In this document: positions 1-64,000 of the stretch, one piece after another
Position numbering within the stretch: position 1 is the stretch's first letter
Layout: each line of letters opens with the position of its first letter
NCBI GenBank assembly: GCA_002842395.1
Contig: PHCV01000002.1
Location: 1-64,000 of the forward strand
Source of the DNA: Betaproteobacteria bacterium HGW-Betaproteobacteria-11
GTDB lineage: Bacteria; Pseudomonadota; Gammaproteobacteria; Burkholderiales; Rhodocyclaceae
Reading direction: 5' to 3'
DNA length: 64,000 bases
Position numbers and translations under genes: made by a program
Notes under the pieces: model-generated
What the model was told of the DNA's origin: nothing
The model's input: the letters and a program-made list of their open reading frames with translations, nothing else
The model's database searches: none

Positions 1-1442
1 CCGCCGCGCCAGCGCCGGGTTTTCGCGAACCGGCGGCAGCGCGCCCGGTCGCTCAATCTTCTCCGTCGCCCGCCGCGCGGTCTGCGCCGGAAGCCGGTGC
101 GCCCGCCACAGCCGCGCCCCAGGCCGCTGCCTCCGGCAACGAGAGCGCGCGCATCGCCGGCCTGCTCGAGGGCGGCAGCCTCGGTCTCACGCTGGTCACC
201 TTCTTCGGCTTCGGCCTGCTGCTCTCGCTCACCCCCTGCGTGTTCCCGATGGTGCCGATCCTCTCCGGCATCATCGTCAATCACGGCCATGCCGTGAGCC
301 ATGTCCGCGCCTTCGTGCTTTCCCTGGCCTATGTGCTTGGCATGGCGCTGACCTATGCCGCGGCCGGCATCGCCGCCGGACTGTCCGGCACCCTGCTCTC
401 CAACGCGCTGCAGAATGCCTGGGTGCTCGGCAGCTTCGCGCTGGTCTTCGTCGTCCTCTCGCTGTCGATGTTCGACCTCTACGAACTGCAACTGCCGACC
501 GGCCTGCAAAGCCGCCTCTCGGCCACGGCCAACCGCCAGGGCGGCTCGCTGCCGGCGATCGCCCTGATGGGCGCGCTCTCGGCGCTGATCGTCGGCCCCT
601 GCGTGGCCGCGCCGCTGGCCGGGGCGCTGCTCTACATCGCGCAGAGCGGCGATGCCACGCTCGGCGGCCTGGCGCTGTTCGCGCTGGCGCTCGGCATGGG
701 CGCGCCGCTGATCCTGGTCGGCACGTTCTCGCGCTCGCTCTTGCCCAAGCCGGGGCCGTGGATGGATGGCGTCAAGCGTTTTTTCGGCGTGCTGATGCTG
801 GCCACTGCGCTGTGGCTGGTGACGCCGGTGCTGCCGGCCTGGCTGACGCTGCTCGGCTGGGCGCTTCTGCTGATCCTGCCGGCGATCTATCTTTCCGCGC
901 TCGATCCGCTGCCGGCCCATGCCCACGGCTGGCAGCGGCTGGGCAAGGGGCTCGGCATCGTGCTTCTGGTCAGCGGCGCGCTGATGCTGGCGGGGCTTCT
1001 GGGTGGCGCCCGCGATCCGCTGCAACCGCTGGCCTTCCTGCGTGGCGCAGGTGGCGCGACGACAGGTACGGCCGCCGTCTCGCCAGCGCCGACTTTTTCG
1101 CGCATCCATTCGTCCGCCGAACTCGATGCCCGGCTCGCGGCGGCCGGCGGCCGGCCGGTGATGCTCGACTTCTGGGCCGAATGGTGCATCAGCTGCAAGG
1201 AACTGGAGGCGACCTTCGCCGAGCCGCGGGTGGCCGCGCAACTGAAGGATTTCGTCCTGCTGCAGGCCGATGTCACCGCCAATAGCGAGGAGGAAAAGGC
1301 GCTGCTCGCCCGCTTCGGCCTGTTCGGCCCGCCGGGCATCGTCTTCTTCGACCACGCGGGCAAGGAACTCACCGACGTGCGCGTGGTGGGAACCCTCGGC
1401 GCGGACGAGTTCCTCCCCATCCTGCAACGCGCACGACGCTGA
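1..1442 (+). CDS. dsbD: Thiol:disulfide interchange protein DsbD, 5' end outside window
   Basis: C-terminal 479 residues of DsbD, the inner-membrane protein that passes electrons from cytoplasmic thioredoxin to periplasmic thiol reductases. The frame is already open at base 3, so the start and N-terminal periplasmic alpha domain lie upstream. Visible are the membrane beta domain with about eight hydrophobic segments and the two redox cysteine motifs LTPCVFPM (near base 237) and GPCVAAP (near base 600), then a C-terminal thioredoxin-like domain with FWAEWCISCKE (near base 1182). The linker between them reads SPAPTF and is encoded by a dispersed repeat (1073-1098). ribE starts 16 bases downstream, so the two may be co-transcribed. 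Confidence 0.95.
   Translation, partial: AAPAPGFREPAAARPVAQSSPSPAARSAPEAGAPATAAPQAAASGNESARIAGLLEGGSLGLTLVTFFGFGLLLSLTPCVFPMVPILSGIIVNHGHAVSHVRAFVLSLAYVLGMALTYAAAGIAAGLSGTLLSNALQNAWVLGSFALVFVVLSLSMFDLYELQLPTGLQSRLSATANRQGGSLPAIALMGALSALIVGPCVAAPLAGALLYIAQSGDATLGGLALFALALGMGAPLILVGTFSRSLLPKPGPWMDGVKRFFGVLMLATALWLVTPVLPAWLTLLGWALLLILPAIYLSALDPLPAHAHGWQRLGKGLGIVLLVSGALMLAGLLGGARDPLQPLAFLRGAGGATTGTAAVSPAPTFSRIHSSAELDARLAAAGGRPVMLDFWAEWCISCKELEATFAEPRVAAQLKDFVLLQADVTANSEEEKALLARFGLFGPPGIVFFDHAGKELTDVRVVGTLGADEFLPILQRARR
2..23 (+). repeat. Degenerate copy of the 25-bp dispersed repeat
   Basis: Reads CGCCAGCGCC then GGGTTTT; it matches the family core except for the ACT triplet. It lies in the Ala/Pro-rich linker of DsbD. 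Weak member, listed because position and orientation fit the family. Confidence 0.35.
1073..1098 (+). repeat. 25-bp dispersed repeat, copy 1
   Basis: Full-length copy containing the exact core CGCCAGCGCCGACTTTTT. It is in frame inside dsbD and encodes SPAPTF in the linker between the membrane and thioredoxin domains. Confidence 0.85.
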
Positions 1443-1458
1443 AAACGAAAGGGTCTCC

Positions 1459-2070
1459 ATGTTCACCGGCATCATCGCGGCGGTCGGCCGCATCTCTCAT
1501 GTGCAGGCGCTCGGGCAGGGCCTGCGGCTCACCGTCGAAGCGCCGGCGCTCGATCTGTCCGACGTGGCGCTCGGCGATTCGATCGCCCACGGCGGCGTCT
1601 GCCTCACCGTGATCGGCAAGAGCGGCAGCCAGTATCAGGTCGATGTCTCCGCGGAAACCCTGGCCTGCGCCTGCGGCCTCGCCGCGCCGGGGCCGGTCAA
1701 TCTGGAAAAGGCCCTGCGCCTGGCCGACCGGCTGGGCGGGCACCTGGTCAGCGGCCACGTCGATGGCCTCGGCACGGTGCTCTCCTTCGCCCCCGTCGGC
1801 GAATCACACGCGCTGGTGGTCCGCGTGCCGCCGGCGCTTGCGAAATACGTCGCGCGCAAGGGCTCGCTCACCGTCGATGGCGTCTCGCTGACCACCAACC
1901 GCGTCACCGATGGCGCCGAGGGCGCCGAAGGCTGCGAGGTGTCGATCAACCTGATCCCCCACACCCTGGCGGTCACCACGCTCGGCAATCTCGCCGCCGG
2001 CCACCAGGTGAACCTCGAAGTCGATCTGATCGCCCGCTATTGCGAACGGATGCTGGAGTCCGCGGCGTAG
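1459..2070 (+). CDS. ribE: Riboflavin synthase (alpha chain)
   Basis: 203 residues. Riboflavin synthase dismutates two 6,7-dimethyl-8-ribityllumazine molecules into riboflavin and the pyrimidine substrate of RibH. The start is fixed by the family N-terminus MFTGII and a GAAAGGG ribosome site. Two lumazine-binding barrels are visible: GGVCLTV in the first, and GHLVSGHVDG, KGSLTVDGVSLT and NLIPHTLAVTTL in the second, with the C-terminal helix ending in the family pattern DLIARYCERM. It is followed by ribBA and ribH, so three of the pathway enzymes are together; ribD is not in the window, and no FMN riboswitch fits in the 16 bases upstream. Confidence 0.97.
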   Translation: MFTGIIAAVGRISHVQALGQGLRLTVEAPALDLSDVALGDSIAHGGVCLTVIGKSGSQYQVDVSAETLACACGLAAPGPVNLEKALRLADRLGGHLVSGHVDGLGTVLSFAPVGESHALVVRVPPALAKYVARKGSLTVDGVSLTTNRVTDGAEGAEGCEVSINLIPHTLAVTTLGNLAAGHQVNLEVDLIARYCERMLESAA

Positions 2071-2112
2071 AATGCGCGCCTTCCCCTGTCACACCCCGCA
2101 CACCTCACCGAC

Positions 2113-3237
2113 ATGACGATCAGCCCGATCCAGGACATCATCGCCGAGCTCGCCGCCGGCCGCATGGTCATTCTCGTCGACGAGGAAGACCGCGAAAACG
2201 AAGGCGATCTGGTGATCGCCGCCGAGTGCGTGACACCCGAGGCGATCAACTTCATGGCCAAGCATGCGCGGGGCCTGGTCTGCCTGACGCTGACCGAAGC
2301 GCGCTGCAGGCAGCTCGGCCTGACGCAGATGGCACGCGACAACAAGAGCCAGTTCAGTACCGCGTTCACCACCTCGATCGAGGCCGCGAGCGGCGTCACC
2401 ACTGGCATTTCGGCGCACGACCGGGCGCGCACGGTGCAGGCGGCGGTGACGCGCAACGCGAAAGCCGAAGACATCGTGCAGCCGGGGCATGTCTTTCCGA
2501 TCATGGCCCGGCCGGGCGGCGTGCTGGTGCGCGCCGGCCACACCGAGGCCGGCTGCGACCTGGCGCAAATGGCCGGCTGCGAACCGGCAGCAGTGATCTG
2601 CGAGATTCTCAAGGATGACGGCAGCATGGCCCGGCTGCCGGACCTGCTGCAATTCGCCGCCGCGCACGGGCTGAAGATCGGCACCATCCGCGATCTGATC
2701 CATTACCGCTCGGAACACGAGAAACTCGTCGAGTGCGTTGCCGACAAGCCCGTCCGCTGCGCCCAGGGCACGTTCCGCCTGCGCACCTTCGTCGACCGGA
2801 GCAGCGGCGACATCCACCTCGCCCTCTCCCATGGCGAAATCACGGCCGCGAGGGAAACCCTGGTGCGTGTGCATGAGGCCGTCTCGGTGCTGGATTTTCT
2901 CGACGACGCGCACGCGCGCCACAGCTTCAGCATCGATTACGCCCTGCGCCGGATCACCCGCGTCGAGTGCGGCGTGGCGCTGCTGCTGCATCGCAGCGAG
3001 TCGAGCCAGGCGCTGCTGGCGGCGCTCGACGCGGCGGGGGGCGAGGCGCAGCGGAGGCCGCCGGCGCAAAAATGGGATCCGCGCAGCTATGGCATCGGCG
3101 CGCAGATCCTGCGCGAGCTCGGCGTCGGCAAGATGCGCCTGATGGCCAGCCCGCAAAAAATGCCGAGCATGGCCGGCTTCGGCCTCGAAGTCGTCGGCTA
3201 TCTCACGCCGGAGGAGGCAAAACATGAAGCTGAATGA
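2113..3237 (+). CDS. ribBA: 3,4-dihydroxy-2-butanone-4-phosphate synthase with degenerate GTP cyclohydrolase II domain
   Basis: 374 residues. Residues 1-205 are a normal DHBP synthase (ribulose 5-phosphate to the four-carbon riboflavin precursor) with the acidic site [22 protein letters not shown] and [14 protein letters not shown]. Residues about 206-374 align with GTP cyclohydrolase II in length and ending ([28 protein letters not shown]) but lack the zinc site: where the family has C-x2-G-x7-C-x-C, this protein has [19 protein letters not shown]. The second activity is therefore probably lost and a separate RibA is expected elsewhere. Such degenerate fusions are common in betaproteobacteria. 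The 3' end overlaps ribH by 14 bases. Confidence 0.93.
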
Positions 3238-3676
3238 AATCGAAGCGTGCCGTACCGGGGCCGGACTGGTCGTCGCCGTGGTGCAAAGCCGTTTCAACGA
3301 GGAGATCGGCGATGGCCTGCGTTCCGGCTGTCTCGACGAGCTCGAGCGCCTGGGCGTGCCCGAGGTGACCTATGCCACCGTGCCCGGCGCCCTCGAGCTG
3401 CCGCTGGCCCTCCAGGCGCTGGCGCAGAGCGGCCGCTATCACGCGCTGATCGCGCTGGGCGCGGTGATCCGCGGCGAAACCTATCATTTCGAGATCGTTG
3501 CCAACGAGTCGGCGCGCGGCATGGGCGAGGTGCAACTGAAAACCGGGGTGCCGGTCGCCAATGCCGTCCTCACCACCGAGAATGACGACCAGGCGCTCGA
3601 ACGCATGGTGCAAAAGGGCAGGGAAGCGGCGCTGGCCGCCGTCGAAATGGCGAACCTGCTGCGGGCCTGTGCATGA
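3224..3676 (+). CDS. ribH: 6,7-dimethyl-8-ribityllumazine synthase
   Basis: 150 residues, normal family length. Condenses the RibB product with the ribityl pyrimidine to form lumazine, the substrate of RibE. Visible motifs: [11 protein letters not shown] near the N-terminus, [12 protein letters not shown] in the middle, and the substrate-binding [12 protein letters not shown] followed by [12 protein letters not shown]. Its start lies inside the last codons of ribBA, preceded by GGAGG, which points to translational coupling. The stop overlaps the nusB start (ATGA). Confidence 0.97.
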
Positions 3677-4107
3677 GCACCAAAAAAGTCGAACGCAACC
3701 CGCGCCGGCGCGCCCGCGAACTGGCGATGCAGGGACTCTACCAGTGGCAGGTCGGCGGTCAGGACGAGGCCGCGATCCAGGTTCAGGCCGAGGCCGTCGC
3801 CGGCTTTCACAAGGCCGACCGCGAGCTATACCTGAGCCTGCTGCACGAGGCCATCGACCAGGCCGCCGGCCTGCGCGCCAACCTCGAACCCCACATCAGC
3901 CGGCCGTGGGCCGAGATTTCGCCGATCGAGCGCAGCATCCTGCTGCTCGGCGCCTGCGAACTGCGCCTGCATCCCGAAACGCCGTATCGCGTCGTCATCA
4001 ATGAGTGCATCGAGCTGGCCAAGACCTTCGGCGGCGCCGACGGCCACAAGTTCGTCAACGGCGTGCTGGACAAGACGGCGGCGGTGCTGCGTCCCGCCGA
4101 ACGCTGA
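3673..4107 (+). CDS. nusB: Transcription antitermination factor NusB
   Basis: 144 residues, all-helical RNA-binding protein that joins NusE (S10) on boxA to prevent termination in rRNA operons. Family features: basic N-terminus [19 protein letters not shown] and C-terminal [25 protein letters not shown]. Overlaps ribH by four bases; the ribH-nusB-thiL order is widespread in proteobacteria. Confidence 0.96.
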
Positions 4108-4132
4108 CCTACCTTTCTCCGGGGTGGCCGCG

Positions 4133-5203
4133 ATGCCCTCTGAATTCGAGCTGATCCGCCGCTTCTTCACCCGCCCGCCGCGCCATGCGGTGCTCGGGGT
4201 CGGCGACGACGCGGCGATTCTGGCACCGACGCCGGGCATGGAATTGCTGGTGTCCACCGACATGCTGGTCGAAGGCACGCATTTCCTGCCGGAGACCGAG
4301 CCGCAAGCGCTGGGCTGGAAGACGCTGGCGGTCAATCTCTCCGATCTGGCGGCGATGGGCGCCCGGCCGCGCTGGGCCTTGCTCGCCGTCGCCCTGCCGG
4401 AGGCCGACGAGGGCTGGATCGCGGCCTTTGCCGAGGGGCTGTTCGCCTGCGCCGAGGCCTTCGGCGTCGATCTGGTCGGCGGCGACACCACAAAGTCCCC
4501 CCCCACAGCCGCTGCCTTGCAGCGTCCCCCCCCGGGGGGGCAGGGAAGCACCTGGGACGGCCCGGCGTGTTTCCCGGGCCCGCGGGTTTTCTGCGTCACC
4601 GTGCTCGGCGAGGCGCCGGCGGGCCGGGCGTTGCGCCGCAGCGGGGCGAAGGTCGGCGACTGGATCTGGGTTTCGGGCTGGCCGGGACGCGCCGCGCTGG
4701 GGCTGGCGCATCTGCAAGGACGGGTCGTGCTTGCCGAAGCCGAACTCGGCCCCTGCCTGAATGCGCTCCACCGGCCGCAACCGCGCGTGGCGCTCGGTCT
4801 TGGCCTGCGCGAGCTGGCGACGGCGGCGATCGACGTCTCGGATGGCCTGCTCGCCGATCTCGGCCATGTCCTGGAGGCTTCGGGCGTCGCGGCGCGCCTG
4901 CGGGTCGCCGTCGCCGGCCCGCGCAGCGGAATTTCCGGCGTGCCCGGCGTGCCCGGCGTGCAAGGTACGCCAACGCCGACTTTTGCAGAACAGTGTTACC
5001 TGTCGGGCGGCGATGATTACGAGTTGGTGTTCACCGCGCCGCCCGCCCGCGCCGGCGAGGTGCAGGCGCTGGCTACTGCGCTCGATCTTCCGCTGACCCG
5101 TCTCGGCGAGGTGGTGGCGGGTGGGGCGGGGGGGCTGACCCTCACCAATGCCGAGGGCCAGATCATCACGCCGTCCCGCTTCGGTTACGAACATTTCAGC
5201 TGA
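4133..5203 (+). CDS. thiL: Thiamine-monophosphate kinase with two inserted repeat segments
   Basis: 356 residues; family members are usually near 320. Phosphorylates thiamine monophosphate to the active cofactor. Start chosen at MPSEFELIRRFF. Family motifs: GVGDDAAI, DMLVEGTHF, NLSDLAAMGA, VGGDTT, AAIDVSDGLLADL and LSGGDDYELVF. The extra length comes from two insertions. The first, directly after GGDTT, is about 25 residues encoded by a C/G-run palindrome (4497-4546). The second, before LSGGDDYE, is a GVPGVPGVQG stretch encoded by a 9-bp triplicate followed by a dispersed repeat (4937-4984). Both fall in surface loops between conserved blocks and keep the frame, so the enzyme may still work. 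Confidence 0.93.
   Translation: MPSEFELIRRFFTRPPRHAVLGVGDDAAILAPTPGMELLVSTDMLVEGTHFLPETEPQALGWKTLAVNLSDLAAMGARPRWALLAVALPEADEGWIAAFAEGLFACAEAFGVDLVGGDTTKSPPTAAALQRPPPGGQGSTWDGPACFPGPRVFCVTVLGEAPAGRALRRSGAKVGDWIWVSGWPGRAALGLAHLQGRVVLAEAELGPCLNALHRPQPRVALGLGLRELATAAIDVSDGLLADLGHVLEASGVAARLRVAVAGPRSGISGVPGVPGVQGTPTPTFAEQCYLSGGDDYELVFTAPPARAGEVQALATALDLPLTRLGEVVAGGAGGLTLTNAEGQIITPSRFGYEHFS
4497..4546. repeat. Double palindrome inserted in thiL
   Basis: Two adjacent hairpins: CGCTGC-CTT-GCAGCG at 4510-4524, then eight C followed by seven G at about 4526-4540. It looks like the intergenic C-run/G-run palindromes of high-GC betaproteobacteria, but here it sits in frame within thiL. A related C5-GTGA-G5 palindrome occurs at 36904-36918. 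Confidence 0.7.
4937..4963 (+). repeat. 9-bp tandem repeat, three copies, in thiL
   Basis: Three consecutive copies of GGCGTGCCC (the last ends in CAA), encoding GVPGVPGVQ. It abuts a dispersed-repeat copy, so the two together form one inserted loop. Confidence 0.85.
4964..4984 (+). repeat. 25-bp dispersed repeat, variant copy in thiL
   Basis: GGTACGCCAACGCCGACTTT and one further T. It differs from the core by A for G in the middle; the same CCAACGCCGA variant recurs at 44303. Encodes TPTPTF. Confidence 0.7.
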
Positions 5204-5408
5204 CGATCATGATGAATTTACTCACCCCGTCGAATGAAATACGTCGCGCCAGGTCAGGAACTCGAACGCTCGCCGTTCCGGGCCTGGCCCGGAGCCCGGG
5301 AATGGCTCCCGGTGCAGCGTAGAGCCCGCGGCCTGGATTCCGGATCGACGCTGCGCGCCGTCCGGAATGACGGGGCTATCCCGGTTATTTCACCTCAAAG
5401 TCGACACC
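5204..5408. repeat. Intergenic GTCATTCCGG-type repeat (5272-5374)
   Basis: Gap between thiL and pgpA. Bases 5272-5374 hold GTTCCGGGCC, CTGGATTCCGG and GTCCGGAATGACGG, which are units of the palindromic repeat family also found at 38.3, 40.2, 52.0 and 58.0 kb. No gene was seen. Confidence 0.65.
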
Positions 5409-5918
5409 ATGAAAATCAAGCCCCGCATCCCCGGTCCGCCGCTGCGCTTCCTGTTCCAGCATCCGGCCCATCTGGTGGCCTGCGGCTTCGGCAGCGGGCT
5501 CTCGCCGTTCGCACCGGGCACGGCGGGGACGTTGTTCGCCTGGGCCACCTGGCCTTACCTCGTGGCGCACTTCCGGGGCGCCGGCTGGCTGGCGCTATTC
5601 CTGCTGCTGGCGTTCGCCTTCGGCGCCGTGGTCTGCCAGATCACCGGCCGGGCGCTGGGCGTGGTCGATCACGGCGCCATCGTCTGGGACGAGATCGTGC
5701 CCTTCTGGTGCGTGCTGCTGCTGACGCCGGCCGGCCTCGCCTGGCAGCTGGCCGCCTTCCTCCTGTTCCGCTTTTACGATATCGCCAAACCCCAGCCCGC
5801 GCGCTGGTTCGACACCGAGGTGAAAAACGGCTTCGGCGTGATGATGGACGATCTGGTCGCCGCCGGCTACACCCTGTTCACCCTGGCGCTGGCGAAGATG
5901 CTGCTGGAGATGTTCTGA
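5409..5918 (+). CDS. pgpA: Phosphatidylglycerophosphatase A
   Basis: 169 residues. Inner-membrane phosphatase converting phosphatidylglycerol phosphate to phosphatidylglycerol. Start chosen at MKIKPRIPGPPLRF. Motifs: GSGLSPFAPGTAGT near the N-terminus, VWDEIVPFW, RFYDIAKPQPARWFD, and DDLVAAGYTLF at the end; four hydrophobic segments. In many proteobacteria the gene follows thiL, as here, and precedes the cinA-type pncC gene, whose start is one base after its stop. Confidence 0.95.
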   Translation: MKIKPRIPGPPLRFLFQHPAHLVACGFGSGLSPFAPGTAGTLFAWATWPYLVAHFRGAGWLALFLLLAFAFGAVVCQITGRALGVVDHGAIVWDEIVPFWCVLLLTPAGLAWQLAAFLLFRFYDIAKPQPARWFDTEVKNGFGVMMDDLVAAGYTLFTLALAKMLLEMF

Positions 5919-5919
5919 C

Positions 5920-6411
5920 ATGGCCCCTGAGCTGGTTGCGTTGTCACGGGCCATCGGCACGGCGTGTCGCCAGCGCCGACTTTTTCTCGCCAGCGCCGAA
6001 TCCTGTACCGGCGGCTGGGCGGCGCAGGTGATTACCCACACGGCGGGCAGCTCGAACTGGTTCGAGCGTGGCTTCATCACCTATTCCGCTGCCGCCAAGA
6101 TCGAGCTGCTGGACGTGCGCGCGGAAACCCTTGACCGCTTTGGCGCGGTCAGCGAGGCGACAGCGCGGGAAATGGCGCAGGGCGCCCTGCGCCATTCCCG
6201 CGCCGATCTGGCCCTGGCGATCACCGGCATTGCCGGCCCCGGGGGTGGCTCACCGGATAAGCCTGTGGGCGCCGTATGCTTCGCCTGGTGTCGACGCGAG
6301 GGCGCGGCGCAAAGCGAAACCCGGCAGTTCGAAGGCGATCGGGAAGCCGTTCGCCGGCAGGCCGTGAGCCATGCCCTGGATGGCCTTTTGGCGCGCCTCG
6401 ACACCTTGTAA
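5920..6411 (+). CDS. pncC: Nicotinamide-nucleotide amidohydrolase PncC (CinA C-terminal domain family)
   Basis: 163 residues, a stand-alone CinA C-terminal domain. Deamidates NMN to NaMN in the pyridine nucleotide salvage cycle. Catalytic block ASAESCTGGW and the downstream ITGIAGPGGGSPDKPVG are intact. The N-terminal segment RQRRLFLASAE is encoded by a dispersed repeat (5961-5985) immediately followed by a second partial copy that coincides with the conserved AESCTGG codons. Lies between pgpA and recA, the usual position of cinA genes. Confidence 0.93.
   Translation: MAPELVALSRAIGTACRQRRLFLASAESCTGGWAAQVITHTAGSSNWFERGFITYSAAAKIELLDVRAETLDRFGAVSEATAREMAQGALRHSRADLALAITGIAGPGGGSPDKPVGAVCFAWCRREGAAQSETRQFEGDREAVRRQAVSHALDGLLARLDTL
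5961..5985 (+). repeat. 25-bp dispersed repeat, copy in pncC
   Basis: Exact core GTCGCCAGCGCCGACTTTTT. A second partial unit, CTCGCCAGCGCCGA, follows at 5986-5999, where it also encodes the conserved AESC start of the catalytic motif, so that part may be chance or a recombination footprint. Confidence 0.8.
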
Positions 6412-6429
6412 ACGGGCTGGTGAATGGAA

Positions 6430-6458
6430 GGCACGAAGCGTGCCATCCGTGCCATAAT
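6430..6458 (+). promoter_or_regulatory. Palindrome and -10-like box upstream of recA
   Basis: GGCACG-AAG-CGTGCC (6430-6444) is a perfect 6-bp inverted repeat; CATAAT at 6453-6458 resembles a -10 box. No clear -35 and no CTGT-N8-ACAG LexA site was seen in the 72-bp gap. The role of the palindrome is unknown. Confidence 0.4.
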
Positions 6459-6483
6459 CGGATCAACTTTTAAGGAAACCACG

Positions 6484-7496
<1,013 letters not shown>

Positions 7497-7500
<4 letters not shown>

Positions 7501-7973
7501 ATGCGCTGCGCAGCCGTGCGCTCCGGCTGCTGGCCCGGCGCGATTACAGCCGCGCCGAGCTGGCACGCAAGCTCGCAGCGCACGGCAGCGCCGAGGAAAT
7601 CGAAATCGTGATTGCCGAATTTGCCGCCAGCCAGTTGCAGTCGGACCAACGCTGCGTCGAGAGCTATCTGCGCACCCACGGCGGGCGCCTGGGAGTCTCG
7701 CGCCTGCGCCAGAGCCTCGCCCGGCGCGGCCTGGACAGTGCGCTGATCGAGGCGCAGCTGTCGGCGCAGACCGCCGGCGGCGAGCTGGCCGACGAGCCGG
7801 CGCGCGCGCGCAGTGTATGGGCACGCAAGTTTGCCGCGCCACCGGCCGATGCGCGGGAGTGGGCGCGTCAGGCGCGCTTCCTGCAAGGGCGTGGTTTTGC
7901 TGCCGAGATCATTCGTCATCTGATGAAATCGCTGCCGGCTTCAGTCGATCCCGGCGAGGACGATTCCAGATGA
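7497..7973 (+). CDS. recX: Regulatory protein RecX
   Basis: 158 residues. Modulates RecA filament growth. GTG start overlapping the recA stop (GTGA). Helical repeat family with [19 protein letters not shown] at the N-terminus and [18 protein letters not shown] at the C-terminus, both typical. Ends by overlapping the lptB start (ATGA at 7970), so recA-recX-lptB-rpoN form a compact coupled set. Confidence 0.93.
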
Positions 7974-8722
7974 GCGTGACCACTCTTTCGGGCCACAACC
8001 TGCGCAAGAAATACAAGGCGCGCACCGTCGTCACCGATGTCTCGTTCTCGGTCGCGGCCGGCGAAGTGGTCGGCCTGCTCGGCCCCAACGGGGCCGGCAA
8101 GACCACCTGTTTCTACATGATCGTCGGCCTGGTCGCCGCCGATGGCGGCGAGATCCGCATCGACCGCGAAGGCAGCGGCGAAAGCGAACACGACCGCCTC
8201 ACCCACATGCCGATGCACCGGCGGGCCCAGCTTGGACTCTCCTACCTGCCGCAGGAAAGCTCGGTGTTCCGCAAGCTCACCGTGTCCGAAAACATCCGCG
8301 CCATCCTCGAACTGCAGCAGCTTGACGCCGCCGAAATTGACAGTCGCGAAGAAGATCTGCTCGAGGAACTGCACATCACTCATATCCGCAAGAACCTGGC
8401 CGCCTCGCTGTCCGGCGGCGAACGGCGCCGGGTGGAGATTGCCCGCGCCCTGGCCACCCGCCCGCGCTTCATCCTGCTCGACGAACCTTTCGCCGGCGTC
8501 GATCCGATCGCCGTGATCGACATCCAGAAGATCATCCGTTTCCTGAAGGAGCGCGGTATCGGGATACTGATCACCGATCACAACGTGCGCGAAACGCTGG
8601 GCATCTGCGATCGCGCCACCATCATCAACGAAGGCGTGGTGCTGGCCGCTGGACACCCGGCCGAGATTGTCGATAATGAAAGCGTGCGTCGGGTATACCT
8701 CGGCGAGCACTTCAGGATGTAA
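7970..8722 (+). CDS. lptB: LPS export ABC transporter ATP-binding protein LptB
   Basis: 250 residues. Cytoplasmic ATPase that powers LPS extraction by LptFG and transport through LptC/LptA. Start at [15 protein letters not shown]. Walker [11 protein letters not shown]-loop [12 protein letters not shown], signature [15 protein letters not shown], Walker [14 protein letters not shown] and switch [11 protein letters not shown] are intact. The usual upstream partners lptC and lptA are absent; recX precedes it instead. The stop overlaps the rpoN start. Confidence 0.96.
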
Positions 8723-10152
8723 TGAAACAGTCCCTCCAGCTTCGAGTTTCGCAGCATCTGGCGCTCACCCCGCAGCTACAGCAGTCGATCCGCCTGTTGC
8801 AGCTGTCGACCCTGGAGCTCAATGCTGAAATCGAGCAGGCCCTGCAGGACAATCCGTTGCTCGAACGCGACGGGGATCAGGCCGGATTTTCCCAGACCGG
8901 CGACCTCTCGCCGGTATCCGTGTCTGCGGCAGAAAGCCGGGAACAGAATGAAGCGGCGGAGGCGAGCGACGAGGAGGGCTGGGGCACCGACTTTTCCGCC
9001 AGAAGCGGCCAGCGCGATCCGAACGACGACGACAGCGACAGCGGCGAGATGCAGACCGCCGTCACCAGCCTGCGCGAACACCTCGGCGCACAACTGGCGC
9101 TGACGCCGCTGTCCGACCGCCTGCGGGTGCTGGTCAGCTTCCTGATCGAAAGTCTGAGCGAGGATGGCTACCTGACCCAGCCGCTCGATGAACTGCTTGA
9201 GCTGCTGGTCGCCGAAGTCGGCGATGAACGCGAAGCCCTGCGCGACGATCTCGCGCTGGCCCTGGAGTACCTGCAAAGTTTCGATCCGCCCGGCATCGGC
9301 GCCCGCGACACCCGCGAGTGCCTGGCCCTGCAACTGGAAAACCAGATGGCAAGCAGCGAGCGCGATCTGGCGCTGCAGATCGTCGATCGTCATCTGGAAC
9401 AGCTCGCCGCCCGCGATTTCGCCCACATCAAGAAGGCGCTCGGCTGCACGGACGACCAGCAACGCGCGGCGCTGGCATTGATCCGCTCGCTCAACCCGCG
9501 GCCAGGGGCACAATATGCGCCGCCCGACACGCGCTATGTCACCCCCGACGTGACGGTGCGCAAGCTGCGTGGCGCCTGGATCGTCAGCCTCAACAACGAA
9601 GCCATGCCCCGCCTGCGCATCAACCGGCTGTATGCCGATATCCTGCGCAACCAGCAGGGCGGCGGTCATGCCGGACTGGCCGCCCAGTTACAGGAGGCCA
9701 AGTGGCTGATCAAGAACGTGCAGCAGCGCTTCGACACCATCTTGCGGGTATCGCAGGCCATCGTCGACCGGCAGCGGGCTTTTTTCGAACACGGCGCGGT
9801 GGCGATGCGGCCTCTGACCCTGCGTGAAATCGCCGAGGTGGTTGGACTGCACGAATCAACCATCTCCCGCGTGACGACGCAGAAATACCTGGCCAGCCCG
9901 CGCGGCGTCTTCGAACTCAAATATTTTTTTGGCAGTCACGTCGCCACCGACAGCGGCGGCGCGGCGTCAAGCACCGCAATCCGGGAACTGATCCGGCAAC
10001 TGGTCAGCGCCGAGGACGGCACGTCGCCGCTCACCGACGCCCGGATTGCGGAAATCCTCGGCGAGCAGGGCATCGTCGTGGCACGACGCACCATTGCGAA
10101 GTACCGCGACTTGCTCGGCATACCGCCGGTCAACCTCAGAAAGACTCTCTGA
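8722..10152 (+). CDS. rpoN: RNA polymerase sigma-54 factor
   Basis: 476 residues. Sigma factor for -24/-12 promoters, dependent on enhancer-binding ATPases. Region I LRVSQHLALTPQLQQSIRLL is at the N-terminus, an acidic linker follows (residues about 50-115, rich in E, D and S), then the core-binding domain, a helix-turn-helix RPLTLREIAEVVGLHESTISRV, and the RpoN box ARRTIAKYRD near the C-terminus. Start codon overlaps the lptB stop. Downstream hpf, ptsN and hprK keep the order common in proteobacteria. Confidence 0.98.
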   Translation: MKQSLQLRVSQHLALTPQLQQSIRLLQLSTLELNAEIEQALQDNPLLERDGDQAGFSQTGDLSPVSVSAAESREQNEAAEASDEEGWGTDFSARSGQRDPNDDDSDSGEMQTAVTSLREHLGAQLALTPLSDRLRVLVSFLIESLSEDGYLTQPLDELLELLVAEVGDEREALRDDLALALEYLQSFDPPGIGARDTRECLALQLENQMASSERDLALQIVDRHLEQLAARDFAHIKKALGCTDDQQRAALALIRSLNPRPGAQYAPPDTRYVTPDVTVRKLRGAWIVSLNNEAMPRLRINRLYADILRNQQGGGHAGLAAQLQEAKWLIKNVQQRFDTILRVSQAIVDRQRAFFEHGAVAMRPLTLREIAEVVGLHESTISRVTTQKYLASPRGVFELKYFFGSHVATDSGGAASSTAIRELIRQLVSAEDGTSPLTDARIAEILGEQGIVVARRTIAKYRDLLGIPPVNLRKTL

Positions 10153-10175
10153 GCACATCACCACAAGGAGCCCTC

Positions 10176-10496
10176 ATGAATCTCACCATCACCGGACATC
10201 ATGTCGAAGTGACGTCAGCCATCCGTGACTATGTCACCCATAAACTCGAGCGGCCGGTGCGCCACTTCGATCAGGTCACCAGCACCCGGGTTTTTCTGAC
10301 CGTCGAAAAACTGCTGCACAAGGCCGAGGTCACGCTGCACGTCAAGGGCAAGGACATTTTCGCCGACGCCACAGCCGAAGATCTGTATGCCGCGATCGAC
10401 CTGCTGGCCGACAAACTCGATCGCCAGATCGTCAAGCACAAGGAAAAGGTGACCAATCACAATCACGAAAAACATGCCACGGACAGCGAATCCTGA
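10176..10496 (+). CDS. hpf: Ribosome hibernation promoting factor (short form)
   Basis: 106 residues. Binds the 30S decoding region in stationary phase and promotes ribosome dimers. Start MNLTITGHHVEVTSAIRDYV follows a clear AAGGAG. Family pattern VEKLLHKAEVTLHVKGKDIFADATAEDLYAAIDLLADKLDRQ is present in order; the His-rich tail NHNHEKHAT is typical of short Hpf/YhbH. 23 bases after rpoN. Confidence 0.95.
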   Translation: MNLTITGHHVEVTSAIRDYVTHKLERPVRHFDQVTSTRVFLTVEKLLHKAEVTLHVKGKDIFADATAEDLYAAIDLLADKLDRQIVKHKEKVTNHNHEKHATDSES

Positions 10497-10515
10497 AAAC
10501 CGCGGCCGGGAGACG

Positions 10516-10543
10516 ACGGCGTTATACTCTGCGCCGCCGTTTT
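10516..10543 (+). terminator. Possible weak terminator after hpf
   Basis: ACGGCG (10516-10521) pairs with CGCCGT (10535-10540) over a 13-base loop and runs into TTTT. The loop contains TATACT (10523-10528), which also resembles a -10 box, so this may instead mark a promoter for the ptsN leader. Confidence 0.3.
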
Positions 10544-10564
10544 CCCATCGTCCACTGCCCATTT

Positions 10565-10804
10565 ACCTTGAAACCTCGGTTGATCGCTTATCCATCCTTG
10601 ACCCGCCGCATGAACACCGGCCTTTGTGCCGTCGAGGCGATTCACCCGCTGGGTGACAGCGCTACGCGACGGCCGCTGGCACGTCCGGTCGGGCGTCCGG
10701 CTTTGTCGTTTCTCCTTGCAGGCATGAGCCTGTCGCGGCGTCGCTGCGCGCCGGCCATCCCGCCCAGACGCGCCATCAGCCGCGTCCAGCCGAGGTTTCA
10801 AGGT
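10565..10804 (+). other. Element bounded by perfect 15-bp inverted repeat; candidate structured leader or MITE
   Basis: Fills most of the 307-base hpf-ptsN gap. ACCTTGAAACCTCGG at 10565-10579 is the exact reverse complement of 10790-10804. The right arm contains the GAGG ribosome site and the first base of the ptsN TTG start. Inside are hairpins TCACCC-GCT-GGGTGA (10642-10656), the competing CGCTG-GGTGA-CAGCG (10647-10661), and CAGGC-ATGA-GCCTG (10719-10732). An Arg-rich 79-codon frame spans the element (TTG 10568 to TGA 10807) but has no ribosome site. No target-site duplication is evident. It could be a regulatory RNA domain or a small non-autonomous mobile element. Confidence 0.55.
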
Positions 10805-11262
10805 TGAACCGGATTGCCCCCCTGCTACCGCCCGCCAACGTGCTGGCGCACCTCGACGCCAGCAGCAAGAAGCGGGTCTTCGAACAGGCCGGGATCATGT
10901 TCGAAAACCACCAGCACCTCAGCCGCAGCGCCATCTTCGATGCGCTCTTCGCACGCGAGAAGCTGGGCTCCACCGGCCTCGGCCAGGGCATCGCCATCCC
11001 GCACGGGCGGATCAAGGGTCTCAAGGCCCCGCTCGGCGCCTTCATCCGGCTCGCTGTGCCGGTGCCGTTCGATGCCCCCGATGGCCAGCCGGTCAACCTG
11101 GTTTTCGTGCTCCTGGTGCCGGAGTCCGCCAACGAGCAGCATCTCCAGTTGCTTTCCGAACTGGCTCAGCTATTTTCCGATCGCGCCATGCGCGAGCGGC
11201 TGGCCGCCGCGCCTGACGCCACAACCCTGCATGAGCTATTCGTCAATTGGAACGCCAACTGA
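10804..11262 (+). CDS. ptsN: Nitrogen-regulatory PTS IIA protein (EIIANtr)
   Basis: 152 residues. Phosphocarrier end point of the regulatory PTS; controls potassium, nitrogen or stress functions rather than sugar uptake. Phospho-histidine is His67 in GIAIPHGRIKGL. The family N-terminus (NRIAPLLPPANVLAHLDASSKK) requires the TTG start at 10804; no ATG fits. This start lies in the right arm of the 15-bp inverted repeat. Upstream partners enzyme I, HPr and a mannose-type IIA are at 32.4-34.8 kb. Overlaps hprK by 16 bases. Confidence 0.93.
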   Translation: MNRIAPLLPPANVLAHLDASSKKRVFEQAGIMFENHQHLSRSAIFDALFAREKLGSTGLGQGIAIPHGRIKGLKAPLGAFIRLAVPVPFDAPDGQPVNLVFVLLVPESANEQHLQLLSELAQLFSDRAMRERLAAAPDATTLHELFVNWNAN

Positions 11263-12194
11263 TCGTCTCCCAGCTCTTCGAGCGCAATCGCGACCGGCTC
11301 AAGCTCGAGTGGGTCAGCGGGACGCTGACCCGGACCCTCTCGGCCGCCCAGGAATTCGTCGCCCCGGCGGATATCGTCGGCCACCTCAACCTGATGCACC
11401 CGGAACGCCTGCAGGTGATCGGCGCACCCGAACGCGACTGGTCGGCACGCCAGGCGCCGGAGCGGGTGGCGCGGCACATGCAGGACATTTTCAACGCCCG
11501 CCCGCCGGCACTTATCGTCGCCGACGGGCTGACGATTCCGGAGGCCGTCCGCCGCGGCTGCGAGGAGTCCGACACTCCGTTGTTCAGGACGCCACTGCCG
11601 GCGGCCTACGTGATCGACACACTGCGCCATTTCGTCGCTCGACAACTGGCCGAAACCACCACCCTGCACGGCGTTTTCATGGATGTGCTGGGCATGGGGG
11701 TGCTGATCACCGGCGACTCGGGCGCCGGCAAGAGCGAACTGGCGCTGGAACTGATTTCGCGCGGCCATGGCTTGGTCGCCGACGACGTGGTCGAGGTCTC
11801 GCGCATCGGCCTCGACCTGCTGGAAGGTCGCTGTCCCGATCTGTTGCGTGACTTTCTCGAGGTACGCGGCCTCGGCCTGATCAATATCCGCACGGTCTTC
11901 GGCGAGACCGCCTGCCGTCGCCGGATGCGTCTCAAGTTGATCGTCCATCTGCAAAAACCGCAGCCCGGCGTACCCGAGGCGGCGCGGCTGCCGCTCGATG
12001 CGCAAAGCGAAACCGTGCTCGGCGTGCCGGTGCGTCATGTCACCATCCCGGTGGCCGCCGGCCGCAACCTCGCGGTGCTGCTCGAGGCCGCAGTGCGGGT
12101 GACGATTCTCGGCCTGCGCGGCTTCGACAGCATGCAGGAATTTCTCGAGCGGCAGGAGCTGGCGATGGGCGCGGGAGAGGATGAAGTCAACTAA
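11247..12194 (+). CDS. hprK: HPr kinase/phosphorylase
   Basis: 315 residues. Phosphorylates and dephosphorylates HPr on Ser46 in response to metabolic state. TTG start (MERQLIVSQLFERN) inside the ptsN end. Walker A GDSGAGKSELAL at about residues 155-166, capping-type EVRGLGLINIRTVFGE block after it, and RRMRLKLIVHL. Its target Ser46 is conserved in the HPr encoded at 34114-34383. rapZ, which often follows hprK, is not present here. Confidence 0.96.
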   Translation: MERQLIVSQLFERNRDRLKLEWVSGTLTRTLSAAQEFVAPADIVGHLNLMHPERLQVIGAPERDWSARQAPERVARHMQDIFNARPPALIVADGLTIPEAVRRGCEESDTPLFRTPLPAAYVIDTLRHFVARQLAETTTLHGVFMDVLGMGVLITGDSGAGKSELALELISRGHGLVADDVVEVSRIGLDLLEGRCPDLLRDFLEVRGLGLINIRTVFGETACRRRMRLKLIVHLQKPQPGVPEAARLPLDAQSETVLGVPVRHVTIPVAAGRNLAVLLEAAVRVTILGLRGFDSMQEFLERQELAMGAGEDEVN

Positions 12195-12277
12195 CCTCCG
12201 TTCCGGGCGTTGATTGAGCACGGCGACCGCCGTGGCATATGTCATATTTCTTACTCATTTCGTTCAAGGAGAACACA

Positions 12278-12640
12278 ATGCAAAAACTGCTCGCCCTCGC
12301 CCTGGTTTCCCTGTTTACCACCCATGTGGCCCTGGCCCAGGTGCCGGCCAAGCCAGCGACCCCCGCCACCCCTGCCACGGCAGCCACTCCCGCCACACCG
12401 GCCGCTGCGTCCGGCGATTGCGCCTCCCGCGCCGTCAGCAAGACCGGCAAGCCGCTGGCCGGCGCCGCGAAATCCGCCTTCATGAAAAAGTGTGAACGCG
12501 AAAGTTCCTCCGCGGCCGAGGCCTCCTCCGCGCCCGCCGCCGGTTCGCAACAGAACAAGATGAAGACCTGCAACAAGGATGCCACCGGCAAGAAGGGTGC
12601 CGAGCGCAAGGCCTTCATGAAGGAATGCCTCTCGAAATAA
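12278..12640 (+). CDS. Small secreted protein with two PsiF repeats
   Basis: 120 residues. Cleavable signal peptide MQKLLALALVSLFTTHVALA, then a Pro/Ala/Thr-rich linker (about residues 24-44), then two PsiF-type motifs: DCASRAVSKTGKPLAGAAKSAFMKKC and KTCNKDATGKKGAERKAFMKECL, each with a Cys pair. PsiF of E. coli is phosphate-starvation inducible and of unknown role. Strong AAGGAG before the ATG; a terminator follows directly. Function not known. Confidence 0.85.
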   Translation: MQKLLALALVSLFTTHVALAQVPAKPATPATPATAATPATPAAASGDCASRAVSKTGKPLAGAAKSAFMKKCERESSSAAEASSAPAAGSQQNKMKTCNKDATGKKGAERKAFMKECLSK

Positions 12641-12666
12641 GTCGTCGCTGACACAAGGACGCGCGG

Positions 12667-12696
12667 CGCCGGCCCTGCCAGGGCCGGCGTTTTTTT
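12667..12696 (+). terminator. Rho-independent terminator
   Basis: Ten-bp GC stem CGCCGGCCCT / AGGGCCGGCG with a GCC loop, followed by seven T. Closes the psiF-like gene and the 1-12.7 kb plus-strand block. Confidence 0.92.
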
Positions 12697-12728
12697 GTCG
12701 TCGTTCCCGCATCCGCGAGAACGACGAC
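12697..12728. repeat. Palindrome between convergent genes
   Basis: GTCGTCGTTC (12697-12706) pairs perfectly with GAACGACGAC (12719-12728). It resembles a short member of the GTCATTCCCG palindrome family and lies just 3' of the minus-strand pyrophosphohydrolase. Confidence 0.6.
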
Positions 12729-12729
12729 A

Positions 12730-13098
12730 TCAGGCCTGACCCGTATCCCCTTGAGAATTCTGTTGTCGTACCGCCTGGTCGCCCGCCGGGTACTTGAGAG
12801 CGTTCTTGACGATTTTCTGCCGTGCCGCGGCAAGCATGTCGATCTGCAGCACGTCGGCCAGTTCGGTGAGATAGATCAGCACGTCGGCGATTTCGTCGGT
12901 GACGGCAGCGCGCTGCCCGGCAGAAAGCGACCGGCTTTCCTCCGGAGTCAGCCATTGAAACTGCTCGACCAGCTCGGCGGCTTCGACGATCAGCGCCATG
13001 ACCAGGTTTTTCGGCGTGTGGTAGCGAGGCCAGTCGCGCTCGGCGCAGAAGGCGTGCAACGCATCGCGCAGCGAACCGAGATCGGTAATTTCATTCAT
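12730..13098 (-). CDS. MazG-like nucleotide pyrophosphohydrolase
   Basis: 122 residues. Small all-helical NTP pyrophosphohydrolase of the MazG/dCTPase superfamily, likely a house-cleaning enzyme for non-canonical or excess nucleotides. The metal-binding pattern is present: EAAELVEQFQW (ExxE) and DEIADVLIYL (ExxD). Start chosen at MNEITDLGSL; an upstream alternative adds ten residues. The exact substrate cannot be told from sequence. Overlaps the VanZ-like gene by four bases. Confidence 0.88.
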   Translation of the reverse strand: MNEITDLGSLRDALHAFCAERDWPRYHTPKNLVMALIVEAAELVEQFQWLTPEESRSLSAGQRAAVTDEIADVLIYLTELADVLQIDMLAAARQKIVKNALKYPAGDQAVRQQNSQGDTGQA

Positions 13099-14138
13099 TC
13101 GACATTCCTTTCCTGCCAGACCAGCCAAGGCAGGGCAAGCCAGGGCCAGAGCGAAGCGACCAGGCGTGTGGCGCCGTGAAAATTGAGGAACTGTGCGGGA
13201 TTCCAGACGCTCAGGGTATTTTCAAGGTAGGGATTTTCCGGCGCCAGATTGACCATCACGGTAGCCACCAGAAGCGCCAGCGCCGCCAGCGCGCGTTGCC
13301 CCGTGGATGAAAGCAGGACAGCCAGCAGCCAGAGCGCGGCGCCGAGCAGCAGCCCGTGCAAACCGCCCGGCGTGGCCCAGACGAAGGCAGCTTGCGGCTG
13401 CATCATCAGGGCAAAGGCCAGGGCCTTGGCCAGCAGCCCGACGGCAAGGATACTCAGCGCAAAAAGTCGGCGCCGGCGAGACGGCGCCAACAGGCTGGCG
13501 ATCAGCAACACAGCCAGGCTGGCGGCGGCGGCGATCGCGGTTTCGACATGCTGGAAACTCTCGGCACTGAATTCGCCGGCGGCAGGCAGATCGACCAGCC
13601 GGCGCAAGTCGCCGGCGCCGAACAGCAGGGTGGTCGGGTCGAACTGGGTCAATAACCAGAGGCCGAGCAGCATCAGGCCGGCATCGGTACGGCCACCCTG
13701 CCCCGGCCAGTGGCTGTGGCGCAGATCGTCGATCAGGCGCGGGCCGAACGCCGCGCCGGGCCAGGCGCCAAGCGCGGTGCCGAGAACGTTGCCGGCCCAG
13801 TCGAGGTTGGAGGCGACACGGCTGGACAGATAGTTTTGCAGAAACTCCATGACAAACGAGAGCAATCCGGCGGCCAGCACGGCGAGCACCATGGCCGGCA
13901 GAGTGGCCGTGGCCCTGCGCCCGGCCGCGGCAAGGAGAAACCCCAGCGGCAGATAGGCCGCCAGATTGGTGAGCAGATCGAAGTTGGTGGTGTAGCGGGG
14001 CCAGCCGGCAAACACGAAAGCCAACGGATCGCCGCCGCTGTCATGCCATCCGCTTAGTGGATAGAGGCTGGCGTAGACGACGAGCAGCGCATAGCCAAGG
14101 GCAAGGTAGAGCGCCAGCGGAGTACGGCCTCGATTCAC
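13095..14138 (-). CDS. VanZ-like family membrane protein
   Basis: 347 residues, about nine hydrophobic segments. The N-terminal half carries the VanZ pattern: VVYASLYPLSGW, then DLLTNLAAYLPLGFLL and NLDWAGNVLGTALG. VanZ proteins have no firmly known activity; one gives low-level teicoplanin resistance. The C-terminal half is further membrane helices. A dispersed repeat encodes SRRRRLFA in a loop. Sits between the symporter and the MazG-like gene with overlapping starts and stops. Confidence 0.85.
   Translation of the reverse strand: MNRGRTPLALYLALGYALLVVYASLYPLSGWHDSGGDPLAFVFAGWPRYTTNFDLLTNLAAYLPLGFLLAAAGRRATATLPAMVLAVLAAGLLSFVMEFLQNYLSSRVASNLDWAGNVLGTALGAWPGAAFGPRLIDDLRHSHWPGQGGRTDAGLMLLGLWLLTQFDPTTLLFGAGDLRRLVDLPAAGEFSAESFQHVETAIAAAASLAVLLIASLLAPSRRRRLFALSILAVGLLAKALAFALMMQPQAAFVWATPGGLHGLLLGAALWLLAVLLSSTGQRALAALALLVATVMVNLAPENPYLENTLSVWNPAQFLNFHGATRLVASLWPWLALPWLVWQERNVE
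13461..13486 (-). repeat. 25-bp dispersed repeat, copy in the VanZ-like gene
   Basis: Reverse-strand copy with one change in the core (CGCCGGCGCCGACTTTTT). Identical over its length to the copy in hyfI at 29134-29159. Encodes RRRRLF. Confidence 0.82.
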
Positions 14139-15649
14139 GGTTGCGGGTGCGGATGTACCGGCTCGGTCACATGGTGGGTATGGAAGCTGGCGTGGTGCCC
14201 ATGGCGCAATTCATCATGGATCGCCGGATTATGGTGCATGGCCTGCGGCAGGAGCGAGCCGGCCACCATGCCAGCGGCGCTCATCAAAAGACCGGCGAAC
14301 TGTGCCGGAAGGATGAAATCCTCCGCTCCGGCGAGCAGCAGCGACAGCCAGGTGGCGAGGCCCGCGAAAATCGCCAGCGCCGCCCCCTGGTTGGTCGAGC
14401 GCCGCCAGTAGATGCCGCAAACGAGCGGCACGAAGGCGGTCACCAGGGTGATCTGGTAGGCGCTCTCGACCATCTTGAAAATGCTCGCCTTGGAATTGAT
14501 CGCATACAGCGTGACCACCAGGGTGAAGACGAGCGTCACGATGCGCATGGCGAGCAGCAGCTTGCGGTCGGAGAGCGGGTGGCCGGGACGGCCGAGTAGC
14601 GGTTTGAGGATGTTCTCGGTAAAGGTTACCGAAGGCGCCAGCAAGGTGGCCGAGGCGCAGCTCTTGATCGCCGAGAGCAGGGCGCCGAAGAACATCACCT
14701 GCGCCACCAGTGGGGCATGATCGAGTACCAGCCGCGGCAGGATCATCTGCGGATCGCTCGCCGCCAGTTCCTTGACCATCTGCGGCGCGATCAGGGTCGC
14801 CGAGTAGGCGAGGAACATCGGCACGAAGGCGAAGACGAAATACAGACTGCCGCCGAGGATCGAGCCCCAGACGGCGATTTTTTCGGTCTTTGCCGACTGC
14901 ACGCGCTGGAACACGTCCTGTTGCGGAATCGAACCGAACATCATGGTCACCCAGGCCGCGGTGAAGCCGATGACTTCCTTCAGATCGGGCGCCGGCCAGA
15001 ACTGGAACATCCCGGCCTGGGCGGCATGATCGACCACCACGCCGACACCGCCAGCCATGGCGGAGACCTCGCCGCCGATCCACAGCATGCCGATGACGAT
15101 GATGATCATCTGCAAGAAGTCGGTGATCGCCACCGCCCACATGCCGCCGAACAGGGTGTAAATGAGGATGGTCGAGGAACCGATCCACATCCCGGAGAGA
15201 CGGCTGATCTCGCCGCCGGAGACGACGTTGAAGACCAGGCCCAGCGCGGTGATCTGGGCGCCGACCCAGCCCAGGTAGGAAATCACGATGGCCAGCGTGG
15301 TCGCCACTTCGACGCCGCGGCCGAAACGCTTCTTGTAGAAGTCGCCGATGGTGAGCAGGTTCATCCGGTACAGCGGCGCGGCGAAGAAGATGCCGACCAG
15401 GATCAGGCACAGCGAGGAGCCGAAGGGATCGGCAACCACGCCATGCAGCCCTTCGGTGAGGAAGGTGGCGGGAATGCCGAGCACGGTCTCGGAGCCGAAC
15501 CAGGTGGCGAACACCGTGGCGGTGACCATGTAGAAAGGCAAATGACGGCCGGCGATGGCGAAGTCCCTGGTGTTATGCACGCGGGTGGCGGCGTAGAGGC
15601 CGATACCCACCGAAACCATCCAGTACACCATCACGAACCAGAACAGCAT
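14135..15649 (-). CDS. Sodium:solute symporter family transporter
   Basis: 504 residues, about thirteen hydrophobic segments with the SSS fold. N-terminal pattern TRVHNTRDFAIAGRHLPFYMV, then ATWFGSETVLGIPA and FYKKRFGRGVEVATTL are typical of this family; the C-terminal tail is His-rich (HHNPAIHDELRHGHHASFH). It imports an unidentified organic solute with sodium; no substrate gene is adjacent. Starts 15 bases from a dispersed-repeat copy and is followed by the VanZ-like gene with a four-base overlap. Confidence 0.88.
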   Translation of the reverse strand: MLFWFVMVYWMVSVGIGLYAATRVHNTRDFAIAGRHLPFYMVTATVFATWFGSETVLGIPATFLTEGLHGVVADPFGSSLCLILVGIFFAAPLYRMNLLTIGDFYKKRFGRGVEVATTLAIVISYLGWVGAQITALGLVFNVVSGGEISRLSGMWIGSSTILIYTLFGGMWAVAITDFLQMIIIVIGMLWIGGEVSAMAGGVGVVVDHAAQAGMFQFWPAPDLKEVIGFTAAWVTMMFGSIPQQDVFQRVQSAKTEKIAVWGSILGGSLYFVFAFVPMFLAYSATLIAPQMVKELAASDPQMILPRLVLDHAPLVAQVMFFGALLSAIKSCASATLLAPSVTFTENILKPLLGRPGHPLSDRKLLLAMRIVTLVFTLVVTLYAINSKASIFKMVESAYQITLVTAFVPLVCGIYWRRSTNQGAALAIFAGLATWLSLLLAGAEDFILPAQFAGLLMSAAGMVAGSLLPQAMHHNPAIHDELRHGHHASFHTHHVTEPVHPHPQP

Positions 15650-15663
15650 GACGGGCTTTCCTC

Positions 15664-15689
15664 AAAAAGTCGGCGCTGGCAATACGGCG
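15664..15689 (-). repeat. 25-bp dispersed repeat between ubiB and the symporter gene
   Basis: Exact 15-base core GCCAGCGCCGACTTT with a variant left side. It ends 14 bases before the symporter ATG, so it is in the leader of that gene. Confidence 0.82.
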
Positions 15690-15696
15690 AACAGCC

Positions 15697-17238
15697 TCAT
15701 CCGCGCCACAGGATCAACAAAAACAGGGCACAAAGCAGCGCGGAAATCAGCGCCAGGTAGCGGCGATTTTTCGCTTCCTCGGCGCGTAACGCAGCCAGTT
15801 CGGCGAGCAGCGCAGCGGAGCGTTCACCAGTCAGCGCCTGATGCATCAGGCGCGGCAAGGCCGGCAGAAAACCGGCCCATTGCGGCGCCTCGCGTTTCAG
15901 GTTGCGGACCAGGCCGCGCCAGCCGACCTGCTCGCTCATCCAGCGTTCGAGGAAGGGCTTGGCGGTCTGCCACAGGTCGAGGTCGGGATCGAGTTCGCGG
16001 CCGAGGCCCTCGATGTTGAGCAGGGTCTTTTGCAGCAGCACGAGTTGCGGCTGGACTTCGACATTGAAGCGGCGCGAGGTCTGGAACAGGCGCAGCAACA
16101 CGCGGCCGAAGGAAATCTCTTTCAGCGGCCGGTCGAAGATCGGCTCGCAGACGGCGCGGATGGCGGCCTCGAATTCATCGACGCGGGTGTCTTTCGGCGC
16201 CCAGCCGGATTCGATGTGGGCCTCGGCGACGCGCTTGTAATCGCGGCGGAAGAAGGCGAGGAAGTTCTGCGCCAGGTAACTCTTGTCGCTCTCGGTGAGC
16301 GTGCCGACAATGCCGAAATCGACCGCGATGTAGCGCCCTTTCACTGCCTCGTCGGTGGCAACGAAGATGTTGCCGGGGTGCATGTCGGCGTGAAAGAACC
16401 CGTCACGGAAGACCTGGGTGAAGAAAATTTCGACCCCGGCCCGCGCCAGGCGCGGAATATCGATGCCGGCTGCGCGCAGGGCGGCGGTCTGCGAAATCGG
16501 GATGCCATGCATCCTTTCCATGACCATCACGCTATGCGTACACCAGTCCCAATACACCTCGGGCACGATCAGCAGATCGGAACCGGCAAAATTGCGCCGC
16601 AGTTGCGAGCAGTTGGCGGCCTCGCGCATCAGGTCGAGCTCGTCGTGCAGATACTTGTCGAATTCCGCGACGACTTCCCGCGGCTTGAGCCGGCGGCCGT
16701 CGGCCCAGAGTTTTTCCAGCAGGGTGGCGGCAACCTGGAGCAGGGCGATGTCATGGTCGATCACCGGACGGATGCCGGGGCGGAGAATCTTCACCGCCAC
16801 CTCGCGGCCATCGGGCAGCACGGCGAAATGTACTTGGGCGACCGAGGCCGAAGCCACCGGCTCGACGCAGAATTCGGTGAAGACCTGATCGACCGGCTTG
16901 CCATAGGCCGCTTCCAGCTCGGCGAGGGCAAGGCGGGAGGCGAACGGCGGTACCTGATCCTGCAACTTCGCCAGTTCTTCGGCCAGATCAGCGGGCAACA
17001 GATCGCGGCGGGTAGACAGCACCTGGCCGAACTTGACGAAGATCGGCCCCAGCGCTTCCAGCGCCAGGCGCAGACGAACGGCACGCGGGGCGGAAAAGTC
17101 GCGCCAGAACATCAGCTTCTGCAAGGCAAGCAGCACACGCCCCCAGATGCCGAAGACCGACTCGTTGTCGAGGATCATCCGATCCAGGCCGTAGCGATAG
17201 GTGACGCAGGCGATGCGGAGCAGGCGGAAGAGGCGCAC
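15697..17238 (-). CDS. ubiB: UbiB, ubiquinone biosynthesis accessory ATPase (ABC1/ADCK family)
   Basis: About 513 residues from the GTG at 17238 ([21 protein letters not shown]), which matches the family N-terminus; a longer frame to 17316 would run into the argS leader. Atypical protein-kinase-like ATPase that supports ubiquinone synthesis. KxGQ motif [14 protein letters not shown] at about residues 69-82, AVKILRPGI, the catalytic [10 protein letters not shown] and DFGIVGTL are intact, and the C-terminus has a membrane anchor [15 protein letters not shown]. ubiM, a later pathway hydroxylase, is at 61 kb. Confidence 0.94.
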
Positions 17239-17269
17239 GGTGGCAGGCGGAGGTTGCGGAAACGGGAAG

Positions 17270-17275
17270 TATAAT
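17270..17275 (+). promoter_or_regulatory. -10 box upstream of argS
   Basis: Perfect TATAAT in the 86-base divergent gap between ubiB and argS. A matching -35 at 16-18 bases was not found, so this is a partial promoter call. Confidence 0.4.
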
Positions 17276-17324
17276 TCAGCACTTGATCGAAGCCCCTTTT
17301 TTGCACTGCCTCGCACGCCACTTC

Positions 17325-19091
17325 ATGTCCTCATCAACTCCCCGCCATTCCGCTCCAGGTCTCGACATTCGTCACCATCTCATCCACTTGCTGCGTACCG
17401 CGCTGGGCAGCGTCGCACCGGGGCAGATGGATGCCGAAATCCTGCTCGAACGGCCGAAGCAGGCAAGTCATGGCGACTTCGCCAGCGCCCTGGCGCTGCA
17501 ACTGGCGCGCAGCCTGAAAACCAGTCCGCGGCAGATCGCCGAACGGCTGGTGCGCGAATTGCCCCCCTCGCCCTGGGTGGAAAAAGTCGATGTGGCCGGT
17601 GCCGGCTTCATCAATTTCACCTTGACCGCCGCGGCACGCAACGCCGTGGTGCATGCCGTGCTCGCCGCGGGTGAACGCTTCGGCCGCGGTTCGTGCAAGG
17701 ACCGCCGCCTGCAGGTGGAGTTCGTCTCCGCCAATCCGACCGGGCCGCTGCACGTCGGCCATGGCCGCGGCGCGGCCTATGGCGCGAGCCTGGCGGCGCT
17801 GCTCGAATTCGCCGGCTTCGAGGTCAGCCGCGAGTATTACGTCAATGATGCCGGGCGGCAGATGGACATCCTCGCGCTGTCCACCTGGCTGCGTTACCTC
17901 GCACTTTTCGGCGAGCCGCTGCCCTTTCCGCCCAATGCCTACCAGGGCGGCTATGTGGTGCAGATGGCCGAGCAGATCGCCGCCGCGCATGGCGACGGCT
18001 ACCGGCGTCCGGCCGCCGCCGTGCTCGCCGGCCTGCCGGCAAGCGACGATCCCGACCTCCGCCTCGATGCCCTGATCGCCAGCGCCAAGGAGTTGCTCGG
18101 CGCAGGCTGGAACTACATCCACCAGCACGCGTTGAGCGAACAACTCACCGACTGCCGCGAAGACCTCGAGGAGTTCGGCGTGCATTTCGAGTCCTGGTTC
18201 TCCGAGCGCAGCCTGTATGACACCGGCAAAGTAGCGGCGGCCGTCGACCTGCTCGCCGCCGGCGGCCATCTCTACGAACAGGACGGCGCGCTGTGGTTCC
18301 GCTCGACCGCCTTCGGCGACGAGAAAGACCGCGTGGTACGGCGCGAGAACGGCATCTACACCTACTTCGCCTCAGACATCGCCTATCACCTCAACAAGTT
18401 CGAGCGCGGCTTCGATACCGTGATCGACGTCTGGGGCGCCGATCACCACGGTTACATCGCCCGCGTCAAGGGCGCACTGACCGCCACCGGCGCCGACGCC
18501 CGCCGGCTGGAAGTGACGCTGGTGCAATTCGTCAGCCTGTTCCGCGACGGCGAGAAAGTCTCGATGTCCACCCGCTCCGGCGAATATGTCACCCTGCGCG
18601 AGTTGCGCCAGGAAGTCGGCAACGACGCCTGCCGCTTCTTCTACATGCTGCGCAAATGCGATCAGGCGCTGGATTTCGATCTCGACCTGGCCAAATCGCA
18701 AAGCAACGACAACCCGGTGTATTACGTCCAGTACGCCCATGCCCGAATCTGCTCGCTGCTCGCCCAACTCGATGACCCGGCGGCGGCCGGAACGGCGGCC
18801 GTCACGACCGACCTGTCGCCACTTTGCCATGAACGCGAAGCCGCGCTCTGCCAGCGACTGGGCGAGTTTCCCGAATTGATCGAAAATGCCGCGCGCGATT
18901 TCGCGCCGCACGCGCTGGCTTTCTACCTGAAGGAACTGGCAGCCGATTTTCACAGCTGGTACAACGCCGAACGCGTACTGGTCGACGACCGGTCCCTGCG
19001 CCAGGCGCGGCTGGCGCTGGCACTGGCCACCCGCCAGGTGCTGCGAAACGGACTTTCCATCCTTGGCGTATCTCAACCGGAGAGCATGTAG
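17325..19091 (+). CDS. argS: Arginyl-tRNA synthetase
   Basis: 588 residues. Class I synthetase charging tRNA-Arg. Start chosen at MSSSTPRHSAPG; a TTG 42 bases upstream also opens the frame. The N-terminal tRNA D-loop domain runs to about residue 120, then SANPTGPLHVGHGRGAA (HIGH motif), DVWGADHHGYIARV, the KMSKS-like KVSMSTRSG, and the anticodon-binding helical domain with DDRSLRQARLALALATRQVL. A tRNA-Arg gene is at 60.8 kb. Confidence 0.97.
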   Translation: MSSSTPRHSAPGLDIRHHLIHLLRTALGSVAPGQMDAEILLERPKQASHGDFASALALQLARSLKTSPRQIAERLVRELPPSPWVEKVDVAGAGFINFTLTAAARNAVVHAVLAAGERFGRGSCKDRRLQVEFVSANPTGPLHVGHGRGAAYGASLAALLEFAGFEVSREYYVNDAGRQMDILALSTWLRYLALFGEPLPFPPNAYQGGYVVQMAEQIAAAHGDGYRRPAAAVLAGLPASDDPDLRLDALIASAKELLGAGWNYIHQHALSEQLTDCREDLEEFGVHFESWFSERSLYDTGKVAAAVDLLAAGGHLYEQDGALWFRSTAFGDEKDRVVRRENGIYTYFASDIAYHLNKFERGFDTVIDVWGADHHGYIARVKGALTATGADARRLEVTLVQFVSLFRDGEKVSMSTRSGEYVTLRELRQEVGNDACRFFYMLRKCDQALDFDLDLAKSQSNDNPVYYVQYAHARICSLLAQLDDPAAAGTAAVTTDLSPLCHEREAALCQRLGEFPELIENAARDFAPHALAFYLKELAADFHSWYNAERVLVDDRSLRQARLALALATRQVLRNGLSILGVSQPESM

Positions 19092-19096
19092 TTGCC

Positions 19097-19720
19097 ATGA
19101 ATCCATCGCGCAAAACCTCCCCTGCCACACCCCGCACCACCGGCGCACGCCGCAAAAGCACGGGCGGCACCCTGCTCGGCATGGCCATCGGGCTGGTCAT
19201 CGGCTTGCTGGTCGCGCTGGGCATCGCTTGGTACATCAAAAAATCCCCGCTGCCGTTCCAGAATCGTGAGCCGGCGCCGGCCACGAATGGCGAGCCGGTC
19301 GCACCAAACAGCGTTCCGGCACCTCTGCCCGGCAAACCGGGCGATACGCCACGGCAGAAACAACCGCTCGAGTTCTACGACATCCTCGAAGGCAAGCGTC
19401 AGGCCGATCCCGCTGCCGCCAACATCCGCGTCACCCCGACCGCCCCGGCCGCGACCGACAGCGCGGCGGCGGCCAAACCGGCCCCAGCCCTCTACCTCCA
19501 GGCCGGCGCCTTCCAGCAAATCCAGGATGCCGACAACCTCAAGGCCAAGCTGGCCCTGATGGGTTTCGACGCCAGCGTGCAACCCTTCACGGTGGCCGAC
19601 AAGGGCACCCTGCAGCGGGTACGGATCGGCCCCTTCAACAGTCCCGAGGAAATGAACCGGGCGCGCAACATCCTCGTCCAGGCCGGGGTGCAGACCACGC
19701 CCGTCAAGCAGAAAGAGTAG
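19097..19720 (+). CDS. SPOR-domain membrane protein (FtsN-like)
   Basis: 207 residues. One N-terminal membrane segment (about residues 27-46), a Pro-rich periplasmic linker, and a C-terminal SPOR domain beginning LYLQAGAFQQIQDADNL and ending RVRIGPFNSPEEMNRARNIL. SPOR domains bind denuded peptidoglycan at the division septum. Many betaproteobacteria have such an FtsN-like gene directly after argS and before dsbA, as here. Starts five bases after argS. Confidence 0.9.
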   Translation: MNPSRKTSPATPRTTGARRKSTGGTLLGMAIGLVIGLLVALGIAWYIKKSPLPFQNREPAPATNGEPVAPNSVPAPLPGKPGDTPRQKQPLEFYDILEGKRQADPAAANIRVTPTAPAATDSAAAAKPAPALYLQAGAFQQIQDADNLKAKLALMGFDASVQPFTVADKGTLQRVRIGPFNSPEEMNRARNILVQAGVQTTPVKQKE

Positions 19721-19721
19721 C

Positions 19722-20405
19722 GTGAAGGCGCCTCTGGCCGTGTTCATGACTGCGTTCATGACCCGCTGCGGGCGCACCTGGCTGCTGTTTTTCGGTTGCT
19801 TCTGGCTGATCGCAGCCCATGCCGGCGAGCTTCAGCCGGAACGTGACTTCCGCCTGATCGAACCGCCGCTGGCCGCCACCGAGGCCGGCAAGATCGAGGT
19901 CATCGAATTCTTCTGGTACGGCTGCCCGCACTGCGCCGCTCTGGAACCCCTCCTTGACACCTGGAACAGGAGCTTGCCGCAAGGCGTCAACCTGCGCCGG
20001 GTGCCGGCGATTTCTCATGCCAAATGGATCAGCGGGGCACGGCTCTACTACACCCTGGAAGCCCTGCACCAGGTCGGCGCCCTGCATGGCGAAGTGTTTG
20101 CCGCGATTCACGGCGAGCGGTTGCGCCTGCTCGATGACGAGGCGGCGCTGACCGCCTGGATCGAACGGCATGGCATCGCCCGCAGTGCATTTCTCGCCGC
20201 CTGGAATTCCTTCGGCGTGCAGGCACAGGTGCGCGAAGCCCAGCGCCTGACCCAGGCCGCGGCCATCCGTGGCGTACCGGCGCTGATCGTGGCCGGCCGC
20301 TATCAGGCGCTGACCGAAGGCAGTTACCGCGACCTGCTGCGCCGCACCGATCAGCTCATTGCGCAGAGTCGCTCGCCCGGCGTCTCGCCAGCGCCGACTT
20401 TTTGA
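19722..20405 (+). CDS. dsbA: Thiol:disulfide interchange protein DsbA/DsbL type
   Basis: Up to 227 residues. Periplasmic dithiol oxidase. Catalytic CPHC at residues 68-71 in FFWYGCPHCAALEP and the cis-proline loop IRGVPALIV are present; the N-terminal hydrophobic segment TWLLFFGCFWLIAAHA is the signal peptide. The GTG at 19722 is the longest start; an ATG at 19746 is equally possible. The last six residues SPAPTF plus the stop come from a dispersed repeat, so the original C-terminus may have been altered. Confidence 0.93.
   Translation: MKAPLAVFMTAFMTRCGRTWLLFFGCFWLIAAHAGELQPERDFRLIEPPLAATEAGKIEVIEFFWYGCPHCAALEPLLDTWNRSLPQGVNLRRVPAISHAKWISGARLYYTLEALHQVGALHGEVFAAIHGERLRLLDDEAALTAWIERHGIARSAFLAAWNSFGVQAQVREAQRLTQAAAIRGVPALIVAGRYQALTEGSYRDLLRRTDQLIAQSRSPGVSPAPTF
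20379..20403 (+). repeat. 25-bp dispersed repeat at the 3' end of dsbA
   Basis: Exact core TCGCCAGCGCCGACTTTTT; TGA of the dsbA stop overlaps its last T. Encodes the final SPAPTF of the protein. Confidence 0.88.
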
Positions 20406-20408
20406 GCC

Positions 20409-21209
20409 ATGCCCGACCCGCTGCGCGATGCGCTGGGCCGTTACCATGCCCCCTGCACCGGCGAACCGCGTATCGTCAGCCTGGTGCCGAGCCTGACCGA
20501 GCTGTTGTGCGATCTCGGGCTGGCCGCGGCGCTGGTCGGCCGCACCGGTTTTTGCGTGCATCCACGCGAAGTCGTACGCCGCATCCCGAAGGTCGGCGGC
20601 ACCAAGGATGTCGATCTCGATGCCGTGCGCGCCCTCGCACCGACCCACCTGATTGCCGACATAGACGAGAATCGCCGACCGCAGGTCGAGGCGCTGGTGA
20701 CCTGCGTGCCACAGGTCATCGTCGTGCATCCGCGCGCGGTGGAGGACAACCTTGCGTTGTACACCCTGTTCGGTCATGCGTTCTGCCGTGAGGAGGAAGC
20801 CGCACGTCTGGCCGCCGAATTTCGCGCCAGCCGCGCCGAACTCGCCGGGATCGTCGCCAGATGCCCGCGGCAAGCCGTGCTCTACCCGATCTGGCGCGAG
20901 CCGTGGATAACCATCGGCCGCGATACCTACATCGCTTCGATGCTTGCCGCCGCCGGCTGGGACAGCCTGCCTGCCGTGTCGGCGCGGCGCTTTCCGGTAT
21001 TCGAATGGAATGCCCCTTGGCTGGCCACGGTCGAACGCGTGCTGTTGCCTTCGGAGCCTTACGCCTTCACCGCCCGCCACGCGGCGGAGGTCACCCGGCT
21101 CAGCGGCAAGCCAGTGGTGCGGATCGACGGCGAGATGGTCTCCTGGTATGGCAGCCGGGCGATCGCCGGATTGCGTTACCTGGCCGCGCTGCGTCGTGCC
21201 GGCGCCTGA
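20409..21209 (+). CDS. BtuF-like helical-backbone metal/cobalamin binding protein
   Basis: 266 residues. Fold of periplasmic binding proteins for cobalamin or iron chelates: RIVSLVPSLTELLCDLGL, VGRTGFCVHP, VGGTKDVDLDAVRALAPTHLI and IGRDTYIASMLAAAGW are family signatures. No signal peptide is visible at the N-terminus (MPDPLRDALGRYHAP), which is typical of the cytosolic-looking group annotated as ABC transporter substrate-binding protein. No permease is adjacent. Ligand unknown; start is three bases after dsbA. Confidence 0.8.
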   Translation: MPDPLRDALGRYHAPCTGEPRIVSLVPSLTELLCDLGLAAALVGRTGFCVHPREVVRRIPKVGGTKDVDLDAVRALAPTHLIADIDENRRPQVEALVTCVPQVIVVHPRAVEDNLALYTLFGHAFCREEEAARLAAEFRASRAELAGIVARCPRQAVLYPIWREPWITIGRDTYIASMLAAAGWDSLPAVSARRFPVFEWNAPWLATVERVLLPSEPYAFTARHAAEVTRLSGKPVVRIDGEMVSWYGSRAIAGLRYLAALRRAGA

Positions 21210-21213
21210 AAAC

Positions 21214-21551
21214 GATCAGTCGCCGCGCACCCGTTGTTCGATGTGGGCCAGCGCGGCTTCGATCTGGTCGATCAGGATCAGGCACAGATCGCCGCTTTCG
21301 ATCTGCTCCAGAGCGCGCTGGATAACCTGATCCGTGGCCGCACCACCATCGCCATCGCCCACCGGCTGTCCACCCTGCGCAGCGCCGACCGCCTGGTGGT
21401 GATGGATCATGGCAAGATCGTCGAGATCGGCCCGCACGACGAACTGCTCGCCCGGCAGACCGCCTACTGGCGCCTCTACATGGCACAGACCCAACAGCTC
21501 GACGCGCTCGAAGGACGCGGCGCGGAGGATGGGGAGGATCTGAATGAGTGA
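21214..21551 (+). pseudogene. C-terminal remnant of an ABC transporter next to DUF1854
   Basis: Only the last part of an exporter ATPase domain is left: [46 protein letters not shown]. The membrane domain, Walker A, signature and Walker B are all missing. The 75 bases before the homology read as a plausible tail of an unrelated minus-strand protein (ending IEQRVRGD), which suggests a deletion fused two neighbours. In other betaproteobacteria an intact transporter annotated as cyanophycin metabolism-associated precedes the DUF1854 gene. Stop overlaps the next gene by eight bases. Confidence 0.8.
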
Positions 21552-22008
21552 GTACCGGCTGCTCCGTGACGCCTTTGGCTGCCTCGTGCTGACCCTGCCC
21601 GACGGCACGGTTCATGACGACGTCGTGCCGGTGCGCGCCTTTGCACTCAGCGCGACGGACCAAGGCATTGCCCTGGTCGACCGCCGCGGCCACGAACTGT
21701 GGTGGATCGAGCGGCTGGCCTCCCTCTCCATCGAGCTGCAAACCCTGATCCGGGAAGAACTCGCCGATCGCGAATGCCTGCCGCAGATTCTCGCCATTCG
21801 CGCCGTCTCCAGCTACGCCACACCCAGTCGCTGGCGGATCGATACCGACCGCGGCCCGACCGTACTGACGCTGAAAAGCGAAGACGACATCCGCCGGCTG
21901 AAGCCCGACGGCCTGCTGATCGCCGACAGCCATGGCCTCAATTTCCTGATCCGCGAGCGCAAGCGGCTCGACCGAACCAGTCAACGTTTCTTGAGCCGGT
22001 TTTTATAA
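21544..22008 (+). CDS. Cyanophycin metabolism-associated DUF1854 family protein
   Basis: 154 residues. DUF1854 protein, normally the partner of an ABC transporter linked to cyanophycin storage. Recognised by [41 protein letters not shown] and [19 protein letters not shown]. Start overlaps the transporter remnant. With that transporter deleted and no cyanophycin synthetase in view, the protein may be on its way out. The TAA stop begins the hairpin described at 22007. Confidence 0.85.
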
Positions 22009-22047
22009 GTCGGCACGCAGGTCGCCGTTCCATCAGCGCCGACTTTT
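22007..22047. terminator. Hairpin made from a dispersed repeat and an inverted partner, between convergent genes
   Basis: AAGTCGGC (22007-22014) pairs with GCCGACTT (22038-22045), flanked by T-runs on both sides. The right arm is part of a dispersed-repeat copy (22024-22047, CATCAGCGCCGACTTTT). The position between DUF1854 and the ribbon-helix-helix gene suits a bidirectional terminator, the same use Neisseria makes of paired uptake sequences. Confidence 0.6.
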
Positions 22048-22266
22048 CTAGTCCGTGGCGTTGCCACCCTTGTCGGACATTGTCCCCGCACTGCTGCGCA
22101 GCCATTCCGGCAGTTCGCGGTCGCCGGCATGGTCGATGATGTATTGCCGCATCAGCTTGCGCACCACTTGCGAGATGGTCAGATCCTGACTGGCGCAGAT
22201 GTCCTCGAAGATTTTCTTTTTCTGCGGATCGAGCAGGATGGTCAGCCGGGCTGTTCTGTTTTCCAT
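22048..22266 (-). CDS. Ribbon-helix-helix (CopG/Arc-like) DNA-binding protein
   Basis: 72 residues. N-terminal beta strand TARLTILLD followed by two helices (KKKIFEDICASQDL and TISQVVRKLMRQYII) gives the RHH pattern of small dimeric repressors. No toxin gene is adjacent, so an antitoxin role is unlikely. It is divergent from the hyf-like operon across an AT-rich 130-bp gap and may regulate it; this is inferred from position only. Confidence 0.75.
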   Translation of the reverse strand: MENRTARLTILLDPQKKKIFEDICASQDLTISQVVRKLMRQYIIDHAGDRELPEWLRSSAGTMSDKGGNATD

Positions 22267-22396
22267 AAATATTAAATGTGTACAAGACTTTAATTTTAAT
22301 TGTATAGGGTGTTAATATAATTGCAAGGCCCGCCACTTTGGGATGCTACAGCCGAGGCCAGTGGTCGGGGCAACATGGGGTTATGGGCGCTAAAAC
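22267..22396. promoter_or_regulatory. AT-rich divergent promoter region
   Basis: The most AT-rich patch of the window. For the minus-strand gene, TTAACA, 17 bases, TAAAGT (22314 down to 22286) is a fair sigma-70 match. For the plus-strand hyf-like operon, TATAAT at 22316-22321 is a -10 candidate without a clear -35. Repeated TTAATT/TAATTTTAATT units could be operator half-sites. Confidence 0.45.
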
Positions 22397-24418
22397 GTGA
22401 TCTTGGGCGGGTTATCCATCGACTGGGCGTTATTCGTCATTGCCGTCTGGCTGGTACTCGGGCTGCTCGGTCTCGCCGCCTTGCGCCGCTTCGAACTGGT
22501 CGCCCGGGTACTGTTTCCGCTCGGCGCCCTGGCTGGTCTGGTGCTGGCTTTCGCCGCGGTGCAGGGATTGCTGTCCACCCCCGAGGTCGCCGTCTTGCCG
22601 ATCGGCCTGCCGCAACTGCCTTTCCATCTGCGGCTCGATCCGCTGGCCGCTTTTTTCCTGTTTGTCATCGGCGCCGCCGGTTGCGGCATCTCGCTGTTCG
22701 CGGCCGGCTATTTCCGCAAGGGCGAGGGCACGCCGCCGGGATTGCTCTGTTTCGAGTATCACCTCTTCCTCGCCAGCATGGCGTTGGTGGTGCTGGCCGA
22801 CGATGCCTATGCCTTCATGGTGGCCTGGGAGAGCATGGCGCTCTCGTCCTACTTCCTGGTCACGACCAACCACAAGGTGCCGGAAATTCGCGCCGCGGGT
22901 TTCCTCTATCTGCTGATCGCGCATGTCGGCGCCATCGCCATCCTGCTCTGCTTCGGCGTTCTGCAGGCGAATACGGGGGATTACACGTTCGCCAACATGC
23001 GGATTCAGCAGCTCTCGCCATTCTGGGCCTCGGCGGCCTTCCTGCTGGCCGTGTTCGGCTTCGGCGCCAAGGCCGGGGTGCTGCCGCTGCATGTCTGGCT
23101 GCCCGAGGCGCACCCGGCGGCGCCTTCACCGGTCTCGGCGCTGATGAGCGGGGTGATGCTGAAGACCGCAATCTATGGCCTGCTGCGCGTCGGCTTCGAC
23201 CTGCTGCATCTGCAGCTCTGGTGGTGGGGCGTACTGCTGCTTGCGCTCGGCCTGGCCACGGCTCTGTTCGGCGTCGTCTTTGCCACGGTGCAGTCGGACA
23301 TGAAGCGCCTGCTGGCCTATTCCTCGATCGAGAACATCGGCCTGCTGCTCGCCGCGATCGGGCTGGCCCTGGTCTTTCGCGCTTACGGCATGACCGCGCT
23401 GGCCGCCCTGGCGCTCACCGCCTGCCTCTATCACGTCGCCAGTCACGCCTTTTTCAAGAGCCTGCTGTTTCTCACCACCGGCTCGGTGCTGCACGCCACC
23501 GGCGAACGCAATCTCGGTCATCTGGGCGGCCTGATGCGCTTCATGCCCTGGGTCGCCTGGCTGGCGCTGATCGGGGTATTCGCCAGTTCCGGCCTGCCAC
23601 CGTTTTCCGGCTTCGTCTCGGAATGGCTGCTGCTGCAAAGCTTCCTGTTCACCCCCGGGCTGCCCGATTCCTTCCTCAACATGCTGATTCCGCTCGCCGC
23701 GGCGGCGGTGGCGCTCACCGCGGCGCTCGCCGGTTATGCCATGGTCAAGTTCTTCGGGGTGATTTTTCTCGGTCAGCCACGCGAGGAAAAACTGCGCCAG
23801 GCGCATGATGCCGGCATGCAGGAAAAGGCCGGCATGCTCTGGCTGGCGGCCTGGTGCGTCGCCCTCGGCCTGCTGCCGAACCTGATGATCCGTTTCATCG
23901 ATCCGGTGACCGAGAAACTCGTCGGCCAGGGGCTGGCACAACAAGCGGCGGCCAACGGCTGGTGGCTGCTCACTCCCACCTCGATCGAGCGGGCGAGCTA
24001 CGGGCCGCTGTTCTTCCTGCTCGGCGTGGCGGCGGCCTGTGCGATTGCCTTCGTGCTGGTTCGCCTGTTCTATCACGGCCGCCTGCGCCGGGCCGCGCCC
24101 TGGGGCTGCGGCTACCCCTGGCTGACGCCGCGGATGCAGGACACCGCCGAAGGTTACGGGCAGCCGATCCGGCAGATTTTCGAACCCTTTTTCCGTCTCG
24201 AGCGGCAACTGCCCGCCCCGGCCGATCGCCAGCCGTTCTACCAGGTCATGGTCAGCGACCGCTTCTGGCATGGGGTATATCTGCCGATTGCCCGCGCCGT
24301 CGAGTTTCTCGCCGCGCTGGTCGGCCGCCTGCAGCAGGGGCGGATCGCGACCTATCTGCTCTACAGCTTCCTCACCCTGCTGTTCATGCTGCTGATGGTG
24401 CCGGGAGTGAAAAAATGA
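22397..24418 (+). CDS. HyfB-like proton-pumping membrane subunit (NuoL/M family)
   Basis: 673 residues, GTG start (MILGGLSIDWALFVIAVW). Antiporter-like subunit of hydrogenase-4/complex-I type complexes with about fifteen membrane helices. Visible: FMVAWESMALSSYFLV, FGFGAKAGVLPLHVWLPEAHPAAPSPVSALMSG with the proton-channel Lys and Glu, LAYSSIENIG and the C-terminal amphipathic region. First gene of a six-gene operon in the order hyfB-C-E-F-G-I; hyfD and the ferredoxin-like hyfA/hyfH are missing. Stop overlaps the next start (ATGA). Confidence 0.9.
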   Translation: MILGGLSIDWALFVIAVWLVLGLLGLAALRRFELVARVLFPLGALAGLVLAFAAVQGLLSTPEVAVLPIGLPQLPFHLRLDPLAAFFLFVIGAAGCGISLFAAGYFRKGEGTPPGLLCFEYHLFLASMALVVLADDAYAFMVAWESMALSSYFLVTTNHKVPEIRAAGFLYLLIAHVGAIAILLCFGVLQANTGDYTFANMRIQQLSPFWASAAFLLAVFGFGAKAGVLPLHVWLPEAHPAAPSPVSALMSGVMLKTAIYGLLRVGFDLLHLQLWWWGVLLLALGLATALFGVVFATVQSDMKRLLAYSSIENIGLLLAAIGLALVFRAYGMTALAALALTACLYHVASHAFFKSLLFLTTGSVLHATGERNLGHLGGLMRFMPWVAWLALIGVFASSGLPPFSGFVSEWLLLQSFLFTPGLPDSFLNMLIPLAAAAVALTAALAGYAMVKFFGVIFLGQPREEKLRQAHDAGMQEKAGMLWLAAWCVALGLLPNLMIRFIDPVTEKLVGQGLAQQAAANGWWLLTPTSIERASYGPLFFLLGVAAACAIAFVLVRLFYHGRLRRAAPWGCGYPWLTPRMQDTAEGYGQPIRQIFEPFFRLERQLPAPADRQPFYQVMVSDRFWHGVYLPIARAVEFLAALVGRLQQGRIATYLLYSFLTLLFMLLMVPGVKK

Positions 24419-25362
24419 GCCTGAGCAGCATCTTCTCGCAATTCCTGGCCATCGTCGCCGCGCTGCTGCTGGCCCCGCTGCTGATGGGCTGGGTGAACCA
24501 GTGGCGCGCCTGGTTCGGCAACCGTTCCGGCGCCGGCCTGCTGCAACCCTACCGCATGTTGCACAAGCTGTTCCACAAGGAATCGGTGGTGGCGGAGAGC
24601 GCCTCGCCCTTGTTCCGTTTCGCGCCCTACGTGATCTTCGGCTGCATGCTGCTGGCCAGCGCCATCGTGCCGACGCTGTCCACCGATCTGCCACTGGCTC
24701 CCGCCGCCGATGCAATCGCCCTGGTCGGCCTGTTCGCCCTGGCGCGGATCTTCATCTCGCTGGCCGCGATGGACATCGGCACCGCCTTCGGCACGCTGGG
24801 CGCGCGACGTGAAATGCTGATCGGATTCCTCGCCGAGCCGGCATTGCTCACCGTGTTGTTCACCGCCTCGCTGATCGGCCAGTCCACCTCCCTGTCCACC
24901 ATCGTCGAAACCCTGGCGCACAAACAATTCGCCATTCATCCGAGTCTCGCCTTCGCCGGCATCGCCTTCACCTTCGTCTCCTTCGCCGAGAACGCCCGGG
25001 TGCCGGTGGACAATCCGGCGACCCATCTCGAACTGACGATGATCCACGAAGCCCTGATCCTCGAATATTCGGGCCGCCACCTGGCACTGATCGAATGGGC
25101 CGCGGCCCTGAAGCTGTTCGCCTATTCCTGCATCGGCCTCGCCCTGTTCTTTCCCTGGGGCATCGCCGAAGCCCAGGCCCCGCTGGCAATGCTCTTCGCC
25201 CTGCCGGCGCTGGTCTTCAAACTGGCCACCGGCGGCTTCCTGCTCGCCCTGATCGAAACCCTCTCGGCCAAGATGCGCATCTTTCGCGTCCCCGAATTCC
25301 TCGCCACCGCCTTCCTGCTGGCGGTGATCGGCATGCTCACGCATATCCTGCTCGGGGCCTGA
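24415..25362 (+). CDS. HyfC-like membrane subunit (NuoH/HycD family)
   Basis: 315 residues, eight hydrophobic segments. Start at MSLSSIFSQFLAIVAALLLA after GGGAGTG. Quinone-site family subunit that docks the hydrophilic arm: QPYRMLHKLFHKE, GTAFGTLGARREMLIGFLAEPALL and RVPVDNPATHLELTMIHEA are the conserved NuoH/HycD blocks, with the glutamates retained. Overlaps hyfB by four bases; hyfE follows after three. Confidence 0.93.
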   Translation: MSLSSIFSQFLAIVAALLLAPLLMGWVNQWRAWFGNRSGAGLLQPYRMLHKLFHKESVVAESASPLFRFAPYVIFGCMLLASAIVPTLSTDLPLAPAADAIALVGLFALARIFISLAAMDIGTAFGTLGARREMLIGFLAEPALLTVLFTASLIGQSTSLSTIVETLAHKQFAIHPSLAFAGIAFTFVSFAENARVPVDNPATHLELTMIHEALILEYSGRHLALIEWAAALKLFAYSCIGLALFFPWGIAEAQAPLAMLFALPALVFKLATGGFLLALIETLSAKMRIFRVPEFLATAFLLAVIGMLTHILLGA

Positions 25363-25365
25363 ACC

Positions 25366-26025
25366 ATGACCACGCTGATCTCCCAGCTCATCAATCTGTT
25401 CGCCGCGGTGATTCTGATGCTCTCGTTCGCCATGCTGGCGCAGCGGCGCATCCTCAGCCTGATCCACCTGTTCGCCCTGCAGGGGCTGGCGGTGGTCGGC
25501 GCCACCACGGTGGTGGCCTACGTCACCGACCAACACCACCTATACTACTCGGCGGCGCTGACCCTGGCGCTCAAGGTGTTCCTGATTCCCTGGCTGCTGC
25601 ATCGCCTGATCGACCGCCTCAACGTCCGCTGGGACATCGAAACCCTGATCAACATTCCCAGCACCATGCTGATCGGCATCGTGCTGGTGGTCTTCGCCTT
25701 CAACCTGGCGCTGCCGATCTCCCAGCTCTCCGCCGCCATCACCCGCGGCACGCTGGGCATCGCCCTGGCCAGCGTGCTGCTCTCCTTCATGATGATGATC
25801 ATCCGCTCCAAGGCGGTGCCGCAGGTGATCGGTTTCTTGGCGATGGAAAACGGCCTGTTCTTCGCCGCCACCTCGGCCACCCACGGCATGCCGATGGTGG
25901 TCGAGCTGGGCATCGCGCTCGATGTGCTAGTCGGTGTCTTCATCCTCGGCGTGTTCATGTTCCAGATCCGTGAACAGTTCGACAGCCTGGACATCCGCCA
26001 TCTCGAAAATCTGAAAGAAGACTGA
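25366..26025 (+). CDS. HyfE-like membrane subunit (NuoK-related)
   Basis: 219 residues, about seven hydrophobic segments. Resembles HyfE/HycC-linked NuoK-type subunits: RRILSLIHLFALQGLAV, then SFMMMIIRSKAVPQVIGFLAMENGLFFAA with the membrane glutamate. Stop and next start overlap (TGATG). A NuoJ/K-like role in the membrane arm is inferred. Confidence 0.88.
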   Translation: MTTLISQLINLFAAVILMLSFAMLAQRRILSLIHLFALQGLAVVGATTVVAYVTDQHHLYYSAALTLALKVFLIPWLLHRLIDRLNVRWDIETLINIPSTMLIGIVLVVFAFNLALPISQLSAAITRGTLGIALASVLLSFMMMIIRSKAVPQVIGFLAMENGLFFAATSATHGMPMVVELGIALDVLVGVFILGVFMFQIREQFDSLDIRHLENLKED

Positions 26026-27479
26026 TGAGCGCCCTGGTCCTGGTTTTTGCCATTCCCCTCGCCGGCGCCCTGGTGCTGGCCCTGATCGGGCACCGGCCGC
26101 AGGCGCGTAACGTCAATGTCATTTTCAGCCTCGGCACCCTGCTGGCCGCCGCCTTGCTCACCGCGCAGATCATCGCCAGCGGCCCCCTGTTCGCGCTCGA
26201 GCGGCAGTTTTTCATCGACCCGCTCAATGTCTTCCTGGTCACCCTGACCGCCTTCGTCGGGTTCACCACCTCGGTCTTTTCGCGGCCCTACATGCGCATC
26301 GAGGAAGACCACGGCAGGATGACGCCAGGCCGCATGCGGCTCTATTTCAGCATGTACCAGCTGTTTTCCTTCACCATGCTGCTGGCGCTGACCACCAACA
26401 ACATGGGCATCCTCTGGGTGGCGATGGAAGCGGCGACGCTGACCACGGTGATGCTGGTATCGATCTACCGCACCCCGGCCAGCCTCGAGGCCGCCTGGAA
26501 ATACTTCATCCTCTGCGGCGTCGGCATCGCCCAGGCGCTGTTCGGCACCATCCTGCTCTACATGGCCGCGCAGCGGGTCATCGGCGAGGGTGCCAACGCC
26601 CTGTTGTGGACCAACCTCGACGCGGCGAAGAGCCAGCTCGATCCCGCCATCATGGCCCTGGCCTTCGTCTTTCTTTTCATCGGCTATGGCACCAAGGTTG
26701 GTCTGGTGCCGCTGCACAACTGGTTGCCGGATGCCCACGCCGAAGGCCCGACGCCGATCTCCGCGGTGCTCTCGGGCCTCTTGCTGAACGTCGCGCTGTA
26801 TGCCGTGATTCGCTGCAAGGTACTGACCGACGGCGCCCTCGGCAACCACTTCGCCAGCCAACTGATGATCGGCTTCGGTCTTCTCTCGGTGGTTGCCGCC
26901 GCCTTCTTCCTGTCCCGCCAGAAGGATGTCAAACGCATGTTCTCGTATTCGTCGATCGAGCACATGGGGTTGATGACCTTCGCCTTCGGCATAGGCGGGC
27001 CGATTGCCAATTTCGCCGGCCTGTTGCACATGACGGTGCATTCCCTGGTCAAGTCGGCGATCTTCTTCGCCGTCGGCCATGCCGCACAGAAGGCCGGGAC
27101 GCAGCTCATGGAAAACATCCGCGGCCTGATCAAGGTCAGCCCCACCGTCGGCTGGGGCCTGATGCTGGGCACGCTGGCCATCCTCGGCATGCCGCCGTTC
27201 GGCATCTTCGCCAGCGAGTTCCTGATTCTCACCAGCGCCATGCGCCAGGTGCCGTGGGCCACGCCCCTGCTGCTGCTCGGCCTGGGCATCGCCTTTGCCG
27301 CGATTTTCAGTCGCGTCCAGCCGATGGTCTTCGGCCAGACCAGCGCCAAGCCGCTAGCCCATTCGCCGGCCCTGTTACCGGTATTCACCCATCTTGGGCT
27401 GGGCCTGATGCTGGGTTTCTACATTCCGCCCTATCTGGACGCCTGGTATCGACAGGCCGCCCGGATCATCGGCGGTTGA
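26025..27479 (+). CDS. HyfF-like proton-pumping membrane subunit (NuoN/M family)
   Basis: 484 residues, about fourteen membrane helices. Antiporter-like subunit: WVAMEAATLTTVMLVSIYRT, YGTKVGLVPLHNWLPDAHAEGPTPISAVLSG and MFSYSSIEHMGLM are the conserved blocks with channel Lys and Glu residues. Together with the HyfB-like subunit it gives the complex two putative ion channels. Four bases before hyfG. Confidence 0.92.
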   Translation: MSALVLVFAIPLAGALVLALIGHRPQARNVNVIFSLGTLLAAALLTAQIIASGPLFALERQFFIDPLNVFLVTLTAFVGFTTSVFSRPYMRIEEDHGRMTPGRMRLYFSMYQLFSFTMLLALTTNNMGILWVAMEAATLTTVMLVSIYRTPASLEAAWKYFILCGVGIAQALFGTILLYMAAQRVIGEGANALLWTNLDAAKSQLDPAIMALAFVFLFIGYGTKVGLVPLHNWLPDAHAEGPTPISAVLSGLLLNVALYAVIRCKVLTDGALGNHFASQLMIGFGLLSVVAAAFFLSRQKDVKRMFSYSSIEHMGLMTFAFGIGGPIANFAGLLHMTVHSLVKSAIFFAVGHAAQKAGTQLMENIRGLIKVSPTVGWGLMLGTLAILGMPPFGIFASEFLILTSAMRQVPWATPLLLLGLGIAFAAIFSRVQPMVFGQTSAKPLAHSPALLPVFTHLGLGLMLGFYIPPYLDAWYRQAARIIGG

Positions 27480-27483
27480 GCAA

Positions 27484-29064
27484 ATGAAGATCGCCAGCCT
27501 CGATCTCGCGGTGCACCGCCTGCCCACGCCCTTCCCGCTGCTTCATGGCGAGGTTCGCGTCAGCGAATGGTCGGCGGCCGCGCTGGCCATCGCCGAAGCG
27601 CACGGACGCCTTGTTTCGCTCTGGGGCCGCGACGACCGGCGCGGCGAGTCCGGTCACTTCGTGATGTCCGCCGTCTATGCACTCACCGGCGGGACCCTGG
27701 TCTGGCTCGACCTGCCCCTGCTCAGCCGCGAGGAAAGCTATCCCGGGCTCGCCGACATATATCCTTATGTCATTCGACAGCAGCGCGCCGTGGCCGATCT
27801 GCTCGGCCTGGCCGCCACCGGCGAGAGCGAGGAACATGCCGATAGCCGCCCATGGCTGGCGCACGGCGCCTGGTCGGCGGACTATTTCCCCCTGCGTCGC
27901 GAAGCCGGCGAGCGCACATCCGGTGAATGGCCATCGGCCAGCGACTACCCGTTCGTCGCCGTGGCCGGCGATGGCGTACATGAAATCGCGGTCGGTCCGG
28001 TGCATGCCGGCATCATCGAACCGGGGCACTTCCGCTTTTCCGTGGTCGGCGAAAAAGTCCTCCGCCTGGAACAGCGACTGGGCTATGTCCACAAGGGCAT
28101 CGACCAGCGCTTCCAGTCGCTGCCGGCCAGCGAAGGCTACCGGCTGGCCGGCCGCGTCTCCGGCGATTCGACGGTGGCCTGCGCCTGGGCCTATTGCATG
28201 GCGCTGGAAGCGGCCTGGAAGCTACCGGTGCCGCCTCGCGCGGTGTGGCTGCGGGCGCTGCTGCTGGAGCGCGAACGCATCGCCAATCACCTCGGCGATC
28301 TCGGTGCGCTGGGCAACGATGCCGCCTTCGCCTTCGGCCTGGCGCAGTTCATGCGCCTCAAGGAAGACTGGCTGCGACTGAACAAGGCGCTGTTCGGCCA
28401 TCGCTATCTGATGGATGTCGTCGTTCCCGGCGGCATCGCCGGCGATATCGATGCGAACGGCATCGAAGGTCTGCTTGCCCAATGTGTCGCAATCGAGGCC
28501 GGAATACGCGAGCTGCATGACATCTACGACGAACATGCCGGCCTGCAGGATCGTTTCCTTACCACCGGCCGCGTCACCACGGAGCAGGCGATGGCGCTCG
28601 GCCTCACCGGCCTTGCCGGCCGCGCCAGCGGCATCGCCCGCGATGTGCGCCTCAACTTTCCGGCGCCGCCCTATACGGAACTGGAATTCACCCTCGCCTG
28701 CAAGAGCGGCGGCGATGTCGCCGCGCGGGTGGCGGTGCGCTTTGACGAGGTTTTCGAATCCTTGCGCCTGATCCGTCAGATCCTGCGCCGCCTGCCGTCC
28801 GGCATGGTGCGCGAAGAACTGCCTTCACTGCTGGAAAACGAGCGACCGGGGGGCATCGGTGCCGGCTGGATCGAGGGCTGGCGCGGCGAGATTTTCGTCG
28901 CCCTGACGCTCGCGCCAGGCAACCGTATCGCCCGCTGCCATTGCCATGATCCCTCCTGGCAGAACTGGCCCGTACTGGAACATGCGGTGATCGGCAACAT
29001 CGTGCCCGACTTTCCGCTGATCAACAAATCCTTCAATCTCAGTTACTCGGGGCATGACCGCTGA
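27484..29064 (+). CDS. HyfG-like large subunit without nickel ligands (NuoCD-type)
   Basis: 526 residues. N-terminal NuoC-like part (to about residue 170) and NuoD/hydrogenase large-subunit part starting VGPVHAGIIEPGHFRF, GYVHKGIDQRF. In [NiFe] hydrogenases the metal sits on RxCGxC and DPCxxC. Here the first motif is R224-V-S226-G-D-S229 and the last is NLSYSGHDR (residues 518-526), so all four cysteines are replaced by Ser, Ser, Ser and Gly. The protein ends exactly after this motif, with no maturation tail. It therefore cannot be a nickel hydrogenase; the pattern fits energy-converting hydrogenase-related (Ehr) complexes of unknown substrate. Confidence 0.88.
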   Translation: MKIASLDLAVHRLPTPFPLLHGEVRVSEWSAAALAIAEAHGRLVSLWGRDDRRGESGHFVMSAVYALTGGTLVWLDLPLLSREESYPGLADIYPYVIRQQRAVADLLGLAATGESEEHADSRPWLAHGAWSADYFPLRREAGERTSGEWPSASDYPFVAVAGDGVHEIAVGPVHAGIIEPGHFRFSVVGEKVLRLEQRLGYVHKGIDQRFQSLPASEGYRLAGRVSGDSTVACAWAYCMALEAAWKLPVPPRAVWLRALLLERERIANHLGDLGALGNDAAFAFGLAQFMRLKEDWLRLNKALFGHRYLMDVVVPGGIAGDIDANGIEGLLAQCVAIEAGIRELHDIYDEHAGLQDRFLTTGRVTTEQAMALGLTGLAGRASGIARDVRLNFPAPPYTELEFTLACKSGGDVAARVAVRFDEVFESLRLIRQILRRLPSGMVREELPSLLENERPGGIGAGWIEGWRGEIFVALTLAPGNRIARCHCHDPSWQNWPVLEHAVIGNIVPDFPLINKSFNLSYSGHDR

Positions 29065-29615
29065 TGTGGAAGATCCTTGGGCGCATCGCCAAAACCGGCA
29101 TCGCGACGGAAGCGCCACCCGCTGCCGCCGCCCAAAAAGTCGGCGCCGGCGAGACGGCGAGCGTGCCGCGCCTGCACCAGGAAATCCTCGACATCCTCGG
29201 CCGCGCGCTGACCATTCGCGCGGTTGACGCCGGCAGCTGCAACGGCTGCGAGCTGGAGCTCAACGCCCTCAACAACATCTATTACAACCTCGAAGGCCTC
29301 GGCATCAAGTTCGTCGCCAGCCCGCGCCATGCCGACCTGTTGCTGGTCAGCGGCCCGGTGACGCGCAACATGGTGCTAGCCGTGCAGCAGACTTATGCGG
29401 CAATGCCGGCACCCAAGCTGGTGGTGGCGCTCGGTGCCTGCGCCATCGATGGCGGCATCTTCGGCGCAAATTACGCCACGCTCGGCGGCCTCGCGCCGGT
29501 ATTGCCGGTCGATCACGTGATTCCCGGCTGCCCGCCGGAACCGGTGGATATCCTCGCCGGCATCCTCGACGTGGTGCGCCGGCGGCTCCCGCCGGAAAGC
29601 GTCCCGCATGTCTGA
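29064..29615 (+). CDS. HyfI-like small subunit with [4Fe-4S] site (NuoB family)
   Basis: 183 residues. NuoB/HycG-type subunit next to the quinone site. Cluster ligands are intact: Cys59 and Cys62 in GSCNGCELE, Cys126 in GACAIDGG and Cys156 in PGCPPEP. So the complex keeps an electron-transfer cluster although the large subunit lacks nickel ligands. N-terminal linker residues about 24-32 (QKVGAGETA) are encoded by an antisense dispersed repeat. Start overlaps the hyfG stop by one base. Confidence 0.92.
   Translation: MWKILGRIAKTGIATEAPPAAAAQKVGAGETASVPRLHQEILDILGRALTIRAVDAGSCNGCELELNALNNIYYNLEGLGIKFVASPRHADLLLVSGPVTRNMVLAVQQTYAAMPAPKLVVALGACAIDGGIFGANYATLGGLAPVLPVDHVIPGCPPEPVDILAGILDVVRRRLPPESVPHV
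29134..29159 (-). repeat. 25-bp dispersed repeat, copy in hyfI
   Basis: Antisense to the gene, identical to the copy at 13461-13486. Read in the gene's frame it gives KVGAGETA. Shows that the element is tolerated in both orientations inside coding sequence. Confidence 0.85.
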
Positions 29616-30474
29616 CACGGGCTCGCGCAGCGCCCTGTTGCGCTACATCGAGGGTGAGCTTTCCCAGTTGCCCGAGACGCACCCCGGCCACCCGTTCGTC
29701 AGCCGCAACCGGGGGCGCCTAAGCCTGCATTTCGACTATCTGGCGATCCAGAGCGAAATGCGGCTCGACACGCCCGAAGCGCTGGCGCTCGGCTACACCC
29801 GAACCATGATGGGGTTCCTGCTGTTTCAGCCGCAACCCGCAGAGATTTTGATGATCGGTCTCGGCGGCGGTTCGCTGGCCAAATATTGCCGGCGTCACCT
29901 GCCCGCCACGCGCTTCACCGCGATCGAGGTCAACCCGGCGATTCTCGAATTTCGCCAGGCCTTTCAGATTCCGGACGATGGGCCGAACTTTCGCGTCATC
30001 ATCGCTGACGGCGCCGATTACCTGCGCCGCGAGGTCGACCGCACGGCAGACGTGCTGCTGCTGGATGGTTTCGACGGCCATTCGCCGCCGCCACAACTGT
30101 GCACCGCGGAGTTCTACGCCGACTGCCATGCCTGCCTGAGCGATGACGGTGTCCTGGTCGCCAACTTCTGGAGCGGCGATCGCGACAGTGCGCGGCATCT
30201 GGCGCGGCTACGGGAATGTTTCGCTGGCCAGGTGCTGCCGATCGATGCCTGCGAACCGGGCAACAAGATCGTTTTCGCCGGCAAGGGCCGCGACTTTCCG
30301 CCCGCGGCGGAGAGGCTGCTGGCGCGCGCCGTCGAGCCCGATCCGCAGCATCCGATTCGGCTCCATGCCACGGCGCGCAAGCTGCTCAGGCAATTGCGTC
30401 AGATGCCCGTCCGCAGTCGCGAATCACGCGCCGATCGCGCCGGGTGCCGTACAATCCCCCCATCGCTCTGTTGA
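29608..30474 (+). CDS. Spermidine synthase-like (SpeE-fold) methyltransferase-family protein
   Basis: 288 residues. Rossmann fold of the polyamine synthase family: ILMIGLGGGSLAKYCRRHLP (nucleotide loop), FTAIEVNPAILEFRQAF, ADVLLLDGFDGHSPP and GVLVANFWS. The catalytic Asp region of true spermidine synthases (DS-DP) reads LDGFDGHS, so aminopropyl transfer is uncertain. The last 25 residues are basic and may be poorly conserved. Overlaps the end of hyfI by eight bases, which suggests co-transcription with the Ehr-like complex. Confidence 0.78.
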   Translation: MSDTGSRSALLRYIEGELSQLPETHPGHPFVSRNRGRLSLHFDYLAIQSEMRLDTPEALALGYTRTMMGFLLFQPQPAEILMIGLGGGSLAKYCRRHLPATRFTAIEVNPAILEFRQAFQIPDDGPNFRVIIADGADYLRREVDRTADVLLLDGFDGHSPPPQLCTAEFYADCHACLSDDGVLVANFWSGDRDSARHLARLRECFAGQVLPIDACEPGNKIVFAGKGRDFPPAAERLLARAVEPDPQHPIRLHATARKLLRQLRQMPVRSRESRADRAGCRTIPPSLC

Positions 30475-30499
30475 GCCCCCCCCTGACTAAGGAACGCCG

Positions 30500-30679
30500 A
30501 TGGCCAAACCCAACTATTCCTTCGAGAAACGCCAGCGTGACCTCGCCAAGAAGAAGAAGAAAGAGGAAAAGGAAGCCGAAAAACGCCTGCGCAAAGCCGG
30601 TACCGGTGAACCTGGCGCCGCAGAGCCCGAGGGCGCCCCAGATTCAGCGCCCCAGCCGATAGACGGCGAGACTGCCTAG
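30500..30679 (+). CDS. Small lysine-rich conserved protein, 59 residues
   Basis: Begins MAKPNYSFEKRQRDLAKKKK and continues as a charged helix KEEKEAEKRLRK, then an acidic Pro/Ala tail ending DGETA. The N-terminal pattern recurs in many proteobacterial small proteins of unknown role. ATG follows AAGGA at seven bases. Its last 36 bases overlap the 3' end of metW on the other strand. Confidence 0.72.
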   Translation: MAKPNYSFEKRQRDLAKKKKKEEKEAEKRLRKAGTGEPGAAEPEGAPDSAPQPIDGETA

Positions 30680-31237
30680 AAAATTCGGTTCCTCGCCGAC
30701 CAGCCGGCCGGCTTCGTCGAGCACCTGCCGCTCGCGAATGACAAGCCGCATCCGGGCGCACAGCGCCTCGAAATCGAGCATCGTGAAGAACCGCAGGTTG
30801 GGCGTGTCGAACCATTCGTAGGGCAGGTCTTCGGACACCGGCATGCGACCGTTCATGATCGCCAGGCGATTTTTCCAGTAGGCGAAGTTGGGAAAGCTGA
30901 CCACCGCCTCGCGGCCGACACGCAGCATTTCGGTCAGCACCCGTTCGGTATGACGCACGGTTTGCAGCGTTCGCGAAAGCACTACGTGGTTGAAGGTAGC
31001 CTCGTCGAAACCCGCCAATACCTGTTCCAGATCGCCCTGGATGACATTGATCCCGCGCCCGATCGCCGCCAGCACGCTGGCATCGTCGAGCTCGATGCCA
31101 TAGCCATGCACGCCGCGTTCCTCGATCAGCCTGGCCAGTAGCGAGCCATCGCCACAGCCGAGATCCAGCACGCGCTCGCCGGGCCGCATCCAGCCGGCAA
31201 TCACATCAAAATCAGCGCGGATGGGAGTGGAGTTCAT
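30644..31237 (-). CDS. metW: Methionine biosynthesis protein MetW
   Basis: 197 residues. SAM-methyltransferase-fold protein that works with MetX in methionine synthesis. [20 protein letters not shown] at the N-terminus and [32 protein letters not shown] in the middle are typical. It follows metX with a four-base overlap, the standard metXW arrangement. Confidence 0.95.
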
Positions 31238-32358
31238 AGGCCGATCCGTTGCAGGTAGGCAGCCACCACCGCGTGGTAATGGGCGTCTTCCATGAGGAAG
31301 GAATCATGACCGTGCGCACAGCCGCTTTCGGCGTAGGCCACCGGCTGGCCGTTGCGCACCAGGGCATGGACGATCTCGCGCGAGCGGGCGGGCGAAAAGC
31401 GCCAGTCGGTAGTGAAGGCAATCACCAGAAAGCCGGCCCTGGCCGGCGCCAGCGCTTGCGCCAGGTCGCCGCCGTGCTCCAACGCCGGATCAAAATAATC
31501 CAGCGCCCGGGTCATGCGCAGATAGGTGTTGGCATCGAAGATCCCGGCGAACTTGTCGCCCTGATGGCGCAGATAGGATTCGATCTCGAACTCGACGTCG
31601 AAACTGTAGCTGCCCGCCCCGGGACGCTGGCGGCGTCCGAATTTCTCGGCCATCTGGTCGTCGGACAGATAAGTGATGTGGCCGAGCATGCGCGCCAGAC
31701 GCAGCCCGCGCAGCGGGCGCACGCCGTGTGCGTAGTAATGCCCGCCGTGGAAATCCGGGTCGGTGAGGATGGCCTGGCGGGCGATCTCGTTGAAGGCGAT
31801 GTTCTCCGCCGAGAGTTTGGGCGCGGCGGCGATCACCAGGCTGTGGCGCACCCGTTCGGGCTGGCTGATCGCCCATTGCAGCGCCTGCATGCCGCCCAGA
31901 CTGCCACCGATCACCGCGGCCCAAGCCTCGATGCCGAGATGGTCGGCAAGTCGCGCCTGGGCGCTGACCCAGTCGGTCACGGTAACCACCGGGAAATCCG
32001 CGCCCCAGGGTTTGCCGGTGCCTGGATTGAGGCTGGCCGGGCCGGTGGAGCCATGGCAGCCGCCGAGATTATTGACGCCGACGATGAAAAATCGCTCGGT
32101 ATCCAGCGGTCGTCCGGGACCGATGATGTTGTCCCACCAGCCGAGGTTCTCCGGCTGGTCCGCATAACGGCCAGCGACGTGATGCTGGCCGGAGAGGGCA
32201 TGGCAGACCAGGATCGCATTCGACCGGGCGGCGTTGAGCTGGCCATAGGTTTCATAGACCAGGTCGAAGGCCGGCAGCACCGCTCCGCTCTGGAGGGTCA
32301 GCGGTTCGGCAAAGTGCGCGTACTGGGGAATGACGGTACCGATACACATGGATGACAA
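31234..32358 (-). CDS. metX: Homoserine O-acyltransferase MetX
   Basis: 374 residues. Alpha/beta hydrolase that acylates homoserine (acetyl or succinyl; the donor cannot be settled by eye). Oxyanion and nucleophile region [43 protein letters not shown], the Asp in [10 protein letters not shown], and the catalytic His in [13 protein letters not shown] are all visible. An internal ATG nine bases in is an alternative start. No SAM riboswitch is seen upstream; the gene starts 12 bases after PTS enzyme I. Confidence 0.95.
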
Positions 32359-32370
32359 GGAGAACGTGAG

Positions 32371-34110
32371 CTACAGCCGCGCAACCAGCGCGCGCAGTTT
32401 GTCCGGTTCATCGAGTCTGAGCAGTTTGGCGACCAGCGGTTCGAGGCGGCTGATGTCGGCCATCAGCACCTGCTGCTTGGCTTCCAGGATCTGCGCCGGA
32501 TGCATCGAAAACTCGCGCAGCCCCATCCCCAGCAACAAGCGGGTCAGCTTCGAGTCACCCGCCATTTCGCCGCAGAGCGCGACCGGCACTCCGGCCTGGC
32601 GACCGGCCTGCAGGGTCTTGCCGATCAGCTGGAGCACCGCCGGATGCAGCGGGTCGTAGAGGTGGGCCACGGCGCTGTCGGCGCGGTCGATGGCGAGGGT
32701 GTATTGAATCAGGTCGTTGGTGCCGATCGAAAGAAAATCGAGCCGGCGCAAGAAAGGCCCGAGCATCAGCGCCGCCGCGGGAATTTCGATCATGGCGCCG
32801 ATCGCGATCGACTCGTCGAACTTGTGCCTTGACGCCGCGAGCTGGGCCTTGGCCTGCTCGATCAGGGCCAGCGTCTGCTCGATCTGCTGGACATGCGCCA
32901 GCATCGGAATCAGCAGCTTCACCCGGCCGTAATGGGCGGCGCGCAGGATGGCGCGCAGCTGGGTCAGAAAAAGTTGCGGCTCGGTCAGACAGAAACGGAT
33001 GGCGCGCAGGCCCAGTGCCGAATTGCAGGCAACCGATTCGGCCGTGCGGCTGCGCAGCGCACGCACCTCCTTGTCGGCGCCGATGTCGAGGCTGCGGATG
33101 GTCACCGGCTTGCCGGCGAATTGCTTGACGACCTGGCGATAGGCCTCGAATTGCTCATCCTCCGTAGGCAGATCGTCGCGATTCATGAACAGGAACTCGG
33201 TACGGAACAGACCGATGCCGGCAGCGCCGACAGCCAATGCCCGCTCGGCGTCGGGCGGCAGCTCGATGTTGGCTTCGAGCACGATCTCCTCGCCGTCGAG
33301 GGTAACGCTGCGCGCCGTTTTCAGCCGCAGCCGCTTGCTGCGCTCGAGCTCCAGCGCGGTCTTGCGCAGCCGGTACTCGTCGAGGATGCGCGCGTCGGGA
33401 TCGACGATCAGCACCCCGCGCACGCCATCGAGGATCAGCACATCGTCATCCTTGATCAGCGCCCGCGCATCGCGCAGGCCGACCACGGCGGGAATGTCGA
33501 AACTGCGGGCGACGATCGCGGTGTGCGAGGTGGCGCTGCCCAGGTCGGTGACGAAACCGCCGATCCGCTGGTTCTTGAACTGCAGGGTGTCGGCGGGCGA
33601 AAGATCGTTGGCAACCACGATCAGCTCGGCCTCGACCGCCTCCTTGCGCCGCGAAACCCGCCGTGGTTTGCCTTGCAGCACGCGCAGCACGCGCTCGACG
33701 ACCTGGGCGACATCGTACTTTCGCTCGCGCAGATAGACGTCTTCGAAGGCATCGAACTGGGCCATCGCCTCCTGCATCTGTTGCACCAGCGCCCATTCGG
33801 CATTGCAATGGCGCTCCTCGATCAGGGCGCGAACGCCGTCGGTCAGCACCGGATCGGCCAGAATCATCGCGTGCAGATCGACGAAGGCGACCAGTTCACG
33901 CGGGTTGCCGGCACTGCCGGCCTCCGCGCGCAGAGCCTCGAAATCGGCGGTCACCGCGGCAACGGCGGCGTCGAGCCGTTTCAATTCGCCGGGAATGTCT
34001 TTTTCGTGGAACTGGAACTGGGCGACCTCGAGCGCCGCGTGCGAAATCAATTGCGCCCGGCCAATGGCAATGCCGCTGGAGACTGCGAGTCCGTGCAGAC
34101 TGAAGGTCAT
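32371..34110 (-). CDS. ptsI: PTS enzyme I (PEP-protein phosphotransferase)
   Basis: 579 residues. Autophosphorylates from phosphoenolpyruvate and passes the phosphate to HPr. Phospho-His in GSATSHTAIVARSFDIPAVVGL (first 15 residues shown suffice), PEP-binding FLSIGTNDLIQYTLAIDRAD and ALCGEMAGD near the C-terminus. There is no GAF domain, so it is the sugar-type EI form rather than EINtr. No EIIB/EIIC is present in the window, pointing to a regulatory PTS that feeds PtsN and the mannose-type IIA. Confidence 0.95.
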   Translation of the reverse strand: MTFSLHGLAVSSGIAIGRAQLISHAALEVAQFQFHEKDIPGELKRLDAAVAAVTADFEALRAEAGSAGNPRELVAFVDLHAMILADPVLTDGVRALIEERHCNAEWALVQQMQEAMAQFDAFEDVYLRERKYDVAQVVERVLRVLQGKPRRVSRRKEAVEAELIVVANDLSPADTLQFKNQRIGGFVTDLGSATSHTAIVARSFDIPAVVGLRDARALIKDDDVLILDGVRGVLIVDPDARILDEYRLRKTALELERSKRLRLKTARSVTLDGEEIVLEANIELPPDAERALAVGAAGIGLFRTEFLFMNRDDLPTEDEQFEAYRQVVKQFAGKPVTIRSLDIGADKEVRALRSRTAESVACNSALGLRAIRFCLTEPQLFLTQLRAILRAAHYGRVKLLIPMLAHVQQIEQTLALIEQAKAQLAASRHKFDESIAIGAMIEIPAAALMLGPFLRRLDFLSIGTNDLIQYTLAIDRADSAVAHLYDPLHPAVLQLIGKTLQAGRQAGVPVALCGEMAGDSKLTRLLLGMGLREFSMHPAQILEAKQQVLMADISRLEPLVAKLLRLDEPDKLRALVARL

Positions 34111-34113
34111 GGC

Positions 34114-34383
34114 TTACTCGGTCTCGCCGAAGCGGTCCTCGATCAGGCGCAAGATGGCTTGCAATGCCTCCTCCTCCTGTTCGCCTGCCGTGTCGACAAT
34201 GACCTTCGAGCCCTTGCCGGCGGCCAGCATCATCACCCCCATGATGCTCTTGGCATTGATGCGGCGGCTGCCGCGCTCCATCCAGACCTCGCAGGAAAAC
34301 TCACCGGCGAGCTGGGTGAGCCTGGCCGAGGCGCGCGCATGCAGGCCCAGCTTGTTGACGATTTCGACTTCGGCTCGGGGCAT
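34114..34383 (-). CDS. ptsH: Phosphocarrier protein HPr
   Basis: 89 residues. His15 in KLGLHARASA accepts phosphate from enzyme I; Ser46 in INAKSIMGVMML is the HprK target, and hprK is at 11.2 kb. Three bases upstream of enzyme I and 12 bases after the IIA gene, one operon. Confidence 0.97.
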   Translation of the reverse strand: MPRAEVEIVNKLGLHARASARLTQLAGEFSCEVWMERGSRRINAKSIMGVMMLAAGKGSKVIVDTAGEQEEEALQAILRLIEDRFGETE

Positions 34384-34395
34384 GTTCGATGTCTG

Positions 34396-34785
34396 TCAAT
34401 GGTTGAGCAGGTTGAGCACGCCATCGCGGCCGCCGCTGGTGGCGCGGGCCAGCAGAACCTCCATGCCCTTGTCGCGGTAGGTCAGGGCGCGCAGCAACAT
34501 GGGCAGATTGACCCCGGCCAGACCCTCGATGCGGCCCGCTTCGAGCAGCTTGATGGCGATGTTGGACGGCGTGGCGCCGAACAGGTCGGTGAGAATCAGC
34601 ACGCCCTGGCCATGATCGACGAAGCGCAGCATCTCGCGCGCCAGCGGCAGGGCGTCGAGCGGATCGTCCTGCGCGGCCACGCCGAGCTGGGCGATCTGGA
34701 GGGGGCGCCGGTTGAGTACATGACAAGCACATTGAATCAGCGATTCGCCGTAGGTGCTGTGAGTAATCAGGAACAGTCCGATCAT
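34396..34785 (-). CDS. Mannose-family PTS IIA component
   Basis: 129 residues. Phospho-His is His9 in LFLITHSTYGE; VLILTDLFGATPSNIA is the second family motif. Stand-alone IIA of this type lies before HPr and enzyme I in many betaproteobacteria and has a regulatory role; no IIB, IIC or IID partners are present. First gene of the ptsIIA-ptsH-ptsI group. Confidence 0.94.
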   Translation of the reverse strand: MIGLFLITHSTYGESLIQCACHVLNRRPLQIAQLGVAAQDDPLDALPLAREMLRFVDHGQGVLILTDLFGATPSNIAIKLLEAGRIEGLAGVNLPMLLRALTYRDKGMEVLLARATSGGRDGVLNLLNH

Positions 34786-34810
34786 GCCTTGATTCTAGCA
34801 GGACGACGCT

Positions 34811-35881
34811 TCAGGGCGCCTCGATGACCACGCCGGGGGCTTCGGGTTTCAGACGCTGGCGCAGTTGTAAAGTGGCTTTCACCGTACCGTCAGCGCCGAC
34901 TTTCAGAACCGCCGTGACGCCCAGTTTCGCGGCCATCGCCCGCCAGTTCGCGCCGGCAATGAAAATCGGCTTGGACCACGCGTCCGAGCGCATGCCGGCC
35001 TGGGGGCCGGGCGGGATGAGCAGGGTCACCGCCTGCGCGCCCTGCGCCGGGCGGCCCGTGCGCGGATCGATCAGGTGACTGTAGCGGGCGCCCTCGGCCA
35101 TGAAGTAGCGCTGGTAATCGCCCGAGGTGCCGATCGCCTCGCCGTCATGCAGTTCGAGGCTGGCCAGCGGCGCGCCCCCCACCGACTCGGCCCGCGGATG
35201 CTGGATGCCGACCCGCCAGGGCGCGCCGTTCTTGCTGCCCAGCGCCAGGATGTTGCCGCCAATATTGATCAGCGCGTCATGCACGCCGGCCGCCTTGAGA
35301 ATGACCGCGGCACGATCGAGCGCGACACCTTTCAGGTAGCCGCCGAAGTCGATCGCCACGGCGCGGTTGCGGCTGGTGACCCGGCGCCCGTCGATGACCA
35401 GATCGGCGATCGAGGGATGTTGCGCGAGCAGGGCGGCCAGCTCGGCCGGCGGCGGCAGATGCGGCTGGATGTCGTCGGTCTGAAAACCCCAGAGGGCGAT
35501 CAGGCGGCCGACGCCGGGATCGAACAGGCCCTCGCCCTGGCGCGAGAGCGCCTGCGCCTCGCGCAGGTAGCCGGCCAGCTCGGTCGAAACCTCGCTGCTC
35601 CGGCCGTCGGCGATGGCCGCATTCAGTGTGGAAAGCTCGGAAGGCTGCCAGGCATGATAGGTACGATGCAGGCGGTCGAACTCGGCCAGCACCTGGTTGC
35701 CGGCTGCCCGCGCCTTCGCCTCGGGCACACCGGCGATCAACAGCTCGACGCGGGTGCCGAAGACAAAGGATTCCATGTGGACAGGCGCGGCCGGGCCGCA
35801 GCCGGCCAGCAGTCCGATCAGCAGCCCGATACGCAGCAAAACAAAGGCCGGCCCGCCGCCAGCCGGCAAGCTCAGGCGCAT
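34811..35881 (-). CDS. apbE: FAD:protein FMN transferase (ApbE lipoprotein)
   Basis: 356 residues from the ATG at 35881, which gives a lipoprotein signal with lipobox LLAG-Cys28. Attaches FMN covalently to threonines of membrane redox proteins such as Nqr or Rnf subunits. Motifs DFGGYLKGVALDRA, NIGGNILALGS and LIDPRTGRPA are intact. The C-terminal KVGADGTVKATL comes from an antisense dispersed repeat. Overlaps the gshB stop by ten bases. Confidence 0.93.
   Translation of the reverse strand: MRLSLPAGGGPAFVLLRIGLLIGLLAGCGPAAPVHMESFVFGTRVELLIAGVPEAKARAAGNQVLAEFDRLHRTYHAWQPSELSTLNAAIADGRSSEVSTELAGYLREAQALSRQGEGLFDPGVGRLIALWGFQTDDIQPHLPPPAELAALLAQHPSIADLVIDGRRVTSRNRAVAIDFGGYLKGVALDRAAVILKAAGVHDALINIGGNILALGSKNGAPWRVGIQHPRAESVGGAPLASLELHDGEAIGTSGDYQRYFMAEGARYSHLIDPRTGRPAQGAQAVTLLIPPGPQAGMRSDAWSKPIFIAGANWRAMAAKLGVTAVLKVGADGTVKATLQLRQRLKPEAPGVVIEAP
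34882..34903 (+). repeat. 25-bp dispersed repeat, variant copy in apbE
   Basis: CCGTACCGTCAGCGCCGACTTT less its outer bases matches 17 of the core positions. Antisense to apbE, where it encodes KVGADGTV. Confidence 0.65.
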
Positions 35882-36825
35882 TGCCGCTCTAGTGCATCGA
35901 TCACCTGCGCGGCGACATCGAAGCCGGTCTGCTCCGTGATCTCGACGAAGCAGGTGGGGCTGGTGACATTGATTTCGGTCAGGTAATCGCCGATCACGTC
36001 GAGGCCGACGATGAACAGGCCGCGGGCCCATAAAGTCGGCCCCAGCGCGACGGCGATTTCGCGGTCGCGGGCGGTGAGCGGGCGGGCGATGCCGGTACCG
36101 CCGGCGGCCAGGTTGCCACGCGCCTCGCCGGCTTGCGGAACCCGCGCCAGGGCAAAAGGCACCGGCTCGCCGGCGATCAGCAAGATACGCTTGTCGCCTT
36201 CGCGAATCGCCGGCAGGTAGCGCTGCGCCATGATGCTGCGGCGGCCGTAATCGGTCAGCGTCTCGACGATGGCGTTGCGGTTCGGGTCGTCGTGACGGAC
36301 ATGGAAAACGCCGCGGCCGCCCATGCCGTCAAGCGGTTTCAGGATGACCTCGCCCAGTTCGTCGATGAACCCGGCGAGCGTGGCGGCATCGCGGGCGATC
36401 AGCGTCGGCGGGGCGAATTCGGCGAACTCGGTCAGCGCCACCTTTTCCGAATGGTCGCGGATCGCCCGCGGATCGTTATGGACGCGGGCGCCGGCCGCCT
36501 GCGCCCGTTCCAGCAGCCAGGTGGCCACCAGGTACTCGGTATCGAACGGCGGATCCTGGCGCATCAGCACGGCATCGAACGTGGTCAGCGGCCGCATCTC
36601 CTTGTCCAGCACGCAAAACCATTTCGCCGCGCCCGTGGCCGGCTGCGCGGCCGGGTCGATGCGTTGCGCCTGGGCGCTGACCACGCCGTCGCGCCAGGCC
36701 AGCGTCGGCCGCGCCAGCGCCCACACTTCGTGGCCACGGCGGGCGGCCTCGCGCATCATGGCGACGCTCGAATCCTTGGCCGGCTTGAGCTCGGACAGCG
36801 GATCGGTGAGGAAGGCGAAGTTCAT
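35872..36825 (-). CDS. gshB: Glutathione synthetase
   Basis: 317 residues. ATP-grasp enzyme adding glycine to gamma-glutamylcysteine. Start at MNFAFLTDPLSELKPAKDSS, which matches the family N-terminus; the longer frame adds nine residues. MMREAARRGHEVW, VILKPLDGMGGRGVF, AQRYLPAIREGDKRILLI and the C-terminal GLDVIGDYLTEINVTSPTC are conserved. gshA lies upstream on the same strand. Bases 36032-36055 resemble the dispersed repeat but encode the natural GPTL block. Confidence 0.97.
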   Translation of the reverse strand: MNFAFLTDPLSELKPAKDSSVAMMREAARRGHEVWALARPTLAWRDGVVSAQAQRIDPAAQPATGAAKWFCVLDKEMRPLTTFDAVLMRQDPPFDTEYLVATWLLERAQAAGARVHNDPRAIRDHSEKVALTEFAEFAPPTLIARDAATLAGFIDELGEVILKPLDGMGGRGVFHVRHDDPNRNAIVETLTDYGRRSIMAQRYLPAIREGDKRILLIAGEPVPFALARVPQAGEARGNLAAGGTGIARPLTARDREIAVALGPTLWARGLFIVGLDVIGDYLTEINVTSPTCFVEITEQTGFDVAAQVIDALERQCA

Positions 36826-36953
36826 GCCGGCGCCGTCATCCGTTCCAACCATCCATGAAAGTCACTCATTTGGCATCCTGTCGAGGGTCGAGCGAATCAG
36901 GAACCCCCCGTGAGGGGGCGAAGGGGGGCGGGAGTTCAGGATCGAGCTGGCTT
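36826..36953. repeat. gshA-gshB gap with C-run/G-run palindrome
   Basis: Bases 36904-36918 read CCCCC-GTGA-GGGGG within a C/G-rich stretch to 36933, the same type as the palindrome inside thiL. No gene was seen. Confidence 0.55.
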
Positions 36954-38255
36954 TCATGATGCGGATGATGTTTCCCGCAGCATCAAAGTCAGCTCGATCG
37001 CGGCGGCCAGGCTGGCCAGCCGCGCCACCACGCCATAGGCATAGAAGCGGTTGGGCGGCGCATCGGGTTCGAGCCGGACATCGGGCAGGGTGCAGCTGGT
37101 GGCGAAGGCCAGCGGCTTGAAAGCCATCCCCGGCGCATTCAGGTTTTCGTCCGGACCGCGCGCGGCATTGACCCGGTAGAAGCCGCCGACCACGTAGCGG
37201 TCGATCATGTACACCACCGGCTCGGCGACATCATGGTCGACGCGTTCGATGGTCGGCACGCCTTCCTGAAGGATGACCTCGGTCACCGCCAGCCCCTCCT
37301 TGCCCACCGCCATCTTGTTGCGCTGGCGACGATTGAGGCCAGTCACCTCGCTCGCGTCCTTCACCGTCATGACGCCCATGCCGTAGGTGCCGGCATCGGC
37401 CTTGACGATGACGAAGGGCTCGCTGTCGATGTCGTATTCGCGGTATTTCTGGCGCGTGGCGGCAAGCAGGCGCTCGACATTGGCGGCCAGGCATTGCTCG
37501 CCGCTGCGCTCATGGAAATTGATCCGGCCGCAGACGGCGAAGCCCGGATCGATCAGCCAGGGATCGATGCCCAGCGCCGTGGCGAAGCGTGCGGCGACTT
37601 CGCGGTAGGCGGCGAAATGCCGCGACTTGCGCCGCGCGTGCCAGCCGGCGTGCAGCGGCGGCAGGATGAACTGCTCGTCCAGATTTTGCAGCAGCTCCGG
37701 CACGCCGGCGGAGAGATCGTTGTTGAGCAGAATGACGCAGGGATCGAAGCCGGCCAGTCCCAGCCGGCGGCCGCCGGCGCCGAGGCGCTGCACGGGTTCC
37801 AGCGTGATCTGCTGGCCGTCGGGCAGGTCGAGCGTGGTCGGCGCGGTGATCTCCGGCAGCAGCGAGCCGAGGCGCACCTCGAGCCCGGTGTGGCGCAGGA
37901 TCTTCGCCAGCTGCGCGACATTCGCCAGGTAGAACAGATTGCGGGTGTGATTCTCCGGAATCAGGAGCAGGTTCTTCGCCTCGGGACAGATCTTTTCGAT
38001 CGCGGTCATCGCGGCCTGCGCGCACAGCGGCAGGAACTCGGGATTGAGGTTATTGAAGCCGCCGGGAAACAGGTTGGTATCGACCGGCGCCAGCTTGAAG
38101 CCGGCGTTGCGCAGATCGACCGAACTATAGAACGGCGGCGTGTGCTCCAGCCATTGTCCGCGCAGCCAGCGCTCGACCGTGGCTTCGCTGGCCAGCAGGC
38201 GCCGTTCGAGGTCGAGCAGCGGACCGGAAAGAGCAGTGGTGAGGTGGGGAACCAT
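36954..38255 (-). CDS. gshA: Glutamate-cysteine ligase, proteobacterial (TIGR02049) type
   Basis: 433 residues from the ATG at 38255. First step of glutathione synthesis. It is not the E. coli-type GshA; it matches the form found in Acidithiobacillus and many betaproteobacteria: PPFYSSVDLRNAGFKLAPVD, FPGGFNNLNPEF, LIPENHTRNLFYL, VIVKADAGTYGMGVM and VYMIDRYVVGGFYRVN. 128 bases upstream of gshB in the same direction. Confidence 0.93.
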   Translation of the reverse strand: MVPHLTTALSGPLLDLERRLLASEATVERWLRGQWLEHTPPFYSSVDLRNAGFKLAPVDTNLFPGGFNNLNPEFLPLCAQAAMTAIEKICPEAKNLLLIPENHTRNLFYLANVAQLAKILRHTGLEVRLGSLLPEITAPTTLDLPDGQQITLEPVQRLGAGGRRLGLAGFDPCVILLNNDLSAGVPELLQNLDEQFILPPLHAGWHARRKSRHFAAYREVAARFATALGIDPWLIDPGFAVCGRINFHERSGEQCLAANVERLLAATRQKYREYDIDSEPFVIVKADAGTYGMGVMTVKDASEVTGLNRRQRNKMAVGKEGLAVTEVILQEGVPTIERVDHDVAEPVVYMIDRYVVGGFYRVNAARGPDENLNAPGMAFKPLAFATSCTLPDVRLEPDAPPNRFYAYGVVARLASLAAAIELTLMLRETSSAS

Positions 38256-38565
38256 GGAATGAAATATTGGCAACGAAATGACCATTGAGAATTACAAACG
38301 TACGCACGGAAATCCCGTTATTCCGGCCCCGGATCGCGTCCGGGGTGACGGGGTTTCGGCGTCATTCCGGACGGCCCCGGACTTGATCCGGGGACGAGCC
38401 GGAATCCAGGCGGCGGGCACCACGAAGTACCGTGGGCCATCCCTGGATTCCGGGACGAGCCCGGAATGACGGAGGAAAGTCCCGGGGCAGGCTCCGGAAT
38501 GACGAAGCCGATGTCTGCTCAAGTCATGCAATTTCGCAATCATCAAAAGAACGCGACGGCCGATG
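38256..38565. repeat. Intergenic repeat cluster (38320-38510)
   Basis: 310 bases without a gene. At least four units of the GTCATTCCGG ... CCGGAATCCAG family lie at 38320-38510, for example CCGGACTTGATCCGGGG, GGAATCCAGGC, CCTGGATTCCGGGACGAG and CGGAATGACG. They form overlapping palindromes without T-runs. Separates gshA from the methyltransferase gene. Confidence 0.75.
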
Positions 38566-39774
38566 TTACACCACGCCGTCGGCAAGAAACTCGGCGAAGT
38601 TCTCGGGCAGCAGGGCGTGCTCCAGGCTGCGCTGGGAGAAGATGAAGCGGCCGGCGCAGACGAAGCCGAGCTCGGCCCAGTCGACTTCGTTGAGCCGCTC
38701 GGCCAGGCGCGAAAAGTCGGCGCTGGCGAGACGGCGAGCGATGTGCGGATGAGGGAACAACGCCAGCACCGCGCCGTCGTAATCGATGCACGGATGCAGG
38801 AAGAACGGCCGCGGGTTGCGCGTGCGGCCGTTCACATAAATGCGCGGCGCCGAGGTGCGCGGATGATGCCGGCCCCACTGCCACCAGTTGCCTTCATCGA
38901 AGGCAGTCACCCGGCGATCGAGCAGGCGCGCCTTGAACTGTTCGAGATAGGGGATCGGGCCTTCGCCGGTGCGATAGATCATGCGCCGCAACTGGCCGGT
39001 CTGCGCCGTTTTCGAGCAGACGAAATCGGCATTGCCGAGCTCGGCATGGGTAAAGATGTCGTCCGCGCCGGAGACGGCGCCGACCTTGACCGAGAACAGG
39101 CGTTTCAGGGGCACGCTGTAGATGCCGCGGGTCAGCATCAGCTGGCCGCCGGAGAGCACCATGCGCCGCCCATCGCCGAGGCGATGCGCGAGATCGTCCT
39201 TCTCGAAGCGCCAGATCGCGCAGTTCGGGCTTGCTCCGTCGAAAATGCGGGCATCGCCCAATTCCTCGAAATCCGTGAAGCTGCCCTGGTCGAACAGCCA
39301 GGCATTGAGCCGCGCCGCGCCGGTGGCCTTGAGGAAATCGCGCGGCGTGATGAAGATCAGCTCGCCGCCCGGCGCCAGATGACGCACCGCCTTCTCGATG
39401 AAGTGCAGGTACAGGTTGGCGTGTCCGTCAAGCAGCCGGGAGCGGAGCAGCTGGCGGGTCTGCGGCAGGATGTCGCGCGCCTTGACGTAGGGCGGATTGC
39501 CGATGATGGTGGCGAATCGCTCGCTTTCCGGCAAACCGAAGAAGTCGATGTTGCGCGCGTCCGGCGGGCAATGCCGTGGATCGATCTCGAGCGCGTCGCA
39601 ACCGGAAATGCGCGAGGAAAACGCGCCATCGCCCGCCGCCGGATCGAGCGCCCGGGCATGGTTGCGACGTAGCGCGAGCATCCGCTCGACGATCGCCGGC
39701 GGGGTGAACACCTGACCGAGCCGGGTCACGTCGTACCCGGCGGCGCTCACCGCTGCTTGTCGTACGACCGCCAC
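38566..39774 (-). CDS. Class I N6-adenine DNA methyltransferase (Eco57I/TaqI-like), apparently orphan
   Basis: 402 residues from the GTG at 39774; a longer frame would run into the DUF2782 gene. SAM motif ALDPAAGDGAFSSRI and catalytic NPPYVKARDIL mark an N6-adenine methylase of the gamma class, preceded by LGQVFTPPAIVERML. The C-terminal target-recognition half includes SVKVGAVSGADDIF, and GNWWQWGR. No restriction endonuclease or specificity gene is adjacent, so it may be an orphan or housekeeping methylase. A dispersed repeat encodes RRLASADFS near the C-terminus. Confidence 0.82.
   Translation of the reverse strand: MAVVRQAAVSAAGYDVTRLGQVFTPPAIVERMLALRRNHARALDPAAGDGAFSSRISGCDALEIDPRHCPPDARNIDFFGLPESERFATIIGNPPYVKARDILPQTRQLLRSRLLDGHANLYLHFIEKAVRHLAPGGELIFITPRDFLKATGAARLNAWLFDQGSFTDFEELGDARIFDGASPNCAIWRFEKDDLAHRLGDGRRMVLSGGQLMLTRGIYSVPLKRLFSVKVGAVSGADDIFTHAELGNADFVCSKTAQTGQLRRMIYRTGEGPIPYLEQFKARLLDRRVTAFDEGNWWQWGRHHPRTSAPRIYVNGRTRNPRPFFLHPCIDYDGAVLALFPHPHIARRLASADFSRLAERLNEVDWAELGFVCAGRFIFSQRSLEHALLPENFAEFLADGVV
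38712..38736 (-). repeat. 25-bp dispersed repeat, copy in the DNA methyltransferase
   Basis: Exact core TCGCCAGCGCCGACTTTT in the sense direction of the gene, encoding RLASADFS. Confidence 0.87.
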
Positions 39775-39781
39775 CGTGCCG

Positions 39782-40123
39782 TCAGAATGTCCCGATGACC
39801 CACATCGGCACCCGCAGTCCGGAACCTGCGGTGGCATCCTGCCGCACCCAGCTGCCATCGCCGCGGTCGTCCATCAGGTAGTAGGGCACGCCGTGCGACG
39901 GCGTCACCTTCAGCATGTAGAGCTTGCCGTTGAGGCGATATTCCTCGACCTTGTCCGCACCGCGCCTGGTGATCGTCACCTGCGGTTCGAGCGACTCGTC
40001 GAGCACCCCGGCCGGCGGCGGAGGCGGTTCGGGCAGCGGCTCGAGTTTCGGCGGCGGCGTCTGCGCCAGGGCGTTGAGCGCGACAAGTGAACATGACAAC
40101 AGCAGGGAACGCAAACGGAGCAT
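39782..40123 (-). CDS. DUF2782 family periplasmic protein
   Basis: 113 residues from MLRLRSLLLSCSLVALNALA, a signal peptide. Pro-rich linker PPPKLEPLPEPPPPP, then the DUF2782 core QVTITRRGADKVEEYRLNGKLYMLKVTP and YYLMDDRGDGSW. Function unknown; this family is usually found next to polA, as here (two genes away). Seven bases before the methyltransferase start. Confidence 0.85.
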   Translation of the reverse strand: MLRLRSLLLSCSLVALNALAQTPPPKLEPLPEPPPPPAGVLDESLEPQVTITRRGADKVEEYRLNGKLYMLKVTPSHGVPYYLMDDRGDGSWVRQDATAGSGLRVPMWVIGTF

Positions 40124-40146
40124 GGCGGCTTCCTCGAAGTGCGCGT

Positions 40147-40218
40147 CATACCGGGAGAACCGGTATCCAGGCACTGGCAAACTCTGGATTCCGGCGGGTG
40201 CCGGAATGACGGGATGGA
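40147..40218. repeat. Intergenic palindromic repeat
   Basis: TACCGGGAGAACCGGTATCCAG and CTGGATTCCGGC ... GCCGGAATGACGG units (truncated here) of the GTCATTCCGG family, between the LOG-family and DUF2782 genes. Confidence 0.7.
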
Positions 40219-40239
40219 ATCTGGGCGGAGTCCAGTTTA

Positions 40240-40968
40240 TCAAAGGTTGAGCAGCAACTCGTGCTCCTCGGGCAGACGCTCGAAACCGCGCGTCTCGTAA
40301 TGGTCGAAAATGGCCTTGACGATGTGCTCGGGTTCATCGATCACCTGCAGCAGGTCCATGTCCCCGGCATCGATCATGCCTTCGGCCGCCAGCCGCTGGC
40401 GCAGCCAATCGAGCAGTCCGGCCCAGAACTCGCCGCCGACCAGGATCAGCGGAATGCGCGGGCTTTTTCCGGTCTGGATCAGGGTCAGCGCTTCGAGCAG
40501 CTCGTCGAGCGTGCCGAAGCCGCCGGGCATCACCACATAGGCCGCGGCAAACTTGACGAACATGTATTTGCGGGCGAAGAAATGACGGAAGGTCTGCGAG
40601 ACATCCTGAAAATGGTTGGCCTGCTGTTCGTGCGGCAACTGGATGTTGAGCCCGACGGACAAGCCCTTGCCGGCAAACGCCCCGCGGTTGGCCGCTTCCA
40701 TCACCCCCGGCCCGCCGCCGGAAATCACCGCAAATCCCGCGTCGGAAAGCATCCGGGCGATGATCTCGGTCTGCCGGTAGACCGGCGAGTCCGGCCTGGC
40801 GCGCGCGCTGCCGAAGACCGACACCGCCGGCCGCACCGCCGCCAGGCGTTCGGTGGCCTCGACGAACTCTGCCATAATGCCGAACACCCGCCAGGCTTCG
40901 CGCTCCCCGGCGCTGGCCGGCGCCGGCGAATGGCCGAAGCCTTTCGGCAACTTGTCTTTTGCGCTCAT
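40240..40968 (-). CDS. LOG-family (TIGR00730) nucleotide 5'-monophosphate phosphoribohydrolase
   Basis: 242 residues, start at MSAKDKLPKGFG. Rossmann-fold hydrolase that releases the base from nucleoside monophosphates (cytokinin-activating in plants, PpnN-like in bacteria). SVFGSARA, ISGGGPGVMEAANRGA and the signature MPGGFGTLDELLEAL are present. Divergent from polA with only nine bases between the two start codons, so each promoter must lie inside the other gene or further away. Confidence 0.92.
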   Translation of the reverse strand: MSAKDKLPKGFGHSPAPASAGEREAWRVFGIMAEFVEATERLAAVRPAVSVFGSARARPDSPVYRQTEIIARMLSDAGFAVISGGGPGVMEAANRGAFAGKGLSVGLNIQLPHEQQANHFQDVSQTFRHFFARKYMFVKFAAAYVVMPGGFGTLDELLEALTLIQTGKSPRIPLILVGGEFWAGLLDWLRQRLAAEGMIDAGDMDLLQVIDEPEHIVKAIFDHYETRGFERLPEEHELLLNL

Positions 40969-40977
40969 ACATCCTCC

Positions 40978-43740
40978 ATGTCCACGCTGCTGCTGGTCGA
41001 CGGTTCGTCCTATCTCTATCGCGCCTTCCACGCCCTGCCCGATCTGCGCACCACGGCGGGCGAGCCGACCGGGGCGATTCGCGGCGTGCTGTCGATGCTG
41101 CGCGTGCTGGAGAAAGACTATAAGTCAGATTGGCGCGCGGTGGTGTTCGATGCCAAGGGCAAGACCTTCCGCGAGGACTGGTATCCCGACTACAAGGCGC
41201 ACCGGCCGCCGATGCCGATCGATCTTGCGGCGCAGATTCCGCTGCTGCACGAATGCATCCGCGCCGCCGGCTGGCCGCTGCTCATGGTTGACGGCGTCGA
41301 AGCCGACGACGTGATCGGCACCCTGACCCGGGCCGCCAGCCGCGACGGCATCGATTGCATCGTCTCCACCGGCGACAAGGATCTCACCCAGCTGGTCGAT
41401 GCCCATGTCAGGCTGGCCAACACCATGAGCAACGAAGTGCTCGACACGGCCGGCGTGGCGCAGAAGTTCGGCGTACCGCCCGAGCGCATCGTCGATTACC
41501 TGGCGCTGGTCGGCGATGCCGTCGATGGCGTGCCCGGCGTGGCCAAGGTCGGCCCCAAGACCGCCGTCAAATGGCTCGCCCAGTACGGCTCGCTGGAGGC
41601 CATCGTCGCCCATGCCGATGACATCGGCGGCGCAGTCGGCGCCAACCTGCGCGCGCACCTCGACTTCCTGCCGCTGGGCAAGAAGCTGGTCACCGTGGTG
41701 TGCGACCTCGACCTGCCGGTGACCCATGCCGAACTGGCGCCGCAACCGCCCGCGCGCGAAGAGCTGATCACCCTCTACCGGCGACTCGAATTCAAAAGCT
41801 GGCTGAAGGAACTCGAAGGCAAAGGCGAAGGCGAAGGCGGAACGAGCGCCCCGCAAGCCATGCAAGCAGCGGAAGTCGCCGCCTCGCCAGCGCATAGCGA
41901 ACCCGACCGCAGCGGCTACGAATGCATCCTGAGCGCGGCACAGCTCGACGCCTGGCTGGCGCGCCTCGAAGCCGCGCCGCTGGTCGCGCTCGATACCGAG
42001 ACCACGGGCCTCGACCCGATGCAGGCGCGCCTGGTCGGTATTTCCTTCGCCATCGGCCGCGACAAACGGATCGCCGAAGGCGAGCAAATCGACGCCGCCT
42101 ACCTGCCGCTCGGCCACGTCGCCGCCGGCACGCCCGAGCAGTTGCCATTCGCGGCGACGCTGGAGAAACTCCGTCCCTGGCTCGAGGCCGCCGACCGGCC
42201 CAAGCTCGGCCAGCACCTGAAATACGACCGGCATATCTTCGCCAACCATGGCCTCGCGCTTGCCGGCATCGTGGACGACACCCTGCTCGAATCCTACGTT
42301 CTCGAAGCGGCCAAGCCGCACGACCTCGGCGCGCTCGCCACGCGGCATTGCCGGCTCAAGACCTTGTCCTACGACGAACTGACCGGCAAGGGCGCCAGCC
42401 GCATCTCCTTCGCCCAGGTCGAACTCGCCCGCGCCACCGAGTACGCCGCCGAGGATGCCGACGTCACCTTGCGCGTGCATCGGGTGCTCGCCCCGCTTCT
42501 GGCCGCCGAACCGGCCCTGGAGAAAATCTACCGCGAACTCGAACTGCCGCTGGCCGGAATCCTCTTTCGCATCGAGCGCAACGGCGTGCTGCTCGATGCC
42601 GCGGCCCTGCATCGCCTGAGCGGCGAGCTCGGCCGCGCCATGCTCGGCCTCGAAAGCGAAGCCCACGCGCTCGCCGGCCAACCGTTCAACCTCAACTCGC
42701 CCAAACAACTCGCCGAAATCCTGTTCAACCGCCAGGGCCTGCCGGTGCTGAAAAAAACCCCCGGCGGCGAGCCCTCGACCAACGAAGAAGTCCTCAGCCA
42801 GCTCGCCGCCGACTATCCGCTACCGAAGAAGATTCTCGATTACCGCACGCTGGCCAAGCTCAAGGGCACCTACACCGACACCCTGCCGCGGATGATCGAC
42901 CCCGCCACCGGCCGCGTGCACACCCAGTTCTCGCAAGCCGTCGCGGTCACCGGCCGGCTGGCTTCGTCCGACCCCAACCTGCAGAACATCCCGGTGCGCA
43001 CCGCCGAGGGCCGGCGCATCCGCGCCGCCTTCATCGCCCCGCCCGGCCACCGCCTGGTCAGCGCCGACTATTCGCAGATCGAGCTGCGCATCATGGCGCA
43101 TCTGTCCGACGATGCCCGCCTGCTCGAAGCCTTCACCCAGGGCATCGACGTGCACCGTGCCACCGCCGCCGAGATTTTCGGCATCGCCCCCGCAGCCGTC
43201 GGTCCCGACCAGCGCCGCACCGCCAAGGTCATCAACTTCGGCCTGATCTACGGCATGAGCGCCTTCGGCCTCGCCCGCGAGCTGGGGCTGGAGCGCGGCG
43301 CGGCGGCCGCTTACATCGAGCGCTACTTCGCCCGCTATCCGGGCGTCGCCCGTTACATGGCAGCCACCCGCCAGCGCGCGCGGGAACAAGGCTACGTCGA
43401 AACCGTCTGCGGCCGCCGTCTGTGGCTGCCGGAAATCCATTCCGGCAGCCCGCAGCGCCGCCAGGCCGCGGAGCGCGCGGCAATCAACGCGCCGATGCAG
43501 GGCACCGCCGCCGACCTCGTCAAACGCGCCATGATCGCGGTACAGGGCTGGCTCGACGCGGAGAACATGGCGAGCCTGCTGATCCTGCAAGTGCATGACG
43601 AACTGGTGCTCGAAGTGCCGGAAAACGAACTCGCCGCGGTGCGCGAACGCCTGCCGCGCCTGATGACCGGCGTCGCCGAACTGCGCATCCCGCTCGAGGT
43701 GGAACTCGGCGTCGGCAACAACTGGGACGAAGCCCACTGA
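40978..43740 (+). CDS. polA: DNA polymerase I
   Basis: 920 residues, start at MSTLLLVDGSSYLYRAFHAL (5' nuclease domain, to about residue 290). The 3'-5' exonuclease domain has VALDTETTGLDP with both Exo I acids, so proofreading is likely. Polymerase motif A SADYSQIELRIMAH, motif B RRTAKVINFGLIYGMSAFG and motif C LQVHDELVLEVP are intact. The linker near residues 280-305 is Gly/Glu-rich (KGEGEGGTSAP) and variable. Convergent with a glycosyltransferase gene three bases away. Confidence 0.98.
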   Translation: MSTLLLVDGSSYLYRAFHALPDLRTTAGEPTGAIRGVLSMLRVLEKDYKSDWRAVVFDAKGKTFREDWYPDYKAHRPPMPIDLAAQIPLLHECIRAAGWPLLMVDGVEADDVIGTLTRAASRDGIDCIVSTGDKDLTQLVDAHVRLANTMSNEVLDTAGVAQKFGVPPERIVDYLALVGDAVDGVPGVAKVGPKTAVKWLAQYGSLEAIVAHADDIGGAVGANLRAHLDFLPLGKKLVTVVCDLDLPVTHAELAPQPPAREELITLYRRLEFKSWLKELEGKGEGEGGTSAPQAMQAAEVAASPAHSEPDRSGYECILSAAQLDAWLARLEAAPLVALDTETTGLDPMQARLVGISFAIGRDKRIAEGEQIDAAYLPLGHVAAGTPEQLPFAATLEKLRPWLEAADRPKLGQHLKYDRHIFANHGLALAGIVDDTLLESYVLEAAKPHDLGALATRHCRLKTLSYDELTGKGASRISFAQVELARATEYAAEDADVTLRVHRVLAPLLAAEPALEKIYRELELPLAGILFRIERNGVLLDAAALHRLSGELGRAMLGLESEAHALAGQPFNLNSPKQLAEILFNRQGLPVLKKTPGGEPSTNEEVLSQLAADYPLPKKILDYRTLAKLKGTYTDTLPRMIDPATGRVHTQFSQAVAVTGRLASSDPNLQNIPVRTAEGRRIRAAFIAPPGHRLVSADYSQIELRIMAHLSDDARLLEAFTQGIDVHRATAAEIFGIAPAAVGPDQRRTAKVINFGLIYGMSAFGLARELGLERGAAAAYIERYFARYPGVARYMAATRQRAREQGYVETVCGRRLWLPEIHSGSPQRRQAAERAAINAPMQGTAADLVKRAMIAVQGWLDAENMASLLILQVHDELVLEVPENELAAVRERLPRLMTGVAELRIPLEVELGVGNNWDEAH

Positions 43741-43743
43741 CGG

Positions 43744-44754
43744 TCAGGTGGCGCCGGTACGCTGCATCAAGCGCTCGTGGGCGGCGAATACCTCATCCAC
43801 GCTGATGTCGGCGACATCACGACTCGCGGGCTGGAGCAACTCGCAGGGTACGGCCCACGGATGCCAGCGCGCGGCATCCGAATTGCCGAACAGGCAGACG
43901 ACGGGTTTGCCCAGCGCCGCGGCGATGTGCATGGCGCCGCCGTCGGCACAGATCACCGTGTCGCAGAGCGACAAACCGGCGACGAGATCGGCAAGTTCCC
44001 GCGTCGCCACCGCCGCCAGCGGCAGGTCCTGCGTCTGCAGGGCGAGCGCCGCCGCTGTCGCGTCATCGCCCGGATGCAGCGGATCATCCTCCGCACCCGG
44101 CGACCAGAAGACCAGCAGGCCGCAGCCGCTGGCTGCATGCAGCGCGCGCGCCAGCGCGGCGAAGCGCTCCGGCGGCCAGCGTTGCCTCGGCTTGCGCGCG
44201 GAAAGCTGGAGCGCGACCAGCCGCCGTCCCGCCAAAGTCTGCGGCAGGCGTGCCGCGATGGCTGCTCGCCGCGCCGCATCGGCCACCACCTTGCAGGCCG
44301 GCGGCGTACCGCCAACGCCGAGTTTTCGGGCCGCCGCGAAACTGCGTTCGACTTCATGCCCGGTCACGTCCGGCGGCGAAACCAGGAGGCGGCGCGGCGC
44401 CACCAGCCGGGCAAAACGCTGCGCACTGGCCTGCGCCCCGCCGGGCAGAAGCACCACGTCGATCCGCATCCGGCGCAAGTCGAGCACCAGTTTCGCCCGC
44501 CGCCACAGCGCCGCCAGACGCTCGCCCGCAGCGGCCAGATGCTTGCCCTTGGTGTAGGCGAAGACGGCATCGACGTCCGGGCTGCCGGCCAGTACCGGCG
44601 CGTTGTAGCTGTTGGCCAGCACGCCGATCCAGGCCGCCGGAAAGCGCGCGCGCAAGGCCGCCAGCAGTGGCGTCGTACACACCAGGTCGCCGATGTTGTC
44701 GCGGCGGATGACGAGTATTTTTTGCGGTGACGGGATGTCGGCGAGCGGCGGCAT
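43744..44754 (-). CDS. GT9 heptosyltransferase-family glycosyltransferase A
   Basis: 336 residues from MPPLADIPSPQ. GT9 (LPS heptosyltransferase) fold: ILVIRRDNIGDLVCTTPLLAALR at the N-terminus, LQLSARKPRQRWPPERFAALA, and CADGGAMHIAAALGKPVVCLFG. Closely related to the divergent gene at 44830 (shared RRDNIGDLVCTTPLL, FWSPGAE-DPLHPGDDA), so the pair are likely duplicates facing away from each other. Acceptor sugar unknown. A variant dispersed repeat lies inside. Confidence 0.9.
   Translation of the reverse strand: MPPLADIPSPQKILVIRRDNIGDLVCTTPLLAALRARFPAAWIGVLANSYNAPVLAGSPDVDAVFAYTKGKHLAAAGERLAALWRRAKLVLDLRRMRIDVVLLPGGAQASAQRFARLVAPRRLLVSPPDVTGHEVERSFAAARKLGVGGTPPACKVVADAARRAAIAARLPQTLAGRRLVALQLSARKPRQRWPPERFAALARALHAASGCGLLVFWSPGAEDDPLHPGDDATAAALALQTQDLPLAAVATRELADLVAGLSLCDTVICADGGAMHIAAALGKPVVCLFGNSDAARWHPWAVPCELLQPASRDVADISVDEVFAAHERLMQRTGAT
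44303..44326 (+). repeat. 25-bp dispersed repeat, variant copy in glycosyltransferase A
   Basis: GTACCGCCAACGCCGAGTTT core variant, antisense to the gene, encoding KLGVGGTPP. Shares CCAACGCCGA with the copy in thiL. Confidence 0.6.
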
Positions 44755-44829
44755 GATGTCCTGGGGCAAAATAACGGACGCAAGCATACACGCAACCCAC
44801 CCGCAAGCCAGCCGACTTCTCCCTCCTTC

Positions 44830-45900
44830 ATGCCTTCTGCATTTTCCGCCAACCACGGCTCGCCGCGCATCCTGGTGACGCGCCGCGACAACATCGGCGA
44901 CCTGGTGTGTACCACGCCGCTGCTCGCCGCGCTTCGCCGCCGCTGGCCGCAGGCATTTCTCGCCGTACTGGCCAGCAGCTACAACCAGGACGTGCTGCTC
45001 GGCAACCGCGACGTCGACCGGGTGTATGTCTTTCCCAAGCGCCAGCAGGCGCGGGGCAAGCTCGCGCTGCTTTGGTCGCGTTGGCAACTGGTGCGCGAGA
45101 TTCGCCGCCAGCGCTTCGATGTCATCGTGCTGGCCAATGGCGGCTGGCGCTATGCCCGCCAACTCGGTGCGCGGCAACTGCTCGGCTTCCGCGAACGCGA
45201 CAATCCGCCCGATCGCCAGCCGGACGTGGTCGTGCCGCTGGCCGCCGGAGCCGCCCTGCACGAAGTCGAAAAAATGGCGGCCCTCGGTCACGCGCTCGGC
45301 GTCACCGATGCGCTCGGACCACTTTGCGTTTACCCCCGGGCCGAGGAAGTCGCGCGCCGGCGCGAAGAGTTGCGGCGTAGCGGCTTCGATCCGCAGCGGC
45401 CGGCCGTGGCCATCCACATCAGCTCACGCCGCCCGCAGCAACGCTGGCCGGAACAGCACTTCATCGAATTCATCCGGCATCTTGCGCAGGAGCGGCCCGC
45501 GCTACAGTTTCTCCTCTTCTGGTCGCCCGGCGCGGAGAACGACCCGCTGCATCCGGGCGACGACGCCAGGGCGGCGCGCATCCTGGCCGCAACCCGCGGG
45601 CTCGCCGTCCACCCCTGCCCGACCACCCGGGTCGCCGAACTGATTGCCGCCTTGAGCCTGGCCGAGCGGGTGATCTGCGCCGATGGCGGCGCGCTGCATG
45701 TGGCCGCCGGCCTGGGCAAACCGATCCTCTGTTTCTTCGGCGACAGCATCGTCGCCGAATGGCGGCCGTGGGGGGCGCCCTATGTGTTGCTCCAGGCCGC
45801 AAGCCGCAAGGTCGCCGACCTCAGCGTGGCCGAGGTGCTGGCAGGGTTTCGCCGACTGGAGGGGCAGAGCGGAACAGCAGATAAAAGCCGAGAAACATGA
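44830..45900 (+). CDS. GT9 heptosyltransferase-family glycosyltransferase B
   Basis: 356 residues. ILVTRRDNIGDLVCTTPLLAALR, FLLFWSPGAENDPLHPGDDA and ADGGALHVAAGLGKPILCFFG place it next to glycosyltransferase A, its apparent paralogue, 75 bases away in divergent orientation. Likely transfers heptose or another sugar in LPS core assembly. Its last 80 bases overlap the 3' end of the O-antigen ligase gene on the other strand. Confidence 0.9.
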   Translation: MPSAFSANHGSPRILVTRRDNIGDLVCTTPLLAALRRRWPQAFLAVLASSYNQDVLLGNRDVDRVYVFPKRQQARGKLALLWSRWQLVREIRRQRFDVIVLANGGWRYARQLGARQLLGFRERDNPPDRQPDVVVPLAAGAALHEVEKMAALGHALGVTDALGPLCVYPRAEEVARRREELRRSGFDPQRPAVAIHISSRRPQQRWPEQHFIEFIRHLAQERPALQFLLFWSPGAENDPLHPGDDARAARILAATRGLAVHPCPTTRVAELIAALSLAERVICADGGALHVAAGLGKPILCFFGDSIVAEWRPWGAPYVLLQAASRKVADLSVAEVLAGFRRLEGQSGTADKSRET

Positions 45901-47152
45901 AAATCTGCAGCAGGTGGTCGCGATTCACGCTATCCACCACCATCCGCCCGGCATGGCCGGAAGTGAGCAGCAGCAGCCACAGCGCATGCGGCTCGGCGCC
46001 ATGGAAATAACGCAGCGCGCCAGTCACCAGCAGGCTGCCGAGAAAACCCGCCATCAACAGCAACGCCGGGATACCGCCGCCGACGCCCAGGTCGATCCAG
46101 CCGCTGTGGGCATGACCGACATGAGCGTCCGTGGTCTGCCGCAGGGCATGGGCGAAGGCATTGCGGCCGTAGCCCACGCCGAGCGGCTGCGCTTCGATCA
46201 GGCGCAGGCCGGCATGGATGAAGGCGATCCGCAAATAGGCGGAAGACTCGACCGTCGCTCCGCCAGGCAAGGCCGGATAAGGCTCGCGGTCACTGTCGAG
46301 CCAGGTGCGATGCGTGTCGATGTCCCAGGCGATCGGCACGGTTTGAGCGAAAGTCTGCCAGCGCACATCGCTGCGGTAACTGGCCACGGCAAAGCCGGTC
46401 ACCGCCGCCAGCAGCAGCATGCCGCCGACCAGCGCGCGTGCGCCGCCGTGCCGGCGCCAGGCGTCGATCAGGTACAGGGTGATCGCCGAGGTGGAGAGAA
46501 ACAACACGCCGAGCACGCCATTGCGCGCCCCGGCCAGATAGGTGCCGGCCAGCGCCAGAACCAGGGAGCCGACCACTGCGGCGAGCGGCAAACGTAGCAG
46601 GGGGGGCCGCCGGCAGGCGCGAAACAGCAGGTCGACGGTCAGCGCGGCGAGCAGGATGTTGAGGATGTAGCTCATCTCCAGCTTGCCGCCGGTGAGCGGC
46701 ACCACCTGGCGCAATAACTCGCCGTGCAGCCACCAGTGCGCCACCGACTGACCCACCGCGATCGCCGCCTGGACGATCAGCACGGCGGCCAGCGCCGTGG
46801 TCAGCCATGCGCCATGGGTAACCGCGCCTTCGCGTACGGCCAGCGCCAGCAGCAGGCCGAGCAGCCCGGCGAGCACGGCATTACCCCACTGGCCCTTCAG
46901 CTCGCCGAGCGCCCAGGCCGTCTCCGGCGAGACGAAGATCGCCTGGGCGAGCAGCCAGAGCGTGAGCAAGGCCAGCCAGAGCAGCGGCCCGCGATTGACC
47001 CGCAAGGCGGTCATCAACCGCGGGCGATGGGTCAGCGGAACGAGAGCGATCAGGGCGGCGAACAGTAACAACTGCCGCAGCGCGGTTACTCCGGGCAAGG
47101 ACCAGACGAAGAGCAGCGCCAGCGCCAGCAGGATAGCGAAGACTCCCCTCAC
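45821..47152 (-). CDS. O-antigen ligase family membrane protein
   Basis: 443 residues from the GTG at 47152. About eleven hydrophobic segments; the large periplasmic loop holds IDTHRTWLDSDREPYPALP and the ligase-type block PLGVGYGRNAFAHALRQTTDAHVGHAHSGW, with the conserved Arg and His residues of the Wzy_C/WaaL family. Joins O-antigen or another polymer to lipid A core. Four-base overlap with the upstream GT9 gene supports an LPS operon. Confidence 0.88.
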   Translation of the reverse strand: MRGVFAILLALALLFVWSLPGVTALRQLLLFAALIALVPLTHRPRLMTALRVNRGPLLWLALLTLWLLAQAIFVSPETAWALGELKGQWGNAVLAGLLGLLLALAVREGAVTHGAWLTTALAAVLIVQAAIAVGQSVAHWWLHGELLRQVVPLTGGKLEMSYILNILLAALTVDLLFRACRRPPLLRLPLAAVVGSLVLALAGTYLAGARNGVLGVLFLSTSAITLYLIDAWRRHGGARALVGGMLLLAAVTGFAVASYRSDVRWQTFAQTVPIAWDIDTHRTWLDSDREPYPALPGGATVESSAYLRIAFIHAGLRLIEAQPLGVGYGRNAFAHALRQTTDAHVGHAHSGWIDLGVGGGIPALLLMAGFLGSLLVTGALRYFHGAEPHALWLLLLTSGHAGRMVVDSVNRDHLLQIFMFLGFYLLFRSAPPVGETLPAPRPR

Positions 47153-48306
47153 GACCCCTCTCCGTCTGCGCGGCGGCCCAACAGCGCCAGCGCCGCCCGG
47201 GATATCTCCGCCGCGGAAAGGTCCTCGACGCAGGCGCGGGTGCCGACGCGGCAGGCATAGGGCGCGTGGAAGATGTGCGCGCAGGGCGCACACGGCAGGT
47301 CGGCGCGCTGAAGAATGACCACGGCAGCACCCAGCGGCCGCGTTTCCCGCATGTTGCATGGCCCGGCGACCGACACCAGCGGAATGCCGACCGCATCGGC
47401 CATGTAGGTGAGGCCCGAATCGACGCCGATGAACAACGTCAGACGCTGCAACAGCGCGGGCAGTTCGGCCAGGCTCGCCGCGCCGCAGGCATCGATCACC
47501 GCACGGCGCGGCGAGGTTCCGGCGGTGGTTTCATCAATGGCTCGAACAATAGCCGCGGCCTGCGCGGCATCCTCGCGGCTGCCCAGCAGCACCAGCTGCG
47601 CGGTGGGCAGCGCGGCCAGCAGCAGGCGGGCGAGGTCGACGATTTTTTCGCTGCCCAGCGCTTTCAGCCGGTTGGCGCTGGCCACACCGATCCCGATCAA
47701 CGGCGCGCCACCCGTGCCGAGTACGGCTTGGGCGCGTTCCTGCCCGCCGCTCGCCGGAAAGACCTCTTTGTCGATGCGGCCGCCATGAACGTCCAGCCGC
47801 GTCAGCAGCGCCAGATAGGTTTCCTGAATCAGCCGGTCGCCGCGATGGGGCTCGACTGCGCTCCACAGGCGGGCAGCGAGGCGGTGACTGGCGCCGCCGA
47901 AATTCGACTGCACCGCCAGCCGGCGCGGGATGCCCGCCCACAGCGCCGCCAGCGCATAGGCCGCCCCGGCATTGAGGCAAACCACCGTGTCATAGCGGCC
48001 TTGGCGCAGCAGGCGCACGAGCCGGAGCTTGCCGCCCAAGCCGGAAAAGGCCTTCGCCTCGGCGACGACCACCGCATCGACCTGTGGATTGGCGTGCAGC
48101 AGCGGTGCGTTTTGCGCCGTGGCCATGACGGAAAGATGAACTCGTGGATGGCGCCGGCGGATTTCGCGGAAGACCGGTGTCGTGCACAGCAGATCGCCGA
48201 TCTTCGCCATCTGGATCACCAGCAGGCGCTGCGGTTCGTCCGGCGCACGGCCGGCGACCAGGCGCAGCAGCGGGGCCAGCAGCCAGGTCAGCAGCAGCGG
48301 GATCAT
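47149..48306 (-). CDS. GT9 heptosyltransferase-family glycosyltransferase C
   Basis: 385 residues. N-terminal hydrophobic stretch MIPLLLTWLLAPLLRLVA, then LLVIQMAKIGDLLCTTPVFREIR, GVASANRLKALGSEKIVDLA and FIGVDSGLTYMADAVGIPLVSVAG. Four Cys in the tail (CAPCAHIFHAPYACRVGTRACVE, shortened) may bind a metal, as in some WaaQ-like members. Overlaps its neighbours by four bases on each side. Confidence 0.88.
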   Translation of the reverse strand: MIPLLLTWLLAPLLRLVAGRAPDEPQRLLVIQMAKIGDLLCTTPVFREIRRRHPRVHLSVMATAQNAPLLHANPQVDAVVVAEAKAFSGLGGKLRLVRLLRQGRYDTVVCLNAGAAYALAALWAGIPRRLAVQSNFGGASHRLAARLWSAVEPHRGDRLIQETYLALLTRLDVHGGRIDKEVFPASGGQERAQAVLGTGGAPLIGIGVASANRLKALGSEKIVDLARLLLAALPTAQLVLLGSREDAAQAAAIVRAIDETTAGTSPRRAVIDACGAASLAELPALLQRLTLFIGVDSGLTYMADAVGIPLVSVAGPCNMRETRPLGAAVVILQRADLPCAPCAHIFHAPYACRVGTRACVEDLSAAEISRAALALLGRRADGEGS

Positions 48307-49499
48307 CGGGCCGCTACCTCGCCGAGTACCTTCGTCACTCCGGCGACATAGGCCTCGATGGAAAAGTCGGCGCTGGCGCGACGGCGACCGGCCTCGCCAA
48401 AAGCCCGCGCCTGGCCGGAATGGTGCAGCAGATCGGCCAGATGCGTCGCCAGCGCATCAATGTCGCCGTAGGGATAAAGATAGCCGGTCTCGCCATGCGC
48501 CACCACCTCCTTCGACCCGGTGACATTCGAGGCCACCACCGGTTTGGCCAGCAACATCGCCTCCAGAATCGCCCGCGGCAAGCCCTCGCTGGGCGAAGTC
48601 AGCACGAACACGTCCAGCGCCGCCAGCCAGGACAGCGGCTGCTTCTGGAAACCGGCGAAGGTCACGCGTCCGGCCAACCCCAGTTCGCCGGCCAACTGGC
48701 GCAAGGCCGCTTCTTCCGGCCCTTCGCCGACGATCAGAATCTGCGGCGCAATATCTTTCGGCAGCCTGGCCACGGCGCGCAGCAGATGATCGATCGATTT
48801 GCGCCTGACCAGCGAACCGATGGTGCCGATCACCGGCGTGCCCGCCGGGACGCCCGGCTGTGGCGCGGGCAAGGCTTGATGCGTGTCGATGCCGTTATGC
48901 ACCACCTGGCACAATGCGCGCCGCACGCCCTGCTGCGCCAGCTTTTCGGCCACGCCGTGCGAGACGCAAATCACGGCGCGGGCAATGCGATTGACCGCAT
49001 CGCGCTCGCTGGCATTGAGTTTCGGCTCGATGCGGCAATGCTGCACCACCGGCACGCCGGCTTGTTCGCCGGCGAGATAGCCTTCGAGGTTGGACGCCGG
49101 CTGGTTGTTCATGTAGAGCAGGTCGAATTTTTCCCGGCGCAACAGCTCCGCCAGCACGGCCGCGCGCGGCCGGATACGCCAGCAGCGTTCGATGGCGAAC
49201 ACCGCCGCAGCGCGCCAGGGTTTGTGCCAGAACAGCAACCCTCGCACGAATTCCTTGGCCAGCTTGGCCCAGCGCGGCTGGCGCCGGGTCGGCAGGACGA
49301 CGAGCGGGATGCCGATGTCGGCCAGCTCCTCGGAAAGCAGTCGTCCCTCCTTGCCCCGCCGATAATCCTTGTAGAACCCGCAGGTCACCGCAAAGCCTGT
49401 GCGATCGATGCGCTTCAACAGTTCGATCATGCTGTTGGTGCCGCCACCCCATTCATTGCCGGTGTCGAGCAGCAAAATGCGCGTCGGCCGCTCATTCAT
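48303..49499 (-). CDS. GT4 glycosyltransferase, LPS cluster
   Basis: 398 residues. Two Rossmann domains; N-terminal LLLDTGNEWGGGTNSMIELL, central VIGTIGSLVRRKSIDHLL and the C-terminal nucleotide-sugar site LTSPSEGLPRAILEAMLLAKPVVASNV with the EGLPxxxLE motif of GT4. Acceptor unknown. The C-terminal GRRRASADFSIEAY is partly encoded by a dispersed repeat in sense orientation. Confidence 0.9.
   Translation of the reverse strand: MNERPTRILLLDTGNEWGGGTNSMIELLKRIDRTGFAVTCGFYKDYRRGKEGRLLSEELADIGIPLVVLPTRRQPRWAKLAKEFVRGLLFWHKPWRAAAVFAIERCWRIRPRAAVLAELLRREKFDLLYMNNQPASNLEGYLAGEQAGVPVVQHCRIEPKLNASERDAVNRIARAVICVSHGVAEKLAQQGVRRALCQVVHNGIDTHQALPAPQPGVPAGTPVIGTIGSLVRRKSIDHLLRAVARLPKDIAPQILIVGEGPEEAALRQLAGELGLAGRVTFAGFQKQPLSWLAALDVFVLTSPSEGLPRAILEAMLLAKPVVASNVTGSKEVVAHGETGYLYPYGDIDALATHLADLLHHSGQARAFGEAGRRRASADFSIEAYVAGVTKVLGEVAAR
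48362..48386 (-). repeat. 25-bp dispersed repeat, copy in the GT4 gene
   Basis: Exact 16-base core CGCCAGCGCCGACTTT, sense orientation, encoding RRASADFS, the same peptide reading as in the methyltransferase copy at 38712. Confidence 0.87.
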
Positions 49500-50655
49500 G
49501 TTTGTGCTCCTTGTCGCTGTCGATCAGCCGCAGGACCGCCGGCAGCACGTCTTCCGGCGGAATCTCTGCCATCCAGCGATCATTATCGGTCTTGGAACTC
49601 ACGGTTACCGCCGCCGGCCGATGAATGACGATGTGCTTGTCAAAGTCGTAGGCCGGGCCGGAAACGGCCGGGCCGGAAACGGCAAACAACGACACCGTGG
49701 GCACTCCGATGGCGACCGCCATGTGCAGTGTGCCCGTATCCCCCGTCACCAGCACGGCACAGCGTTGTACCAGTGCGGGCAACATTTCGATGGGTAACGC
49801 ACCAGCGGCAACCACGGCCCCAAAGCCAATGCCTTCAGCGATTTCATCGCAGCGCGGCCCCTCATGCGGCGCACCGGTGATAATGAAACGATATGCCGGG
49901 TCCACGGCCAATAGCTGGCGGGCGAGCGCGACGAAATGCGCCACCGGCCACATGCGGCCACGACTGGACGCCCCAGCCTGCAAACCGATCACGGTATCCG
50001 CTGCCGCGACGCCCTGCCCGGCCAGCCAGTTCGCCACGGCAACACGCGTAGCCGCGGGAACGGGCAGGCCCATGCGCGCGCCGGCAACCTCCGCGCCCGC
50101 GAGTCCGGCAATTTTCAGGCGCAGGTTCAAACCATGTCCGCAATCGGCCCAACCCGGATGCGGAGCATGGTTGGTCAGCAAGAACGCGAAGCGGCTGGTG
50201 TTTGGCAGCTTGAAAATGAAACGTGCGCCGGCGAGATACGCCAGCGGCGTGGCCTGCGGTTCGTTGCCATGCAGAATCAGGGCCAGGTCGGGATGAAATC
50301 GACGCAACCGCCAGAGCGTGGCGATGAAATGCCGCCAGCCGCCATGGTAGGGGATCACCTCATCGAGAAAATCGGCGTCGCGAAACAGCGGCAGGTAGTC
50401 GCGATGGATCAGAGCCGCGATGCGCGCCACCGGGAAACGCCGTCGCATCGCCACCATCGCCGCCGTGGACAGCACCGTATCGCCCAGTGCGGTGCTCGAC
50501 ACCAGCAGGATGCGACGTACCCGCTCGGGGCGATAGTCCGCCGCCGCGCGGGCCCGGCGATCGCGGCGCGCAAGCAGTCGAGTGACCAGGTAAAGCAGGT
50601 TTTCGCGAAGATTGAGACGCAATGGGATCGTTTCCAGACGCGACAAAATGTGCAA
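49492..50655 (-). CDS. GT9 heptosyltransferase-family glycosyltransferase D
   Basis: 387 residues. ILLVSSTALGDTVLSTAAMVAMR, IGLQAGASSRGRMWPVAHFV and TGDTGTLHMAVAIGVPTVSLF are the GT9 blocks. After the last block a perfect 15-bp tandem duplication gives VSGPAVSGPA. Overlaps the GT4 gene by eight bases. Fourth GT9 gene of the island. Confidence 0.9.
   Translation of the reverse strand: MHILSRLETIPLRLNLRENLLYLVTRLLARRDRRARAAADYRPERVRRILLVSSTALGDTVLSTAAMVAMRRRFPVARIAALIHRDYLPLFRDADFLDEVIPYHGGWRHFIATLWRLRRFHPDLALILHGNEPQATPLAYLAGARFIFKLPNTSRFAFLLTNHAPHPGWADCGHGLNLRLKIAGLAGAEVAGARMGLPVPAATRVAVANWLAGQGVAAADTVIGLQAGASSRGRMWPVAHFVALARQLLAVDPAYRFIITGAPHEGPRCDEIAEGIGFGAVVAAGALPIEMLPALVQRCAVLVTGDTGTLHMAVAIGVPTVSLFAVSGPAVSGPAYDFDKHIVIHRPAAVTVSSKTDNDRWMAEIPPEDVLPAVLRLIDSDKEHKHE
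49651..49680 (-). repeat. Perfect 15-bp tandem duplication in glycosyltransferase D
   Basis: GGCCGGGCCGGAAAC occurs twice in a row, adding five residues (VSGPA) near the nucleotide-sugar site. Recent slippage product. Confidence 0.9.
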
Positions 50656-50804
50656 ACGGCATGGCAGGTGCGGGCGCCGAACACCCGGTACAATTCAAGA
50701 GGCTGCCGGCGATGAACCGGATCGGGATTATAACGGCGCAGGTTTCCCGGCCCGCCAAGGCTGCCTGGATGCCGCGCAATTCCCGCATCATTATCCTTGA
50801 AAAG

Positions 50805-51222
50805 ATGGGCCCGCTCTCTACGCCGCTGAAGATCATGAGACGACTTGAAAAGTTACTGAAATTATTCATCCCACCGATCATTTCCGCGCCCATTCGGGCC
50901 CGCCGCAAACGTCGCGAGGAACAACGCTACGACGGCATCCCCGACCGGAATTTCTATGACGACGTATTCAGTCCGTGGCTGGGTTATGGTGACTTCGACC
51001 CGCTGTTCGACGCGATCAGGCCATATAGTCTGGTCTCTCCGTTTCGTGCCCGGAAATTTTTACGGAACCGGAGTGTTCAGGGGCGGCACCGCCTTGCTGT
51101 TGAGAAAAATCCTGGAAACCAAAGCGCGCGACAAACAACTCCGCCTGTTCGATACCTTCGGCGGCATACCGGAAGTAACGCTCGTGCTACCCACCGGCCA
51201 GGCGATCGTGTTCAAGCTGTAA
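50805..51222 (+). pseudogene. Decayed TylF/MycF-like O-methyltransferase
   Basis: Two pieces in different frames. The first (from the ATG at 50805 or 50835, ending near 51045) reads FSPWLGYGDFDPLFDAIRPYSLVSPFR, the lead-in of TylF-type methyltransferases (shown shortened). The second, one frame over (to 51222), reads GVFRGGTALLLRKILE and LRLFDTFGGIPE, the SAM-binding start of the fold. About twenty residues between them are missing, and everything after GIPE, including the metal site, is absent. Inferred deletion plus frameshift; not functional. Confidence 0.65.
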
Positions 51223-51244
51223 TGATGACCTGAAGGAAGCAATC

Positions 51245-51979
51245 TTGAAAATTCTGGAAACGCTACTGGTCGGCCTGATGCGCCTGCCGCTGATCGGCCC
51301 GCTGGTCCGTTCGGGCGTGCACGCTGTACATCGTCTGTCGGTTGGAGCCATGAAGCGGGTCGCCCGCGATGAAGTCAGGCCGCGCAACTGGTCGAATGCC
51401 GAACTGCGCAAGTTCGGTCCACTGTTCGATGGCGCCATCATCAACGTCAGTGGTTGGCGCGACGAGGATAAAACCGGCGGCCATTACCGTGACTATTTCC
51501 CGGTGGCGGCGTCCTATGGCATCTCCAACTATCGAGGGGAGAGCGGAATCACCGGCGCCACGGGCGAAGTTTTCATCGACCTCGAAGCCAACCTGTCGCC
51601 GGAGCTCGCCGGCCGCTACCAGGTGGCGTTCAACCACACCACGCTGGAACATGTCTATGACATCCGCCAGGCCGTTGCCAACATCTGCGCCCTGAGTCAC
51701 GATACCGTGATTCTGGTGACGCCATTCCTGCAACAGGTGCATTACATCGAAGGCTCGTTCGGCGACTGGTGGCGGCCAACGCCAATGTGCATCGAGCGCC
51801 TGCTGGAAGAGCAGGGGTTCCGGGTGGTTTACCAGAGCAGCAACGACAACCCCTGGTACATCGTTTATGTTTTCACCATCGCCTGCCGCGACCCGCAACG
51901 GCTTCGTGGACGGCCGGAATCCGCCAACACCGCCAGGGATGCCGGCGTCATCCACTTCGGACTTGCCGGTACGGAATGA
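51245..51979 (+). CDS. SAM-dependent methyltransferase-like protein, glycan island
   Basis: 244 residues, TTG start after AAGGAAG. Class I methyltransferase-like region VFIDLEANLSPELAGRYQVAFNHTTLEHVYDIRQAVANI resembles the second half of Methyltransf_11 proteins (shown in part), with TTLEHV for the usual motif IV; the Gly-rich motif I (ExGxGxG) is not recognisable, which leaves SAM binding doubtful. Probably a sugar or glycan-modifying enzyme by context. Confidence 0.6.
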   Translation: MKILETLLVGLMRLPLIGPLVRSGVHAVHRLSVGAMKRVARDEVRPRNWSNAELRKFGPLFDGAIINVSGWRDEDKTGGHYRDYFPVAASYGISNYRGESGITGATGEVFIDLEANLSPELAGRYQVAFNHTTLEHVYDIRQAVANICALSHDTVILVTPFLQQVHYIEGSFGDWWRPTPMCIERLLEEQGFRVVYQSSNDNPWYIVYVFTIACRDPQRLRGRPESANTARDAGVIHFGLAGTE

Positions 51980-52167
51980 CCACCTTGTCATTCCGGGCCT
52001 GACCCGGAATCCAGAGATGGCCCTCGGTACGCCGTGGTGACCGAGGACTGGATTCCGGCTCGGGCTGCGCCCGTCCGGAATGACGGGAAGGGGCGGGAAT
52101 GACGCGGGAGGCGGACACCGTCATTCCGGCCCTGGATCAAGTCCGTGGTGACGGCCCCAGAATCCCT
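51980..52167. repeat. Intergenic repeat cluster
   Basis: GTCATTCCGGGCC, CCCGGAATCCAGAG, GACTGGATTCCGGC, CCGTCCGGAATGACGGG and GTCATTCCGGCCC units, all of one palindromic family, fill the gap between two convergent methyltransferase genes. Confidence 0.75.
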
Positions 52168-52992
52168 TTACGGTTTGCGCAGTACGACGAAGCCGTAATC
52201 GCCGAGCATCACGTCGGCCAGGCTCAAGGCGCGTGGCTTGGTCAGCAGGATTTTCAGGCTGCGCAGCGGTTGGCGGAAGAACAGCCTGAGCCAAGTTTTC
52301 GTGCTGTGCGAGCCGCGGGCAAAAATGCGCGTGCCGGCGGCGGCGGTTGCCAGACCGCTGCTCGCGGCCAGTGCGGCCAGCGCCGTCGGCGAATACAGGC
52401 AGAGATGTTCGTGGTACCACAGACTCCAGTCGTAGCCCTGCGTGCGGAAGGCCTGGCCGGTGTGCAGCGGCACTTCGATGTAGAGCAGGTCGCCCGCCCG
52501 CATCGCCGCGGCGACCTGGGTGACGAGGGCATTGGGTTCAGCGACGTGCTCGATGACGTGGGACAGCGTGAACACCTTGGCGGCGCTGCGGATGTCTTCG
52601 GGCAGGCGCTCGGCGGCGAAGTGACCGCACTCGACGCGCAGGTTCGCACTCTGGCGGATGTCGCGGATCAGCGTGGGATTGGCGTCAAAGCCGAAGCACA
52701 GGGACAGGTGCCGCGCCGCGGCTTCGAGCATCTGGCCCGAGCCGCACCCGATGTCGACCAGCGCGCGGTGATCGCGCAGGTGCGGTTTGATGATCATCAG
52801 CCGCCGCTGCGAGTTGATGCGCCGCCAGTGCTGCTTGCCCGGATCGGTGGCGTTGCCCAGTCCGCTGTAATCGACCGGCGCGGTCTCGAGGTTGATCAGC
52901 AGGTCGCACTGCGGACAGCGCGCGGCGCGGCTGTCCAGCACCTCGAGAGTGGCGTTGCCGCAGACGTAGCAGCGCTCGGGCTTCATGCTCAC
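52168..52992 (-). CDS. Class I SAM methyltransferase with N-terminal zinc ribbon
   Basis: 274 residues. The N-terminus has two Cys pairs, CYVCG and CPQCD, a zinc ribbon typical of sugar C-methyltransferase relatives. Methyltransferase motif I is LVDIGCGSGQML, then GFDANP and FTLSHVIEHVAEPNALV. The tail continues GYDWSLWYHEHLCLYSP. Overlaps the next methyltransferase gene by four bases; probably methylates an activated sugar or glycan. Confidence 0.85.
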   Translation of the reverse strand: MSMKPERCYVCGNATLEVLDSRAARCPQCDLLINLETAPVDYSGLGNATDPGKQHWRRINSQRRLMIIKPHLRDHRALVDIGCGSGQMLEAAARHLSLCFGFDANPTLIRDIRQSANLRVECGHFAAERLPEDIRSAAKVFTLSHVIEHVAEPNALVTQVAAAMRAGDLLYIEVPLHTGQAFRTQGYDWSLWYHEHLCLYSPTALAALAASSGLATAAAGTRIFARGSHSTKTWLRLFFRQPLRSLKILLTKPRALSLADVMLGDYGFVVLRKP

Positions 52993-53768
52993 ACGGCCTT
53001 GTCGAAGCGAATCGAAATCTCGCGCCGCTTGTGCACGTTCTGCAGCCGGCGGACGGACGCACCCCAGGTCGGCGTGTTCTCATAGCCGACTTTCATGCCG
53101 GGCACACCCGAGTTCACCGCGATCTCCTTCCAGCCGGCAAAGGTGATCGACTTCTCGTGGATGCCGTGTTCGTCGCCGCGCTCGGCGCGGTCCTTGAGGT
53201 CCTTGTCGAAGGCGCGCTTGTTGCTCGGCGCGGCGATGTCGATGCCGAGGAAGCGGCCGCCCGGCCGCAGCACGCGATGCACCTCCTGCAGCATGCGTTC
53301 GATGTTGCCGATGTGGTGGATGCTGTGGGCGATGAACACGGCGTCGAGCTGGTTGTCGGCGAAGGGCAGGTTCTCGGCGTCGACGGCGGCGAATTGGTCG
53401 ATGCTGACGCCGAACAGTTGCGCCGTGACCACCGACTTGTTCTCGAGGTAGAGCGGCGCAACGTCGCTGGCCCAGACTTCGATGTCGGGACGATGCAACT
53501 TGGCCAGCGCGCTGATGTAACAGAGCCCGCCGGCGAGTTCGAGGAAGCTCTTCGTATTCTTTTGCAGAATCACCTTGCGCCAGCGCTTCTCGAAGCGGTC
53601 GATGTAGAAGCGCTTTTTCGTGAGCAGGTCGCGGCTGACCGAATCGTTGACGGTCTCGTGGATCTTGTTCTCGTTGATCTTTTCTTCGTCGAGAACCGCG
53701 GGCAGCAGGTCGATGACGCCGTTCCTGCCCTGGCGCTGCGGCCAGCCGGGTTTGAGTGCTACGGTCAT
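52989..53768 (-). CDS. Class I SAM methyltransferase, glycan island
   Basis: 259 residues. FLELAGGLCYISALAKL replaces the usual ExGxGxG motif, followed by VWASDVAPLYLENK, VDAENLPFADNQLDAVFIAHSIHHIGNIERML and VLRPGGRFLGID, a clear Methyltransf_11 series. Substrate unknown. Clustered with the zinc-ribbon methyltransferase and a deacetylase on the same strand. Confidence 0.85.
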   Translation of the reverse strand: MTVALKPGWPQRQGRNGVIDLLPAVLDEEKINENKIHETVNDSVSRDLLTKKRFYIDRFEKRWRKVILQKNTKSFLELAGGLCYISALAKLHRPDIEVWASDVAPLYLENKSVVTAQLFGVSIDQFAAVDAENLPFADNQLDAVFIAHSIHHIGNIERMLQEVHRVLRPGGRFLGIDIAAPSNKRAFDKDLKDRAERGDEHGIHEKSITFAGWKEIAVNSGVPGMKVGYENTPTWGASVRRLQNVHKRREISIRFDKAV

Positions 53769-53786
53769 GCTTCCTCCTGGGTTCCC

Positions 53787-54155
53787 TTAGTGGATGCGAT
53801 CATAAATTGCCGTGAGCCGGGGCTGGTGATAGAGCCGCAGGCGGCTGCCGAACCACAAACCCGCCTTGTCCTTGACCACGACGATGCGCGGAATTTCTTC
53901 CATGGATGTTCGCGGCAGGCAGGTGCCGCGGCCGACGGTGTAGAAGTGCGAGAAGCCGGCAGCGCGGGCTATTGCGCGATAGCCGTCGTCGTAGTGTAGT
54001 GCTTCGTTATTCTTTGAGCCAAGGCGACGATTGGCGCGAAAGTAAAAGTCCGGCCGTGGCCGGTTGGTATCGAAACCGATCGCATCGATGCCACGTTCCA
54101 GCGCGACCAGGAGCATTTCGCCCGAGCCGCAGAGGATGCAGGCGATGATTTTCAT
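53787..54155 (-). CDS. Chimeric 122-residue ORF: unknown N-terminus fused to a deacetylase tail
   Basis: Starts MKIIACILCGSGEMLLVALE with ATGA overlap on the deacetylase stop, so it is coupled to it. Residues about 60-122 (DDGYRAIARAAGFSHFYTV, GTC, EEIPRIVVVKDKAGLW, RLYHQPRLTAIY) repeat the last 65 residues of the neighbouring polysaccharide deacetylase. The first 55 residues (GSGEMLLVALERGIDAIGFD) resemble nothing in the deacetylase and faintly recall DNA methylase motif I. Likely a remnant of a duplicated deacetylase joined to another sequence; whether it is expressed is unknown. Confidence 0.6.
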   Translation of the reverse strand: MKIIACILCGSGEMLLVALERGIDAIGFDTNRPRPDFYFRANRRLGSKNNEALHYDDGYRAIARAAGFSHFYTVGRGTCLPRTSMEEIPRIVVVKDKAGLWFGSRLRLYHQPRLTAIYDRIH

Positions 54156-54997
54156 GCTCCGGACTTTCCCTGGCAACCGAGATACAGCCGCGTCAGCCCC
54201 GGTTGCCGGTACAGCCACAGGCGCCGCGCCAACCAGCCGGCGCCGCGATCCTTGACCACGATGCGGGGGATGTTGCCGGCCGCGGTCGATGGCGTGCAGG
54301 TGTCGGGGCGGGTGGTGTAGAGGTAACGGAAGCCACCCTCCGTGGCGGCCTGCTTGTAGTCGTCGTCGTGATAGCCCTGCGGCCAGCACAGGTGAGCCGA
54401 TGTTTCGCCGAGGTGCGCCTGCAATGCCTGGCACGACACGGCGAGATCGGCGGCCAGCTTTTCCCGGCGCGGCGCGGCATCCGCTTCGATCTTGTCCCAC
54501 CGGGTATGCGTGTGGGTATGCGAATGAAATTCGAAGCTGCCGGCCGCGCGCATCGCCTCGACCTCGCTCCAGCGCAACATCACCTCGTCGGCCTGGCCAC
54601 CACGCACCTTTTCCATGCAGACGCGATGCGCAGGAAAACGCGTCGGACAGGAGGGCGCGGTCCCGTCATCCGTTACGGCGAGGGCGCGTGGCGGGCCGTC
54701 GCCGATCCAGCCGGTGATGAGGAAAAGCACGGCCTTGAGTCCGAATTCCCGCAAGATCGGATGGGCATGGAGCCAGTTGTCGAGCCAGCCGTCGTCGAAG
54801 GTGAGCATCAGGCTTTTTTCTGGCAGCGGCTTGCCGGCGAAGAAATCTTCGAGTTCGCGGCTACCGATGGTGCGCCAGCCGTTTTGCGCGAGATACGCCA
54901 TCTGTGCGCGGAAGTTTTCCGGCGAGATCGTGACCAGTCCTGGCGTCGGACTGACGTGGTGATACATCAGCACGGGGATGGCGCGGGCGATGTTCAC
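54152..54997 (-). CDS. Polysaccharide deacetylase family protein (NodB fold)
   Basis: 281 residues. PVLMYHHVSPTPG at the N-terminus, catalytic LMLTFDDGWLDNW, metal-binding FEFHSHTHTHTRW, and WPQGYHDDDY (family RxPxG variant). No signal peptide, as in LPS-cluster deacetylases. Removes N-acetyl (or similar) groups from a glycan. Overlaps the GT4 gene by four bases. Confidence 0.9.
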   Translation of the reverse strand: MNIARAIPVLMYHHVSPTPGLVTISPENFRAQMAYLAQNGWRTIGSRELEDFFAGKPLPEKSLMLTFDDGWLDNWLHAHPILREFGLKAVLFLITGWIGDGPPRALAVTDDGTAPSCPTRFPAHRVCMEKVRGGQADEVMLRWSEVEAMRAAGSFEFHSHTHTHTRWDKIEADAAPRREKLAADLAVSCQALQAHLGETSAHLCWPQGYHDDDYKQAATEGGFRYLYTTRPDTCTPSTAAGNIPRIVVKDRGAGWLARRLWLYRQPGLTRLYLGCQGKSGA

Positions 54998-56088
54998 CGC
55001 GACTTCTCCGCGGCAAGCACTTTGGCATAAACGGCGAGCATGCCGTCAACCATCGCTTCGCGCGAAAAGCGGGTCGCAATCCAGGCGCGCGCCGCTTCAC
55101 CCATCGCCTGGCGCCGTGCCGGATCGGCAAGCAAGGCGCAGATCGCCGCGGCCAGGGCGGTGCTGTCCTTGACCGCCACGAGCAGGCCCGTAATGCCCTC
55201 CTGCACGACTTCCGGAACGCCATCGACGCGGCTGGCGACCACCGGCAGGCCCATCGCGCCAGCCTCGATGAAGGCGGTGCCGAGTGCCTCCTGGTGCGTC
55301 GGCAGGACGAACAGATCGAGGCTGGCCAGCACATTCACCACGTCGTGCCGCAAGCCCAGCAGATGCACGTTGCCGCCAAGACCAAGCTCGCCGATGCGCC
55401 GCGCCAGATTCTCGTGCTGTGGGCCGTCGCCGGCGAAGACGAAGTGGGCGGCGGGAAACTTCGCCAGCACCGCGGGCACGGCTTCGAGCAGTTCGGCATG
55501 CCCCTTCTTGCGCCGCAGGATGGCGACCGTGCCGATCAGCAGCGCGGCGGCGGGCAGGCCCAGCTCGGCGCGCAGCGTGCCCGGCCCATCGATCCGATAG
55601 CGAGAGAGATCGATACCGGTCGGCACCGTCGTGATGCGTCCGGCGGGGACTCCGGCCGAGGCCAGGTAATCGCCGACGAAACGGCTGACGGTGACCACCT
55701 GATCGACCAGCCGGACATAGGTGAAAGGTGAGGAGATCGGCAAGGCCAGATGCCGCGTGCGCACCACTCGGGGCCGGTGACTGCCGAGGGTTTTCGCCGC
55801 CAGGCCAGCCAGCTGCGTGTCGCGGCCGCTGTGGGTGTTGACGATTTCGATGCAGCGGCGTTGCATCAGTCGCCGCAAGGCAAGCAATGCCGGCAGATCG
55901 AGCGCACCACGCATCGGGATGTCATGCACCTCGAAGCCCGCTTCGCGCGCTCGCGTGCCCAGCCGGGCCTGCGGCGGACACGCCAGCATGGGTGCCAGCC
56001 CGCGCTCGCGCAGGGTCATCAGTTCGTTGAGCGTGCGGTTTTCCTGTCCGCCCCAGCCAGTGGAGCTTTCGGTATGCAGGATGTTCAC
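54994..56088 (-). CDS. GT4 glycosyltransferase, next to msbA
   Basis: 364 residues. N-terminal ILHTESSTGWGGQENRTLNE, central IGTVAILRRKKGHAELLEA and C-terminal LPTHQEALGTAFIEAGAMGLPVVASRV with the E-x7-E pattern of GT4. Acceptor unknown. The order msbA - GT4 - deacetylase - methyltransferases suggests a single LPS-modification operon. Confidence 0.9.
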   Translation of the reverse strand: MNILHTESSTGWGGQENRTLNELMTLRERGLAPMLACPPQARLGTRAREAGFEVHDIPMRGALDLPALLALRRLMQRRCIEIVNTHSGRDTQLAGLAAKTLGSHRPRVVRTRHLALPISSPFTYVRLVDQVVTVSRFVGDYLASAGVPAGRITTVPTGIDLSRYRIDGPGTLRAELGLPAAALLIGTVAILRRKKGHAELLEAVPAVLAKFPAAHFVFAGDGPQHENLARRIGELGLGGNVHLLGLRHDVVNVLASLDLFVLPTHQEALGTAFIEAGAMGLPVVASRVDGVPEVVQEGITGLLVAVKDSTALAAAICALLADPARRQAMGEAARAWIATRFSREAMVDGMLAVYAKVLAAEKSR

Positions 56089-56096
56089 GATCCGCG

Positions 56097-57899
56097 CTAG
56101 GCCTGCCGCGCTTCGTGCGAGCGCTGCAACCGGTAAAAATGCGCATACGCCCCGGCCTTCGTCAGCAGTTCGGCATGCCGGCCTTCCTCGATGATGCGGC
56201 CGGTTTCCAGCACGACGATGCGGTCGGCATGCTCGATGGTCGACAGGCGATGGGCGACGACCAGCGTGGTGCGGTTTTTCATCAGTACGTCGAGCGCGGC
56301 CTGGACATGACGTTCGGACTCGGTGTCGAGTGCCGAGGTGGCTTCGTCGAGGATCAGGATCGGTGCATTCTTGAGGATTGCGCGGGCGATCGCCAGGCGC
56401 TGGCGCTGGCCGCCGGAGAGCTTGACGCCGTTCTCGCCGATCAATGTCTCGAAGCCCTGCGGCATGGCCTCGATGAAGTCGAGCGCATGCGCGGCGCGGG
56501 CGGCGGCGATCAGTTGCTCGCGCGGCACCTCGCCCAGGCCATAGGCGATGTTGGCGGCGACGCTGTCATTGAACAGCACCACGTCCTGCGAGACCAGCGC
56601 GATGTTGGCGCGCAACGAGGCGAGCGTCAGCGTCTCGACGGGATGGCCGTCGATGCGGATCTCGCCGTCAGTCGGGTGATAGAAACGCGGCAGCAGGTTG
56701 GCGAGCGAGGTCTTGCCACTGCCGGAAGCGCCGACCAGGGCGACGGTCTGCCCGGCGGGGATGAGCAGATCGATGCCGGCGAGCGCCTCGCGGCCGGCTT
56801 CGGGGTAGCGCAGGCACACGTTGTCGAATTCGACCTCGCCGCGTGCCCGCTCCAGTTCGACCGTGCCATGATCGTCCTCCGCCGGCTGATCGATCAGATC
56901 GAACACGCTCTCGGCAGCGGCAAGGCCCCGCTGCAGCGGCGCGTTGATGTCGGTCAGCCGTTTCAAGGGCGCGAGCAGCATCAGCATGGCGGTGATGAAG
57001 GAAACGAAATCGCCGACCGTGGCGCCGCCGACCGAGGCCTGACGCAAAGCAATGGTGATGATGGTGGCCAGGGCGATCGCGGCAAAGACCTGAACGATGG
57101 GGCCGAGCGCGGCCGCGGCGATGGTCTGGCGCATCGCCTGGCCGCGCTGCTGACCGCTGGCGGCGGCGAAACGTTTCGCTTCATAACCCTGGCCGCCGAA
57201 AATCTTCACCACCTTGTGCGCCTCGATGCTCTCTTCCAGCACATGCATGATCTCGCCCATTGCCCGCTGCACGGCGCGGCTGGTGGCGCGCAGGCGCGAA
57301 CTGAAGCCGCGCACGACAAGCGCGATGGCGGGAATCAGCAGCAAGGCGATCAGGCTCAGTTGCCAGTTGAGCCAGAACATCCAGGCCAAGAGCCCGATCA
57401 CCGCCAGCGAATCCTTGACCAGCGTGGTCAGCACGCCGGTGGCCGCACCGGTGACGCCGGTCACGTCGTAGGCGATGCGCGACATCACGGCGCCGGAGGA
57501 CTGATTGTCGAAAAAATCGGTCGGCAGATGCACCAGCCGCTTGAACATGTCGTTGCGCAGATCGAGCACGATCTTGTTCGAAACCCAGGACAGCGCATAA
57601 TCGGCGCAAAAGCCGAACACGCCGCGCAACAGGAAGACGCCGACGATGAGCAGCGGCAGGAGCCAGGCCGGATAGGCCGTTTTGCCGGAAAAGCCGCCGT
57701 CGAGCAGCGGTTTCATCAACGCCGGGAAAGCCGGCTCGGTCGCCGCGGAAGCGGCCATCAGCACGATCGAGAGGACGAAAATCCGCCAGTACGGCCGGAC
57801 ATAACCCAGCAACCGCAGATACAGGTCACGGCTGGTGTGAAGCGTCGCTGCAGGACTGCGCTGGGCAGAGGAAGTATTCAACGGTCGGAGTGTGCTCAT
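56097..57899 (-). CDS. msbA: Lipid A / LPS flippase ABC exporter MsbA
   Basis: 600 residues, half transporter: six membrane helices (to about residue 330) fused to an ATPase domain. Walker A LVGASGSGKTSL, Q-loop ALVSQDVVLF, signature KLSGGQRQRLAIARAIL, Walker B ILILDEATSALD and VVAHRLST are intact. Flips lipid A-core across the inner membrane; LptB (8 kb) works later in the same route. First gene of the minus-strand glycan operon. Confidence 0.94.
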   Translation of the reverse strand: MSTLRPLNTSSAQRSPAATLHTSRDLYLRLLGYVRPYWRIFVLSIVLMAASAATEPAFPALMKPLLDGGFSGKTAYPAWLLPLLIVGVFLLRGVFGFCADYALSWVSNKIVLDLRNDMFKRLVHLPTDFFDNQSSGAVMSRIAYDVTGVTGAATGVLTTLVKDSLAVIGLLAWMFWLNWQLSLIALLLIPAIALVVRGFSSRLRATSRAVQRAMGEIMHVLEESIEAHKVVKIFGGQGYEAKRFAAASGQQRGQAMRQTIAAAALGPIVQVFAAIALATIITIALRQASVGGATVGDFVSFITAMLMLLAPLKRLTDINAPLQRGLAAAESVFDLIDQPAEDDHGTVELERARGEVEFDNVCLRYPEAGREALAGIDLLIPAGQTVALVGASGSGKTSLANLLPRFYHPTDGEIRIDGHPVETLTLASLRANIALVSQDVVLFNDSVAANIAYGLGEVPREQLIAAARAAHALDFIEAMPQGFETLIGENGVKLSGGQRQRLAIARAILKNAPILILDEATSALDTESERHVQAALDVLMKNRTTLVVAHRLSTIEHADRIVVLETGRIIEEGRHAELLTKAGAYAHFYRLQRSHEARQA

Positions 57900-58303
57900 G
57901 CGCGGCGGCCAGGGCCACGCGCGTGGACGGTTACGTCGGTCTAGGGCGGCCGATTATACCGGCCGTAGCCATGCCGTCATTCCCGCAGTTTCGATACACC
58001 GTGGACTCCGCTCCGGGGCCGAAGCGACGGCTCTATCCCCGTCATTGCGGACGATGCGTAGCGGCGATCCGGAATTCATTCGGTGGTCGCCTTGGCATAC
58101 CTCAGGGTCATCCCCTGGGTTCCGGGTCAAGCCCGGAACGACGATGAGGGGGAGGTTCGGGGGCGGAACAACGATGTGCCAGGTTCCCTGGGTCCGGGGC
58201 CGGAGCGATGACGTGGGAGCGAGGTTGCGGGAAGGCGAATGGGTGTGACAGAGTGCGGATGAAAGCAAGGAACGGACGGACCTGGACTCGCCAGGCTTGC
58301 CGC
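57900..58303. repeat. 404-base intergenic gap with repeat units
   Basis: Bases about 57970-58150 hold GTCATTCCCGCAG, CGTCATTGCGGAC, GGTTCCGGGTCAAGCCCGGAAC and related half-palindromes of the GTCATTCCGG family. No gene or T-run terminator was seen. The msbA promoter should lie at its left edge but no clear -10/-35 is visible. Confidence 0.6.
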
Positions 58304-58513
58304 TCACTCGCCCTGGCTTTTGTAAACGCGGCTGAGGAAAGCGTCGACATCCAGCGCCGGGGTGCCGGCCACTGTGGTTTTTTCGCTACTGGCGGCGGCC
58401 TGGGCCAAGACCTCCGCCAGAGGTGGCGTCCAGCCGGCGTTGAGGACTTCGTCGGCAAAGTCGCCGAACTCGTCCTCGAAAATGTTTTCGCTCCCGATTG
58501 TCAATGTAGTCAT
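58304..58513 (-). CDS. Small acidic protein of unknown function, 69 residues
   Basis: MTTLTIGSENIFEDEFGDFA, an acidic helical middle (ADEVLNAG, PPLAEVLAQAAASS), then VDAFLSRVYKS. A strong GAGGAGAGG ribosome site sits four bases before the ATG, which argues that the ORF is real. No membrane segment, Cys or known motif. Flanked by msbA repeats and the AmpG gene (66 bases upstream). Confidence 0.6.
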   Translation of the reverse strand: MTTLTIGSENIFEDEFGDFADEVLNAGWTPPLAEVLAQAAASSEKTTVAGTPALDVDAFLSRVYKSQGE

Positions 58514-58579
58514 CGTGCCTCTCCTCGTCTTGTAACCCGCATCTGGAGAGTATTACGACTCGATCAGAATTCGCTTGAA

Positions 58580-59869
58580 TTATTTGGAATACAGTCCCGA
58601 ATCACCCGGACTGTTGTTTTTTTGCCACGGCGCCACCTTGACCAGCAGTAGCATACCCGGCACCGCCAGCACCGCGCAGAGCAGAAAGAAGCCGACCCAG
58701 CCCATTTGTTCCACCAGCACGCCGGTGGTGGCATTGACGAAGGTGCGCGGCACGGCGGCGAGGCTGGTAAACAGCGCGAACTGGGTCGCCGTGTACAGCG
58801 GGTTGGTTGCCCGCGCGATGAAGGCGACGAAGGCCGCCGTGCCGAGGCCCACGCCGAGCGCCTCGAAGCCGATCACCAGCGCCAGTTGCATCAGCTCCAG
58901 CGCACCCGGCGTCTCATGGCGGCCGAGCCAGGCCAGCCAGGCGAAGCCGAAGATCGACAGCAACTGCACCGCGCCGAACAGCCACAGCGCCCGGTTGATG
59001 CCGATCCTGACCATCCACAGTCCGCCCAGCAGGCCGCCGATCACCGCTGGCCACAGGCCCGCATGCTTGGCCACCAAGCCGATCTGCGACTTGGCGAAAC
59101 CCATGTCGAGATAAAACGGCGTGGCCAGCGCGGTGCACATCGAGTCGCCCAGCTTGTAAAGAAAAATGAAAGCCAGAATCAGCGCCGCCTCGCGCCAGCC
59201 GGCGCGGCTGACGAACTCGTGAAAAGGTTCGATTACGGCCTCGCGCAACGTTTTCGGCGCCCCGTCGGCAATCGCCGGTTCCTCGACCAGCGCGGCCATG
59301 GCGAGGCCGGGGAGCATGAACAGCGCGGTGACGAAAAAGACCTGGAACCAGGGCAGGTGATCGGCCAGGATCAGCGCCAACGAGCCCGGCACCAGTCCGG
59401 CGATGCGATAGGCATTGACATGCACCGAATTGCCCAGACCCATTTCGCGTTCCGGCAGAATCTCGCGGCGAAAGGCATCGAGCGCGATATCCTGGGTCGC
59501 CGAAAGCAGGGCGATGGCCACGGTCAGCCCGACGATGGATTGCAGCGCTTCGGCCGGCGACAAAAATCCCAAAGCGGCGATGGCGAGCAGCAGACCGATC
59601 TGGGTGATCAGCATCCAGCCGCGGCGCCGGCCGCGGATGCCGATGGCCGGTGTGTAGCGATCGAGCAGCGGCGCCCAGAGGAACTTCCAGGTGTAGGGAA
59701 ACTGGATCAGCGCGAACAGGCCGATGGTCTTCAGATCGACGCCTTCCGAGCGCAGCCACGCCGGCAGCAGATTGAGCAGCAGATACAGCGGCAGGCCGGA
59801 AGAAAACCCGGTGAACACGCAGATCAGCATGCGCCGGTTGAGCAGCGGCAGGAGCCAGACCGGCATCAA
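58580..59869 (-). CDS. ampG: AmpG-like muropeptide permease (MFS)
   Basis: 429 residues, about twelve to fourteen hydrophobic segments. Imports anhydro-muropeptides from cell-wall turnover. FTGFSSGLPLYLLLNLLPAWL, LKTIGLFALIQFPYTWKFLWAPLLDRY, ATQDIALDAFRREIL and ARATNPLYTATQFALFTSLAAVPRTF are AmpG blocks (each longer match truncated). No ampC or nag genes are adjacent. A dispersed repeat lies 47 bases upstream. Confidence 0.92.
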   Translation of the reverse strand: MMPVWLLPLLNRRMLICVFTGFSSGLPLYLLLNLLPAWLRSEGVDLKTIGLFALIQFPYTWKFLWAPLLDRYTPAIGIRGRRRGWMLITQIGLLLAIAALGFLSPAEALQSIVGLTVAIALLSATQDIALDAFRREILPEREMGLGNSVHVNAYRIAGLVPGSLALILADHLPWFQVFFVTALFMLPGLAMAALVEEPAIADGAPKTLREAVIEPFHEFVSRAGWREAALILAFIFLYKLGDSMCTALATPFYLDMGFAKSQIGLVAKHAGLWPAVIGGLLGGLWMVRIGINRALWLFGAVQLLSIFGFAWLAWLGRHETPGALELMQLALVIGFEALGVGLGTAAFVAFIARATNPLYTATQFALFTSLAAVPRTFVNATTGVLVEQMGWVGFFLLCAVLAVPGMLLLVKVAPWQKNNSPGDSGLYSK

Positions 59870-59915
59870 AAATTTTCCATTCGCGGCAAGCTACCCGGCG
59901 CGTCCGACGCGGATC

Positions 59916-59938
59916 GGCGTTTCGCCAGCGCCGACTTT
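59916..59938 (+). repeat. 25-bp dispersed repeat upstream of ampG
   Basis: Exact 16-base core CGCCAGCGCCGACTTT in non-coding DNA, antisense to ampG and 47 bases before its start. Confidence 0.85.
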
Positions 59939-60063
59939 CTGGCCCGACCCGAACCCCTTGCGACCACCGGGGTGCGGTACCGCACGTACCCGGCTAGTGT
60001 GGCGCTTGGCAAATTTTAGTACCGGGGCGGTCGATCCATCGTCGTCCCCGCAGTCTCGACACA

Positions 60064-60134
60064 CCCGGGTCCCCGCTTCGCGGCGGGCGAAGCGGGGACC
60101 CGGGAACGTACTGGATTCCCGCTTCCGCGGGAAT
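60064..60134. repeat. Two perfect intergenic hairpins
   Basis: A 17-bp perfect stem with a seven-base loop and, 10 bases on, an 8-bp stem with a TTCC loop. No T-run, so they are more likely mobile palindromes than terminators. Confidence 0.8.
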
Positions 60135-60199
60135 GACGCCGAGGTGTTTTGACGGTTTCGACAATTCGCAAGCACTACACTAGACGCAAGATTCCGGCA

Positions 60200-60664
60200 T
60201 CATTTCGCCGCCGGCTCCTTCAGCTTGCCGCCGGACTGGTTGGCCATGAAGACGGTGGCGCGCGCCAATTCGGTTTCATTGGCATCCGAGCCCCCCTTCG
60301 GCGGCATCGCATTCTTGCCGTTGGCCACCGACTTGAGCAAGCCGGCCAGACCCTGTCCCAGACGCGGCGCCCAGGCCGCCTTGTCGCCGAGCTTCGGCGC
60401 ACCGGCGGCGCCGGTGGCGTGGCAGGCCTGGCATGCGGCCTGATAAATCTGCTCGCCCGTGCGATCGCCGGCCGTGGCCGCCCCGGCAGCGGCCAGATCG
60501 ACCTTGGCCAGCGGTGCGATGCGGTCATTTACCGCTTCCTCGTCCTCGATCTTGGGCTTGGCGCCGATCAGGCTGGCCAGCACCACGGCAAAAACGATCA
60601 AAACCACCATGCCGCCGATCAGCAGGGCAAACGGACGGAGGCTTTCCTTGGATTCCTGGGTCAT
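60200..60664 (-). CDS. Cytochrome c5-type monoheme cytochrome
   Basis: 154 residues. One N-terminal membrane anchor (PFALLIGGMVVLIVFAVVLA) and a periplasmic heme domain with CQACH (Cys78, Cys81, His82) and axial Met in NAMPPKGGSD. Cytochrome c5 family, an electron carrier to terminal oxidases or reductases. TATAAT at 60706-60701 on this strand is a plausible -10. Confidence 0.92.
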   Translation of the reverse strand: MTQESKESLRPFALLIGGMVVLIVFAVVLASLIGAKPKIEDEEAVNDRIAPLAKVDLAAAGAATAGDRTGEQIYQAACQACHATGAAGAPKLGDKAAWAPRLGQGLAGLLKSVANGKNAMPPKGGSDANETELARATVFMANQSGGKLKEPAAK

Positions 60665-60700
60665 GACTTGACACTTCCGGAGAGATGAACTGAGGCGGTG

Positions 60701-60754
60701 ATTATAGTGGATCGATGCCGGGCGATGGACGGAAACGCCCGAACACGCTATGCT
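60701..60754. promoter_or_regulatory. Divergent promoter region for cytochrome c5 and tRNA-Arg
   Basis: Minus strand: TATAAT (60706-60701) before the cytochrome gene, no clear -35. Plus strand: TGGACG (60726-60731), 17 bases, TATGCT (60749-60754), ending 10 bases before the tRNA, a fair sigma-70 promoter for the tRNA. Confidence 0.5.
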
Positions 60755-60764
60755 TCGCCCCCTT

Positions 60765-60840
60765 GCGCTCGTAGCTCAATGGATAGAGTACTGGCCTCCG
60801 AAGCCAGGGGTTGTGGGTTCGATCCCCGCCGAGCGCACCA
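60765..60840 (+). tRNA. tRNA-Arg (CCG)
   Basis: 76 bases including an encoded CCA. Acceptor GCGCTCG pairs with CGAGCGC; anticodon stem CTGGC/GCCAG holds loop CTCCGAA with anticodon CCG at 60798-60800; T-arm GGGTTCGATCCCC is standard. Reads CGG codons. Confidence 0.97.
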
Positions 60841-60994
60841 GATCCACCTTCCTCTTTCTCAAGCCGCCCGGTTGACGCCGTTTCCCCTTGACGACCCGAC
60901 AAGGGATAAAGGCAGGTTCCTGACCAGGATCAAAATAAGGCGGCGGCGAACGCCGTATCATGGATCACGCGTTCCGCATCCCGGAGAGAAATCC
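60841..60994. other. Gap between tRNA-Arg and ubiM
   Basis: 154 bases with no gene, repeat copy or T-run hairpin seen. CGGAGAGAAATCC before the ATG at 60995 holds the ubiM ribosome site. Confidence 0.4.
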
Positions 60995-62197
60995 ATGAAT
61001 GAAGCACCCCCCTGCCGCGAATCCGATGTGCTGATCGTCGGCGCCGGCCCGGCCGGGCTGGCTCTGGCGGTGGCTCTGGCGCAAGCCGGCCTGCGCAGCA
61101 CCGTGCTGGAACAGGCCTCGTTGGCCAGCCTGGCCGCGCCCGCCGAAGATGGCCGCGACATCGCGCTGACCCACCGGGCACGCCGCATCCTCGAAACGCT
61201 GGGCCTGTGGCAGCGCCTGCCGGCGAACGAGATTGCGCCACTGCGGCAAGCGCAGGTGCGCAACGGCATTTCGTCCCTGATGCTGCCGTTCGATGCGCGT
61301 GCCGCCGGCCACGAGGCGTTGGGCTGGCTGGTGCCCAATCACCACATTCGCGCGGCTGCCCATGCCGCCGCGCTGGACGAGCCGTTGGTACAGGTACGGG
61401 GCGATGCGCAGGTCGTCGGCCTGAGTGTCAAGGACACCCACGCCTCGCTGCAACTGGCCAACGGCCGCACACTGGCCGCGCCGCTGGTGGTGGCCGCCGA
61501 CAGTCGCTTCTCCACCCTGCGCCGGATGGCCGGCATCGGCGCGCGCCTGCTGGATTTCGGCCGCACGGCGATCGTCTGCCGCGTGGCGCACGAGCGCGAC
61601 CACGAAGGCATCGCGCACGAGTGTTTTTTCCATGGCCACACGTTGGCCATGCTGCCGATGGCCGGGCGACAAAGCTCGGCCGTGCTCACCCTGCGCGGCG
61701 ACCAGGCGGCCGCATGGCTGGCGCTGGACGAGAACAGCTTTGCGCAGCGCCTGCAAGCCGCTTTCGGCGACCGCCTCGGCCGCCTGCATGGCCCCGGCCT
61801 GCGCCATGCCTACCCGCTGGTGGCGACCTACGCGCATCGCTTCGCCATGCCGCGGGTGGCCCTGGTGGGCGATGCCGCGGTGGGCATGCACCCGGTCACC
61901 GCGCATGGCTACAACTTCGGCTTGTATGGCGTGGACACGCTGGCCCGGGAACTGGCCCGTGCGCGTGGGCGCGACGCGGCGCTGATGCCGGCCTTGCAAG
62001 CCTATGCGCGCGAGCACCGGCGCACCACCTTGCCCATCTACCTGGGTACCAACGCCATCGTGCAATTGTTCACCAACGACCACACCCCGGCGCGCCTGCT
62101 GCGCGGCGCCGTGCTGCGCGCAGCCAGTCTGTTGCCTCCAGTGCAGGCATTGATTACACGGCAGCTGACCGGCGCCGGGCAACCCGCTCGGCCCTGA
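60995..62197 (+). CDS. ubiM: UbiM, FAD-dependent 5-demethoxyubiquinol hydroxylase
   Basis: 400 residues, start at MNEAPPCRESDVLIVGAGPA (upstream frame would cross the tRNA). Group A flavin monooxygenase of ubiquinone synthesis: dinucleotide motif VGAGPAGLALAVAL, DG motif region, LGWLVPNHHIRAAAHAA specific to UbiM, and FAD-binding VGDAAVGMHPVTAHGYN. UbiM replaces several UbiIHF hydroxylases in some betaproteobacteria. Another ubiquinone gene, ubiB, is at 15.7 kb. Confidence 0.88.
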   Translation: MNEAPPCRESDVLIVGAGPAGLALAVALAQAGLRSTVLEQASLASLAAPAEDGRDIALTHRARRILETLGLWQRLPANEIAPLRQAQVRNGISSLMLPFDARAAGHEALGWLVPNHHIRAAAHAAALDEPLVQVRGDAQVVGLSVKDTHASLQLANGRTLAAPLVVAADSRFSTLRRMAGIGARLLDFGRTAIVCRVAHERDHEGIAHECFFHGHTLAMLPMAGRQSSAVLTLRGDQAAAWLALDENSFAQRLQAAFGDRLGRLHGPGLRHAYPLVATYAHRFAMPRVALVGDAAVGMHPVTAHGYNFGLYGVDTLARELARARGRDAALMPALQAYAREHRRTTLPIYLGTNAIVQLFTNDHTPARLLRGAVLRAASLLPPVQALITRQLTGAGQPARP

Positions 62198-62206
62198 TCA
62201 ACCCCG

Positions 62207-63109
62207 CTAATCCTGTTGCCCGGCAAGCCAGGCGGCGCCACGCACGCCGGAGGAATCGCCGTGGCGATGCCTGACCAGGCGCGTTTCCACCCGTTCCGAA
62301 AACACCGCTGGCGACCACAAACGCGGCACGTTGCAGTAGAGGCGGTCGATGTTCGACAGGCCGCCGCCGAGCACGATGACATCGGGATCGAGCAGGTTGA
62401 TGACCTGGGCGAGGGATAGCGCGAGGCGCCGTTCATAACGTTCGAGCGTGGTGGCGGCCCGGGAGTCGCCGGCCGCGGCGGCGGCGGCGATTTGCGGCGC
62501 GGACAAAAACTCGGCGCCGGTGACACGTCGATGGTCGGCGGCGAGGCCCGGCCCGGAAAGATAAAGCTCGATGCAATCACGCCGTCCGCACCAGCAGACG
62601 AGGCCTTCCGGCTCGCCGGCGGCGGGCAACGGATTGTGGCCCCATTCGCCGGCAATGCGATTGGCGCCGGCGAGCAGGCGGCCATCGACCACCAGGCCGC
62701 CGCCGACCCCTGTGCCAAGGATGACGCCGAACACCACCACCGCTCCGGCGGCGGCGCCATCGCGGGCCTCGGAGAGGACGAAGCAGTTGGCATCGTTGGC
62801 CAGCGCGACCGGCCGGCCGAGGCGGGTTTCGAGATCACTGCGCAGCGGCCGGCCGTTGATCCAGGTCGAGTTGGCGTTGCGCACCCGGCCATCGGCCGTC
62901 TCGCTGCCGGGAATACCGATGCCGATCGGCGCATCATCAACGCCGAGTTTTTCTTGTGCCGCAGCCACCAGGCCGATGATCGCTTCGAGCGTCGCCGGGT
63001 AATCGCCACGCGGCGTGGCGATGCGCTCGCGCAACTGCTCGATCCCCGCGCCATCCATGGCAACGACTTCGATCTTGCCACCGCCGAGGTCGATGCCGAG
63101 ATGGATCAT
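62207..63109 (-). CDS. ROK-family sugar kinase (fructokinase or N-acetylglucosamine kinase-like)
   Basis: 300 residues. ATP site LGIDLGGGKIEVV, sugar-phosphate block ANDANCFVLSEA, LGTGVGGGLVVDG and the ROK zinc site starting GHNPLP and CWCGRRDC. The C/C/C motif of typical ROK kinases reads CWCGRRDCIE and is intact. Substrate could be fructose, mannose or GlcNAc. Two dispersed-repeat variants lie inside. Overlaps the carbonic anhydrase by four bases. Confidence 0.9.
   Translation of the reverse strand: MIHLGIDLGGGKIEVVAMDGAGIEQLRERIATPRGDYPATLEAIIGLVAAAQEKLGVDDAPIGIGIPGSETADGRVRNANSTWINGRPLRSDLETRLGRPVALANDANCFVLSEARDGAAAGAVVVFGVILGTGVGGGLVVDGRLLAGANRIAGEWGHNPLPAAGEPEGLVCWCGRRDCIELYLSGPGLAADHRRVTGAEFLSAPQIAAAAAAGDSRAATTLERYERRLALSLAQVINLLDPDVIVLGGGLSNIDRLYCNVPRLWSPAVFSERVETRLVRHRHGDSSGVRGAAWLAGQQD
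62505..62527 (-). repeat. 25-bp dispersed repeat, variant copy in the ROK kinase
   Basis: ACCGGCGCCGAGTTTTT variant, sense orientation, encoding VTGAEFLSA. Weaker match; the codons may also be natural. Confidence 0.5.
62928..62952 (+). repeat. 25-bp dispersed repeat, second variant in the ROK kinase
   Basis: CATCAACGCCGAGTTTTT variant, antisense, encoding EKLGVDDAP. Resembles the copies at 44303 and 22024. Confidence 0.5.
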
Positions 63110-63759
63110 GTCGAAAAAATCTTTGTCCGCGCCCGTTGCACCACCTGTTCAACTTCCTCGCTGCTCGCCACGGTAAAGCCAAAGTCATGCAGCAGGCCAT
63201 CGGCCAGGCCATAGACCCAGGCGTGCACGCTGAGCGCCTGGCCGCGCGCCCAGGCATCGCGTACCATCGTCGTACTGGCGACGTTGCTGGCCTGCTCCAG
63301 GGCATTGAGTTCGCACAGCCGCCGCCAGCGCGTATCCGGCTCGGCGATGCCGGCGAGAAATCCGGCATGCTTGTCGCGCACGTCCTGCACATGCCGCACC
63401 CAGTTGTCGGCCAGCCCCAGGCGCAGATTGTCCAGCGCCGCGCGCACCCCGCCGCAGCCATGGTGGCCGACCACCATGATGTGGCGCACCTTGAGCACAT
63501 CGACCGCGAACTGGATCACCGACAGGCAGTTGAGATCGGTATGCACGACGACGTTGGCGATATTGCGATGGACGAACACCTCGCCCGGCAGCAGGCCGGC
63601 GATCTCATTGGCCGGCACGCGCGAATCGGAGCAGCCGATCCAGAGAAACCGTGGCGCCTGCAAGTGGGTCAGCCGATCAAAAAATCCCGGGTCTTCGGCA
63701 CGCATGCGCGCCGCCCAATCGCGGTTGTTGACGAACAGCCGTTCGATGTCTTCATTCAT
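63106..63759 (-). CDS. can: Beta-class carbonic anhydrase
   Basis: 217 residues. Zinc ligands Cys43 (WIGCSDSRVPANE, with Asp45 and Arg47), His99 and Cys102 (VVGHHGCGGV) are intact. Reversible hydration of CO2; supplies bicarbonate to carboxylases. Operon neighbours: ROK kinase (four-base overlap) and the AsmA-like gene (four-base overlap). Confidence 0.96.
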   Translation of the reverse strand: MNEDIERLFVNNRDWAARMRAEDPGFFDRLTHLQAPRFLWIGCSDSRVPANEIAGLLPGEVFVHRNIANVVVHTDLNCLSVIQFAVDVLKVRHIMVVGHHGCGGVRAALDNLRLGLADNWVRHVQDVRDKHAGFLAGIAEPDTRWRRLCELNALEQASNVASTTMVRDAWARGQALSVHAWVYGLADGLLHDFGFTVASSEEVEQVVQRARTKIFST

Positions 63760-64000
63760 TTGCCGAACAATCCCTTCAGTTTGTCTTTCATCTTGTCGCC
63801 CGCCTTTTGCTGGATTTCCTGCTTTTTCTCGCTCACCTTGGCCTCGATCTTTTCCTTGGCGGCTTCCGTCACCAGATTGCCGAGCTCGATCTTCCAGGCC
63901 GGGTCGGCGAACGGCCCGAAGAGCCGCACCGGGATGGTAATGCCTTTGAGTTGCGCCAGATCCTTGCCCTCCTGCCCGGCGCTGGTCGCCACCACGCTGG
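63756..64000 (-). CDS. AsmA-like protein, C-terminal tail (start outside window)
   Basis: The frame is open to base 64000. Only about 81 residues are visible: KGITIPVRLFGPFADPAWKIEL (the last strand of the AsmA C-terminal domain) and a Lys/Glu-rich coiled tail ending KDKLKGLFGK. AsmA-like inner-membrane proteins help phospholipid transport to the outer membrane. Identification rests on this short segment. Confidence 0.75.
   Translation of the reverse strand, partial: SVVATSAGQEGKDLAQLKGITIPVRLFGPFADPAWKIELGNLVTEAAKEKIEAKVSEKKQEIQQKAGDKMKDKLKGLFGK

Follow-up and report, generated by a model that had tools for sequence, protein, structure and literature searches.

The hyfBCEFGI operon of Betaproteobacteria bacterium HGW-Betaproteobacteria-11 encodes a relative of complex I whose large subunit, HyfG, carries none of the nickel ligands of [NiFe] hydrogenases, and judged from the sequences this nickel-free state is conserved in the family and is not decay. 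With a probability of about 0.5, we predict that the complex is a one-cluster redox-driven ion pump of the Ehr kind, which would serve inorganic-carbon supply in some autotrophs. The window, the whole stretch of DNA analysed, is 64,000 nucleotides long.

The original prediction placed hyfB, C, E, F, G and I at 22397-29615, and the six genes lie there on the plus strand, each overlapping the next or separated from it by a few bases. A seventh, spermidine-synthase-like (SpeE-like) gene, whose start overlaps hyfI by 8 bases, extends the operon beyond 29615 (Table 1). Pfam matches were obtained for five of the six hyf genes (hyfE excepted) and NCBIfam matches for all six, and the order BCEFGI is maintained in 117 of 140 family loci. 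In the part of the window from 20 to 32 kb, no structured RNA was found at the gathering threshold. The claim that maturation genes are missing nearby agrees with the ORFs of 14-38 kb, among which none was recognised by eye; HypF/HypE-like genes and a separate HoxFUYH-like [NiFe] hydrogenase are found on contig C10 (PF00374 matches; names by eye), and the complex I genes of this genome on contig C1.

Table 1. Genes of the operon and motifs of HyfG, in positions of the window.
Feature	Positions	Strand	Evidence or comparison
RHH_9 (ribbon-helix-helix) small protein gene, likely regulator	22048..22266	- (divergent)	Pfam PF19839, E 1.7e-37
hyfB, NuoL/antiporter-like membrane subunit	22397..24418	+	NCBIfam NF005086, 929 bits
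hyfC, NuoH-like membrane subunit	24415..25362	+	PF00146, E 4e-34
hyfE, membrane subunit	25366..26025	+	NF008556, 87 bits (below cut-off 136); no Pfam match
hyfF, NuoM/N-like membrane subunit	26025..27479	+	NF005045, 903 bits
hyfG, fused NuoC-NuoD-like large subunit without nickel ligands	27484..29064	+	PF00346, E 1.8e-37; PF00329, E 5e-5
HyfG R224-S229 (RVSGDS), former RxCGxC motif	28153..28170	+	RVCGIC in E. coli HycE and HyfG
HyfG H486-W492 (HCHDPSW)	28939..28959	+	D489 in 137 of the 138 family rows not gapped at this position
HyfG N518-G523 (NLSYSG), former DPCxxC motif	29035..29052	+	DPCYSC in E. coli HycE and HyfG
hyfI, NuoB-like small subunit, four [4Fe-4S] cysteines	29064..29615	+	PF01058, E 8.5e-30
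Seventh gene, spermidine-synthase-like (SpeE-like)	29608..30474	+	PF01564, E 9e-9; NF003380, 233 bits (below cut-off 304)

Aligned with E. coli HycE and HyfG, window HyfG has S226, S229, S520 and G523 at the four nickel-ligand positions and lacks both CxxC nickel motifs of [NiFe] group 4, bearing out the earlier reading of R224-V-S-G-D-S and NLSYSG as motifs without ligands. The description of these ligands as "lost" is misleading, since their absence is a conserved state across a 140-row clade. All four cysteines are present in just 4 of 157 aligned rows (E. coli HycE, E. coli HyfG, L062 and L195), and the 140 family rows have no cysteine at these positions in 128 cases and one in 12. The ligand positions vary (S/C/A/V at 226, S/T/A/C at 229, S/A/N/C at 520), and D228 is found in 140 of 140 rows. 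Sequencing error at the ligand codons is rejected because rows throughout the clade share these motif states. H486 and H488, which could form an HxH site, are each substituted in roughly one row in four (F/Y and R), and this variation led us to reject them as a universal metal site. In the sequence, GDS, DPSW and NLSYSG are the conserved elements around which the old [NiFe] pocket has been rebuilt. The predicted HyfG structure is nearest to E. coli FHL chain 7z0s_E (TM 0.83), with complex I next. This model has low confidence at residues 156-160, 169-182, 190-204 and 503-526, perhaps because HyfI is absent; since these segments include the C-terminal motif, what fills the pocket cannot be read from it.

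In a HyfG tree (155 rows, 154 distinct), window HyfG falls in the 140-row nickel-free clade, separate from E. coli HycE and HyfG and outside the active group-4 large subunits; the tree was built quickly under LG+G4, gave long-branch warnings and includes four cysteine-bearing rows. L198 (shorter than 350 residues) was dropped, L196 and L197 were kept out, and the rows L047 and L083 do not differ, which means that a single genome may have been entered twice. A position inside active group 4, which together with a second intact copy nearby was named beforehand as counting against the original prediction, was thus not what the tree gave, and the original view of a complex I relative without nickel ligands, not a hydrogenase, is upheld. 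Across the six genes, dN/dS against a congener is 0.05-0.25, indicating purifying selection. It is because of the nickel-free clade, these values and the unsubstituted HyfI cysteines described below that we exclude decay.

The family is widespread. A close HyfG occurs in 21 of 61 genomes searched, the window's own included, and the operon in one of eight congeners (G007; two of the eight genomes are 82% and 60% complete) and in 52 genomes of a class-wide sample of 370; a sister-clade match (G191) is counted where we give 53 carriers and left out of the 52. Among the matches listed, carriers include Rhizobium, Burkholderia, Paraburkholderia, Thiobacillus, Thiorhodococcus and Sulfuritalea, in a survey of named genomes limited to the 80 best of 572 confirmed stretches, most of which reach about 2.9 kb upstream of hyfB. 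HyfG of the Cupriavidus metallidurans CH34 megaplasmid is 58% identical to window HyfG.

The remaining subunits are conserved as well. HyfI C59, C62 and C126 are cysteine in all 120 family rows and C156 in 119, with one gap and zero substitutions, in keeping with the claim that the four cluster cysteines are retained. HyfB E145, K225, H232, H239 and E409 are found in 114 of 114 family rows and are common to E. coli HyfB, and HyfF has E135 and K224 in 131 of 131 rows and E398 in 130, as expected from the claim that channel residues are kept. The sequences thus show one [4Fe-4S] cluster site, in HyfI, and a membrane arm of HyfB, C, E and F that keeps charged residues of the ion path. A motif scan found no HyfH/HycF-type two-cluster subunit in the window operon or within 3 kb of it, matching the reported absence of a HyfH-like ferredoxin subunit. 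In the 134 family loci where both genes were found, the hyfG-hyfI gap is at most 293 bases; the corresponding distance in L062, which is a genuine Hyf hydrogenase, is 675. Outside the operon, 2 of 140 family loci (L044 and L074) have within 3 kb a predicted gene carrying one CxxCxxCxxxC motif, and a raw six-frame scan gave one further frame with more than one such motif (L134, 115 residues). No NADH module or NuoI was seen in the window operon (by eye; NuoI also by motif scan).

With these six genes and no ferredoxin-like subunit, the set has the composition of the already known hyfBCEFGI/Ehr kind. Clusters with the same six gene letters are described, in excerpts of the respective papers, from C. 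metallidurans CH34, C. necator H16 (genes H16_A2196-A2201 in PMC2864759), Acidithiobacillus ferrooxidans and Nitrospira (PMC2864759, PMC7735108, PMC5596200). Ehr, energy-converting hydrogenase-related complexes, have complex-I-like subunits without nickel ligands in the passages available (PMC10284858, PMC6349859) and also cover complexes proposed to pair with formate dehydrogenase (PMC6349859). The window complex has the corresponding features, a group-4-homologous large subunit without metal-coordinating residues and complex-I-type membrane subunits, including antiporter-like ones. The assignment to Ehr made in the original prediction therefore fits in composition and missing ligands, as a label by composition, the tree having been built without reference Ehr sequences (Geobacter, Mycobacterium). 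Compared with Ehr, the window clade differs in that no HyfH-like subunit is seen and in motifs of its own (GDS, DPSW and NLSYSG). E. coli formate hydrogenlyase/hydrogenase-4 (HycE, HyfG) offers the closest solved structure and homologous subunits, but the window complex lacks the nickel ligands, belongs to a separate clade, and no counterparts of the E. coli hyf genes A, D, H and J were seen in its operon. Respiratory complex I shares NuoB, C, D, H, L and M/N-like parts and ion-path residues, although its NADH module and NuoI have no equivalent in the operon.

In the mechanism that we propose, a soluble one-electron carrier (ferredoxin- or flavodoxin-like) would dock on HyfI in the usual place of HyfH/NuoI. 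Electrons would pass through the HyfI cluster to an acceptor in the rebuilt HyfG pocket, with quinone as a first guess, and the energy of this transfer would move H+ or Na+ reversibly through the HyfB/C/E/F arm. A 2e-/H+ or Na+ pump had also been predicted earlier and is plausible. In general, the role would lie in the energetics of the membrane or in redox balance; in some autotrophic relatives, the gradient may serve bicarbonate or CO2 uptake for RuBisCO, with the SpeE-like protein as a frequent accessory. The "unknown partner" of the original prediction is narrowed to recurrent neighbours: the SpeE-like protein (19 of 140 family rows have it no more than 2 kb away), a regulator of the small RHH or XRE type (RHH_9 homologues within 2 kb of the operon in 33 rows) and, in some loci, SulP, carbonic anhydrases (CA) and RuBisCO. 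Of the 53 operon-bearing class genomes, 40 contributed neighbourhoods, and the neighbour genes are codon-position-filtered ORFs, among which genes of weak codon bias may be missed.

The carbon-gene neighbourhoods of some carbon-fixing relatives suggest a link to carbon supply. SulP or its STAS part lies within 3 kb in 18 of 140 family rows, RuBisCO within 7.5 kb in 6, and 23 rows have at least one among SulP, two CA types and RuBisCO inside that same 7.5 kb, above background expectation. Among 21 operon-bearing genomes of the relatives, 5 have SulP within 10 kb, where 0.30 would be expected (P 7e-6); for RuBisCO the count is 4 of 38 genomes within 7.5 kb, with an expectation of 0.41 (P 7e-4). 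These tests take no account of kinship, and of the five SulP genomes four (G009, G018, G027, G031) belong to one 10-row subclade. Copy numbers were counted by hand with split pieces merged, loci cut by contig ends were kept, and the RuBisCO test covered 26 of 27 class genomes with operon and RuBisCO, leaving out G423 (RuBisCO about 29 kb away).

Such neighbourhoods also favour a dedicated inorganic-carbon pump, in which electron flow through HyfI, or membrane potential alone, would drive the hydration of CO2 or a build-up of bicarbonate in partnership with SulP and carbonic anhydrases. The relevant loci are L092 (SulP, gamma-type CA, RHH, hyf, then cbbO-cbbQ-cbbS-cbbL), L132 (hyf-cbbM-cbbQ-cbbO), L051 (SulP-hyf-CsoSCA-like-CbbR-cbbL-cbbQ) and L102 (SulP-hyf-CsoSCA-like). 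In an excerpt on Acidithiobacillus caldus, hyf likewise adjoins a beta-carbonic anhydrase and is read as an H2-evolving hydrogenase (PMC3826726). The pump would resemble cyanobacterial NDH-1MS or DAB, which have complex-I-type membrane subunits and act in carbon uptake, as far as the available text goes (PMC13144422). This likeness is one of gene context only, carbon genes adjoining hyf in a subset; no CupA/DabA-like or other Cup subunit was recognised in the window operon, and the window's genome has no DabA-like gene. The variable H486/H488 leave no conserved metal triad, RuBisCO is absent from 25 of 52 class carriers, the window's genome among them, and across the class the operon and RuBisCO do not co-occur (27/53 against 156/317, p 0.88; without G191, 27/52 against 156/318, p 0.77). 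Among the 61 relatives, RuBisCO is found in 12 of 21 carriers and 12 of 40 non-carriers (p 0.055), or 12/21 and 10/40 (p 0.024) after a post hoc cut of two weak RuBisCO-like matches in operon-free relatives. Substitution of hyf for DAB is not supported, as there is no exclusion (DAB in 8/27 against 58/156, p 0.52). We consider a dedicated carbon pump unlikely. That hyfBCEFGI is an unrecognised redox- or potential-driven inorganic-carbon accumulation complex of proteobacteria, a third complex-I-derived solution next to NDH-1MS and DAB that would supply RuBisCO together with SulP and CA, and other carboxylations in heterotrophs such as the window's organism, we hold to be unlikely as well.

The carbon link itself is only partial, because the window's genome has no RuBisCO and no SulP at E 1e-40 (its single PF00484 beta-carbonic anhydrase lies 33 kb from the operon), the operon is confined to one of the eight congeners and class-wide co-occurrence with RuBisCO is missing. 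It is partial also because the operon-linked SulP may carry sulfate instead, SulP families including sulfate transporters in the text available (PMC10880623), and because metG is repeatedly found next to the operon, nearly as frequently as SulP (13 rows and 10 changes against 14 rows and 11 changes by parsimony, which does not separate gain from loss; metG was not a preselected control). The recurrence of metG is presumably unrelated to hyf function, so part of the neighbour recurrence may be inherited gene order.

A Pyrococcus furiosus MBS-like reductase of sulfane sulfur or another soluble acceptor, with reduction near the HyfI cluster, appears improbable. Window HyfG is related to 6u8y_L ("NADH dehydrogenase subunit D"; E 3.5e-23), which we take to be the MBS large subunit, and carriers include the sulfur oxidisers Thiobacillus, Thiorhodococcus and Sulfuritalea. 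However, the match to E. coli FHL is much closer (2.4e-52), the family also occurs in Rhizobium, Burkholderia and Paraburkholderia, and none of 15 ranked neighbour clusters was recognisable by eye as sulfur genes. It is very improbable that the complex is still a hydrogenase with serine and aspartate as metal-site ligands: three of the four ligand sites of window HyfG are serine and D228 is invariant, but positions 226, 229 and 520 vary. Moreover, HycE has a C-terminal extension for maturation cleavage, whereas window HyfG ends three residues past NLSYSG without one. A degenerate hydrogenase-4 being lost, as the four missing ligands, the NCBIfam name "hydrogenase 4" and the patchy distribution in the genus might suggest, is least probable of all and is rejected, being contradicted by low dN/dS in all six genes, conserved replacement motifs and the gene order kept in 117 of 140 family loci.

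To the known hyfBCEFGI/Ehr kind, this analysis adds the overlapping SpeE-like gene, the divergent RHH gene and the excess of carbon-gene neighbourhoods; no proposal of a carbon link for the nickel-free complex was found among the listed titles and the excerpts of open-licence PMC papers. Since the family is common and its subunits bear "hydrogenase 4" names in NCBIfam, claims of H2 metabolism can be inflated. The proposed pump, a minimal complex I relative that has a single cluster and lacks an input subunit, would offer a simple system for studying ion pumping driven by electron transfer. The carbon link, if true, would give the clade a physiological role and add an extra part to carbon concentration in chemoautotrophs.

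Gene positions and family matches bear out the six-gene operon of the original prediction: the hyf genes match complex-I or hydrogenase-4 subunit families in Pfam and NCBIfam, hyfE through a single NCBIfam match below cut-off. The layout from ribbon-helix-helix (RHH) gene to spermidine-synthase-like (SpeE-like) gene is identical in G007, the single congener with the complex, which is absent from seven of eight congeners (two of these are 82% and 60% complete). Relative to G007, the membrane genes have dN/dS values of 0.05-0.10, hyfI has 0.19 and hyfG 0.25. Upstream, a BtuF-like gene is followed immediately, at window 21210-21551, by the final ~105 residues of an apparent ABC-transporter ATPase and then by a DUF1854 gene; since the ATPase lacks its front part, either sequence was deleted or the assembly joined two stretches here.

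Operon, flanking genes and carbon-gene neighbourhoods in the window and at homologous loci (L numbers; CA, carbonic anhydrase)
Locus	Feature	Position	Strand	Remark
Window	hyfB, C, E, F, G, I	22397-29615	+	few-base gaps or overlaps between genes
Window	seventh gene, spermidine-synthase-like product	29608-30474		overlaps hyfI by 8 bases
Window	divergent gene, RHH protein	22048-22266	-
L092	SulP, gamma-type CA, RHH gene	upstream		MAG titled Thiobacillus denitrificans
L092	SpeE-like, second RHH gene, then cbbO, cbbQ, cbbS, cbbL	downstream
L132	cbbM, then cbbQ, cbbO	cbbM 258 bases past hyf		titled Thiomonas
L051	SulP	upstream
L051	CsoSCA-like CA, CbbR, cbbL, cbbQ	downstream
L102, L162	CsoSCA-like gene	<=330 bases downstream

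Close HyfG homologues were found in 21 of the 61 genomes searched, the window's counted, with identities of 53-74% excluding the window. A quick tree of 155 rows, built without reference Ehr (energy-converting hydrogenase-related) sequences, places the window HyfG inside a 140-row nickel-free clade (SH-aLRT 100), apart from the cysteine-bearing loci L062 and L195 and from E. coli HycE and HyfG, in line with the original prediction. This clade adjoins two smaller nickel-free clades through a join that carries long-branch warnings. One (L185, L187-L191) has RVSGVG/GLTIAG-like motifs and, at some loci, a ferredoxin-like subunit; the other (L186, L188, L192-L194) has RFSGNA/GLSVAE-like motifs, and L188 carries one copy of each sister type, back to back. 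Among the best 80 of 572 stretches, carrier titles include Accumulibacter, Rhodoferax, Thiobacillus, Gallionella, Thiomonas, Paraburkholderia and Thiorhodococcus, as well as MAGs titled Leptospirillum and Nitrospirae; plasmid or megaplasmid carriers include Cupriavidus, Rhizobium and Azospirillum records. Judged by the named loci grouping with its family's copies, the window's organism would belong near Rhodocyclaceae.

The large subunit had been predicted to have lost all four nickel ligands, and alignment shows the four cysteines of E. coli HycE/HyfG replaced in the window by S226, S229, S520 and G523, with at most one cysteine of four in any of the 140 family rows. Position 226 is S in 119 rows, C in 10, A in 10 and V in 1; position 229 is S in 122, T in 15, A in 2 and C in 1; position 520 is S in 116, A in 13, N in 8 and C in 1, with two gaps. 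D228 is D in 140/140 rows and D489 in 137/138, while His is present at H486 in 105 rows and likewise at H488 in 105, replaced mostly by F/Y and R. With variable ligand positions, near-invariant aspartates and replaced histidines, the pocket has thus been rebuilt and not merely broken, and its residues do not resemble those of a conserved metal site. HyfG ends three residues past NLSYSG. Its AlphaFold model (mean pLDDT 82) has the E. coli formate hydrogenlyase large subunit as top PDB structural match (TM 0.83), with complex I next.

The full order BCEFGI is kept in 117/140 family loci, and hyfG and hyfI lie <=293 bases apart in all 134 where both were located (675 bases in the genuine Hyf locus L062), leaving no room there for a HyfH gene, whose absence had been claimed. 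In 2/140 family loci, a gene predicted within 3 kb outside the operon carries a single CxxCxxCxxxC motif. A raw frame scan over the same distance found at L134 a 115-residue frame on the operon strand with three motifs of this type, possibly a ferredoxin-like or cysteine-rich protein; other loci show single chance-like motifs. The four cluster cysteines of HyfI show zero substitutions over 120 family rows, and the channel residues, also predicted to be kept, are near-invariant and common to E. coli HyfB/HyfF: HyfB E145, K225, H232, H239 and E409 are unsubstituted over 114 rows, HyfF E135 and K224 in 131, and E398 is kept in 130. The natural reading of these sequences would be a single-cluster redox-coupled ion pump, working between an electron donor and an acceptor that we infer. 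A separate HoxFUYH-like [NiFe] hydrogenase with HypF-/HypE-like genes (names by eye) lies on contig C10 of the window's genome (L003, about 6000-16700), so H2 metabolism there need not depend on the hyfBCEFGI operon.

Neighbours were ranked without prior choice by tree changes, giving 15 clusters each present in at least four family rows within 3 kb, in a gene context bounded by contig ends (upstream of hyfB, many named loci extend about 2.9 kb and no further). The RHH protein ranks first (28 rows, 21 changes), followed by SpeE-like (18 rows, 13 changes), SulP (14 rows, 11 changes) and metG (13 rows, 10 changes), the last presumably unrelated. On a Variovorax plasmid (L205), the operon is flanked on both sides by genes annotated 'fused MFS/spermidine synthase', another tie of this family to the complex. 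Dedicated searches found SulP or its STAS part <=3 kb away in 18/140 rows (12 changes) and RuBisCO <=7.5 kb away in 6/140 (6 changes); any of SulP, gamma-type CA, CsoSCA-like CA or RuBisCO lies within 7.5 kb in 23/140 rows (16 changes). In Pfam, the CsoSCA-like protein scores above cut-off (E 2.5e-7) against the catalytic domain of carboxysome carbonic anhydrase, and its CxDxR and H...C elements are visible by eye. The gamma-type candidate is a hexapeptide-repeat protein whose three histidines have the spacing of gamma-CA. Pfam confirms RuBisCO itself in the G-numbered genomes; the cbb names are those we take from similarity among loci and characteristic sequence features. L051 (G050 contig C13, about 84-110 kb) may be an inorganic-carbon island: some 26 kb there contain three SulP genes together with hyf, the CsoSCA-like CA and a gene for the RuBisCO large subunit.

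Ignoring kinship, SulP lies within 10 kb in 5/21 operon-bearing relatives' genomes, where copy number and genome size predict 0.30 (P 7e-6), and RuBisCO within 7.5 kb in 4/38 genomes having both, versus 0.41 expected (P 7e-4); on the tree, a single subclade holds four of the five SulP genomes. In the class-wide sample, 53/370 genomes match at E 1e-60, or 52 once G191, whose match is a sister-clade copy only, is removed. Class genomes show no operon-RuBisCO association (27/53 carriers versus 156/317 others; without G191, 27/52 versus 156/318), and exclusion of the carbon-uptake complex DAB by the operon was not found in this sample (8/27 versus 58/156). SulP families also include sulfate transporters, according to the part of PMC10880623 consulted. 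Neither RuBisCO nor SulP was found in the window's genome, whose single PF00484 beta-carbonic anhydrase match lies at window 63193-63645 (-), 33 kb from the operon. Given these null results, the sulfate SulPs and metG, we confine a carbon-supply role to some lineages; that the whole family is an unrecognised, redox- or potential-driven inorganic-carbon accumulation complex with SulP and carbonic anhydrases is unlikely.

The window complex is thus a further example of a known, unexplained kind. The portions of PMC6349859, PMC10284858 and PMC6728331 consulted, the last citing Marreiros et al. 2013, describe Ehr as group-4 relatives that lack the residues holding the NiFe centre and whose function is unknown or undetermined. 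Excerpts of other reports treat the six-gene hyfBCEFGI cluster of C. metallidurans CH34 and C. necator H16 as an incomplete operon with very little likelihood of supporting lithotrophic growth (PMC2864759), the cluster as a non-hydrogenase in A. ferrooxidans (PMC7735108) and as a putative group-4 hydrogenase in Nitrospira (PMC5596200), and place A. caldus hyfBCEFG beside a beta-carbonic anhydrase (PMC3826726). By gene set these clusters are putative counterparts of the window complex; the CH34 HyfG is 58% identical to that of the window. What is new here is the spread of carbon genes beside the complex, together with its SpeE and RHH partners.
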